This document shows, piece by piece, positions 1 to 40,568 of a stretch of 40,568 nt of DNA. Within the stretch, counting starts at the first letter, position 1, and each line of letters opens with the position of its first letter. A model generated the notes under the pieces. The model saw nothing but the letters and a program-made list of their open reading frames with translations. It was not told where the DNA came from and did not search any database. A program made the position numbers and the translations under genes. Source of the DNA: Sphingorhabdus sp. EL138 (lineage in GTDB: Bacteria; Pseudomonadota; Alphaproteobacteria; Sphingomonadales; Sphingomonadaceae). The stretch covers positions 1-40,568 of the forward strand of contig NZ_CAMAYF010000020.1 of the NCBI RefSeq assembly GCF_945862485.1. The letters are read 5' to 3'.

Positions 1-94
1 ACAGTGGAGTGAGTGTGCGCAAAGATCGCGCGCCCTGCAGACTTTCGCTTGGTATCAGCGTTGCTCAGGCTCCAAGCAGCCTTATGGATGGCAT

Positions 95-220
95 ATGAGT
101 ACGCTCGCCAAAATAATCATCATATGCATCCTGCTTTGGGTGGGCGTACATTTGTTGCTCTATGGCTATTTGAAGCGCCGGATAGCGGCTGCTAAGCGCG
201 ACAGGGACGCAGAGGCATAG
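95..220 (+). CDS. Small single-pass membrane protein, unknown function
   Basis: A 41-residue frame begins MSTLAKIIII and ends in a charged tail rich in K, R and D. Residues 5-25 form one hydrophobic segment (IIIICILLWVGVHLLLYGY), so the product is probably a one-helix inner-membrane peptide with a basic C-terminus. The frame stays open upstream to the window edge, so it could instead be the end of a longer gene that starts outside; no Shine-Dalgarno sequence is obvious before this ATG. It is followed by a terminator-like hairpin, which supports a transcript ending here. I do not recognise a family. Confidence 0.4.
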   Translation: MSTLAKIIIICILLWVGVHLLLYGYLKRRIAAAKRDRDAEA

Positions 221-265
221 CTTGATTTGCCATTTCCGCATGCCTATAGCAGGAAGACAGAAACA

Positions 266-289
266 AGCGGTCCCAACGGGCCGCTTTTT
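266..289 (+). terminator. Rho-independent terminator candidate
   Basis: AGCGG and CCC pair with GGG and CCGCT across a three-base AAC loop, with one unpaired T, and a run of five T follows. It lies between the small membrane gene and argD and would separate the arginine genes from upstream transcription. It also argues against starting argD at the upstream ATG-like frame opening near 295. Confidence 0.55.
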
Positions 290-333
290 GGCTTTTGGAA
301 TATGCCAAACATTTGGTCGGAAGGAAGAAAACC

Positions 334-1521
334 ATGACGATTACGCCCTTGATGCCAGTCTATCCGCGTTGCGGTTTTCGGCCGGTGCGCGGTGAAGGCG
401 CTTGGTTGATTTCTGAAGACGGCAGTCGCGCGCTGGATTTTGCCGCTGGTATCGCGGTGAACTTGCTGGGTCATGGCCATCCGCATCTGACCAAGGCCAT
501 TCAGGATCAGGCTGCAACGCTGATCCACGTGTCTAACCTCTATGGTAGCCCGCAAGGCGAAGCCTTCGCGCAGCGGCTGGTCGATACGACCTTTGCCGAC
601 ACGGTCTTCTTCACAAATTCGGGTGCCGAAGCTGTCGAGTGCGCGATTAAAACCGCACGCGCGTATCATCAAAGCCAAGGCAGCGACCGTTTCGAGATAA
701 TCACGTTCAAGAACGCCTTTCATGGTCGGACGATGGCGACGATTTCGGCAAGCAATCAAGAGAAGATGCACAAAGGCTTCATGCCGTTGCTTGAAGGCTT
801 CAAATATGTCGATTTCGACGATTTGGAAGGCGCAAAAGCCGCCATCGGACCAAAGACCGCGGCGTTTCTGGTTGAGCCCATTCAAGGCGAGGGCGGCGTT
901 CGGCCTGCTTCAGATGCTTTCATTCAAGGCCTGCGGGCGCTGGCGGATGAGCATGGTATCATGCTGATCTTGGATGAAGTGCAATGCGGCGTGGCGCGCT
1001 CAGGTACGCTGTATGCGTATGAACAATATGGCATCATTCCGGATATCATGGCGACGGCAAAGGGCCTTGGCGGCGGCTTTCCGGTCGGCGCATGCCTTGC
1101 CACCGAAGCGGCCGCGCGCGGTATGGTTGTGGGCACGCACGGATCGACCTATGGCGGCAACCCATTTGCAATGGCGGCGTGTCAGGCGGTTTGGGATGTC
1201 GTCGCGAACGAGGAATTTCTGGCGCAGGTGCGTTCGACAGGCGAAAAGCTGCGTTCAACACTGGAACAGTTTATCGGCAATTATCCGAATTTGTTTAATG
1301 GGGTTCGCGGTAAGGGCCTGATGCTCGGCGTGATGATGACACATGAAACCCGTCCTTTTGTGGCGCATTTGCGCGACAATCATGGGTTGTTGTTGGTGGC
1401 GGCGGGTGACAATACCTTCCGCGTCTTACCACCGCTGAACATCGGTGATGACGAAATTCAGACATTCATGGAAAAGCTGTCGGCGGGCGCTGCCAGCTAC
1501 CAGATACCAGAAGCAGCATGA
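334..1521 (+). CDS. argD: Acetylornithine/succinyldiaminopimelate aminotransferase
   Basis: Class III PLP aminotransferase of 395 residues that converts N-acetylglutamate semialdehyde to N-acetylornithine with glutamate in cytoplasmic arginine synthesis; such enzymes often also serve lysine synthesis. FTNSGAEA (93-100) is the phosphate-binding loop region, LILDEVQCG (211-219) carries the cofactor-contacting Asp214, and Lys243 in ATAKGLGGG is the Schiff-base lysine. I chose the ATG at 334 because GGAAGGA lies about 9 bases upstream. The longer frame from 295 would run into the terminator-like element. It overlaps argF by 4 bases (ATGA), so the two are translationally coupled. Confidence 0.94.
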
Positions 1522-2444
1522 CGCGGCATTTTCTGAATTTGAGCGACGCTGGTGGCGACACAATCGCGGCGATGTTGCAAGACGCGATGCTCAGGAAGAG
1601 CGCGCGGGCCAGCTGGCCGAAAGGCAAATCGGATGCCGATGCCCCGTTAGCCGGTCATACGCTCGCGATGGTGTTCGAGAAAAATTCAACCCGCACGCGC
1701 ACCTCGTTTGAAATGGCGATGAAGCAATTGGGCGGTGACAGTATCTTCATGGCATCGGGGCAGATGCAGCTTGGCCGCGGTGAAACCATTGCCGACACGG
1801 CGCGCGTATTGTCTCGCTATGTCGACGCCATCATGATCCGCACGGATGATCATGAAAAGGTCGAAGAACTGGCACATTACGCCAGTGTGCCCGTCATCAA
1901 CGGCCTTACCGATCTGTCCCACCCGTGCCAGATTGTTGCTGATCTGTTGACGGTTATCGAGCATCGAAAGACGTTGCCGGGGCTTGAAATTGCATGGCTT
2001 GGCGATGGCAATAATGTGCTGAATTCGGTGGTGGAAGCCGCTGGGTTGTTCAAGTTTAACGTGCGTATTGCGGTTCCCGAAGGGTATGAAAGCGACAGCA
2101 ATTTCATAGAAGCCGCCAAGACCGCTGGCGCAAATATCACGCTTACCCGCGACGCAAGCGAAGCGGTGGCGGACGCCGATGTGATTGTGACTGACACATG
2201 GGTGTCGATGGGGCAGGAGCATGCGCATAACAAGATAGCGGCGATGATGCCCTATCAGGTGAACGAACGTCTGATGGCCTTGGCGAAGGCAGATGCCAAA
2301 TTCTTACATTGCCTACCGGCCCACCGCGGCGAGGAAGTAACCGATGCCGTAATTGACGGGCCGCAATCTGTTATCTGGGATGAAGCGGAAAATAGGCTTC
2401 ATGCGCAAAAGTCCGTTTTATTGTGGTGCCTTGGAAAATTATAA
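1518..2444 (+). CDS. argF: Ornithine carbamoyltransferase
   Basis: This 308-residue enzyme condenses ornithine with carbamoyl phosphate to give citrulline, in the cytoplasm, normally as a trimer. STRTRTSFE (57-65) is the carbamoyl-phosphate loop, HPCQ (135-138) is the second carbamoyl-phosphate motif, and [10 protein letters not shown] near residue 270 is the ornithine-binding cysteine loop. Length and motifs are those of a normal anabolic enzyme. The start overlaps argD by ATGA and the stop TAA shares one base with the hslO ATG (TAATG), so all three genes form one coupled unit. Confidence 0.97.
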
Positions 2445-3364
2445 TGACCGAGCAATCGGAAACATTGTCCAACCAGCCATTACGCTTTTCGATACCGACG
2501 CGGGATGCGCGCGGACGTTTGGTGCGTCTGGATGACGTGCTGAGCGAAATTCTGGCTGCGCACGCTTATCCACCTGTGATTGAGCGGACATTGGCCGAAG
2601 CATTGGTGTTGACCGCTTTGTTAGGCGCATCGTTGAAGGAGCCGGGGAGCCAGCTCACACTGCAAACGCAGACGGAAAAGGGCGCAATTCGGCTCTTGGC
2701 CTGCGACTATAAGGATGGCGCATTGCGCGGTTATGCGCAGTTTGATGTCGCGACTGCCGCTGCCCTGCCGAAGGATTCGACGTTATTTGGTATCTTCGGA
2801 CAAGGCTATCTCGCAATCACATTCGACCGGATGAAGCCGCCGAGCGAAGGCGGGGGGCGCTACCAGGGAATTGTCCCGCTTGAAGGCGAAACGCTTGCGG
2901 ATGCGGCGCAAAATTACTTTGTGCAATCCGAACAAATCCCGACCTTCATTCGTGTTGCTGTGGATCATGTCGATGGCCGCTGCGTGGCGGGTGGCCTGCT
3001 GGTGCAGCATTTGCCAGAGGGGGAAGAAGGTCGCGAGCGGTTACATGTGCGGCTCGACCATCCCGAGTGGGCGCATATCGAAATCATGTCTTCGACCATC
3101 GCCGCCGCCGAGCTTGTCGACCCGGCGCTTCCGCTTGAGGAAATCGTCTGGCGATTGTTTCATGAAGAAAAGGAAGTGCGCATTGAGCAAGGCGATCTTC
3201 TGTCAAAGGGCTGCCGCTGTGACCCCGTGCACATCCGCGATGTCATTGCCAAATTTCCTGCAGTTGACCGCGCCGAAATGGCGGATGATGCCGGAGACAT
3301 CGTCGTCGACTGCGAATTTTGTTCGCGCCGTTTCCCGATAAGCCTTGCCAGTTTTAACAACTGA
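2444..3364 (+). CDS. hslO: Redox-regulated chaperonin Hsp33
   Basis: Cytoplasmic holdase chaperone of 306 residues, activated when oxidation releases its zinc and unfolds the C-terminal switch. The zinc cysteines are all present: Cys257 and Cys259 in GCRCDP, Cys290 and Cys293 in CEFC. The start at 2444 is chosen over an upstream GTG in the same frame because it touches the argF stop (TAATG) and gives the usual MTEQ-type N-terminus. In sphingomonads hslO commonly follows argD-argF, so this placement is typical rather than a hint of shared function. Confidence 0.95.
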   Translation: MTEQSETLSNQPLRFSIPTRDARGRLVRLDDVLSEILAAHAYPPVIERTLAEALVLTALLGASLKEPGSQLTLQTQTEKGAIRLLACDYKDGALRGYAQFDVATAAALPKDSTLFGIFGQGYLAITFDRMKPPSEGGGRYQGIVPLEGETLADAAQNYFVQSEQIPTFIRVAVDHVDGRCVAGGLLVQHLPEGEEGRERLHVRLDHPEWAHIEIMSSTIAAAELVDPALPLEEIVWRLFHEEKEVRIEQGDLLSKGCRCDPVHIRDVIAKFPAVDRAEMADDAGDIVVDCEFCSRRFPISLASFNN

Positions 3365-3500
3365 ACTGCACAATAACGGCAGCGCTTCATTGATCGTTCA
3401 TGAACCAGATACTAACGTGCAAAAACTCGCAAATGATGTTATGCAGAACACGAAAAACAGGGCGCTTCGCTGTATAAGGCTAGTTTGCGGATAGAAGCTT

Positions 3501-3905
3501 ATGAACAAAATTTTTCGTCTTTATGCTTTGCCATGTGTGTTTTTGCTTTCTCTGGCAGCGGCAGGTGCCGCAAAACCAGATGGTGATATGGCTTTGCTTG
3601 ACACACTTGATCGGGGAATGTGGCAATTACGACCAACGGGCGGGAGCTTGCCGACTTCCAAAATCTGCCTTGGCAAATCGGAAAGCCTTACCCAAATCCA
3701 ACATAGCGGCTTAGCGTGCGAACAATATGTCGTGCGTTCAAGCCCAAATTCCCTGACGGTCAGTTACAGCTGCGAAGGGCATGGTCAGGGGTTGACGACT
3801 ATCCGCAAGGAATCGAGTCGGATCATCCATATCCAATCGCAAGGCATCCGTAACAACGCGCCATTTTCGTTTTCAGCGGAAGGTCGAAAAATCGGCCCGT
3901 GCTAG
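3501..3905 (+). CDS. Small exported protein, DUF3617-like
   Basis: The 134-residue product starts with a clear Sec signal peptide (MNKIFRLYALPCVFLLSLAAAGAA, roughly residues 1-24; cleavage near the AGAA stretch). The mature part contains four cysteines (about residues 52, 69, 86 and 134), enough for two disulfides in the periplasm. The pattern GMWQLRP, then CLGKSESLTQIQH, then C-E-Q, and a terminal GPC resembles the DUF3617 family common in sphingomonads, whose function is unknown. It stands alone, 136 bases after hslO and convergent with gcdH. The family link is from memory of the pattern. Confidence 0.7.
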   Translation: MNKIFRLYALPCVFLLSLAAAGAAKPDGDMALLDTLDRGMWQLRPTGGSLPTSKICLGKSESLTQIQHSGLACEQYVVRSSPNSLTVSYSCEGHGQGLTTIRKESSRIIHIQSQGIRNNAPFSFSAEGRKIGPC

Positions 3906-3928
3906 GTTCTGCCCCTAACGGCTTAAAT

Positions 3929-5113
3929 TCAGAAAGCGGCAATACCGGTAATGGCGCGGCCCAATATCAGCGCGTGGACATCGTGCGCGCCTTCATAGGT
4001 GTTGACCGTTTCCAGGTTCGCCATGTGGCGCATGACCTGATATTCTTCGCTAATGCCATTGCCGCCATGCATGTCGCGGGCCGCGCGCGCGATATCGAGC
4101 GCTTTGCCGACATTGTTGCGCTTAACGATGGAAATCATGTCTGGCGCAAGCTGGCCATCGTCCATCAAACGGCCAACGCGTAAAGATGCCTGAAGCCCCA
4201 TGGCAATATCGGTCATCATGTCTGCGAGTCTCTTTTGATACAACTGGGTGGCGGCGAGTGGCTTACCAAATTGGTGGCGATCCAGACCATATTGCCGCGC
4301 GGCGTGCATGCAGAATTCGGCTGCACCTAATGCGCCCCAACTGATGCCGTACCGGGCGCGGTTGAGGCAGCCGAACGGGCCCTTTAATCCTTGCACATCG
4401 GGCAGCAACGCGTCTTCGCCAATTTCGACATTGTCCATCATGATCATGCCCGTGGTCGATGCGCGTAACGACAACTTCCCCTGAATTTTCGGCGCCGTAA
4501 GGCCCTTCATGCCCTTTTCCAGCACAAAGCCGCGAATGCCGCCGCCATGCGCTTCGGATTTTGCCCAGATGACAAAGACATCGGCAAAAGGTGCATTGGA
4601 AATCCACGTTTTCGATCCATTGATGACATAGCCGCCATCAACCTTTTTAGCGAAGGTGCGCATGCCCGCAGGGTCCGAGCCGGCATCAGGCTCCGTCAGG
4701 CCAAAGCAGCCGATCAGCGTGCCTGCCGCCAAGCCCGGCAGATATTTGCGCCTTTGTTCTTCCGACCCATAAGCATAAATGGGATGCATCACGAGCGACG
4801 ACTGTACTGACGCCATCGAACGATAGCCGGAATCGACGCGCTCAATCTCACGGGCGATCAATCCGTAGGCGACATAAGACGCACCAGCGCCGCCATATTC
4901 TTCCGGTATGGTCGCGCCAAGCAAGCCTGTCTGCCCCATCAACGGGAACAATTCAGGTGCATCGCATTCGGTCCGATAGGCGTCGATGACGCGCGGCTGT
5001 AATTCGCTTTGCGCAAAGGCATGCGCGCTGTCGCGGATCATACGTTCGTCTGCGGTCAGTTGTTCCTCCAGACGAAAAGGGTCAGACCAATCGAATGCTG
5101 CCAACTCGGCCAT
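3929..5113 (-). CDS. gcdH: Glutaryl-CoA dehydrogenase
   Basis: FAD-dependent acyl-CoA dehydrogenase of 394 residues that oxidises and decarboxylates glutaryl-CoA to crotonyl-CoA, passing electrons to ETF; it serves lysine and tryptophan breakdown. The catalytic base is Glu374 in [16 protein letters not shown], the pattern typical of GcdH rather than of straight-chain acyl-CoA dehydrogenases. [13 protein letters not shown] and the WISNAP stretch form the FAD/substrate core. I set the start at MAELAAFDW because GGAGA sits 8 bases upstream; the frame extends 36 codons further without a better site. It is divergent from the ALDH7 gene, another lysine-catabolic enzyme, across a 144-base spacer. 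Confidence 0.94.
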
Positions 5114-5257
5114 TATTATCTCCATTGGGGAGGCCTGCTGAATAGCGACCTGCTTCCTGTTTGCCTTTATAAGCGTGCGAGCAAGGCGGCAACCCTTGCC
5201 ATCAACTCTGCGCCTTGCCATGCTTTATGGAAATGCAAACAATGACTGGGGATATCA

Positions 5258-6751
5258 ATGGCATTAGCAGCCGAAACGAAAACGCTTCTCGAAACGCTGG
5301 GCTGCGCTGTTGATGATGGTGATCTTGCTGTGCACAGCCCAATTGATGGCAGTCGCATCGGAGCGGTGGCGACCGCAACGGCGGGCGAGACTGACGATGC
5401 TGTTGTAAAATCAAACGCTGCCTTTCTGAAGTGGCGCCGCGTTCCTGCGCCGCGCCGTGGGGAGCTTGTCCGGCTATTTGGCAATGCTTTGCGTGAACAT
5501 AAGGCCGAACTTGCCCGCCTTGTCACCATAGACTGCGGAAAGCCGCTGTCGGAAGGGCTTGGCGAAGTGCAGGAGATGATAGACATTTGCGATTTTGCCG
5601 TGGGTCTTTCGCGGCAATTGCATGGTCTGACCATCGCCAGCGAACGGCCCGGCCACCGGATGATGGAGCAATGGCATCCATTGGGTCCGGTTCTTGTTAT
5701 TTCCGCATTTAACTTTCCGGTCGCGGTATGGGCATGGAATGCCGCTTTGGCATTGGTGTGTGGCAATAGCGTCATTTGGAAGCCATCGGAAAAAACGCCG
5801 CTGACGGCGGCTGGGGTCCAAGCCATTTTTGAAAAGGCGGCTGCCGCTTTTGGCGACGCGCCGGCCCATTTGACGCAAGTCGTTCAGGGCGGGCGCGATA
5901 TAGGGGCAGCGTTGGTTGCTAACCCGCGCATCGCTTTGATCTCCGCCACAGGTAGCACGGAAATGGGCCGAAAGGTAGGGCAAGTGGCCGCAGCCCGCTT
6001 TGCCAAAACCATCCTTGAACTTGGCGGGAATAACGCGGCAATTATTAGTGACAAGGCTGACCTTGGGCTGGCGCTTCGCGGCGTGCTGTTTTCGGCATTT
6101 GGCACAACGGGCCAAAGATGCACCAGCTTACGCCGCCTTTTTGTGCATGACGCGATCTATGACAGTTTTGTCAGCGCGCTGAAGTCGGCGAGCGGTTCGA
6201 TGGCGGTGGGTGACCCGCTAGACGGCTACAATCTTGCAGGTCCGCTGATTGACGAGCCTGCCCTTGCTAGGATGCAAGCCGCGCTGGATGAGTCCCGCGC
6301 ACTTGGCGGGCACATTAGCGGCGGCGAACGCATCGAGATGCAGGGCGTCTATGTCCGCCCCGCGCTCGTCGAGATGGCCGCGCAGGATGGCCCAGCATTG
6401 CGGGAGACGTTTGCGCCTATTCTCTACATCTTCCGGTATCATGATTTGGCGCACGCCATTGCCCTGCAAAACAGCGTGGGCGCAGGATTGTCATCCTCCC
6501 TATTTTCAACCGACATGCGGGAATGCGAACAATTTCTGTCAGCCGAAGGAAGCGATTGCGGCATTGCCAATGTGAACATTGGAACGTCAGGTGCAGAAAT
6601 TGGCGGTGCCTTTGGCGGAGAGAAGGAAACCGGCGGCGGCCGGGTGTCCGGTTCGGACGCATGGAAGGCCTATATGCGACGGGCGACGAACACGATAAAT
6701 TACTCCGACAATCTGCCCCTTGCGCAAGGGGTCACATTCGACATAGGCTGA
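5258..6751 (+). CDS. amaB: Alpha-aminoadipic semialdehyde (piperideine-6-carboxylate) dehydrogenase, ALDH7 type
   Basis: NAD-dependent aldehyde dehydrogenase of 497 residues. Glu254 (LELGGNN) and the nucleophile Cys288 (GQRCTS) are in place, and Lys175 (WKPSEKTP) is the NAD-contact lysine. The C-terminal stretch NIGTSGAEIGGAFGGEKETG followed by SGSDAWKAYMRR is diagnostic of the ALDH7/antiquitin family, which oxidises alpha-aminoadipic semialdehyde to aminoadipate in lysine degradation. A GGGGAT ribosome site precedes the ATG. The divergent gcdH gene acts further down the same pathway. ALDH7 enzymes can also take betaine aldehyde, so a side role in making glycine betaine cannot be excluded; I consider the lysine role more likely. 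Confidence 0.9.
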   Translation: MALAAETKTLLETLGCAVDDGDLAVHSPIDGSRIGAVATATAGETDDAVVKSNAAFLKWRRVPAPRRGELVRLFGNALREHKAELARLVTIDCGKPLSEGLGEVQEMIDICDFAVGLSRQLHGLTIASERPGHRMMEQWHPLGPVLVISAFNFPVAVWAWNAALALVCGNSVIWKPSEKTPLTAAGVQAIFEKAAAAFGDAPAHLTQVVQGGRDIGAALVANPRIALISATGSTEMGRKVGQVAAARFAKTILELGGNNAAIISDKADLGLALRGVLFSAFGTTGQRCTSLRRLFVHDAIYDSFVSALKSASGSMAVGDPLDGYNLAGPLIDEPALARMQAALDESRALGGHISGGERIEMQGVYVRPALVEMAAQDGPALRETFAPILYIFRYHDLAHAIALQNSVGAGLSSSLFSTDMRECEQFLSAEGSDCGIANVNIGTSGAEIGGAFGGEKETGGGRVSGSDAWKAYMRRATNTINYSDNLPLAQGVTFDIG

Positions 6752-6770
6752 GCGCCCAGAGGAGAGTGAG

Positions 6771-8225
6771 ATGCGCGTTGAAAAACTGCCGCCGGTGAAA
6801 TCAACGCTGCAACCCAGCAACCATCCTTATCTCAACGGGGCGTGGACGCCGCAGCATGAAGAAGTCACCGCGACCGATCTTGATGTGATTGAGGGCCGCA
6901 TTCCCGACGACATCGATGGCATCTATCTGCGCAACACCGAAAATCAGTTGCATCAACCCCTTGGCCGCTATCACCCGTTTGACGGCGATGGCATGATCCA
7001 CCAGATCGATTTTTCAAGTGGCAAGGCAAGCTATCGCAATCGCTTCGTCCGCACGCGATGCTTTCAAGCGGAGCAGGATGTTGGCGGGTCTTTATGGGGC
7101 GGGTTGATGGATAAAACGGGGGTATCCAAACGCCCAGGCTTTGGCGCGCATGGCAGCCTCAAGGATTCCTCCAGCACGGACATCATTGTGCACGCGGGCA
7201 AGGCTGTTTCTACTTTCTACCAATGCGGGGAGGGCTATGTCCTGAATCCCGAAACGCTGGAGCAAGAGGGCGTGGCGTCTTGGGTGCCGCTTGATGGTAT
7301 TTCCGCGCACCCCAAGGTCGATGAGCGCACTGGCGAATTGTTGTTCTTCAACTATTCGAAACATGCGCCCTATATGCATTATGGCGTGGTTGATCGCACT
7401 GGCAAGCTGGCGCATTATGTGCCCATCCCGCTGCCCGGACCGCGCCTGCCGCATGACATGATGTTCACGCAAAACTGGTCAATATTGTGCGACTTCCCCT
7501 TGTTCTGGGATGAAGAATTGCTGAAGCGTAATGTCCATGTGACCCGGTTGCACGAAGGGCTGCCGTCGCGCTTTGCGCTCATTCCGCGTTATGGACAGCC
7601 AGAGGAAATTCGCTGGTTTGAGGCGGATCCTACTTTCGTCCTGCACTTCATCAATGCCTATGAAGATGGCGATGAAGTCATACTCGACGGCTATTTCGAA
7701 GAAGACCCTTATCCGCCGCCACTCGAAAATGCGGACGGCTATGGTCATATGATGGCTTATGTCGACGAACATAGCTTTAAACCAAAACTGCACCGGTGGC
7801 GGTTTAACTTGGCCGATGGCACAACGCGCGAAGAGCGGCTCGATGACCGCATCCTCGAATTCGGGATGATGAACCAGCGTTATCTTGGACAACCCTATCG
7901 TTATGCCTATAGCACTACGTCTAAGCCCGGCTGGTTCCTGTTTAACGGTTTTGTGAAGCACGACATGGTCACGGGCGAGTCCTGGACCATAGAGCTTGCG
8001 GAAGGGCGCTACGGCAGTGAAGCACCCTTCGCTCCCCGCATCGGTGCGGTGGACGAAGATGATGGCTATCTCGTCAGTTTTGTCACTGACGAAAATTGCG
8101 GGACATCTGAATGCATTTTAATTGACTGCAAACGCTTTGCGGAGGGGCCGGTGTGCCGGATTGCCCTTCCGCACAAGATCAGCAGCGGGACCCATGCGCA
8201 TTGGATGGATCGTGCGGCGCTTTAA
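6771..8225 (+). CDS. Carotenoid cleavage oxygenase family protein
   Basis: Non-haem iron dioxygenase of 484 residues from the family that includes carotenoid, apocarotenoid and stilbene cleavage enzymes. The four iron-binding histidines are visible: His180 (ISAHPKVD), His228 (LPHDMMF), His292 (FVLHFINAYEDG) and His475 (GTHAHW), as expected for the seven-bladed propeller. No signal peptide is seen, so it is cytoplasmic or peripheral. A strong AGGAGAG site precedes the ATG, only 20 bases after amaB, so the two may be cotranscribed. The substrate cannot be told from sequence; sphingomonads contain both carotenoid-cleaving and lignostilbene-cleaving members. Confidence 0.88.
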   Translation: MRVEKLPPVKSTLQPSNHPYLNGAWTPQHEEVTATDLDVIEGRIPDDIDGIYLRNTENQLHQPLGRYHPFDGDGMIHQIDFSSGKASYRNRFVRTRCFQAEQDVGGSLWGGLMDKTGVSKRPGFGAHGSLKDSSSTDIIVHAGKAVSTFYQCGEGYVLNPETLEQEGVASWVPLDGISAHPKVDERTGELLFFNYSKHAPYMHYGVVDRTGKLAHYVPIPLPGPRLPHDMMFTQNWSILCDFPLFWDEELLKRNVHVTRLHEGLPSRFALIPRYGQPEEIRWFEADPTFVLHFINAYEDGDEVILDGYFEEDPYPPPLENADGYGHMMAYVDEHSFKPKLHRWRFNLADGTTREERLDDRILEFGMMNQRYLGQPYRYAYSTTSKPGWFLFNGFVKHDMVTGESWTIELAEGRYGSEAPFAPRIGAVDEDDGYLVSFVTDENCGTSECILIDCKRFAEGPVCRIALPHKISSGTHAHWMDRAAL

Positions 8226-8270
8226 TGCAAAGTTATTGCTATCCTTAGGGCCGACATTTTGGTTTGCAAT

Positions 8271-8347
8271 TGGCGCGCCCTACAGGAGTCGAACCTGTGG
8301 CCTCAAGATTAGAAGTCTCGCGCTCTATCCAGCTGAGCTAAGGGCGC
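8271..8347 (-). tRNA. tRNA-Arg (anticodon TCT)
   Basis: Read on the minus strand this gives a full cloverleaf. The 7-bp acceptor stem is GCGCCCT with AGGGCGC, the D arm contains GCTCAGCTGGATAGAGC, the anticodon loop reads CTTCTAA with anticodon TCT, and the T arm contains GGTTCGACTCC. The discriminator is G and a CCA end is encoded at 8271-8273. It decodes AGA/AGG arginine codons. It sits between the carotenoid oxygenase and the YhhQ-type gene with no sign of an integrated element. Confidence 0.97.
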
Positions 8348-8405
8348 GCGCTGCTTGGCGCAATAACGGCTTTGCGCGCGAACGCAAAGCTGCTTATGTC
8401 AAATT

Positions 8406-9137
8406 ATGCATGACACTCCAATTATCTCTCACAGCGCAAGCGATCTCACAGGTCGCCAGTTTCGCTATTATGATTTTGTTATGGCGGCCTTTGTCGCCAT
8501 TTTGTTGCTATCCAACATCATCGGTGCAGCCAAGCCTGCGGCGCTGACAATATCAGGCGAGCAATGGATTTTTGGCGCTGGGATATTGTTCTTCCCGTTA
8601 GGCTACGTCATTGGTGACGTCCTGACAGAAGTCTATGGCTACGCGCGCGCGCGTCGTGTCATCTGGGTTGGCTTTGTGGCGCTGTTGTTCATGGCGTTTA
8701 TGAGCTGGGTCGTTGTGGCCCTGCCGCCTGCGCCCGGTTGGGACGGGCAAGCGGCGTATGAAAGCGTGTTTGGCCAAGTCTGGCGGATCGTTATTGCCTC
8801 CATCACCGCGTTTTGGGCGGGCGAGTTTGTAAACAGCTATGTCATGGCACGCATGAAAATTTGGACTGCTGGAAAGCATTTGTGGTCGCGCACCATTGGT
8901 TCAACGATTGTGGGGCAAGGCATCGATAGCCTCATTTTCTATCCGCTCGCCTTTTGGGGTGTATGGAGCAATGAGCAGGTGATAAGCGTTATGATCACCA
9001 ACTGGCTGCTGAAAGTGGGCTGGGAAGTTGTGTTGACGCCGGTAACTTATGGTGTTGTAGGCTGGTTGAAGCGCAAAGAAGGCGTAGAAATATTCGACAA
9101 GGGCATGAATTTTTCACCCTTCAAAACAAAAATTTAG
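8406..9137 (+). CDS. Queuosine precursor transporter, YhhQ/VUT family
   Basis: Inner-membrane protein of 243 residues with about six hydrophobic helices. The stretch GYVIGDVLTEVYGYARARRVIW in the second/third helix region is the family hallmark, as are the ITAFWAGEFVNSYVMARMK and GQGIDSLIFYPLAFWG segments. Family members import 7-cyano- or 7-aminomethyl-7-deazaguanine for tRNA queuosine synthesis. The start could be the ATG at 8406 or, less likely, the internal ATG at the first helix. It is followed 6 bases later by an unknown membrane gene, likely cotranscribed. Confidence 0.88.
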   Translation: MHDTPIISHSASDLTGRQFRYYDFVMAAFVAILLLSNIIGAAKPAALTISGEQWIFGAGILFFPLGYVIGDVLTEVYGYARARRVIWVGFVALLFMAFMSWVVVALPPAPGWDGQAAYESVFGQVWRIVIASITAFWAGEFVNSYVMARMKIWTAGKHLWSRTIGSTIVGQGIDSLIFYPLAFWGVWSNEQVISVMITNWLLKVGWEVVLTPVTYGVVGWLKRKEGVEIFDKGMNFSPFKTKI

Positions 9138-9143
9138 GATGCC

Positions 9144-9548
9144 ATGCAGGATCGTTTACAGCTTTTGGCCGAGCATTGGGTCAGCTATAAATTTTGGCTG
9201 ATCGAAACGGTTGGCCTCACCAATGATGCGATGCATGTTCATGGGTCGCTTTTGATTTTATGCGTGTCGGCATTGGTGTTGCGGCGACGGCCGGTCAGCC
9301 TGTGGTGTTGGCTAGTCGTCTTTATCGCTGAGTTGTTCAATGAATATGCCGATTTGCGCGGCGCTGCACCCGGTGAGGCTACAATGGATGCAGCGCTGCA
9401 TGATATTTACAACACGATGTTCTGGCCAACGCTGATCTTGATATTGGGACGCTTCTTATTCCCGCGAAAGAAAACGGAACCGGCAAGTCCTGCCGCGACG
9501 TCACGCGATTTGACGCACCAACCCCTCGAACAAGCGACGTCCGTCTGA
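9144..9548 (+). CDS. Small membrane protein, unknown function
   Basis: The 134-residue protein has about three hydrophobic segments (near residues 32-48, 52-67 and 93-107), with conserved-looking polar residues between them ([32 protein letters not shown]). The C-terminal 25 residues are polar and probably cytoplasmic. I do not recognise a family. It starts 6 bases after the transporter stop and its last 48 bases overlap the 3' end of purQ on the other strand. The overlap falls in the polar tail, the least constrained part. Confidence 0.7.
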
Positions 9549-10166
9549 CCCGCCATGCACGGCTTCGGTCATCCGTTCGGGGTGTGGCATCATGCCCAGC
9601 ACATTGCCGCCTGCGTTTAGCACACCCGCAATGTTGCGGGCCGAACCATTGACGTTTTCGGCGTAACGGAAGGCAACTCGGCCTTCGACCTCAAGTCTAT
9701 CAAGCGTATCGCTGTCAGCGAAATAATTGCCGTCGTGATGCGCAACGGGAATTTGGACAAGTTCATCGGTTGAATAGCCGCTGGTAAAAACGGATCGATT
9801 GTTTTCAACTGTCAAGCCAACCGTGCGGCACACGAAGCGAATCCCCGCATTGCGCATAAGCGCGCCGGGCAAAAGACCGGCCTCTGTTAAAATTTGAAAG
9901 CCATTGCACACACCCAGAACGGGGATTCCGCGTTCTGCAGCCTTAATGACCGCCTGCATGACCGGAGAGCGCGCAGCCATGGCACCAGAGCGCAGATAGT
10001 CGCCATAAGAAAAGCCGCCGGGAATAGCGATCAGATCAAGTCCATCAGGCAATTCGCTAGCGCGGTGCCAGACCAAAGTTGTTTCAGCGCCTGTAATATC
10101 GCGAATGGCCACGGCCATGTCACGGTCGCAATTGGAGCCCGGAAACTGGATAACCGCTGCGCGCAT
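9501..10166 (-). CDS. purQ: Phosphoribosylformylglycinamidine synthase, glutaminase subunit
   Basis: Class I glutamine amidotransferase subunit of 221 residues that supplies ammonia to PurL for the fourth step of purine synthesis. The catalytic triad is Cys87 (GVCNGFQ), His195 and Glu197 (MMPHPERM); [12 protein letters not shown] supplies the oxyanion region. This stand-alone PurQ goes with PurS and a small PurL, the alphaproteobacterial/Gram-positive arrangement. Its ATG shares a base with the purS stop (TGATG), so translation is coupled. The 3' end overlaps a convergent membrane gene by 48 bases. Confidence 0.97.
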
Positions 10167-10396
10167 CAGGCTTGCTCGATCTCGAAATTCTCAATGACCA
10201 TATTGGCCAGTAACTTTGTGCACATTGTTTCCAGATCAGCCTTTGACACGCCTGGTTCATGCTCGATTTCGATGAGGCGTCCTGCCCTCACGTCATGAAC
10301 GCCCGAAAAACCTAAGCCCTCAATTGCGTGATGGATGGCTTTTCCTTGCGGGTCGAGCACACCGTTTTTTAATGTTACAAAAATACGCGTTTTCAT
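10166..10396 (-). CDS. purS: Phosphoribosylformylglycinamidine synthase subunit PurS
   Basis: This 76-residue protein is the small structural subunit that bridges PurQ and PurL in the three-part FGAM synthase. The pattern [21 protein letters not shown] followed by [10 protein letters not shown] is typical of PurS. It is directly upstream of and coupled to purQ; purL is not adjacent. The promoter must lie in the 237-base spacer shared with the divergent dimethylglycine dehydrogenase-like gene. Confidence 0.95.
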
Positions 10397-10512
10397 CGGT
10401 ACCCGTCCACTTGTCAGTTTCCGTTTCTATAGAAGCCGTCCCGTGCGATTCAAGCTTAAGCTGACCTCGTTCGCATTTTAACGTGGCTTAGAAAGCTTGG
10501 CGTTTGGAAATC

Positions 10513-10536
10513 ATGTTAAAAGCTAATATTTAACAT
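10513..10536. promoter_or_regulatory. Inverted repeat, possible operator of cluster 1
   Basis: Perfect 8-base arms ATGTTAAA and TTTAACAT are separated by an 8-base AT-rich spacer (24 bases total), inside the divergent spacer between purS and cluster 1. The arm length and spacing fit a dimeric regulator, but no specific family can be named. It lies about 100 bases ahead of the first cluster 1 start. Confidence 0.45.
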
Positions 10537-10557
10537 TAGAAAAAACTATACATACCT

Positions 10558-10572
10558 GATTGCGGCGCAATC
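10558..10572. promoter_or_regulatory. Inverted repeat upstream of cluster 1
   Basis: GATTGC and GCAATC flank a GGC centre, a perfect 6-base palindrome. It is the second of three inverted repeats in this spacer, about 62 bases before the ATG at 10634, where a promoter-proximal operator would be expected. Confidence 0.35.
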
Positions 10573-10588
10573 CAATTGCGGCACCGCC

Positions 10589-10602
10589 ATGTCATCTGAC
10601 AT
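10589..10602. promoter_or_regulatory. Inverted repeat near the start of cluster 1
   Basis: ATGTCA-TC-TGACAT is a perfect 14-base dyad that ends 31 bases before the chosen ATG of the first cluster 1 gene. Such a position fits a repressor site overlapping the promoter or the leader. Inference only. Confidence 0.4.
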
Positions 10603-10633
10603 AGCCAATTCCCAATAAAGTTGAGTGGATAAA

Positions 10634-13141
10634 ATGAAAAAAACGGCACGGGCGGTAGTGATTGGTGGCGGCGTTGTAGGCGTGAGCACTTTGTATCATC
10701 TCGCCAAAATGGGGTGGAGCGATGTTGTCTTGCTGGAACGCAAGGAACTGACTTCGGGGTCAACATGGCATGCCGCCGGGCTTCTGCCGCTATTCAATCT
10801 CAGCTATTCCGTCGGCAAGTTGCATCAATATTCGGTGGCTTTGTATCCAACTTTGGAGGCCGAAACAGGTCTGCATGCGGGATTATCGCAGGTCACCAAT
10901 ATCCGACTGGCGACGACCAAGGACAGGATGGATGAATATCATTATTATGCCGGCGTTGCCCGCACCATTGGTGTTGATGTCAACTTCCTAACGCCGGAAC
11001 AGGTTAAAGAAATTTGGCCGCTTGCCAATATGGACGGTGTCATTGGCGCGATCCAGCATCCCGATGATGGCTATATTCAGCCTGCTGACCTTACGCAGGC
11101 GCTGGCAAAAGGTGCGCGGCAGCGTGGGGCGACGATTTATCGCAACACAACGGTTACTGGCATTACGCAGCAACCCAATGGCGAGTGGTTGGTCTCGACG
11201 GATCAGGGCGACATCACTTGCGAGCATGTCATATCCTGCTCGGGTAACTTTGCGCGGCAAACAGGGGCGATGGTTGGGTTGGATATCCCTGTCATTCCGG
11301 TCGAGCACCAATATCTGGTGACCGACCAGCATCCCGCAATCATGGAACGCAAAAAGGCGGGCCTGCCGGAAATGGGCGTGCTGCGCGAATCTGACGCGAG
11401 CTATTATATGCGTGAGGAAGCTGGCGGCCTTTTGCTTGGGCCGTATGAGATTGGCGCGCCTGCTTGCTATGTCGATGGCCCTGCGGCGAACAGCGAATAT
11501 GAACTGTTCCCCGACGCGCTAGAACGGCTTGAGCCTTATATCGTCGCGGCAATGAATCGCGTGCCGGCCTTTGGCGAGGTCGGTATCAAGAAAGTTTATA
11601 ATGGCGCGATTGCCTATACGCCCGACGGATCGCCGATCATTGGCCCTGCATGGGGCCTCAAAAACTTTTGGCTGAACGAAGGCCACAGTTTTGGGATTAC
11701 GGCCGCAGGCGGCGCTGGTTGGCAGTTGGCGCATTGGATTGTGGACGGGGAGCCCACCATCGACATGATGGGTGTCGATCCGCGTCGCTTTGGCGATTAT
11801 GCAGGCAGGGGCTTTCTCGTTCAAAAGAATGAAGAGGCCTATGCGAAGGTCTTCACGGTCCATTATCCTGATGAGGAGCGCGAGGCAGGGCGGGCATTGC
11901 GGCGCACGCCATGCTACGATCGGATGAAGGCACTTGGTGCGGTGTTTGGTAGCGTGTTTGGTTGGGAACGCCCCAACTGGTTTGCACCCGCTGGATATAG
12001 CTTAAGCGAAGCCGATCTCGAAAAGCCTGATGTCTTGTTGAACGACAATCATCCCGTTGTGCCCGGTGAACCCGTCCGTGAAAAATGGTCGTTCCGCCGT
12101 TCTAATTATTTCGAGCATGTGGGCAATGAATGCCTGCACGTGACGAAGCATGTTGGCATTCAGGATATGAGCGCTTTTGCCAAATGTGAGATCTCAGGTC
12201 CGGGTGCGGAAAGCTGGCTGGACCAATTGCTGACAAATGCGGTTCCGAAAAAGGTCGGACGGGTAAACTTGTCCTATCTGCTCACACACAAAGGTGGCGT
12301 CCGCAGTGAGTTCACGGTTTATAAAGCTGCACCGCAGCGTTATTATCTGGTGTCGGCTGGCGCATATGAGCGGCACGACCATGACTATCTGAAAAAGGCT
12401 ATGCCAAAAGATGGCTCAGTCAATTTCGAACGGCTGACTACATCTATGGGTGTCCTAGTACTTGCTGGCCCAAGGTCACGTGACGTGCTAGCAAAGCTGA
12501 GCGATACGGATTTGTCAAACGAAGCCTTCCCATGGCTGACGGGTAAGAAAATGAGCATTGGCCTCGCGCAAGTCGACGCGTTGCGGGTTAACTTCATTGG
12601 CGAACTAGGTTGGGAAATCCACCACCCGATTGAAATGCAGAATTATATTTTCGACAAATTGATGGAGGCTGGTGCCGAATTCGAGATCAAGCCATTTGGC
12701 ATCCGCGCGATGACGTCGATGGCGCTAGAAAAAAGCTACAAGCTTATCCCGCGCGAATTGTCGGTTGAATATTCCGCTTATGAAAGCGGCTTGGACCGTT
12801 TCATCAGCCTCAAGAAACCCTCATTTTTCGGACGCGAGGCGCTGTTGGCTTGGAAAGAAGGCGGCAGTGCGAACCAGTTGGTCACGATGGAAGTGCATGG
12901 TGTCACCGATGCAGACGCGCGCGGGTCGGAACCAATTTATCATGGGGAAGACGTGGTTGGCCGCGTGACGTCCGGTGGCTATGGTTGGCGCGTTGGAAAG
13001 TCGCTTGCCCTTGCGATGATCCGTCCGGATTTGGCTGTCCCGGGCGCGGAATTGGACATTGTCATTCTAGGGGTTCGGCATAAAGCGACGATCATAACGG
13101 ACTCGCCCTTCGACCCCGATAATGCAGCGTTGAGAAGCTAA
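10634..13141 (+). CDS. Dimethylglycine dehydrogenase-like FAD/folate enzyme
   Basis: The 835-residue two-part flavoenzyme has an N-terminal DAO-type FAD domain (GGGVVG at 11-16) and a C-terminal GcvT-like folate domain from about residue 480 (VGIQDMSAFAKCEISGPGAE). GSTWHAAGL (42-50) carries His46, which aligns with the histidine that binds FAD covalently in dimethylglycine and sarcosine dehydrogenases. The expected reaction is dimethylglycine to sarcosine, with the methyl carbon passed to THF or released as formaldehyde. As first gene of a unit with a betaine Rieske oxygenase, sarcosine oxidase and a betaine-type transporter, dimethylglycine is the best substrate; sarcosine dehydrogenase is the alternative. 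A GTG lies three codons upstream; I prefer the ATG, preceded by GAGTGG. Confidence 0.85.
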   Translation: MKKTARAVVIGGGVVGVSTLYHLAKMGWSDVVLLERKELTSGSTWHAAGLLPLFNLSYSVGKLHQYSVALYPTLEAETGLHAGLSQVTNIRLATTKDRMDEYHYYAGVARTIGVDVNFLTPEQVKEIWPLANMDGVIGAIQHPDDGYIQPADLTQALAKGARQRGATIYRNTTVTGITQQPNGEWLVSTDQGDITCEHVISCSGNFARQTGAMVGLDIPVIPVEHQYLVTDQHPAIMERKKAGLPEMGVLRESDASYYMREEAGGLLLGPYEIGAPACYVDGPAANSEYELFPDALERLEPYIVAAMNRVPAFGEVGIKKVYNGAIAYTPDGSPIIGPAWGLKNFWLNEGHSFGITAAGGAGWQLAHWIVDGEPTIDMMGVDPRRFGDYAGRGFLVQKNEEAYAKVFTVHYPDEEREAGRALRRTPCYDRMKALGAVFGSVFGWERPNWFAPAGYSLSEADLEKPDVLLNDNHPVVPGEPVREKWSFRRSNYFEHVGNECLHVTKHVGIQDMSAFAKCEISGPGAESWLDQLLTNAVPKKVGRVNLSYLLTHKGGVRSEFTVYKAAPQRYYLVSAGAYERHDHDYLKKAMPKDGSVNFERLTTSMGVLVLAGPRSRDVLAKLSDTDLSNEAFPWLTGKKMSIGLAQVDALRVNFIGELGWEIHHPIEMQNYIFDKLMEAGAEFEIKPFGIRAMTSMALEKSYKLIPRELSVEYSAYESGLDRFISLKKPSFFGREALLAWKEGGSANQLVTMEVHGVTDADARGSEPIYHGEDVVGRVTSGGYGWRVGKSLALAMIRPDLAVPGAELDIVILGVRHKATIITDSPFDPDNAALRS

Positions 13142-13145
13142 ACCC

Positions 13146-14360
13146 ATGTCGCATTTTGCTCCCGTCGCCAACTGGCTTGCTAATGACCGTCAAGGTTACA
13201 CGCTTCCGCGTAGCCTATATGTTAGCGATGAAGCGTTCGCATTCGATACGCAGGTCATGCTGAAATCGGTTTGGTTATATGCCTGCACCGTCGCCCATAT
13301 AAAGAATCCGGGCGATTTTTTCGTTTTCGAATTGGCGGGTAACTCCATCATCATCGTGCGAGGGCGCGAAAATGAGGTGCGGGCGTTTTGGAACAGTTGT
13401 CGGCACCGCGGTGCAAAAATCTGCCTTGAGCAAAGGGGGCGTGCGCCACGTTTGATGTGTCCCTATCATCAATGGACGTACGGTCTTGATGGGCAATTGT
13501 TGGCCGCACGCAGCATGGCGGAGAATTTTGACAAGTCGGACCATGGCCTGTCGCCGGTGGCGCTGGAAAATGTCGGCGGGCTGATTTTCATCTGCTTGGA
13601 CGAAAATCCGCCGCCGATTGATCGTGTGAAAGCTGACATTGCAGAACAGATCGGAGTGTATGACCTCGAAAAGCTAAAGGTCGCGGTGCAAGATGACTAT
13701 ATCGAAGACGCCAATTGGAAGTTGGTGATGGAGAATAATCGCGAATGCTATCATTGCGATGTCGGTCATCCCGAACTGATAAGCGTGCTCGGCACCACTG
13801 GCTTTGGCAAGGATGCGCCGGCCGATGATTATCTGGAAGAAAAGCGTGCAGAATGGCAGGCATTGGGCCTTGACCATGATTTAATCGAGTTTCCCGATGG
13901 CTGGTGGCATCGCGTTGCGCGTTTGGCATTGGCAAACGGTGCTGTGACGCAATCGATTGATGGCAAGCTTGCGTGTCAGAAACTCATTGGCCCATTTACA
14001 ACGCCTGAAACTTCCAGCCTATCGGTTTGGACGCAGCCCAATAGCTGGCATCATTTCTGCTGTGACCATGTTGTGACATTTTCGCTGACGCCCATTGGGC
14101 CCGACAAGACAATGCTGCGGACTAGCTGGCTCGTGCATGAAGACGCGGTTGAGGGTGTCGATTATGATCCCGATCATCTGGCGGCTTTATGGCGTAAAAC
14201 CAATGAACAAGACGGTCACTTTTCTGCTATTAACCATCGCGGGATTGCCAATGACGGCTATGTCCAAGGACCTTATGCACTGGAGGAAAAGCTGGTTGAT
14301 GACTTTAAGGCTTTCTACGTGAGCCGTGCGAAAGCTGCGCTTGCGCAGGTGCAATCATGA
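13146..14360 (+). CDS. Rieske oxygenase, glycine betaine monooxygenase (GbcA)-like
   Basis: Terminal oxygenase of 404 residues. The Rieske [2Fe-2S] ligands are Cys85, His87, Cys105 and His108 (CRHRG, CPYHQW). The catalytic iron site is in NNRECYHCDVGHPE: His203 and His208, with Glu200 where most Rieske oxygenases have a bridging Asp. This Glu is known from the carnitine oxygenase CntA and the GbcA group, enzymes that attack quaternary ammonium substrates. VHEDAVEGVDYD near the C-terminus is also shared with GbcA. Predicted role: O2-dependent demethylation of glycine betaine to dimethylglycine plus formaldehyde. It sits between the dimethylglycine dehydrogenase-like gene and soxB (ATGA overlap). 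No reductase partner is adjacent. Confidence 0.85.
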   Translation: MSHFAPVANWLANDRQGYTLPRSLYVSDEAFAFDTQVMLKSVWLYACTVAHIKNPGDFFVFELAGNSIIIVRGRENEVRAFWNSCRHRGAKICLEQRGRAPRLMCPYHQWTYGLDGQLLAARSMAENFDKSDHGLSPVALENVGGLIFICLDENPPPIDRVKADIAEQIGVYDLEKLKVAVQDDYIEDANWKLVMENNRECYHCDVGHPELISVLGTTGFGKDAPADDYLEEKRAEWQALGLDHDLIEFPDGWWHRVARLALANGAVTQSIDGKLACQKLIGPFTTPETSSLSVWTQPNSWHHFCCDHVVTFSLTPIGPDKTMLRTSWLVHEDAVEGVDYDPDHLAALWRKTNEQDGHFSAINHRGIANDGYVQGPYALEEKLVDDFKAFYVSRAKAALAQVQS

Positions 14361-15610
14361 CACGATTTAGTGCGTTAAGCCTGTTTACCAAAGCGTTTGG
14401 TGGGCATCAAAATTGGCCTGAACAATGGCCCGATGCTGCGCCAAAGCCAGCTTATGACGCGATTATCGTCGGCGGTGGCGGCCATGGTCTCGGCGCAGCT
14501 TATTATCTCGCCAAAAAATACGGCATTAATAATGTCGCCGTGCTCGAAAAGGGCTGGATCGGTGGCGGTAACACCGGACGCAATACGACGATCATCCGTT
14601 CCAACTATCTGTATGACGAAAGCGCGCATCTTTACGATCATGCTGTGAAATTGTGGGATGGCCTTAGTCAGGAACTCAATTACAACATCATGTATTCCAA
14701 GCGCGGCGTCATGATGCTCGCGCACAATGTGCATGACGTACAAAGCTTGCAACGGCATATTAATGCCAATCGCCTAAACGGTGTTGATAATGAATGGCTT
14801 ACGCCCGAACAGGCGAAAGCCTATTGTCCGCCATTGAACATATCGCCAGATGCGCGTCATCCAGTTTTGGGGGCCGCACTGCAACGGCGCGGTGGCACTG
14901 CGCGGCATGACTCGGTCGCCTGGGGCTATGCACGTGCAGCGGCTGCTATGGGTGTGGATATCATTCAGAACTGTGCCGTCACGGGTATCCGTCGAGGCGC
15001 AAATGGCGCGGTCGAGGGTGTGGAGACAACTCGGGGCTATATCGCCTCAAAGCGCGTTGGCGTATCGGCGGCGGGTAACACGTCGGTTGTCATGCAAATG
15101 GCGGGGCTAGACTTTCCTCTCGAAAGCTACCCACTGCAGGCGCTGGTGTCGGAACCCATTAAGCCCACTTTTCCGTGCGTGGTGATGTCGAACACTGTCC
15201 ATGCGTATATGAGCCAGTCGGACAAGGGCGAGTTGGTGATCGGCGCGGGAACGGACCAGTATGTCAGCTATTCACAACGCGGTGCGCTGCATATTGTGGA
15301 ACATACGCTGGCTGCAATTTGCGAAATTTTCCCGATTTACCGGCGGATGCGGATGTTGCGAACTTGGGGTGGCATTGTCGACGTGACGCCGGATCGTTCC
15401 CCCATATTGGGCAAGACACCGGTCAAAGGCCTTTACGTCAATTGCGGATGGGGCACAGGCGGGTTTAAGGCCACGCCGGGTGCAGGGGACTTGCTGGCCT
15501 ACACAATGGCAAAAGATGAGCCGCACAGTATCAACGCGCCGTTCAATCTCGACCGGTTCCGCAATGGCCGGTTTATTGACGAAGCAGCAGCAGCAGCGGT
15601 GGCGCATTGA
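14357..15610 (+). CDS. soxB: Sarcosine oxidase, beta subunit (set 1)
   Basis: Catalytic flavoprotein subunit of heterotetrameric sarcosine oxidase, 417 residues. IVGGGGHGLG (37-46) is the FAD dinucleotide loop. His184 in RRGGTARHDSVAWGYAR matches the histidine that carries covalent FMN at the beta/alpha interface. GTGGFKATPGAG near residue 365 is the C-terminal active-site/FAD segment. It oxidises sarcosine to an imine that is hydrolysed or passed to THF, giving glycine, with H2O2 formed at FMN. It overlaps the Rieske gene by ATGA and is one base from soxD; gene order B-D-A-G is the standard one. Confidence 0.95.
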   Translation: MTRFSALSLFTKAFGGHQNWPEQWPDAAPKPAYDAIIVGGGGHGLGAAYYLAKKYGINNVAVLEKGWIGGGNTGRNTTIIRSNYLYDESAHLYDHAVKLWDGLSQELNYNIMYSKRGVMMLAHNVHDVQSLQRHINANRLNGVDNEWLTPEQAKAYCPPLNISPDARHPVLGAALQRRGGTARHDSVAWGYARAAAAMGVDIIQNCAVTGIRRGANGAVEGVETTRGYIASKRVGVSAAGNTSVVMQMAGLDFPLESYPLQALVSEPIKPTFPCVVMSNTVHAYMSQSDKGELVIGAGTDQYVSYSQRGALHIVEHTLAAICEIFPIYRRMRMLRTWGGIVDVTPDRSPILGKTPVKGLYVNCGWGTGGFKATPGAGDLLAYTMAKDEPHSINAPFNLDRFRNGRFIDEAAAAAVAH

Positions 15611-15611
15611 T

Positions 15612-15884
15612 ATGATCCTGATCCATTGCCCATATTGTGACGAGAAGCGTCCCGAGATTGAATTTGCCAATGCAGGACAGGCGCATATCGCGCGCCCGCT
15701 CGACCCAGCCGGTCAAAGCGATGCGGATTGGGAGGCATATCTGTTTATCCGCGCCAACCCGCGTGGACGACACCATGAACGCTGGCGGCATGTCCATGGT
15801 TGCGGGCGTTTCTTTAACGCGGTGCGTGATACCGTGACCGATAAGTTTGAAACAACATATAAAGCTGGGGAGCCGCGCCGATGA
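15612..15884 (+). CDS. soxD: Sarcosine oxidase, delta subunit (set 1)
   Basis: Zinc-binding small subunit, 90 residues. Cys6 and Cys9 (HCPYC) and the HVHGC pair near residues 59-63 are the four zinc ligands. NPRGRHHERWRH and FNAVRDTVTDKF are family-typical. The residues after CPYC read DEKRPE instead of the usual GPR, a small departure. The ATG is two bases after the soxB stop; the stop overlaps soxA by ATGA. The frame stays open upstream inside soxB, but the spacing and motif position fix this start. Confidence 0.93.
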   Translation: MILIHCPYCDEKRPEIEFANAGQAHIARPLDPAGQSDADWEAYLFIRANPRGRHHERWRHVHGCGRFFNAVRDTVTDKFETTYKAGEPRR

Positions 15885-18742
15885 GTGGCTTTCGCCTTGA
15901 AACCGGTGGACGCATTGACCGTAGCCAGCCTGTTACATTCAGCTTTGATGGTAAGGCCTATCAGGGTTTTGCAGGTGACACTTTGGCATCGGCTTTGCTC
16001 GCTAATGGTGTCATGCTGTTCGGCAGATCCTTCAAATATCACCGCCCGCGCGGGCTAGTTGCCGCCGGCAGTGAGGAGCCAAATGCCCTTATATCGGTTC
16101 ATCGCGGACCAGGCCGTTTTACTCCCAATTTGCGGGCAACGGGTGTTGAAATCCATAATGGGCTAAAGGCGTTCAGTCAAAATCGCTGGCCATCATTGGC
16201 TATGGATTTTGGGGCTATCAATGACCGGTTGGGCATGTTTTTTCCGGCGGGTTTTTACAACAAGACTTTCATGTGGCCCCGTTCCTTTTGGGACAGAGTG
16301 TATGAACCAGCCATTCGCAAAATGGCGGGACTTGGGGATGCGCCAACGGCCGAAGATCCCGATGTCTATGCATCAACCTACGCCCATTGTGATCTGTTGA
16401 TTATTGGCGCGGGCCCTGCTGGTATCGACGCCGCGCTTGGCGCGATGGATTCGAACAAGCGGATCGTTTTGATTGATGAGCAGGACGAATTGGGCGGCGG
16501 CGCATTGGCCGATCCTGCATTATGGCCATGGCTGGAACGCAGCGTTAAAGCGTTAACCGAAGCCACCAATGTTACGATCCTGACACGCACGACGGCGTTC
16601 GGTTTTTATCACGACAATTTCATTGGCGCGGTGCAACGGCTGACTGACCATCTGCCTAATGTAACAGATACCCCGCGTGAGAAATTGTGGCGCATTAGGG
16701 CTGGTGAAGTGGTGCTTGCGCAAGGCGCCATCGAGCGACCACTTGTTTTCGATGGTAACGACACACCTGGCGTGATGCTCTCGTCGGCAGCAAGGGTCTT
16801 TGCCAATCGGTACGGCGTGGCCGTGGGCAAAGCGCTAACGTTAATGGCGTCACATGATAGCGGTTGGCATGATGTGTTTGCTCTGGCCAAAGCTGGTGTT
16901 GGTATATCGGCGATCATCGATGTTCGTAAAAGCGTTGATAGCGCTCTCCTGCATGCGGCGGAACGTTTGGGTATCAAAGTTTACTTGAACCACGGCGTGG
17001 TTGGCGTGAACGGCAGGCATAATGTCAGCTCTGTCGAGATTTGCGATTATAGTGACCAACGCGTACACCGTATCAACTGCGATGCGCTGTTAATGGCGGG
17101 TGGTTGGACGCCAAGCGTGCATTTATGGTCGCACAGCAAGGGCAGCCTAAAATGGCGCGATGACCTTGGCGCCTATGTCCCAGATGTCCCAAATGAAAAT
17201 GTCCGTTGTATTGGCGGATGCTTTGGCGACTGGGATTTTGGTACGGGCGCGGTTATCGATGTGTTGCCCACGCCTAAGGACCAAAGCCGCATAAAGGCAT
17301 TTGTTGATTACCAGAATGATGTGACGGCAAAGGACATCAAGCTTGCGGTGCGTGAGGGCTTTCGTTCCATCGAACATATCAAGCGTTACACCACGAACGG
17401 TATGGCGACTGACCAAGGCAAGACATCAAACCTTAACGGTCTGCAAATCGCTTCGTCTGCCCTGAATAAACCCGTTCCTGATATCGGCCTCACCAGCTTT
17501 CGTCCGCCTTACACGCCCCAGACATTTGGGGCCTTGGCCGGACATGCCAAAGGGGCGTTGTTCCAACCCACACGGACGACCAACATCGATAGCTGGGCGC
17601 AGGCACATGGCGCCGTATTTGAGCTGGTCGCGCAATGGCGACGTGCACGTTACTTTCCCAAGGCGGGTGAGGATATGCATGCGGCGGTTAACCGCGAATG
17701 CGTTGCTGTGCGGTCTTCGGTTGGTATTTTTGATGCATCGACACTGGGTAAGATCGAAGTCGTTGGCCCCGATGCCGCTGAATTTCTGAACCGCATGTAT
17801 ACCAACCCGTGGAAGGCACTGGAGCCGGGGCGGTGCCGTTATGGTTTGCTGCTAAAGGAAGACGGCTTCATCACCGATGATGGTGTGTCGGCAAGGTTGG
17901 CACCAGATCGGTTCCACCTGACCACGACAACCGGCGGCGCGGCACGCGTGTTGAATATGATGGAGGATTATCTCCAGACCGAATGGCCCGACCTTGACGT
18001 TTGGTTGACCAGCACGACCGAGCAATATGCGGTTATCGCACTGCAGGGCCCGAATGCGCGCAAGGTGCTTGAACCGCTTGTGGAGGGCATTGACCTGTCC
18101 GCCGAAGCCTTTCCGCATATGGCGATCCGTGAGGGCACGATCTGCGGGATAGAAACGCGTCTATTCCGCGTAAGCTTCACGGGCGAACTGGGCTTTGAGA
18201 TAAACGTGCCAACGGCTTATGGCCGCTTTATTTGGGAGCGGTTGATGGCGCAAGGCGCCCAATATGACATCACCGCTTACGGCACTGAGGCGATGCACGT
18301 TTTGCGCGCCGAAAAAGGCTTCATCATTGTGGGACAAGACACTGATGGCACGGTGACGCCCTTTGACGCTGGCCTCGATTGGGCCGTGGGTAAGAAAAAG
18401 CCTGACTTTGTTGGCAAAAGGTCCATGGCGCGCCCTGATATCGTTGCACCGGGGCGCAAACAATTGGTTGGGCTACTGACCGATGACCCCAATGTCGTTT
18501 TGGAGGAAGGCGCACAGATTGTTGCTTACCCCAATCAACCTATCCCTATGACCATGATTGGCCATGTGACATCTTCTTATTGGAGCGAAACACTTGGTCG
18601 TTCTATTGCGATGGCGCTGGTCGCTGGTGGACATGATATGATGGGCGATACGTTATATATTCCAATGCCAGGCAAGACGCATACTGCCAAAGTCAGCGGC
18701 ACCGTTTTCTACGACCTGGAAGGAGCACGGCTGCATGTCTGA
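15881..18742 (+). CDS. soxA: Sarcosine oxidase, alpha subunit (set 1)
   Basis: Largest subunit, 953 residues. A ferredoxin-like fold without cysteines spans about 18-110 (FSFDGKAYQGFAGDTLASAL, FGRSFKYHRPRG). An NAD-binding domain follows with GAGPAG at 176-181, and a GcvT-like folate domain runs from about 580 to the end (VGIFDASTLGKIEVVGPDA, FTGELGFE, LRAEKGFIIVGQDTDG). These stretches are close to textbook SoxA, so sarcosine is the expected substrate. It receives the methylene group on THF to give 5,10-methylene-THF. It overlaps soxD by 4 bases and soxG by 8. Confidence 0.95.
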   Translation: MSGFRLETGGRIDRSQPVTFSFDGKAYQGFAGDTLASALLANGVMLFGRSFKYHRPRGLVAAGSEEPNALISVHRGPGRFTPNLRATGVEIHNGLKAFSQNRWPSLAMDFGAINDRLGMFFPAGFYNKTFMWPRSFWDRVYEPAIRKMAGLGDAPTAEDPDVYASTYAHCDLLIIGAGPAGIDAALGAMDSNKRIVLIDEQDELGGGALADPALWPWLERSVKALTEATNVTILTRTTAFGFYHDNFIGAVQRLTDHLPNVTDTPREKLWRIRAGEVVLAQGAIERPLVFDGNDTPGVMLSSAARVFANRYGVAVGKALTLMASHDSGWHDVFALAKAGVGISAIIDVRKSVDSALLHAAERLGIKVYLNHGVVGVNGRHNVSSVEICDYSDQRVHRINCDALLMAGGWTPSVHLWSHSKGSLKWRDDLGAYVPDVPNENVRCIGGCFGDWDFGTGAVIDVLPTPKDQSRIKAFVDYQNDVTAKDIKLAVREGFRSIEHIKRYTTNGMATDQGKTSNLNGLQIASSALNKPVPDIGLTSFRPPYTPQTFGALAGHAKGALFQPTRTTNIDSWAQAHGAVFELVAQWRRARYFPKAGEDMHAAVNRECVAVRSSVGIFDASTLGKIEVVGPDAAEFLNRMYTNPWKALEPGRCRYGLLLKEDGFITDDGVSARLAPDRFHLTTTTGGAARVLNMMEDYLQTEWPDLDVWLTSTTEQYAVIALQGPNARKVLEPLVEGIDLSAEAFPHMAIREGTICGIETRLFRVSFTGELGFEINVPTAYGRFIWERLMAQGAQYDITAYGTEAMHVLRAEKGFIIVGQDTDGTVTPFDAGLDWAVGKKKPDFVGKRSMARPDIVAPGRKQLVGLLTDDPNVVLEEGAQIVAYPNQPIPMTMIGHVTSSYWSETLGRSIAMALVAGGHDMMGDTLYIPMPGKTHTAKVSGTVFYDLEGARLHV

Positions 18743-19241
18743 TACCCTTATTCGGCATGAGCCAGTTTCCGATGTGCCCTTTGTAGCAGATGGTGTGCGT
18801 ATCAGTCTTGCACCGCCGATGCAGCGGCATGCGCTGCGAGCGCGCAATGCAGAGGATTTGGAGCGCTTGTTAAAGGTTAAGTTACCAAGGAACATAGGCG
18901 CATCCGAAGGTGGCATTATGTGCCTTGGTCCAGACGAATGGTATCTACGCAGCGAAGCTGGCGCGGCGATCCCGAAAGGGGAAGGGCTGCATCTGGCTGT
19001 TACTAATGTGAGTGAACGATCCATATGCCTTGTCATTGAGGGGCCGCGCGCATCAGAGATTTTAATGGCGGGATGCCCATTGGATCTCGACCAATTTGCC
19101 GTAGGTCGGGCAACGCGCACTATTTACGAAACGGTCGAAATCATCATCCTGCGTGAGGCAGAAGATCGCTTCCATGTCGAAGTCTGGCGTAGTTTTTCTG
19201 CATGGCTTTGGACCGCGATGACCACGGCGGCGCGCCATTGA
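18735..19241 (+). CDS. soxG: Sarcosine oxidase, gamma subunit (set 1)
   Basis: The 168-residue gamma subunit is a GcvT-like fold without catalytic residues that completes the heterotetramer. LGPDEWYLRSE (52-68 region), VTNVSERSICLVIEGPRA and the conserved CPLDLDQF are seen. It starts 8 bases inside soxA, the same offset as in the second set if a GTG start is used there. It ends 33 bases before the transporter gene. Confidence 0.9.
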   Translation: MSDTLIRHEPVSDVPFVADGVRISLAPPMQRHALRARNAEDLERLLKVKLPRNIGASEGGIMCLGPDEWYLRSEAGAAIPKGEGLHLAVTNVSERSICLVIEGPRASEILMAGCPLDLDQFAVGRATRTIYETVEIIILREAEDRFHVEVWRSFSAWLWTAMTTAARH

Positions 19242-19274
19242 TCGAGCGGCATCGCACCTTTGGGGGAGGGTTCA

Positions 19275-20864
19275 ATGGCAGATTGGGATAAAGCAATAGA
19301 TCTGGGAAATTACGGCCAGTCCAATCGTAATTGGGGCGGGATGCACGTCAACCCCGCTGTGTTCTTGCCAACCGCATTTATTTCCTTCGCCGTCATTTTA
19401 TTCAGCCTCATTGCGCCGAAAGCGTCGACTGATTTATTCGCGGCGTTGCGTAGTGGTGCGGTTTCCCATTTCGACTGGTTTTTCATGACGTCGGGAAACC
19501 TGCTTTTGCTGTTTTGTGTTGTTGTCGCACTGTCGCCGCTGGGCAAAATCCGCTTGGGGGGCAAAGGTGCGAAGCCGGATTATTCGCGTCTGTCGTGGTT
19601 TGCGATGTTGTTCGGCGCTGGCATGGGCATAGGCCTGGTTTTTTATGGCGTGGGTGAACCGGTCACCCACTTCACCTCGGCTATGGCTGGCGGTCCTGCC
19701 GCGCCATTGGGGGGTGCCGTTGGCGACGCCGACGCCGCACGCAGCATCGCGATGGCGGCGACAATATTCGACTGGGCGCTGCACCCTTGGGCAATCTTCA
19801 CCGTGACCGGTCTTGCGCTTGCGGTGTTCACCTTTAACTTCAACATGCCGCTGTCCATGCGTTCGGCATTCTACCCCTTGATCGGAAAGGCGGTTTGGGG
19901 CCGTACTGGGGATATTTTGGAGATTTTGGCGGTCCTGGCGACAATCTTCGGGCTTGCGACATCGCTAGGCCTCGGCGCGCAGCAGGCGATGGCCGGGATT
20001 GCCTATCTATATTATGTGACGAGTTCGTCGCTGACGATCCTCGCGCTTATTTTCATTATGGCTGGCACCACCTTTATGTCGGTCCGGGGCGGCATTGATC
20101 GTGGCATCCGGATTTTGAGCGAAGTCAACATGTGGGTCGCCTTTGCATTACTGATCTTTGTGTTGACCACGGGCTCGACGCTTCAACTGCTTGGCGACCT
20201 TGCCAGCAACATTTACAACTATCTCACACTACTCCCGGCATTATCCAACCCATTGGGCCGCACGGACACTGGTTTTTACAATGATTGGTCGGTATATTAT
20301 TGGGCGTGGTGGATGAGCTGGGCCCCCTTTGTCGGCATGTTCATGGCACGTATTTCATTGGGCCGAACGGTGCGTGAATTTATTGCCGGGGCTATGATTT
20401 CGCCAAGCTTGCTCGGCATATTGTGGCTGACCATTTTTGGCGATGCCAGCATTGCGCAGATTGTTGCCGGCAATGGTGCGGACTTGGCCAAAGCATCGCT
20501 CGACACGCAGTTATTTGTGCTACTGGGGGCTTTGCCTTGGGCGCAATTCACCTCCTTTGTGGCGATTGGCCTCATCCTTATCTTTTTCGTAACGGGTTGG
20601 GATTCTGGAACATTGGTAATCGACACAATGACGGCGGGTGGGCGTACGGATACGTTGCTGAGACAAAAGACGATCTGGTTGGTCGCAGTTGGAGGCATCG
20701 GTGTCCTTCTCCTCCTCAATGGAGGCCTTACCTCGCTGCAGGCTGGTGCTATCGCCACGGGACTGCCCCTGGCCTTCATCTTGCTCGGCATGTGCGTCGG
20801 CACGTTAAAGGGCTTGCTGGCCTTGCATCGGCATACTGACAGCGCCAGTGATCCCGCAAAGTGA
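19275..20864 (+). CDS. BCCT family transporter, probably glycine betaine uptake
   Basis: Secondary transporter of 529 residues with about twelve helices. The BCCT tryptophan-rich signature is present (WSVYYWAWWMSWAPFVGMFM), and the third-helix glycine motif reads GAGMGIGLVFYGVGEP. GMGIG is the form found in sodium-coupled betaine carriers such as BetP, as opposed to the carnitine/butyrobetaine exchanger form. There is no long charged C-terminal extension, so osmotic control as in BetP is unlikely and a nutritional uptake role fits. The ATG at 19275 has GGGGGAGGG just upstream; a TTG five codons earlier is the only alternative. It is last in the catabolic unit of cluster 1. Confidence 0.92.
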   Translation: MADWDKAIDLGNYGQSNRNWGGMHVNPAVFLPTAFISFAVILFSLIAPKASTDLFAALRSGAVSHFDWFFMTSGNLLLLFCVVVALSPLGKIRLGGKGAKPDYSRLSWFAMLFGAGMGIGLVFYGVGEPVTHFTSAMAGGPAAPLGGAVGDADAARSIAMAATIFDWALHPWAIFTVTGLALAVFTFNFNMPLSMRSAFYPLIGKAVWGRTGDILEILAVLATIFGLATSLGLGAQQAMAGIAYLYYVTSSSLTILALIFIMAGTTFMSVRGGIDRGIRILSEVNMWVAFALLIFVLTTGSTLQLLGDLASNIYNYLTLLPALSNPLGRTDTGFYNDWSVYYWAWWMSWAPFVGMFMARISLGRTVREFIAGAMISPSLLGILWLTIFGDASIAQIVAGNGADLAKASLDTQLFVLLGALPWAQFTSFVAIGLILIFFVTGWDSGTLVIDTMTAGGRTDTLLRQKTIWLVAVGGIGVLLLLNGGLTSLQAGAIATGLPLAFILLGMCVGTLKGLLALHRHTDSASDPAK

Positions 20865-20939
20865 TGCAAGCGTGCAACGCCGCTAAAGCATAATCCGTCT
20901 ATGTCGAAAATGCATGGCATTATTACGTAAAGTCTCGAA

Positions 20940-20980
20940 TAGCCATTAGCGCAGGTAATATTAGCCATTGGCTATACCTG
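20940..20980. promoter_or_regulatory. Repeated and inverted sites upstream of the cluster 1 LysR gene
   Basis: TAGCCATT occurs at 20940-20947 and again at 20962-20969, exactly 22 bases apart. The second copy lies inside the dyad TAGCCA-T-TGGCTA (20962-20974), itself flanked by CAGGTA (20952-20957) and TACCTG (20975-20980). Two turns of helix between half-sites upstream of a LysR gene is what an autoregulatory binding region would look like. Confidence 0.45.
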
Positions 20981-21001
20981 AGCACTTGGAGGGGCTGTTG
21001 T

Positions 21002-21994
21002 ATGAAATTGCCACAGGAATTCGATCTGCACGCATTGGAAGTGTTCATCATGACCGTTGAACTTGGCGGCATGTCGCAATGCGCCGCGCATTTGCAGGTC
21101 ACGCAATCAGCGGTTTCGCAAACTATTGCCCGGCTGGAAACTGGCATTGGTGCATCTTTATTTGATCGCACGATGCGTCCATTGGGTTTAACAGCAAGCG
21201 GAAAATCCTTATTTGCGCGTGGCCACAAGTTGATCGCCCATGCACGCCTTGCCTATGATGAGGTCCGCGAAGGTGCGAATTTGCCTATTTCGAGTGTCAC
21301 GGTCGCGATGTCCTTCAGCCTAGCCAACGAACTTACAGCGCCTCTTCTTCAGCATCTTGGGCCGCGGGCAGACCGGTGGAATATCCGCTCGGGTATATCG
21401 CTGGAGCATCAAGGTGAATTTCTGGCGCGAGACATTGACATGATGGTCACCGGCAGTTTCAGCCTTGAACATCGCGACACGGTGGAGTTGCACCCTGTGT
21501 TCGAGGAGAGCTTCATCATGGTTTTCCCGAAAGACTTTCGCGAGCCATTGGACTTTAGCGGGGTGCCAGCGTCATCCTTGCCGTTCATACGTTTTTCCCG
21601 CCTGACGGGCACTGGCCAGCAAATCGAACGTCAGATTGTCCGGATGAAATTGAAACTGCCGCAGATGGTCGAAGTGGAATCCTCGCATCAGCAATTGGCA
21701 CTGGTGGCCGCAGGCATTGGGTGGACCATCACCACGCCGGTGTGCTTGGCAGCGGTGCCGGAGCTGCTACCCGAACTACGCGCCGAACCGATGACGCGGG
21801 GGCGCTTCTCGCGCGCGGTTCAGGTTGTGGCGCGGATGGATGAACTGGGCGATATTCCGCAGCGCACGGCCACTTTATGCCAGCAGGTCTTGCGTGAAAA
21901 AACCTTCCCGCCGTTGATTGCGGAATATCCTTGGATGGCGCAGCAATTGTCTTGGACCGCTCCAGCGCTCGACGGCGCGGAGATGATCGCGTGA
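21002..21994 (+). CDS. LysR-type transcriptional regulator (cluster 1)
   Basis: The 330-residue regulator has an N-terminal winged helix-turn-helix (about residues 9-66: HALEVFIMTVELGGMSQCAAHLQVTQSAVSQTIARLE in consecutive helices) and a C-terminal effector domain. A strong GGAGGGG site precedes the ATG. It lies 137 bases after the betaine transporter and runs in the same direction, followed by a secreted hydrolase gene overlapping it by GTGA. Likely targets are its own promoter and cluster 1. Known betaine-catabolism regulators in pseudomonads are AraC-type (GbdR), so a LysR in this role would differ. Confidence 0.88.
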   Translation: MKLPQEFDLHALEVFIMTVELGGMSQCAAHLQVTQSAVSQTIARLETGIGASLFDRTMRPLGLTASGKSLFARGHKLIAHARLAYDEVREGANLPISSVTVAMSFSLANELTAPLLQHLGPRADRWNIRSGISLEHQGEFLARDIDMMVTGSFSLEHRDTVELHPVFEESFIMVFPKDFREPLDFSGVPASSLPFIRFSRLTGTGQQIERQIVRMKLKLPQMVEVESSHQQLALVAAGIGWTITTPVCLAAVPELLPELRAEPMTRGRFSRAVQVVARMDELGDIPQRTATLCQQVLREKTFPPLIAEYPWMAQQLSWTAPALDGAEMIA

Positions 21995-23307
21995 TTCGCA
22001 ACATTTGGCTTGCGGGCCTTGCCCTACTTGCGGTGCCGGTTCAGGCAGGCGTCCCGAGCATCCCCAGCGTTGACGCGCCAGAACTTGCGGCCTTGGGTCC
22101 AAATAAGGTTGGTTTCCGGTCGGTCCTGTTGACCCATCAAAAACAGCCTGATGTCGAAAATGGGGGTTCCGGCGGCACCGAAGTTCCGCTTGTTGATCGC
22201 AATTTGCGGGTGGATATTTGGTATCCTGCGTTGCCGACCAAAGGAGCTAAACCCGTCCTCTATCGCGCAAGCCTGTGGGCCGAACCACCGTTCCCACCGG
22301 TAAGCTTCTCACAAAAGGGCATGGCGGTGAACGACGCGAAGGCGGCGGGAAGCAAACATCCTTTGGTGATCATCAGCCATGGCTATAGCAACAACCCCGC
22401 CATGATGACGTGGCTGACCGAAAATTTGGCGTCCAAGGGATATCTCGTTGCCGCCATTCATCACAATGATCCAAATCCCTATGTCACGTCGTCCAGCACC
22501 CGCGCTGCGCCGAATTTCAACCGGCCGCGTGACATCGTTTTTGCAGCCGGCGAACTGCGCGCCCTATTGGGCGACCTAATCGACGCGAATAATGTGGCAC
22601 TGATTGGCTATTCACAAGGCGGCTATGGCGTGCTGACCGCCGGCGGGGCATCGCTAGACCCGGCGGGGCCGAATATGGAATTGGTCGCGGGCGGATCGCT
22701 CAAGGCATTCGCGCGCGGCACGCCGCAGGCCGATGCCATGGCCTTAAAAGGCGTACAGGCCTTGGTGGCATTGGCACCCGCTGGCGGCGCGCCACGTAGC
22801 GCTTGGGGCGCAGATGGCCTTGCCGCACTCACCGCGCCTTTGCTGTTAATCCACGGTGATAGTGACCCTGTGGTGGATTATCAAAGCGGTGCGCTGGCGG
22901 TCTTTCGCGTCGCAGTGAACAGTCAGCGCTATCTGCTCACCTACAAACAGGCGGGCCATTCGATTGCGCTCAACCCTGCACCGCTGGAAATGCGCGGGAC
23001 GGTTTGGGACATTGACTGGTTTGAAGACCCCATTTGGCGGCAGGACAGGATTAACGCCATTAACCTGCATTTCATCACCGCCTTTCTGGCTGTCCACCTT
23101 CGGAAAGACAGCAACAAGTCGGCGTATCTGCATATGGCGGTTGAAGATTCGGATGATGGCACATGGGATGCCCCCGCCGGAACAGCATGGGGGGCCTATA
23201 GCCCCGGCGGCGAAGGCGTGACATTATGGAAGGGCTTCCAACGCCGCCATGCACGGGGCATGACTTTGCAGCATCTTCCTGCAGCCGCACCCCCAAAGGC
23301 GCAGTAA
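21991..23307 (+). CDS. Secreted alpha/beta hydrolase, PAF-acetylhydrolase/dienelactone hydrolase-like
   Basis: The 438-residue protein with GTG start (MIRNIWLAGLALLAVPVQAG) has a signal peptide of about 19 residues, so it is periplasmic or exported. The nucleophile is Ser208 in GYSQGG, with Asp292 (HGDSDP) and His323 (AGHS) completing the triad; IISHGYSNNP supplies the oxyanion region. The start is fixed by the 4-base GTGA overlap with the LysR stop and by the signal peptide; an upstream ATG in frame would bury the signal. The substrate is unknown. Its coupling to the regulator of a betaine cluster suggests it might release a betaine- or choline-type compound from an ester, which is inference. 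Confidence 0.82.
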   Translation: MIRNIWLAGLALLAVPVQAGVPSIPSVDAPELAALGPNKVGFRSVLLTHQKQPDVENGGSGGTEVPLVDRNLRVDIWYPALPTKGAKPVLYRASLWAEPPFPPVSFSQKGMAVNDAKAAGSKHPLVIISHGYSNNPAMMTWLTENLASKGYLVAAIHHNDPNPYVTSSSTRAAPNFNRPRDIVFAAGELRALLGDLIDANNVALIGYSQGGYGVLTAGGASLDPAGPNMELVAGGSLKAFARGTPQADAMALKGVQALVALAPAGGAPRSAWGADGLAALTAPLLLIHGDSDPVVDYQSGALAVFRVAVNSQRYLLTYKQAGHSIALNPAPLEMRGTVWDIDWFEDPIWRQDRINAINLHFITAFLAVHLRKDSNKSAYLHMAVEDSDDGTWDAPAGTAWGAYSPGGEGVTLWKGFQRRHARGMTLQHLPAAAPPKAQ

Positions 23308-23312
23308 ACCGT

Positions 23313-23798
23313 CTAAAGGCTAAGCGCCGCCTCTTTCCAAAAGTGCAGCAGGCCCTGACTGAAGCTTAAGGGCACATAGGCGTCGCACGCATCGTCACTG
23401 ATGACATGCAGACGCACATTAACATGGTCGATGATTGTCGCTGCGCTGCATCCTACGCTGAATGCGGGATCTTCTGCGTCGAAGACGCCGCCTTCCATCA
23501 GCAAGGTCCACCAACCGGGGCCTGAAAGGCGTATGCGGACGATCCCGCCGCCGATGGCGGTCACCGCGCCATCATCGGCCAATATGGCGGACAGTGCCGA
23601 CGCATCGCCTTCTACCAACCACACGGTGGGTTCAAAGCGGATCAAGCGGAGGGCATCACTGCCACCCGACCGTCCGGTCGCTGGCAGTGCAAAGCCCATC
23701 GCTGCTTTAAAGCGTTTCGCGACAGAAGCTGCGTTGCCCCAAATCTCAAAGACATGCAGCGGGGCGGCGGGCAGGGTCGTGATCGTCACTTTAGTCAC
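23313..23798 (-). CDS. Sarcosine oxidase gamma subunit-like protein (set 2)
   Basis: This 161-residue gamma-type subunit is last in cluster 2. FEIWGNAASVAKRFKAAMGF, TVWLVEGDASALSAIL and SGPGWWTLLMEGG correspond to the GcvT-like gamma fold but differ strongly from set 1. I chose the GTG at 23798: GGGAG lies about 10 bases upstream and the start then overlaps soxA by 8 bases, exactly as in set 1. An ATG eight codons upstream has no ribosome site. Its stop is 5 bases from the stop of the convergent secreted hydrolase, where the two clusters meet. Confidence 0.8.
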   Translation of the reverse strand: MTKVTITTLPAAPLHVFEIWGNAASVAKRFKAAMGFALPATGRSGGSDALRLIRFEPTVWLVEGDASALSAILADDGAVTAIGGGIVRIRLSGPGWWTLLMEGGVFDAEDPAFSVGCSAATIIDHVNVRLHVISDDACDAYVPLSFSQGLLHFWKEAALSL

Positions 23799-26526
23799 GG
23801 TAACGCTCTCCCGCTGAATCATAAAAATGGGCTGCGGCAACGCGGACACGCGCTTTTTGGCCGCGTGTGGGGGACGAGGCGATGAGGATTTCGCCATGAC
23901 GGCTAAACCCATCGACCAATTGGCCCAGCGCAACCGACCCGCCCTCGATGATGCGGAAAGCCGCCGCACTGACATGGCCCTGCGGCGAGGCTCCTTCGCT
24001 GGGGATGAGCATCGACCCTTCTGGAATATCGCCCGCAATCGCCTCCAACCCAACCAATTGCCGCCGCCCGGGTTCGGACAAAGCAGGACGGGACAGGCCC
24101 GATGCGCCAATATATCCACCCGCCTTGTTGAGCATCTTGTCGAGCGCCAGATCATGCGGCGTCATGCGCCCGTCGACTTCACCGCCAACGACCAAATGCC
24201 CCTTTTCAATGCGCAGAAACTCCATCGCCTCCAGCCCGTATAACGCGCCGTTTAACGCGTTCACTTGCGTCTCACACGCGGCCCAGACCGTGGCGGCGTC
24301 GCTGGCGGTGATATAGATTTCGAACGCGCGTTCGCCGCTATAGCTGGCGGCCAAGATGATGACCGGAACGCCGGATATGACGGCTGGAACGGTTGACATA
24401 TGGCGTGGTGGATCTTCGCCGATTAAAGCGGCGAGCACAGCTTTTGCCTGTGGCCCGGCAACGGCAAGCCCTGCATAATGCTCCTGCACATTGACCGCCG
24501 ATACGCGCAAATGCGGGCACAGATATTGCCGGACATAAGAGATATGCGTCGCCATGCGGTCTGCGCCGCCAGTTGAGCTGGTGAGGAGATAGCGATTCTC
24601 GTCCAAGCGCCACACAGTGCCGTCATCAAAGACAATCCCGTCCTCGCGCAGCATGAAGGTATAGCGGCCACGCCCGACGGCGAGTTTGCTCACCGTGGTG
24701 GCGCAAATGATTTCCAAGAAAGCCGCCGCATCGGGGCCGCTGACTTCAAATTTGGCCAAGGTTGACACGTCGGTCATCCCGACATTGTTCCGCACGGCCT
24801 TGGCCTCTCGCAGCGCCGCTTGCGCCAAAGTTTCGCCGCCATTGGGATAAGAGCGCGGGCGGAACCAATAGCCCAAGGGCTGCCAGATTGGATTCTTCGC
24901 CGCGTGCAGATCATATAATGCAAGGCGACGGACATGCGCGCCTGCATCTTTCGCGCCTGCACCTGCGATCAAGCCCATCGTGACGGGCGTATAGGGCGGA
25001 CGGAATGTGGTCAAACCGGCTTCGGGAATGGCAACGCCCTGCTTTTCGGCCAAGCGTCCCAAAGCGGCCATATTGCTGAGCTTGCCCTGATCGGTGGCCA
25101 TACCCAAAGTGGTGTAGCGTTTGAGATGCTCGACCGAGCGATAGCCTTCGGCCCAAGCCAGATCGACATCCGCCAGCGTCACATCATTTTGGAAATCGAT
25201 GAAGCTTTTCTTCGGTTTTGAAACCGGCACCATTTTGAATATCGGTTGTGGCTCCGCAGCCCCGCCGATGGTCGTCACATTTTGACGCGAACTGGCGGGG
25301 ACGAAGGCTTGCGCATCTTCATTCCAGTCAAGCGTCCCGCCCGCTTGCATATGCAGGTGCACAACGGGCGTAAACCCGCCGGATACGGCCAGCAGATCAG
25401 CATCCCATTCCATAGTCTTGCCATCGACCAGCGCGCTGAGGCTTTTCAAGCAATGCCGCGCACCCTTGGTCGAAAGCGGAACGGCATCATTATAGACGCG
25501 ATGCCCGCTATTGGCACCCGCAGGTGCTGGCCGTGCGTCGAGGATCGCAACAATTTGCGCGCCTGCGTCTTTGAGCGCCTGCGCGGTTTTATAGGCGTCG
25601 TCATTATTGGTGGCGATGACGAGGCGCTTGCCGGGAATGACGCCGAAACGCCGGACATAGCTGCGCAATGCTTGCGACAGCATGACACCGGGCCGGTCAT
25701 TATGGGCAAAGGCCATGGGCCGTTCAATACTTCCGCTGGCTAAAATCACTTGGCCGGCGCGGACATGCCAGAGACGTTGCGCCACCCCATGAGTTGGGGT
25801 TTGTCCCGGCTCCGATAGGCGCTGGGTCAGGGTGACGAGGTCATTTTCCCAATAGCCTGATGCCGTTGTCCGCGTCAGGATACGCCCACCTGCTGCGCGA
25901 ATGCGTGCGGCTGTCGTCTCAATCCATGCGGCGTCCAGTTCTTGCGGGTCGCGGATGAGCGAGGCGCCAAGGATGTTATCCTGTTCGACCATTATAACGC
26001 GTTTACCTGCCTCGGCAGCGTCGAGCGCCGCCTGCAAGCCTGCGGGTCCTGCGCCGACAACCAGAACGTCACAAAAGGCGGCGCGATGGCTGAACCGATC
26101 GGGATCCGCCTGTGTCGGTGCATTTCCAAGGCCGGCTGCTTTGCGGATGAAATATTCGTAAAGCATCCACCGTTTAGCGGAGCCGAAAAAGGTTTTGTAG
26201 TAAAAGCCCGCGGGCAGCATCGGGGAGGCGAGGCTGAACAACGCGCCCAGATCAAAATTCAGATTGGGCCAACGGTTTTGGCTGCGCGCGACCAAACCTT
26301 CATAAACGAACACATCGGTGGCGCGCGTATTTGGCTCGGCCCTGCCGCCTTCGCCGACGGTGACGAGCGCGTTCGGCTCCTCAACGCCTGCGGTCATGAT
26401 GCCGCGCGGGCGGTGATATTTGAAACTGCGGCCAACAAGGCCAATGCCATTGCGCAACAAGGCCGCCGCCAGCGTGTCACCTGTCTGCGCGGTATAGGCT
26501 TTACCATCAAAGCTAAAGTTGATCAT
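23791..26526 (-). CDS. Sarcosine oxidase alpha subunit-like protein (set 2)
   Basis: Alpha-type subunit of 911 residues. It has the cysteine-free ferredoxin-like N-terminus (FSFDGKAYTAQTGDTLAAAL, VGRSFKYHRPRG), an NAD-binding motif GAGPAG at 158-163, and a C-terminal folate domain (VGMTDVSTLAKFEVSGPDA). The last domain departs from set 1 at places that are constant in true SoxA: SYSGERAFEIY replaces FTGELGFE and LRIEKGHLVVGGEVDGRMTP replaces the LRAEKGF..QDTDGTVTP block. This suggests the same chemistry on a different N-methyl substrate. The start overlaps soxD by ATGA; ten upstream codons in frame are not needed. Confidence 0.88.
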   Translation of the reverse strand: MINFSFDGKAYTAQTGDTLAAALLRNGIGLVGRSFKYHRPRGIMTAGVEEPNALVTVGEGGRAEPNTRATDVFVYEGLVARSQNRWPNLNFDLGALFSLASPMLPAGFYYKTFFGSAKRWMLYEYFIRKAAGLGNAPTQADPDRFSHRAAFCDVLVVGAGPAGLQAALDAAEAGKRVIMVEQDNILGASLIRDPQELDAAWIETTAARIRAAGGRILTRTTASGYWENDLVTLTQRLSEPGQTPTHGVAQRLWHVRAGQVILASGSIERPMAFAHNDRPGVMLSQALRSYVRRFGVIPGKRLVIATNNDDAYKTAQALKDAGAQIVAILDARPAPAGANSGHRVYNDAVPLSTKGARHCLKSLSALVDGKTMEWDADLLAVSGGFTPVVHLHMQAGGTLDWNEDAQAFVPASSRQNVTTIGGAAEPQPIFKMVPVSKPKKSFIDFQNDVTLADVDLAWAEGYRSVEHLKRYTTLGMATDQGKLSNMAALGRLAEKQGVAIPEAGLTTFRPPYTPVTMGLIAGAGAKDAGAHVRRLALYDLHAAKNPIWQPLGYWFRPRSYPNGGETLAQAALREAKAVRNNVGMTDVSTLAKFEVSGPDAAAFLEIICATTVSKLAVGRGRYTFMLREDGIVFDDGTVWRLDENRYLLTSSTGGADRMATHISYVRQYLCPHLRVSAVNVQEHYAGLAVAGPQAKAVLAALIGEDPPRHMSTVPAVISGVPVIILAASYSGERAFEIYITASDAATVWAACETQVNALNGALYGLEAMEFLRIEKGHLVVGGEVDGRMTPHDLALDKMLNKAGGYIGASGLSRPALSEPGRRQLVGLEAIAGDIPEGSMLIPSEGASPQGHVSAAAFRIIEGGSVALGQLVDGFSRHGEILIASSPTRGQKARVRVAAAHFYDSAGERYRD

Positions 26527-26786
26527 GGCAACGCCTCCGGCCCGATAGCGCGGCACCCCGAAATCTCATTGGTGACGCGATGGCGGGTCAGGATCATCCA
26601 TGCCCGGCAGCCATAAGTGTGCCGCCATATTTCATCATCAACGCCGCGGGGATTAGTGCGGGTGAAGAGCTTGGTCATCGCCTCTTGTGATGGTGCATCC
26701 AGTGGCACGACGGAATCGACCGTGCGCTCATAAATGAATTCGGACTGCGCCCGTGGGCCGCAATGCGGGCAGGGTATGCGCATCAT
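26523..26786 (-). CDS. Sarcosine oxidase delta subunit-like protein (set 2)
   Basis: Zinc-binding small subunit of 87 residues. The ligands Cys6 and Cys9 (CPHC, followed by the usual GPR) and the HTYGC pair near residues 56-60 are present. TNPRGVDDEIWRH and RHRVTNEI fit the family. The ATG shares a base with the soxB stop (TAATG) and the stop overlaps soxA (ATGA). The middle part is only weakly similar to set 1, in line with an old duplication or separate acquisition. Confidence 0.88.
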   Translation of the reverse strand: MMRIPCPHCGPRAQSEFIYERTVDSVVPLDAPSQEAMTKLFTRTNPRGVDDEIWRHTYGCRAWMILTRHRVTNEISGCRAIGPEALP

Positions 26787-28042
26787 TAGCGGCTATTCGG
26801 CATTGGGCCGCTCCCGGTTTCATCAATGGTTGCGCCGCGTTCAAAGCGGTCGAGTGAGAAAGGCGCATTCAGGTCATGCGGCTTTCCCGTCGCCAGCGTA
26901 TGGGCATAGGTATAGCCGGATGCGGGTGTCGCCTTAAAGCCGCCATAGCACCATCCGCCGTTGAGGAAGAGGTTGCGGACCGGCGTTTCGCCAATGATGG
27001 GCGCGCCATCAAAGCTCATATCGGTCACACCGCTCCATGTCCGCACCATGCGCAAGCGCGACAAGGCAGGGACGAGCGCGAGGCCTTGTGCCACAGCGCC
27101 TTCCATCACCATCGGGTGGCCACGCTGGGCATAGCTTGGCCAATTATCTGGATCGCCGCCAAAGACGACGCCGCCCTTGTCCGATTGGCTGATATAGCAA
27201 TGCAAGGATTGCGACATGATCACGCTGTTGATCATTGGCTTGACGCCCTCTGTCACCATGGCTTGCAGGGTTTGGGATTCAACTGGCAGTTTCAGGCCCG
27301 CCAAGCCCGCGACATGACCGCTATGGCCGGCCACGCAAATGCCGACGCGCCCTGCGCCAATGCGTCCCCGTGTTGTCTCCACCCCGACCACGGCATCACC
27401 ATCGCGCACAAAGCCGGTGACTTCGCATTTTTGAATGATATCGACGCCCAGGCTGTCCGCGCCGCGGGCATAGCCCCAAGCGACGGCATCATGCCGCGCG
27501 GTGCCGCCGCGGCGCTGGATCAGACCACCCTGAATGGGGAAGCGCGCATCGCGCGACATATCGAGCAGCGGCTCAAGCTTTGCCACCTGATCCCGGGTCA
27601 ACAGATCGGCATCAATCCCGTCGCAGCGCATGGCATCGCCGCGTTCGGCCAGCTTGATCATGTCGGCGTCGCTATGGCCAAGGAACATCGCGCCACGTGG
27701 GCTGAACATGACGTTGTAATTCAACTCATTGCTGAGGCCGTGCCACAGTTTCAGGCCAAATTCGAAGAGATTATGCAAAGGCTCTAGCCGATAATTGGAG
27801 CGCACAATCGTCGTGTTGCGGCCGGTATTTCCGCCACCAATCCAGCCTTTTTCCAGAACGGCAATATTCTTCAGGCCATGCACCTTGGCCAAATAATATG
27901 CCGTCGCCAGACCATGACCGCCACCGCCGATGATGATGATATCATAATGCGATTTGGGCTCTGGGTCGCGCCATGCTGGCTGCCAGTGGCGGTGTCCAGT
28001 TAGGGCCCCGCGCAACAGGCTGAAGGCTGAATATCGGTTCAT
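26786..28042 (-). CDS. Sarcosine oxidase beta subunit-like protein (set 2)
   Basis: Flavoprotein subunit of 418 residues that aligns over its whole length with set 1. The FAD loop (IIGGGGHGLA), the GWIGGGNTGRNTTI block and covalent-FMN His184 in RRGGTARHDAVAWGYAR are at identical residue numbers, and GFKATPASG near residue 373 is the C-terminal active-site segment. It should therefore be an active secondary-amine oxidase. Differences cluster in the middle (residues about 225-330), the substrate side. The start at 28042 overlaps the upstream dehydrogenase gene by ATGA. Confidence 0.92.
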   Translation of the reverse strand: MNRYSAFSLLRGALTGHRHWQPAWRDPEPKSHYDIIIIGGGGHGLATAYYLAKVHGLKNIAVLEKGWIGGGNTGRNTTIVRSNYRLEPLHNLFEFGLKLWHGLSNELNYNVMFSPRGAMFLGHSDADMIKLAERGDAMRCDGIDADLLTRDQVAKLEPLLDMSRDARFPIQGGLIQRRGGTARHDAVAWGYARGADSLGVDIIQKCEVTGFVRDGDAVVGVETTRGRIGAGRVGICVAGHSGHVAGLAGLKLPVESQTLQAMVTEGVKPMINSVIMSQSLHCYISQSDKGGVVFGGDPDNWPSYAQRGHPMVMEGAVAQGLALVPALSRLRMVRTWSGVTDMSFDGAPIIGETPVRNLFLNGGWCYGGFKATPASGYTYAHTLATGKPHDLNAPFSLDRFERGATIDETGSGPMPNSR

Positions 28043-29175
28043 GCGATGGGCATCCACCCACGCTTTTCACGCCAATCCTTTTCAAGCCCGTCAAAGCGCG
28101 ACAGTTTGAGAAGGTCGATATTGGTGAAAGAGCATGTGCCATCAATCACCAGATCACGGATCGCGTGGCCCGATGCCGGCGACAGGCCAAAGCCGACGCT
28201 GGACATGGAGGCGACAACGACATTGTCGGGGCTGGTCAGCCGGTCGATGATTGGACGGCCATCGGGTGAGTTTTCAATCACGCCCGCCCAGCTGCGAATG
28301 ACGTTCAAATGCGCGGCCTTGGGCAGCAATTCGGCCAAACGCTTCGCCAGATTGCGCGCCAGCGGCGTCGATGGACGGGCGGCAGGGCCTGTCGCATCCA
28401 CATCCAGCCATTCATGCGGCCCGCCGCCATAAGCGAGGTTGCCGCGCAATGTCTGGCGTCCATAAATCTTATGCCCGTCAACGCCGCCCAGCGGCATCAT
28501 GGGGGCAGGTTCGGTAATGATCATTTCCGCACGCGCGGCGGCCAGAGGGACGTCAACGCCCAATTGCGCCATCAACTGCGGGATTTGCGGTCCAGCCGCG
28601 ACCACGACTGCATCGCAGCCATAAGTTGCATTGGCAGTTTTCACGCCGGTCACTTTGCCACCAGCGGTTTCAAAACCTGTGACCGGGCTATGCTGAATGA
28701 TTTTGCCGCCCAGATCTTGCAGCGCCCAAGCATAAGCCTGCACCGTGCGTTGCGGGTTGGCATGGCCGCCAAATTTATAATGCACGCCGCCAAAGCAATT
28801 GTCACCCGCCAGCGGAACGGCTTCTTGCACTTGCTTGACGTCAAGCACCTCGACTGGGTGGTTAAGGCGGGTATGGCGTTCGGCAATGAAACGATATTGG
28901 TCCCACTGACGTTCGGTCATCGCAATGAGGATGCGGCCCTTTTGATGTTCTGTCGGATAGCCGAGCAGTTCATCCATTTGCGGCCAAAGCCGTTGTTCTT
29001 CATCGAACAAGGGGCTGGAATAATGCGACGCGCCGCCGCCATTGCGTCCGGAGGCTTCCCAACCGACAATGAACTTGTCGAGCACAGTGACCTTCACACC
29101 CGAACGCGCCAGCCACCAGCCTGCGCTAAGACCCGTGACGCCACCGCCAACGATGACTACTTCAGAGCCGCTCAT
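28039..29175 (-). CDS. FAD-dependent amino acid/amine dehydrogenase, HcnC/OoxB-like
   Basis: DAO-family flavoenzyme of 378 residues with GGGVTG at 10-15 and WEASGRNGGGASHYSS at 39-54, a motif shared with glycine oxidase, DadA, HcnC and the opine oxidase beta subunit. FGGHANPQRTVQAY and WAGVIENSPDGRPIID are typical substrate-domain segments. It is coupled (ATGA overlap) to an HcnB/OoxA-like gene, so the two likely form a complex oxidising a C-N bond of an amino acid or N-substituted amino acid. In context it may remove the second methyl or open the N-substituted skeleton. The start is fixed by the overlap and a GGGG site. Confidence 0.86.
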   Translation of the reverse strand: MSGSEVVIVGGGVTGLSAGWWLARSGVKVTVLDKFIVGWEASGRNGGGASHYSSPLFDEEQRLWPQMDELLGYPTEHQKGRILIAMTERQWDQYRFIAERHTRLNHPVEVLDVKQVQEAVPLAGDNCFGGVHYKFGGHANPQRTVQAYAWALQDLGGKIIQHSPVTGFETAGGKVTGVKTANATYGCDAVVVAAGPQIPQLMAQLGVDVPLAAARAEMIITEPAPMMPLGGVDGHKIYGRQTLRGNLAYGGGPHEWLDVDATGPAARPSTPLARNLAKRLAELLPKAAHLNVIRSWAGVIENSPDGRPIIDRLTSPDNVVVASMSSVGFGLSPASGHAIRDLVIDGTCSFTNIDLLKLSRFDGLEKDWREKRGWMPIA

Positions 29176-30635
29176 GTATACATCCCCGTGTAGAGCATCT
29201 CGCGATGCGCATCCTGATATTCTGTGCCGATATCTTCGACCGGCACCCATTGGGTCGGAATGCCGAACCAGACATCCCATGCCGCATCCATCGCCGCGGG
29301 TTCATCCCATTCCGCCAAAATCTTAAGCGGCAGGGGGCGCACAGGCGCGCGGTGCGACGCAAGCGGGATCGTGCCGAAGGGCTTGTCCGATTCAATCGCC
29401 AGCATCATCGCCACCTGATCGCGGCAGCGACGACCCTGACACACACCCATGCCAGAGCGGGTGAGCCGCTTGATCTGATCCGGGTTGGCGGGGCCATCGT
29501 CGAGCAGTGTGCCAAGCGAGCGCGCCTGAATCGCCGCAGGACGCGGCAAGTAATTGGGTGGCTGAATACCGATTAGGTCCGCCAATGTTACTTCTTCGCA
29601 TTGGCAGATGATCGTATCGGGCGCATTGACGCGCAGCGCCGCACGCACCCAATCCATCCGATAGGCAACATGGTCAAAACCTGTGTCGGGCAGGCCAGCG
29701 CACAGGCCCACAGCCGCAACATTTGGTTCACCCGCAGGAATATAGCCGCCGCGTGTCGCGTTCAGTGCCCGTGGACCATGCATGGCATCGACCAGCTCAA
29801 TCGAGGGGATAAGGCCAATGGCGACGCATACCGTGTCGCAGGAAATATTGGTTCCATCGTTCAAGGTGATGGACTCAATCCCATCGAGCCCGCCTTTGCT
29901 TGCCGCGATGCTTTGCCCATAATGTATGGCAATGCCCGCCGCCGTGATTTTTTCGAGGAGTGCGGCGTCACCTTGCGGGGCATCGCGTACTTCCACCAAA
30001 GCGGCGACATCCAGCCCATGTTCCTTCGCCAGAAGTGCGGTTTCGAGCGCGAGGTCATGCGACCCCAAAACGACAATCCGCCGCCCAGAAAATGCGCCAT
30101 AGCGGGACAGCAGCATCTGCAAAGCGGCGGCCCCCATCACACCCGGCTGGTTCCAGCCCGGAAAGGCAATGGCAAGATCGCGCGCGCCTGTTGCGAGTAC
30201 AATCCGGTCAAAGCCGACCAGCCAAGACCGTTCTGCATCGGCAAGGCCAACGACTTGTTCTGGTAAGCTCTGCACGCCCGGTCCGTTGCGATACACGCCC
30301 CATGCGGTGGTGCCGAGCAGCAGTTCGACACCCGCTTCCATCGCCTTTTCTAGATCTGGCATGCTCATGAAAATGGCTTCGAGCATCCGGTCGCTATTTT
30401 GCGTCGCGGCCGTCATGCGGCCCCCGAAATAGAGCGGCGTATCATTGCCCATCAGCGCGCCAGACACGGGATTTTCATCCACCAAAAGCACCGACGCGCC
30501 GCTGGCTGCCCCTTCTATGGCAGCAGCAATGCCGCTTGGCCCCGCGCCAATGACGACAAGGTCATATTTGGCTTCGGGGGCGCTTCGTGTGCCATTGATG
30601 GCGCACACATCGGTTCCGGTAAAATTCAGATCCAT
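29172..30635 (-). CDS. FAD/NAD(P)-type electron-transfer subunit with BFD-like [2Fe-2S] domain, HcnB/OoxA-like
   Basis: The 487-residue protein has the FAD motif GAGPSG at 30-35, a second nucleotide fold near 187-200 (VVLGSHDLALETA), and a bacterioferritin-ferredoxin-like cluster with Cys344, Cys346, Cys399 and Cys404 (CQCEE ... GVCQGRRCR). This layout is that of HcnB, opine oxidase OoxA and D-hydroxyproline dehydrogenase alpha subunits. A tail after residue 440, rich in W, D and Y, is longer than I expect for the family. The small extra [2Fe-2S] subunit found in the hcnABC type is absent here. The ATG shares a base with the PLP-enzyme stop (TGATG). Confidence 0.86.
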   Translation of the reverse strand: MDLNFTGTDVCAINGTRSAPEAKYDLVVIGAGPSGIAAAIEGAASGASVLLVDENPVSGALMGNDTPLYFGGRMTAATQNSDRMLEAIFMSMPDLEKAMEAGVELLLGTTAWGVYRNGPGVQSLPEQVVGLADAERSWLVGFDRIVLATGARDLAIAFPGWNQPGVMGAAALQMLLSRYGAFSGRRIVVLGSHDLALETALLAKEHGLDVAALVEVRDAPQGDAALLEKITAAGIAIHYGQSIAASKGGLDGIESITLNDGTNISCDTVCVAIGLIPSIELVDAMHGPRALNATRGGYIPAGEPNVAAVGLCAGLPDTGFDHVAYRMDWVRAALRVNAPDTIICQCEEVTLADLIGIQPPNYLPRPAAIQARSLGTLLDDGPANPDQIKRLTRSGMGVCQGRRCRDQVAMMLAIESDKPFGTIPLASHRAPVRPLPLKILAEWDEPAAMDAAWDVWFGIPTQWVPVEDIGTEYQDAHREMLYTGMYT

Positions 30636-31894
30636 CAAACTGTTTCCAATGCCTGTTTCAAATCGCCGATCAAATCGTCGACATGTTCCAACCCGACCGA
30701 TAGCCGCATCGTGCCATCGGTTATTCCGCCTTCCAATCGCTGTTCCCGCGCGACTGCATAATGCGTTGTGCTCGCCGAATGGCAGATCAATGTTTCTGAC
30801 CCGCCAAGGCTGACTGCAACCTTCATCAGCTTGAGCTGATCCAACATCCGGAACGCTTCTGCTTCACCGCCATGCAGGTGGAAGGAAAAGGTCGATCCGG
30901 CGGCTTTGCACTGCCGATCATAGACAGCGCGTTGCCGCGATCCTTCGGGCAGAAAGCCCAAATAGGTAACGCCTGCGACCTTGCGATGATCGCGCAAATA
31001 TTCCGCGACAATGCGCGCATTGCTCATGGCCCGCTCGGTGCGCACCGAAACCGATTCCAACGACCGGAGTACAAGCCACGCCGTGAAGGGATCAAGATGA
31101 TTGCCCCATGTTGTCCGCTGGATCTTCAACTGGTCGATCAGTTCCTTACGGCCTGAAATCCCGCCCGCCAGCAAGTCGCTATGACCACCACAATATTTGG
31201 TGAGGGATGTCATGCACAGATCGACACCCTGCGCGATCGGACGCTGGGCGAAGGGACCAAGCAGCGTATTGTCGACAACAACAAGCGGGCGATATCCCTG
31301 CTTTTCGCCAATCTCATCGGCGATACGCACCATGAGGTCGAGATCGACAATCGCAGCCGTCGGGTTGGCCGGCGTTTCTGCGATGATCAGCTTTAACGGG
31401 CCTTTTGCCATTGCGGCCTCTGCCGCCGCGCGAACATGATCTGCATGGGTGCCATCCAGATAGCTGGTCACATGCGATCCGAATTGCGGCATCATGACAT
31501 TGTAGAGATAGTCCACCCCGCCATAAATGGGCCGACCATGGAGCACACTATCGCCTGTACGAATATACGCCAATGCAATGCTGGAATGTGCGGCCATGCC
31601 GCTGCAATAGGCAACGGCATCTTCTGCGCCGTCAATGGCGGCAAGCCGGGCTTCTAGAAAATCCAGACCGGGATGGCCAAGCCGGGAATAGATATGGTTG
31701 GTCTCTCCAACCAATGGTCCGGTGCCGTCGAAATACGCCTCATGCACGTCTTTGGCATGTTGCGCCGATGGATAGACAAAGGTGGAGGTCATGAAGATTG
31801 GGGGCTTTGCTGCCCCCATCCCCAATTGCGGATCATATCCGAAGGCTACCGCCAATGTTTCTGGGTGAAAGTCCCCCGACTTCTTATTTTCCAT
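30635..31894 (-). CDS. Cys/Met-metabolism PLP-dependent enzyme (gamma-synthase/gamma-lyase fold)
   Basis: Fold-type I PLP enzyme of 419 residues. Asp208 (VVVDNT) pairs with the PLP ring and Lys233 (SLTKYCGGH) forms the Schiff base; YSRLGHPGLDFLE (69-81) and YCSGMAA (96-102) are family blocks. Tyr124 is present in IYGG, but the cysteine two residues later that marks methionine gamma-lyase is Gly126, so methionine gamma-lyase is doubtful. Known relatives carry out gamma- or beta-elimination or replacement on cystathionine, O-acylhomoserine or methionine. Its place between a Rieske oxygenase (11-base overlap) and an amine dehydrogenase suggests it acts on the amino acid left after demethylation. 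Exact reaction unknown. Confidence 0.85.
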   Translation of the reverse strand: MENKKSGDFHPETLAVAFGYDPQLGMGAAKPPIFMTSTFVYPSAQHAKDVHEAYFDGTGPLVGETNHIYSRLGHPGLDFLEARLAAIDGAEDAVAYCSGMAAHSSIALAYIRTGDSVLHGRPIYGGVDYLYNVMMPQFGSHVTSYLDGTHADHVRAAAEAAMAKGPLKLIIAETPANPTAAIVDLDLMVRIADEIGEKQGYRPLVVVDNTLLGPFAQRPIAQGVDLCMTSLTKYCGGHSDLLAGGISGRKELIDQLKIQRTTWGNHLDPFTAWLVLRSLESVSVRTERAMSNARIVAEYLRDHRKVAGVTYLGFLPEGSRQRAVYDRQCKAAGSTFSFHLHGGEAEAFRMLDQLKLMKVAVSLGGSETLICHSASTTHYAVAREQRLEGGITDGTMRLSVGLEHVDDLIGDLKQALETV

Positions 31895-33092
31895 GGGTAT
31901 CAATATAGACACGCGAAACGTCACAATACCAGTCCGTAAAACGGCGGGCTAGCATCTCTGCATCGGCCGAATATGGACCGGGCGTATATCCCGGGCTGTT
32001 GACGCCCTTATGGTTGTTTTCCGCCAGTTCCTTGTCCTGCGAATTGGTCACCGCCCATAATGAGATGAGGGCATCAACATCATAATCGACGCCTTCAACT
32101 GCATCCTTATGGACATACCATTTGCTGAACACATGCGTTTCCGTCGCGCTGACCGGCATGCAGCTGAACATGAACACATAATCCGACGTTGCATGTGCAA
32201 AGAGGTGCGGATCAATCGCCCAGCGCAGCGAACCAATATCGCCGCCATTGGTCGTGATCAGCGGCTTTTTGATCAGCGGCTTGCCATCCTGTGATATGGA
32301 GGTGCAGCCTTCATTGAGCGCGAAGCGCGCGACCTGCCACCAATGCCCTTCCACTGGTTCATGCGGAAAACCATGGGCGTCCATGGCGGCGCTAAAGGCT
32401 TCTGCCCGTGCATCTTCATGTGCATCGAAATGCTTCGACATGCCCACAGGAAAGGTCTTTGCCAATTCCGGATGACCGGTCGCGCAATGGTAGCATTCGC
32501 GCGCATTTTCCATGACAAGCTTCCAGTTCGCATCTTCGACCAGCTTGTCGACATGCGCGAGCTTTAGATTTTCGAAATTGGCAGGTGCCGCATAAGCCGA
32601 AAACTTCTCCCGGAAATCATCGATCGGCGGTGGATTGTCCGCAAGGCAGATGAAGATCGCGCCACCGAAACATGCAATTGCAATGGGTTTCAGCCCATGG
32701 GCGCTTTTGTCGAAATCATCTTCCATGCGGCCTGCGGCAAACAGCGATCCGTCCAAATCATAAGTCCAGCGATGATAAGGGCAGACCAGCTTGGGTGCGG
32801 TGCCATGGCCCGGTTGGCAAACCATGGAACCACGGTGGCGGCAGCTATTGTGGAAAGCGCGGATCGTGCCTTCTTTATCGCGCGTGATCACCACAGGCCA
32901 TTTGCCCACCATCATGGAGATGTAACTGCCTGCTTTTGGCAATTCGCATTCCATACCGGCCATCAGCCAGCTTTGGCCATAAATCGCCGCCATATCGAAA
33001 TCGAAGCTATCTGTTTCGGTGTACAATGCTTGGGGCAAGGTATGCCCTTCACGGCGTTGTTCAAAAAGCGCGCTTATCCGCTGCAAATCCAT
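31884..33092 (-). CDS. Rieske oxygenase, quaternary-ammonium type (set 2)
   Basis: Terminal oxygenase of 402 residues. The Rieske ligands are Cys84, His86, Cys104 and His107; the catalytic site is His202 and His207 with Glu199 in NARECYHCATGHPE, again Glu in place of the usual bridging Asp. FICLADNPPPIDDF, VHKDAVEGVDYD and GYTPGPYS resemble GbcA even more than the cluster 1 enzyme does. Predicted to demethylate or hydroxylate a betaine-type substrate with release of formaldehyde. I chose the ATG at 33092 (AAAGG 7 bases upstream); a TTG six codons earlier is possible. It heads cluster 2 and is divergent from a LysR gene. No reductase is adjacent. Confidence 0.87.
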   Translation of the reverse strand: MDLQRISALFEQRREGHTLPQALYTETDSFDFDMAAIYGQSWLMAGMECELPKAGSYISMMVGKWPVVITRDKEGTIRAFHNSCRHRGSMVCQPGHGTAPKLVCPYHRWTYDLDGSLFAAGRMEDDFDKSAHGLKPIAIACFGGAIFICLADNPPPIDDFREKFSAYAAPANFENLKLAHVDKLVEDANWKLVMENARECYHCATGHPELAKTFPVGMSKHFDAHEDARAEAFSAAMDAHGFPHEPVEGHWWQVARFALNEGCTSISQDGKPLIKKPLITTNGGDIGSLRWAIDPHLFAHATSDYVFMFSCMPVSATETHVFSKWYVHKDAVEGVDYDVDALISLWAVTNSQDKELAENNHKGVNSPGYTPGPYSADAEMLARRFTDWYCDVSRVYIDTHGK

Positions 33093-33154
33093 GTCTCGGC
33101 CTTTATGCAAATCTCTCTAAAGCGGGAATGGGCCAGATAGGGAAACGAATAAAA

Positions 33155-33216
33155 TCGCATTTTCGCATAGCCCTATGTCAAAATGTCGGGCAATAAAGCA
33201 GACGTAAAAATGTCCG
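33155..33216. promoter_or_regulatory. Repeats in the divergent LysR/Rieske control region
   Basis: AAAATGTCGG (33180-33189) recurs as AAAATGTCCG (33207-33216), 27 bases apart, and TCGCAT is repeated with a TT spacer at 33155-33168. The 176-base spacer between the divergent genes is the natural site for LysR binding to control cluster 2. The match to any known operator is not established. Confidence 0.35.
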
Positions 33217-33268
33217 CATTCGAAAGGCCGATATCATATCCAATCGTAGCACAATTAATCGTCGCTGG

Positions 33269-34183
33269 TTGCCGTTAAATGCCCTGCGCGCGTTTGAAGC
33301 GGTCGGGCAGAATCTAAGCTTCACTGGCGGTGCGTCCGCGCTTTCGGTGTCGCAAAGTGCGATGAGCCGTCATGTTGGCGGGCTTGAGGAACTGCTTGGC
33401 AAGCAATTGTTCGTGCGCGATGCGTCGCGACTCTCGTTGACGGCGGCTGGCGAAGAATTGCTGCCGGTGGTGAGCAAATGCCTCGACCGGCTTGAGCAAA
33501 CGATGAATGCCATTCGCGATGATGAAGTGACTGGTCGTTCACTGCGCCTTCATGTGCCGCCGTCGCTGCTGCAACAATTGTTCCTGCCGATGCTACGTGA
33601 TTTCCATGTTGAGCATCCCGATTTGCGCCTTGATGTTTCGAGCGCGCATGTGACAGGATTGCCATCAACGGATTTCGACATGGCGATTGTGTATGACCGG
33701 CCTAATGTCGATGATCGGATTACGGATCTTCTCTGGATGGTGCAGGTCGCGCCATTATGTTCGCCGGCAACCGCGGCCCGCGGGCGGGGCAAGTCACTGG
33801 AAGACTTTTTGAAAAGTGAGGAGCTTTTGCACCTCAAACTAGATGGCGAGTCGCGCGATCTTTTGTGGACGGCCTATCTCCGGCAGAGCCAGTTGGCTGT
33901 CGCAACGCATGGCGGTCTTGCCTTTGATACGACTATTGCCGTTGCGCAATATGCCATGGCCGCCAATGGTGTCTTTTTGGGCGACATTGATATGTTCGCG
34001 CAGGAAATTGCCGATGGGCGGCTGGTGATGCCTTATGAAGCAGTTATTGAAGACGGCTATGGCTATTATTTGAAACTGCACGCCGATGATCTGGCTGACC
34101 CGGCTATTTCGATGCTCCGAAGCTGGCTCATCAGTCGTTTTGGGGCATTGCGGCAAGCGCCGAGTCCGCGCGCGCCAGGCTGA
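33269..34183 (+). CDS. LysR-type transcriptional regulator, GcvA-like (cluster 2)
   Basis: This product of about 304 residues has the N-terminal PLNALRAFEAVGQNLSFTGGASAL followed by VSQSAMSRHVGGLEE, typical of the GcvA/AmpR branch of LysR proteins, then an effector domain. There is no ATG: the listed start is TTG at 33269, while the residues just upstream in frame (NRRW before LPLNALRAFEA) look like the normal family N-terminus, and an ATT at 33254 would include them. Neither has a clear ribosome site, so expression may be low. It is divergent from cluster 2, its likely target. Its last 53 bases overlap fdhD on the other strand. Confidence 0.87.
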   Translation: MPLNALRAFEAVGQNLSFTGGASALSVSQSAMSRHVGGLEELLGKQLFVRDASRLSLTAAGEELLPVVSKCLDRLEQTMNAIRDDEVTGRSLRLHVPPSLLQQLFLPMLRDFHVEHPDLRLDVSSAHVTGLPSTDFDMAIVYDRPNVDDRITDLLWMVQVAPLCSPATAARGRGKSLEDFLKSEELLHLKLDGESRDLLWTAYLRQSQLAVATHGGLAFDTTIAVAQYAMAANGVFLGDIDMFAQEIADGRLVMPYEAVIEDGYGYYLKLHADDLADPAISMLRSWLISRFGALRQAPSPRAPG

Positions 34184-34931
34184 TTAAGCGCAAGCCTGAT
34201 TTTTGCGCAATATTGATCGCCAAGTCGGTCGCAGCGGAAATCGTTAAGAGCATTGGGCAGTTTGCGAGGATCGTTTTTTGCACCAGCTCAAGGCTGCACC
34301 GCGCGGTCAGGACGATAAAGCCTTCCGAAATATCTATGTCTGCGTTGGCGAGTGCGCCAATCAACTTGTCGAGCGCATTATGGCGGCCAACATCCTCGCG
34401 CGTCATCAGGATAGCACCGTCGGGCGCACAAAAAGCTGCCGCATGTGCAGAACCTGTGTTGGCATTCAATGTCTGGTGTGACCGCAATGCCGATAGCGCT
34501 GCAAAAATCGCCGCGTCGGCGACATCGATCTGCGCCGTTACAGGCGGCAAAGGGCGCATGACTTCTTCGAGATTGTCCATACCACACAGGCCGCAGCTAC
34601 TTTCCGAGACACGTTGACGGGCTCGGGCAATCACTTTCTCTGCGTTTTCCTGCGGCACCTGAATGCGCAGTATCCAGCCCAACTCTGAAATATGGGTGTC
34701 GAGGGCCAGAATGTCGTCAGGGTGCGTAATCAGCCCTTCGGACAGGCTGAAACCGACGGCATAGTCCTGAAGATCAATCGGCGTCGCCATCATCACGGCA
34801 TAGCCAATGCCATTAAATTCAATAGCGATGGGTGCTTCAGCTATGATGGGCCGGACTATTATCTCGGTCGAACCCTCATTTGGGGTAAGTACCGCAAAAC
34901 GGATAGGTTTGGCGCCCTGTTCAACCGCCAT
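34131..34931 (-). CDS. fdhD: Formate dehydrogenase accessory sulfurtransferase FdhD
   Basis: The 266-residue cytoplasmic protein moves sulfur from a cysteine desulfurase onto the molybdenum cofactor of formate dehydrogenase. Its two functional cysteines are Cys113 and Cys116 in SSCGLCG. HAAAFCAPDGAIL and TREDVGRHNALDKLIG are family hallmarks. The start at MAVEQGAKPIRF overlaps fdsD by 11 bases, while upstream codons in frame are out of keeping with the family. Last gene of the fds operon; its 3' end overlaps the convergent LysR gene by 53 bases. Confidence 0.95.
   Translation of the reverse strand: MAVEQGAKPIRFAVLTPNEGSTEIIVRPIIAEAPIAIEFNGIGYAVMMATPIDLQDYAVGFSLSEGLITHPDDILALDTHISELGWILRIQVPQENAEKVIARARQRVSESSCGLCGMDNLEEVMRPLPPVTAQIDVADAAIFAALSALRSHQTLNANTGSAHAAAFCAPDGAILMTREDVGRHNALDKLIGALANADIDISEGFIVLTARCSLELVQKTILANCPMLLTISAATDLAINIAQKSGLRLISLARADSALAAMPQND
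34176..34204 (+). terminator. Possible terminator after the cluster 2 LysR gene
   Basis: CAGGCT (34176-34181) pairs with AGCCTG (34193-34198) around an 11-base loop and is followed by ATTTTT. It starts at the LysR stop codon and lies within the 3' part of fdhD on the opposite strand. The stem is short, so this is a weak call. Confidence 0.3.
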
Positions 34932-35133
34932 TTTGCGCGTCGGCCAGCAAGCGAATGGCGGCCGCCGCAACCGGCGACAGGCCATCACTCCCATGGGCAA
35001 AAATCATACGTTTCATCCGCGGGTCCCAGAATGTCTGGATATGGTCTGCAACCGCAGTAACAGGCGCAGCGTCGGTTGCCAGATTGGTCGCAATCTGGTT
35101 CGCCATGTGGACAAGGCGCTCTTCACTGGTCAT
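34921..35133 (-). CDS. fdsD: NAD-dependent formate dehydrogenase, delta subunit
   Basis: This 70-residue protein has the pattern LVHMANQIATNL near the start and FWDPRMKRMIFAH near residue 35-47, diagnostic of FdsD. The subunit is needed for maturation or stability of the cytoplasmic FdsABG complex. Its ATG overlaps the fdsA stop (ATGA), and fdhD starts within its last codons. Confidence 0.94.
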   Translation of the reverse strand: MTSEERLVHMANQIATNLATDAAPVTAVADHIQTFWDPRMKRMIFAHGSDGLSPVAAAAIRLLADAQNGG

Positions 35134-37988
35134 TCCGCGGCAATCCCGGTTTCCACCCGGCGCGAGCGGGTCGACAAGGCCTCATATTCTTCCTGCCACT
35201 CGGTCGGCCCGTTGGAGGCGCTGATCTGAACCGCCGTGACCTTATATTCGGGGCAATTGGTTGCCCAGTCGCTAAAATCAGTGGTGACAACATTGGCCTG
35301 CGTCACCGCATGGTGGAATGTTGTATAGACAACGCCAGGGGCAACACGATCCGTCACCGTGGCGCGCAATGTGGTTTCGCCCGCGCGGCTCGCCAGCTTT
35401 ACCCAATCGCCGGATTTGACGCCGCGATCTTCGGCATCCACTGGGTGGATTTCGAGCAAATCTTCGGGATGCCACGCGACATTTTCGGTACGTCGTGTTT
35501 GTGCGCCAACATTATATTGCGACAATATCCGTCCGGTGGTCAGCAATAACGGGAAACGTGGACCGGTTTTCTCATCTGTTGGGACATAATCAGTTACAAC
35601 AAATTTACCCTTGCCGCGGACAAAGCCATCAATGTGCATGATGGGCGAACCGTCAGGCGCATCGGCGGTCACAGGCCATTGCAGCGAGCCCGCTTCATCC
35701 AACCGGACAAAGGATACGCCGGCAAAAGTTGGCGTCAGCCGTGCGATTTCGTCCATGATTTCGGATGGGTGGCTATAATTCCAGTTCAGTCCCATCGCTT
35801 GCGCGAGCTTTTGCGTGACTTCCCAATCCTCCAACCCGTTCATGGGGGTCATCACCTTGCGCACCGGTTGAATACGGCGTTCAGCATTGGTGAAGGTGCC
35901 GTTCTTTTCCAAAAAGGTCGATCCGGGCAGGAAGATATGCGCGTAATTTGCGGTTTCATTGAGGAAAAGATCGTGGACGATCACACATTCCATCGCCGCT
36001 AGCCCTGCCGACACATGGGCGGTGTTTGGATCGGACTGAAGAATATCCTCACCCTGACAATAGAGCGCCTTGAACACGCCATCGACCGCAGCATCGAGCA
36101 TATTGGGAATGCGCAGGCCGGGTTCCGGATCCAGCGTCACGCCCCAATCATTTTCAAACAAGGACCGCGCCTTGTTGTCGCTGATGTGGCGATACCCGGC
36201 CAGTTCGTGCGGGAAGCTGCCCATGTCACACGCGCCTTGGACGTTGTTTTGACCGCGAAGCGGGTTTACGCCAACGCCCCTGCGCCCGATATTGCCCGTT
36301 GCCATCGCCAAATTCGCGATGGCCATAACGGTTGAGCTGCCTTGCGAATGTTCCGTAACGCCCAAGCCATAATAGATCGCGCCGTTGCCGCCTGTGGCAT
36401 AAAGCCGCGCTGCTGCGCGCAGTTCTTCGGCATCGATCAAAGTGACTGGTTGCAGATTTTCGGGGCTGTTGCGCGCTTGCGAGACGAATTCGGCCCAATG
36501 GCTATATTCGTCCCAATCGCACCGTTCGCGGACGAAGGCTTCATTGGCTAGGCCTTCGGTCACGATGACATGCGCCATCGCGGTCAGCACAGCAACATTG
36601 GTGCCGGGGCGTAAGGGCAGATGATGCTGAGCCTCAATATGGGGCGAACGCACAATGTCGGTACGGCGAGGATCGATAACGATAAGCTTCGCGCCGGGGC
36701 GGCCATCTTGTCCGCGCAAACGGCGTTTCATCCGGCTGGCGAAAACGGGGTGGCCATCGGTAGGGTTCGCACCAATGATCAGGATGACATCGCTGTCTTC
36801 GACGCTGTCAAAATCCTGCGTTCCGGCGCTGGTGCCAAAGGTGGTTTTGAGGCCATATCCCGTTGGCGAATGGCATACGCGGGCGCAGGTATCGACGTTA
36901 TTATTGCCAAAGCCGGCACGCACAAGCTTTTGCACAAGGAAGGTTTCTTCATTGGTGCAGCGGCTTGAGGTAATGCCACCAAGCGCATTGCGGCCATATT
37001 TTTCGCTAATCCGTTTCAACTCGGACGCGGTATAGGCAAAGGCCTCGTCCCACTCGACTTCGCGCCATGGGTCGCTGATCGATTTACGGATCATGGGCTT
37101 TAATATGCGTTCCTGATGCTGGGCATAGCCCCATGCAAAGCGGCCCTTGACGCAGCTATGGCCGCGATTGGCCTTACCGTCTTTACAAGGAACCATCCGT
37201 ACCAATTGTTCGCCGCGCATTTCGGCGCGGAAGGTGCAGCCGACACCGCAATAAGCGCAGGTCGTTACAACGCTGCGTTCGGGTGTGCCGACCTCAACAA
37301 CTTTTTTCTCGACCAAGGTCGCTGTGGGGCAGGCTTGCACACAGGCGCCGCATGAAACGCATTCCGAACCCATGAAATTGTCGCTGGCGAACCCTGCGGA
37401 TATCTTGGAGTCCCAACCCCTGCCTTCCATCGTCAGCGCAAGCGTGCCTTGCACCTCGTCACAAGCGCGTATGCAGCGGGAGCAGGCAATGCACTTGCTG
37501 GGATCGAAATCAAAATAAGGGTTGGAATGATCTTTGTCTTGCCCCAGATGCGTCGCCTGCACGTCATAGCGCACATCGCGCAAGCCTACGGCGCCTGCCT
37601 GATCCTGCAATTCGCAATCCCCATTGGCGGCGCACGTCAGGCAATCGAGCGGATGGTCGGAAATATACAGCTCCATCACGCCTTTGCGCAATTTCGCCAG
37701 CTGCGGTGTCTGCGTGCGGACAACCATGCCCGGTTCAACGGGCGTTGCGCAGCTTGCAGGCGTACCCCGGCGACCATCGATTTCAACGAGGCACAGACGG
37801 CATGAGCCATAGCTTTTAACGCTGTCCGTCGCGCATAATTTGGGAATGGAGGTGCCTTGTTCGGCCGCCGCGCGCATAACGCTGGTGCCAGCAGGCACAG
37901 TGACTTCCCGGCCGTCAATGGTCAGCGATACCGCCTCGTCCGAGCGACTTTCCGGCGTTCCGAAATTTTTTTGCGGCTGGTATGTCAT
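35130..37988 (-). CDS. fdsA: NAD-dependent formate dehydrogenase, molybdenum-containing alpha subunit
   Basis: Catalytic subunit of 952 residues that oxidises formate to CO2. A [2Fe-2S] domain uses Cys52, Cys63, Cys66 and Cys80; a His/Cys [4Fe-4S] site uses His112, Cys116, Cys119 and Cys125; two ferredoxin [4Fe-4S] clusters use Cys166-176 and Cys210-220; and a further [4Fe-4S] uses Cys244, Cys247, Cys251 and Cys279 beside the bis-MGD cofactor. Cys372 (VCHSPT, codon TGC) is the metal ligand, so this is a cysteine enzyme, not a selenoenzyme. Length and layout match the oxygen-tolerant Fds type. It is preceded by mobA (8-base gap) and overlaps fdsD. Confidence 0.97.
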   Translation of the reverse strand: MTYQPQKNFGTPESRSDEAVSLTIDGREVTVPAGTSVMRAAAEQGTSIPKLCATDSVKSYGSCRLCLVEIDGRRGTPASCATPVEPGMVVRTQTPQLAKLRKGVMELYISDHPLDCLTCAANGDCELQDQAGAVGLRDVRYDVQATHLGQDKDHSNPYFDFDPSKCIACSRCIRACDEVQGTLALTMEGRGWDSKISAGFASDNFMGSECVSCGACVQACPTATLVEKKVVEVGTPERSVVTTCAYCGVGCTFRAEMRGEQLVRMVPCKDGKANRGHSCVKGRFAWGYAQHQERILKPMIRKSISDPWREVEWDEAFAYTASELKRISEKYGRNALGGITSSRCTNEETFLVQKLVRAGFGNNNVDTCARVCHSPTGYGLKTTFGTSAGTQDFDSVEDSDVILIIGANPTDGHPVFASRMKRRLRGQDGRPGAKLIVIDPRRTDIVRSPHIEAQHHLPLRPGTNVAVLTAMAHVIVTEGLANEAFVRERCDWDEYSHWAEFVSQARNSPENLQPVTLIDAEELRAAARLYATGGNGAIYYGLGVTEHSQGSSTVMAIANLAMATGNIGRRGVGVNPLRGQNNVQGACDMGSFPHELAGYRHISDNKARSLFENDWGVTLDPEPGLRIPNMLDAAVDGVFKALYCQGEDILQSDPNTAHVSAGLAAMECVIVHDLFLNETANYAHIFLPGSTFLEKNGTFTNAERRIQPVRKVMTPMNGLEDWEVTQKLAQAMGLNWNYSHPSEIMDEIARLTPTFAGVSFVRLDEAGSLQWPVTADAPDGSPIMHIDGFVRGKGKFVVTDYVPTDEKTGPRFPLLLTTGRILSQYNVGAQTRRTENVAWHPEDLLEIHPVDAEDRGVKSGDWVKLASRAGETTLRATVTDRVAPGVVYTTFHHAVTQANVVTTDFSDWATNCPEYKVTAVQISASNGPTEWQEEYEALSTRSRRVETGIAAE

Positions 37989-37996
37989 GTCTCTAC

Positions 37997-38542
37997 CTAC
38001 CTTATACCCATTTGCGATTGTTGCGTAGCATATTGCGCAAGTTCCAACGGCGTGTTCAAATTGTGAAAAACATCTGACGTTGCGATTGCCCGTGCGCCAC
38101 TGACGGTAATCCAGCGTCGCATCGAAAGATCGTCTTGATTGCGCAGATGTTGGTCAAGAACAGGCGCAAGCGCAACGGGCCACGCGGCGAACAAATAATG
38201 CCCGTCAATATAGACAGCACGTCCATCCGGCAGGTTGCGCGGCAATTCCGGCACGGGGACGACGTCGCAACCCGCGGTCAATACTTCGTCAAAGCCGTTT
38301 TGCTGCGCATATAAAAGCGCAGCATTCAGGCCACCCAATGGCCCCATATCGGGAAAGGGGGTGTCTTCTACCCACTCCATTCCAGGCCATCTGCGTCCGC
38401 AGACAATCAAGGCGTCAACCTGTTCGCGCAGTCCCTCTGCAACATGATCGATCAGCGGGCGACCGTTTAACAATGCAGCGGCCTTGTCGCTGCCAAAGCG
38501 CGTTGCCTTGCCCCCGGCAATGATAGCGCCGAGCCTTCTCAC
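37997..38542 (-). CDS. mobA: Molybdenum cofactor guanylyltransferase
   Basis: The 181-residue product adds GMP to molybdopterin to make the MGD cofactor needed by FdsA. IIAGGKATRFGSDKA (about 7-21) is the GTP-binding LxxGGxxxRxGxDK-type motif, MGPLGGL and TAGCDVV carry the metal-binding and guanine-side residues. The start is GTG (GTGAGAAGG) overlapping the fdsB stop by 4 bases; the long in-frame extension upstream lies inside fdsB in another frame and is rejected. mobA between fdsB and fdsA ties cofactor synthesis to the enzyme that uses it. Confidence 0.92.
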   Translation of the reverse strand: MRRLGAIIAGGKATRFGSDKAAALLNGRPLIDHVAEGLREQVDALIVCGRRWPGMEWVEDTPFPDMGPLGGLNAALLYAQQNGFDEVLTAGCDVVPVPELPRNLPDGRAVYIDGHYLFAAWPVALAPVLDQHLRNQDDLSMRRWITVSGARAIATSDVFHNLNTPLELAQYATQQSQMGIR

Positions 38543-39981
38543 CGGAAATCTTCCGGAAAATGCTTGATCGCACTCATGACCGGATATGGGGTGAAACCAC
38601 CCAAAGCGCAGAGCGATCCGAACTTCATAGTTTCGGAAAGATCGGCAATGAGCGCGAGGTTCGCCTCGACATTTTTGCCTGCGATAATCTGGTCTAGCGT
38701 CTCGACACCGCGTGTGCTTCCCAAACGGCAAGGCGTACATTTTCCGCAGCTTTCAACAGCACAAAATTCCATCGCAAAGCGCGCCATTTGCGCCATGTCT
38801 ACGGTATCGTCGAAAACAGTGATACCCGCATGGCCAACCAGCGCGTCCGCAGCCGCAAAAGCCTCATAATCGAGCGGGAGATGAAATTGCTCAGGTGGTA
38901 TGTACGCGCCCAAAGGTCCGCCAACTTGCACACAGCGCACCGGACGGCCACTCGCTGTGCCACCGCCTATTTCATTGACTAATTCGCCAAGCGTGATGCC
39001 AAAGGCCACTTCAAAAAGGCCGCCATGTTTTACGTTGCCGGCAATCTGGATGGGCATGGTGCCCTTGGACCGGCCTGCGCCAAATGCGGCATAAGCGTCC
39101 CCGCCATGCGCCAATATCCATGGCACAGCGGCGAGCGTCAGCACGTTATTAACGATGGTAGGTTTGCCAAACAGGCCTTCTAAAGCAGGCAATGGCGGCT
39201 TGGCGCGCACTTCGCCCCTTTTGCCCTCAAGGCTGTTCAGTAGCGACGTTTCCTCGCCGCACACATAAGCGCCTGCGCCGACGCGGACTTCGACAACAAA
39301 TGGCGCAATCAAATGGGCGGCTAGTTTAATCGCGGCTTCCATCTTGGCGATGGCGTGCGGATATTCGGAACGGATATATACATAGCCCTTGTTTGCCCCG
39401 ACCGCGAAGCCGGCAATCGCCATGCCTTCGATCAGCATAAAGGGGTCGCCTTCCATAACCATTCGGTCGGCAAAGGTGGCGCTATCGCCTTCGTCGGCAT
39501 TGCAGACGATATATTTCTGCTCACCGTCGGCGCGCGCGACCGTTTGCCATTTTATGCCTGCTGGAAAACCTGCGCCGCCACGTCCGCGAAGTCCCGATGC
39601 CATTACCGTATCGATGGCTGCTTGAGCGCCCATTTCACGGGCTTTGGCAAGGCCAAGCCAACCTTCCGATGCGTAATAATCGTCGAGAGAAAGCGGACGG
39701 GTTTTGCCCGCGCGCGAAAAGGTAAGGCGGGTTTGATTGGCGATAAAGGGATGGTCCGCGATACGACCTAAGGATGGCGCTGTGTCTTTCAATATGTCCG
39801 CAACCTGATCGGCCGATACCGGACCATAGCCGACGCCGTCAATATCCACCAACGGCTCAAGCCATTGCATGCCCCAGCTTGAAACGCGCTCAACCGCTTC
39901 GCCCGCTGCGATAAATGCGGCCGCAACTTCGTCGGCCCCGCACGCGATAGCTACCGCATCATCGGATATTCGGACGGTCAC
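38539..39981 (-). CDS. fdsB: NAD-dependent formate dehydrogenase, beta (diaphorase) subunit
   Basis: NuoF-like flavoprotein of 480 residues that carries FMN and passes electrons from FdsA to NAD+. GRGGAGFP (133-140) binds NADH, NADEGDSATF (161-170) binds FMN, GAGAYVCGEETSL is the second glycine-rich segment, and Cys412, Cys415, Cys418 and Cys458 (ESCGKCTPCR ... SLCALGG) hold the [4Fe-4S] cluster. The first 90 residues are a divergent thioredoxin-like remnant, as in Fds-type beta subunits. The start is GTG, overlapping the fdsG stop by GTGA. Confidence 0.95.
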   Translation of the reverse strand: MTVRISDDAVAIACGADEVAAAFIAAGEAVERVSSWGMQWLEPLVDIDGVGYGPVSADQVADILKDTAPSLGRIADHPFIANQTRLTFSRAGKTRPLSLDDYYASEGWLGLAKAREMGAQAAIDTVMASGLRGRGGAGFPAGIKWQTVARADGEQKYIVCNADEGDSATFADRMVMEGDPFMLIEGMAIAGFAVGANKGYVYIRSEYPHAIAKMEAAIKLAAHLIAPFVVEVRVGAGAYVCGEETSLLNSLEGKRGEVRAKPPLPALEGLFGKPTIVNNVLTLAAVPWILAHGGDAYAAFGAGRSKGTMPIQIAGNVKHGGLFEVAFGITLGELVNEIGGGTASGRPVRCVQVGGPLGAYIPPEQFHLPLDYEAFAAADALVGHAGITVFDDTVDMAQMARFAMEFCAVESCGKCTPCRLGSTRGVETLDQIIAGKNVEANLALIADLSETMKFGSLCALGGFTPYPVMSAIKHFPEDFR

Positions 39982-40388
39982 ATGGCCTCCAATAAGGTTT
40001 TGAATTTAGCGTCGTCCAAACGTGCATAGACCTTATCGCCTACCATTGCCGATGGGCCAACGGCGCATAATCCAAGGCAATAAATTGCCTCCACTTTGAC
40101 GCGGCTTTGGTTATCGGCGATGGGCACTAACGCTTCGACACCGCGTGCTTTACAGGCTTCGGCGCGGCACAATTTTAAAACGGGGCGGGCCTCCGCTTCT
40201 TTGCGGAAATCATGATAGAAACTGACAACGCCATAAACTTCCGCGCGGGTCAGGTTCAATGCGCTGGCAATCTCACGCATGGCATCCTCGCTGACATGGC
40301 CAAATGCCTTTTGCACGTCGTGCAAGATGGGCAGGAGCGGACCTTCTCTATCCTTATGCTCAGCCAAAATGTCAGCGATGGACGCCAT
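39978..40388 (-). CDS. fdsG: NAD-dependent formate dehydrogenase, gamma subunit
   Basis: NuoE-like [2Fe-2S] subunit of 136 residues with Cys74, Cys79, Cys104 and Cys108 (CRAEAC and CLGLCAVGP), relaying electrons to the FMN of FdsB. GPLLPILHDVQKAFGHV and EVYGVVSFYHDF are family blocks. Its ATG follows the frmA stop with no spacer at all (TGA|ATG), so translation is probably coupled to the formaldehyde-oxidising gene. Confidence 0.95.
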   Translation of the reverse strand: MASIADILAEHKDREGPLLPILHDVQKAFGHVSEDAMREIASALNLTRAEVYGVVSFYHDFRKEAEARPVLKLCRAEACKARGVEALVPIADNQSRVKVEAIYCLGLCAVGPSAMVGDKVYARLDDAKFKTLLEAM

Positions 40389-40568
40389 TCAGAATACCAC
40401 CACGCTGCGGATGCTTTGGCCCGCATGCATTAATTCGAACGCTTTGTTGATTTCTTCGAGGCCCATGACATGGGTGATCATCGGGTCAATCTCGATCTTG
40501 CCGGTCATGTACATATCGACAATCTTGGGTACATCGGTCCGGCCCTTGGCGCCGCCAAAAGCGGTACC
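40389..40568 (-). CDS. frmA: S-(hydroxymethyl)glutathione dehydrogenase / class III alcohol dehydrogenase, C-terminal fragment
   Basis: Only the last 59 residues are in the window; the gene runs off the right edge, so the start is not seen. GGAKGRTDVPKIVDMYMTGK, then MITHVMGLEEINKAFELMH, then GQSIRSVVVF is the characteristic end of the glutathione-dependent formaldehyde dehydrogenase. The enzyme oxidises the spontaneous adduct of formaldehyde and glutathione with NAD+. Direct adjacency to fdsG places formaldehyde and formate oxidation in one transcript. The S-formylglutathione hydrolase step is not encoded in the window. Confidence 0.94.
   Translation of the reverse strand, partial: GTAFGGAKGRTDVPKIVDMYMTGKIEIDPMITHVMGLEEINKAFELMHAGQSIRSVVVF

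Follow-up and report, generated by a model that had tools for sequence, protein, structure and literature searches.

A Conserved Gene Cluster Joining Candidate N-Demethylases to a PLP Enzyme May Degrade a Side-chain-substituted Betaine

Eight overlapping genes in a Sphingorhabdus-like bacterium join a Rieske oxygenase, an HcnBC-like flavoprotein pair, and a SoxBDAG-type sarcosine oxidase to a PLP enzyme of the Cys/Met-metabolism family, and relatives of this PLP enzyme keep the same partners. The operon may serve the catabolism of an N,N,N-trimethylated α-amino acid whose side chain carries a leaving group, most likely glyceryl-N,N,N-trimethylhomoserine, a reading drawn from sequence to which we give about even chances. 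The Rieske oxygenase would act first, followed by HcnBC, then SoxBDAG or a monomeric enzyme, and finally the PLP enzyme. The PLP aldimine needs a primary amine, so the demethylations should precede the PLP step. We infer this order, and each single reaction within it, from the enzyme families to which the proteins belong.

Organization of the Locus

The window, meaning the whole stretch of DNA analyzed, is one complete contig (40,568 bases) of a 2.18-Mb draft genome. Gene bounds were set from possible start codons, and names were taken from open reading frames together with Pfam and NCBIfam matches. An earlier note on this DNA described eight minus-strand genes overlapping behind a divergent LysR gene, and the reading frames and family matches fit each name and place. 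With the chosen starts, each gene shares 1 to 11 bases with the next, an arrangement expected of a single operon. The expected motifs of a Glu-bridge Rieske protein, an FAD/[2Fe-2S] pair, a SoxB covalent-FMN place, and a PLP enzyme, all listed in the same note, are present as well. This eight-gene set is called cluster 2; cluster 1, which lies on the other side of a hydrolase gene, has its own Rieske gene and a Sox set beside it. The divergent regulator LysR2 (33269–34183, plus strand; Pfam HTH_1 and LysR_substrate) probably senses the substrate or a pathway intermediate.

Conservation of the Gene Set

Gene content, family matches, conservation, and linkage are direct observations. Because the PLP gene served as the entry point to each locus, the counts tell what accompanies its clade rather than how common the clade is. 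A gene was scored as present when tblastn matched it over 40% of its length, above a set identity, anywhere in the fetched stretch. Identical PLP sequences were counted once, and near-identical genomes were kept in. Long loci are those of at least 14 kb, and shorter ones were left out (20 of 88 clade loci and 2 of 25 controls). The resulting 68 long clade loci include 50 from named records and 1 plasmid.

Homologues of the Rieske, HcnB, and HcnC genes occur in 68, 67, and 67 of these 68 loci and in none of the 23 long control loci around paralogous PLP genes. The synteny that the earlier note proposed as a check, Rieske, PLP, and HcnB/C-like genes beside sox, is thus conserved well beyond near relatives. 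In L188, no HcnBC lies beside the PLP gene. A LysR2 homologue (at least 40%) accompanies 53 of the 68 clade loci and none of the 23 controls. The controls gave a few weak matches to other genes: an MFS protein at 30% (L140), formate dehydrogenase at 25% (L128), and SoxB at 24–25% (L160 and L163). A set of loci from named genomes (n = 68, again found via the PLP gene, with a number cut by contig ends and with L128 as a PLP paralogue) holds Rieske in 65, HcnB in 63, HcnC in 59, and SoxB in 56.

The association follows the PLP lineage. Among 114 PLP genes in the fetched neighborhoods, all 87 with at least 54% identity stand beside one or more of the Rieske, HcnB, and HcnC genes; below 54%, 2 of 27 have all three partners and 25 have none. 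A quick tree of the 114 PLP rows has a branch, with SH-aLRT support of 100, that separates 89 rows from the 25 partnerless ones. The 89-row clade comprises all 84 rows with at least two partners and 5 with a Rieske neighbor only. Rieske and Hcn genes go with this PLP clade and not with its paralogues.

Among sampled genomes the clade occurs in 4 of 398 from the phylum, 3 of 385 from the class, 25 of 199 from one family and 5 of 247 from another, and 28 of 45 from the same genus, one of these by a partial gene. The closest PLP protein among named records, 97% identical, is from Sphingorhabdus wooponensis; Novosphingobium sediminis is another species in which the operon occurs. Close relatives of the PLP enzyme abound in public databases: the best 120 of 6007 matches in public sequence data are all at least 85% identical, and the remainder may include paralogues. 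The record titles of several relatives mention ponds or a bloom.

The Rieske Oxygenase and the Glycine Betaine Alternative

The Rieske non-heme iron oxygenase gene (31884–33092, minus strand; Pfam Rieske and Ring_hydroxyl_A) encodes CxH/CxxH motifs and a Glu at the bridging place within NARECYHC..H. The nearest curated model is the glycine betaine monooxygenase GbcA (NCBIfam NF058607), but the score of 430 bits lies 240 below the cut-off of 670 and places the protein outside GbcA. Its nearest solved structures are 3n0q, 3vca, and 4qup, of which only 4qup is a demethylase by name, followed by the carnitine monooxygenase 6y8j. We take 3vca and 4qup to represent stachydrine (proline betaine) Rieske systems. 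The enzyme would catalyze the first N-demethylation, from trimethyl to dimethyl, with the methyl group leaving as formaldehyde.

One locus, L157, adds two genes of interest. Between its Rieske and PLP genes lies the gene for a reductase that resembles GbcB (213 bits against a cut-off of 500), and beyond LysR the locus encodes an OpuAC-family substrate-binding protein, with 7yle as its nearest structure, along with permease and ATPase components, apparently a transporter of the small-betaine or osmolyte type that would suit small betaines.

These features could also belong to a second route of the glycine betaine/choline type, with HcnBC as dimethylglycine dehydrogenase and the PLP enzyme serving an unconnected function, for instance the salvage of sulfur amino acids. 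The GbcA likeness of the Rieske protein and the L157 reductase and transporter speak for such a route, but the shortfall against the GbcA cut-off and the tie of the PLP clade, and not of its paralogues, to Rieske and Hcn genes make it improbable. The neighboring cluster 1, whose function is putative, might also make it a duplicate. The earlier note went too far in stating that cluster 1 already covers glycine betaine: its Rieske protein scores 409 bits against a cut-off of 670 and its BCCT protein 443 against 650. It is plausible that the substrate of cluster 2 differs from glycine betaine.

The HcnBC Pair and a Proposed Second Demethylation

Two overlapping genes encode an HcnB/SoxA-middle-like FAD and [2Fe-2S] subunit (29172–30635, minus strand; Pfam Pyr_redox_2 and SO_alpha_A3) and an HcnC-like FAD subunit of the DAO family (28039–29175, minus strand; DAO, 218 bits). 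The C-terminal CxC and CxxxxC motifs of HcnB are presumably [2Fe-2S] ligands, and the protein gives a 61-bit match to the sarcosine oxidase α subunit of 2gag. The eight abutting genes include no open reading frame for an HcnA-like small [2Fe-2S] subunit.

HcnC was detected in 6 of the 398 sampled phylum genomes, and 4 of the 6 hold the whole cluster. In the other two (L213 and L214), HcnBC adjoins Sox genes and ABC transporter genes, and the open reading frames called in 20 kb include no match to the Rieske or PLP proteins of the window. HcnBC and the Sox genes look like a functional pair, since they stand together there without Rieske or PLP. HcnBC would oxidize the dimethyl amino acid to its monomethyl form, the second N-demethylation.

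Were HcnBC instead an opine-type oxidase, the locus might degrade an N-alkylated opine or a modified amino acid of another kind, and the Rieske enzyme would attack some other group. The ABC transporters beside HcnBC in L213 and L214, which read by eye as amino-acid/peptide types, would agree with this, but the linkage to a betaine-type Rieske protein and to two kinds of sarcosine oxidase, and the Sox genes next to HcnBC in L213 and L214 themselves, leave the opine reading quite improbable.

Sarcosine Oxidase Genes and a Proposed Third Demethylation

The remaining four genes of cluster 2, all on the minus strand, encode a SoxB-type β subunit (26786–28042), a SoxD δ subunit (26523–26786, with its start at 26786 or 26783; PF04267, 73 bits), a SoxA α subunit with a folate-binding domain (23791–26526; Pfam GCV_T, SO_alpha_A3, and Fer2_4), and a SoxG γ subunit (23313 to about 23798, start codon uncertain; matched by NCBIfam TIGR01375 only). 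SoxB reaches 660 bits against TIGR01373 (cut-off 529) and so classifies as heterotetrameric sarcosine oxidase. The other subunits fall short of their cut-offs (SoxA, 1001 bits against 1164 for TIGR01372; SoxD, 74 against 116.5; SoxG, 52 against 143.95) and appear to be divergent members. SoxB has a TARHD motif whose His we take to be the covalent-FMN place, and SoxD has CxxC and HxxxC.

The enzyme at this position varies between loci. SoxB or SoxA homologues are found in 52 of the 68 long loci, a monomeric sarcosine oxidase-like DAO protein in 6, and both in none. Ten have neither, and among these only L183 is cut by a contig end. The monomeric DAO protein gives a 171-bit match to N-methyltryptophan oxidase and also matches monomeric sarcosine oxidase, and its carriers are L157 and five loci of one kinship group (f16, at a guess Rhizobiales). 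SoxBDAG comes after the core genes in Sphingomonadaceae. In loci of family f12, seemingly Caulobacteraceae, Sox is near the core, in reverse direction where read (L183, L184, L185, and L186), or none is seen. The exchange of SoxBDAG for a monomeric enzyme suggests that an N-methyl amino acid is oxidized in the third step. SoxBDAG, or the monomeric enzyme elsewhere, would thereby carry out the third N-demethylation and free the primary amine.

Possible Disposal of the Released Methyl Carbon

Formaldehyde disposal genes are linked to the cluster. FrmA (640 bits) is found in 12 of the 68 long loci, mostly near kin of the window plus the Caulobacteraceae-type loci L133, L187, and L194. In the window, an NAD-type formate dehydrogenase set with FdhD (34131–40388, minus strand; FdhD-NarQ; Fdh-alpha, 913 bits) may take up the methyl carbon that the demethylations set free; a relative occurs in 20 of the 68 loci (19 near kin and L187).

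The earlier note read the cluster as removal of three N-methyl groups followed by elimination or replacement on the free amino acid. Three demethylations followed by elimination still appear to fit best, as suggested by the Sox/monomeric exchange and the HcnBC–Sox pairing; the reductase and betaine-type transporter (L157 only), FrmA, and formate dehydrogenase point the same way.

The PLP Enzyme and the Side Chain

The PLP gene (30635–31894, minus strand; PF01053, 316 bits) encodes a protein with the catalytic lysine in SLTK. It scores 503.5 bits against NF005455 (PRK07049, cystathionine γ-synthase family protein; cut-off 504) and 334.9 against TIGR01328 (methionine γ-lyase; cut-off 549.7), which places it outside the methionine γ-lyases as modeled. 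The Cys of methionine γ-lyase is an active-site residue; where that enzyme has YGC this one has YGGV, with Gly for Cys. The nearest solved structures are 5ijg (a Cys/Met PLP enzyme) and 7swh (a putative cystathionine γ-synthase), then methionine γ-lyases. Residues specific to the clade include Y51, A57, H61, F65, L82, and Y389.

Enzymes of this family eliminate or replace groups on the β or γ carbon, so the side chain of the substrate should carry a substituent. The PLP enzyme would expel a γ substituent from the demethylated amino acid, with formation of ammonia and 2-oxobutyrate. A divergent pyruvate dehydrogenase E1/transketolase-like protein, E1_c22, is encoded in 8 of the 68 long loci and in 3 short ones. 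MdeB of Pseudomonas putida is a 2-oxobutyrate dehydrogenase; E1_c22 was considered for this role and set aside, its match of 146 bits against a cut-off of 860 being a hint only. A search of open-licence PubMed Central literature found no paper on mdeB.

The substituent could be sulfur- or selenium-linked, as in methionine betaine, with the PLP enzyme releasing a thiol in the manner of a methionine γ-lyase or cystathionine lyase. The best-matching described functions are indeed methionine γ-lyases and cystathionine-type enzymes, and close relatives are often labeled “methionine-gamma-lyase” by their sources. Against this, the active-site Cys is replaced by Gly, the score is 335 bits where TIGR01328 asks for 550, and the neighbors scanned with family libraries, a part of all neighbors, include no sulfur or thiol gene. 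We know of no abundant thioether or selenoether betaines, and the likelihood of this substrate class is small. The earlier note had proposed a betaine of a sulfur- or γ-substituted amino acid, and it is the sulfur option that loses ground, with the methionine γ-lyase Cys absent and the cut-off missed. An O-substituted homoserine betaine is a better fit to the hydrolases and Spinster-family carrier that recur near the cluster.

Free homoserine betaine could be demethylated likewise, after which the PLP enzyme would dehydrate homoserine to 2-oxobutyrate. Homoserine feeds threonine and methionine metabolism, so a dedicated lyase would be needless for a compound already metabolized, and the recurrent hydrolases and Spinster-family carrier would go unexplained. 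These points make free homoserine betaine unlikely, although the three demethylases would suit it equally well, L157 carries an ABC transporter of the osmolyte type, and the compound is a known osmolyte that was first characterized in Trichodesmium and is also reported from reef and seagrass water (PMC13403184).

Other trimethylated or related compounds were considered and rejected. Ergothioneine, hypaphorine, trimethyllysine, and carnitine have no γ leaving group that would suit this enzyme family or call for a different lyase. Among the papers listed, none showed an operon of such content for homarine or gave a lead on a canavanine γ-lyase.

A Possible Lipid-derived Substrate

DGTS is a betaine lipid without phosphorus that occurs in the membranes of algae, mosses, and lichens. 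Its deacylation would leave glyceryl-trimethylhomoserine, whose headgroup ether the PLP enzyme would break in the last step, setting glycerol free. An alkoxide is a harder leaving group than a thiolate, which counts against ether cleavage by a PLP enzyme. The eight-gene operon holds nothing lipid-specific, and the hints of a lipid source, inferred only, are an α/β-hydrolase (ABH), S15/CocE hydrolases, and a Spinster-family transporter in the surroundings.

ABH (21991–23307, plus strand) is predicted to be secreted and is a possible accessory esterase. It occurs in 20 of the 68 long loci, an S15-family (S15/CocE) hydrolase in 4, and a Spinster-family MFS protein in 19; each is found in none of the 23 controls. 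In a structural comparison of the ABH model, a feruloyl esterase (best) and the phospholipase Lp-PLA2 are nearest to ABH among the matches listed, a likeness of predicted fold that shows no function. By sequence it is weakly like lipases or PET hydrolases. Spinster-type MFS proteins are a broad group, and the substrate of the bacterial member HnSpns is reported as uncharacterized (PMC9440201).

In Sphingorhabdus, ABH has cluster 1 on one side and cluster 2 on the other and could be part of either one. Two genomes, G028 (L088) and G036 (L084), keep the cluster without ABH, as does G020, whose contig ends early. By hand count, 28 of 45 same-genus genomes have the PLP clade, 27 have ABH, and 25 have both; the cluster 1 Rieske gene is in 26, 24 of these with the PLP gene. 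ABH, cluster 1, and cluster 2 thus vary together, and such co-occurrence within the genus cannot assign ABH to either cluster.

Genes for MR/MLE dehydratase, GMC, ALDH, sulfotransferase-like, and fatty acid desaturase proteins also recur as neighbors and have no place in the scheme. The GMC and ALDH proteins could, in principle, oxidize released glycerol.

Synthesis of DGTS by the bacterium itself was considered and dropped. PF11899, which we take to be the family for DGTS synthesis, was not found in its genome and, of 46 genomes searched, occurs in 1, so the cell would have to take the lipid from its surroundings. In the fullest form of the glyceryl-trimethylhomoserine reading, the Lp-PLA2-like ABH and the Spinster carrier would supply lyso-DGTS or glyceryl-trimethylhomoserine, the operon would demethylate it, and a new clade of PLP γ-lyases would cleave the ether. 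We hold this combination tentatively, as a possibility that falls short of probable.

No paper on DGTS headgroup catabolism was found among the open-licence PubMed Central papers listed, and a 2023 review states that no enzyme has been identified for breakage of the headgroup ether (PMC9892843). If the ether-cleavage reading is true, the PLP step is a new reaction. If the DGTS reading is true, cluster 2 is the first pathway for DGTS headgroup catabolism and a route that returns the carbon and nitrogen of a phosphorus-free lipid to microbial food webs.

Comparison with Known Systems

The PLP enzyme is alike to MdeA, MetB, and NF005455 proteins in its whole-protein family match and catalytic Lys. 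It differs in lacking the active-site Cys, in scoring below the methionine γ-lyase cut-off, and in forming a separate clade tied to N-demethylase genes. The Rieske protein shares a superfamily with the stachydrine and carnitine systems (3vca, 4qup, and 6y8j), which act on quaternary ammonium compounds; to our knowledge those systems have no PLP lyase or HcnBC pair.

HcnABC and opine oxidases likewise have an HcnB-like and HcnC-like pair with FAD and [2Fe-2S] motifs, but cluster 2 has no HcnA-like gene and links the pair to Rieske, PLP, and sarcosine oxidase genes. Cluster 2 shares the subunit order B-D-A-G with heterotetrameric sarcosine oxidase, and its SoxB passes the curated cut-off. This SoxBDAG is the second of two paralogous sets in the window, the other standing beside cluster 1, and a monomeric type replaces the heterotetramer in 6 of the 68 long loci.

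The nearest described pathway is glycine betaine catabolism by gbcAB, dgcAB, and soxBDAG in Pseudomonas and Vibrio natriegens, which also runs from a Rieske enzyme through a flavin dehydrogenase to heterotetrameric sarcosine oxidase (PMC12093977). Cluster 2 differs in having HcnBC for DgcAB, a Cys/Met-type PLP enzyme, and a LysR regulator where the glycine betaine system has the AraC-type GbdR, and its Rieske, SoxA, SoxD, and SoxG proteins score below the curated cut-offs. The earlier note knew of no described operon with exactly this content, and our search of open-licence PubMed Central literature agrees, finding none among the papers listed. The single parts are known, and the combination of Rieske, PLP, HcnBC, and Sox genes is new to us. 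Even with another betaine as substrate, a chain of Rieske oxygenase, HcnBC, sarcosine oxidase, and PLP lyase would be an apparently undescribed way into side-chain-substituted betaines.

Gene neighborhoods of the operon and its relatives

In the window, an NAD-type formate dehydrogenase set that includes FdhD lies at 34131-40388, immediately past the divergent LysR regulator gene (LysR2), and a formate dehydrogenase relative is present in 20 of the 68 long loci (neighborhoods of at least 14 kb around the PLP clade of the operon). Elsewhere in the window, at 5258-8225, a gene for an RPE65-family protein adjoins an aldehyde dehydrogenase gene.

LysR2 is adjoined in Sphingomonas and Novosphingobium loci by a gene for a divergent E1/transketolase-like protein (5278-7623 in locus L114, 146 bits to aceE against a cut-off of 860), which lies close to HcnC in L124 and L189. 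2-Oxobutyrate, the proposed product of the operon's PLP enzyme, could conceivably be its substrate. Other neighbors also recur. Genes for an MR/MLE sugar-acid dehydratase, a GMC oxidoreductase, an ALDH, a TPR-sulfotransferase-like protein, and a TonB receptor repeatedly adjoin the operon in Novosphingobium, and some are present in Caulobacteraceae too (L098 2785-7000; L110 1-8245; L122 2-5496). Five long loci of the clade carry a gene of the FA_desaturase family, and five carry one for a PhnD-like binding protein (L134 3001-4842 and L178-L181).

Near PLP paralogues from the other clade are FAD-dependent oxidase-like genes that weakly match the window's DMGDH (L158 8376-10966; L160 6214-11005); together they possibly form another amino-acid route. 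HcnBC occurs with Sox and ABC transporter genes at L213 1-10671 and L214 4405-12237, and neither the Rieske nor the PLP protein of the window has a match among the ORFs called in 20 kb there; these sets may represent a simpler route that handles dimethyl or N-alkyl amino acids.

The substrate of cluster 1 (10625-20864 in the window; DMGDH-like, Rieske, SoxBDAG, and BCCT), like that of cluster 2, the operon, is putative, because its Rieske and BCCT proteins, too, score below the curated glycine-betaine cut-offs: 409 bits against 670 for the Rieske protein and 443 against 650 for the BCCT.
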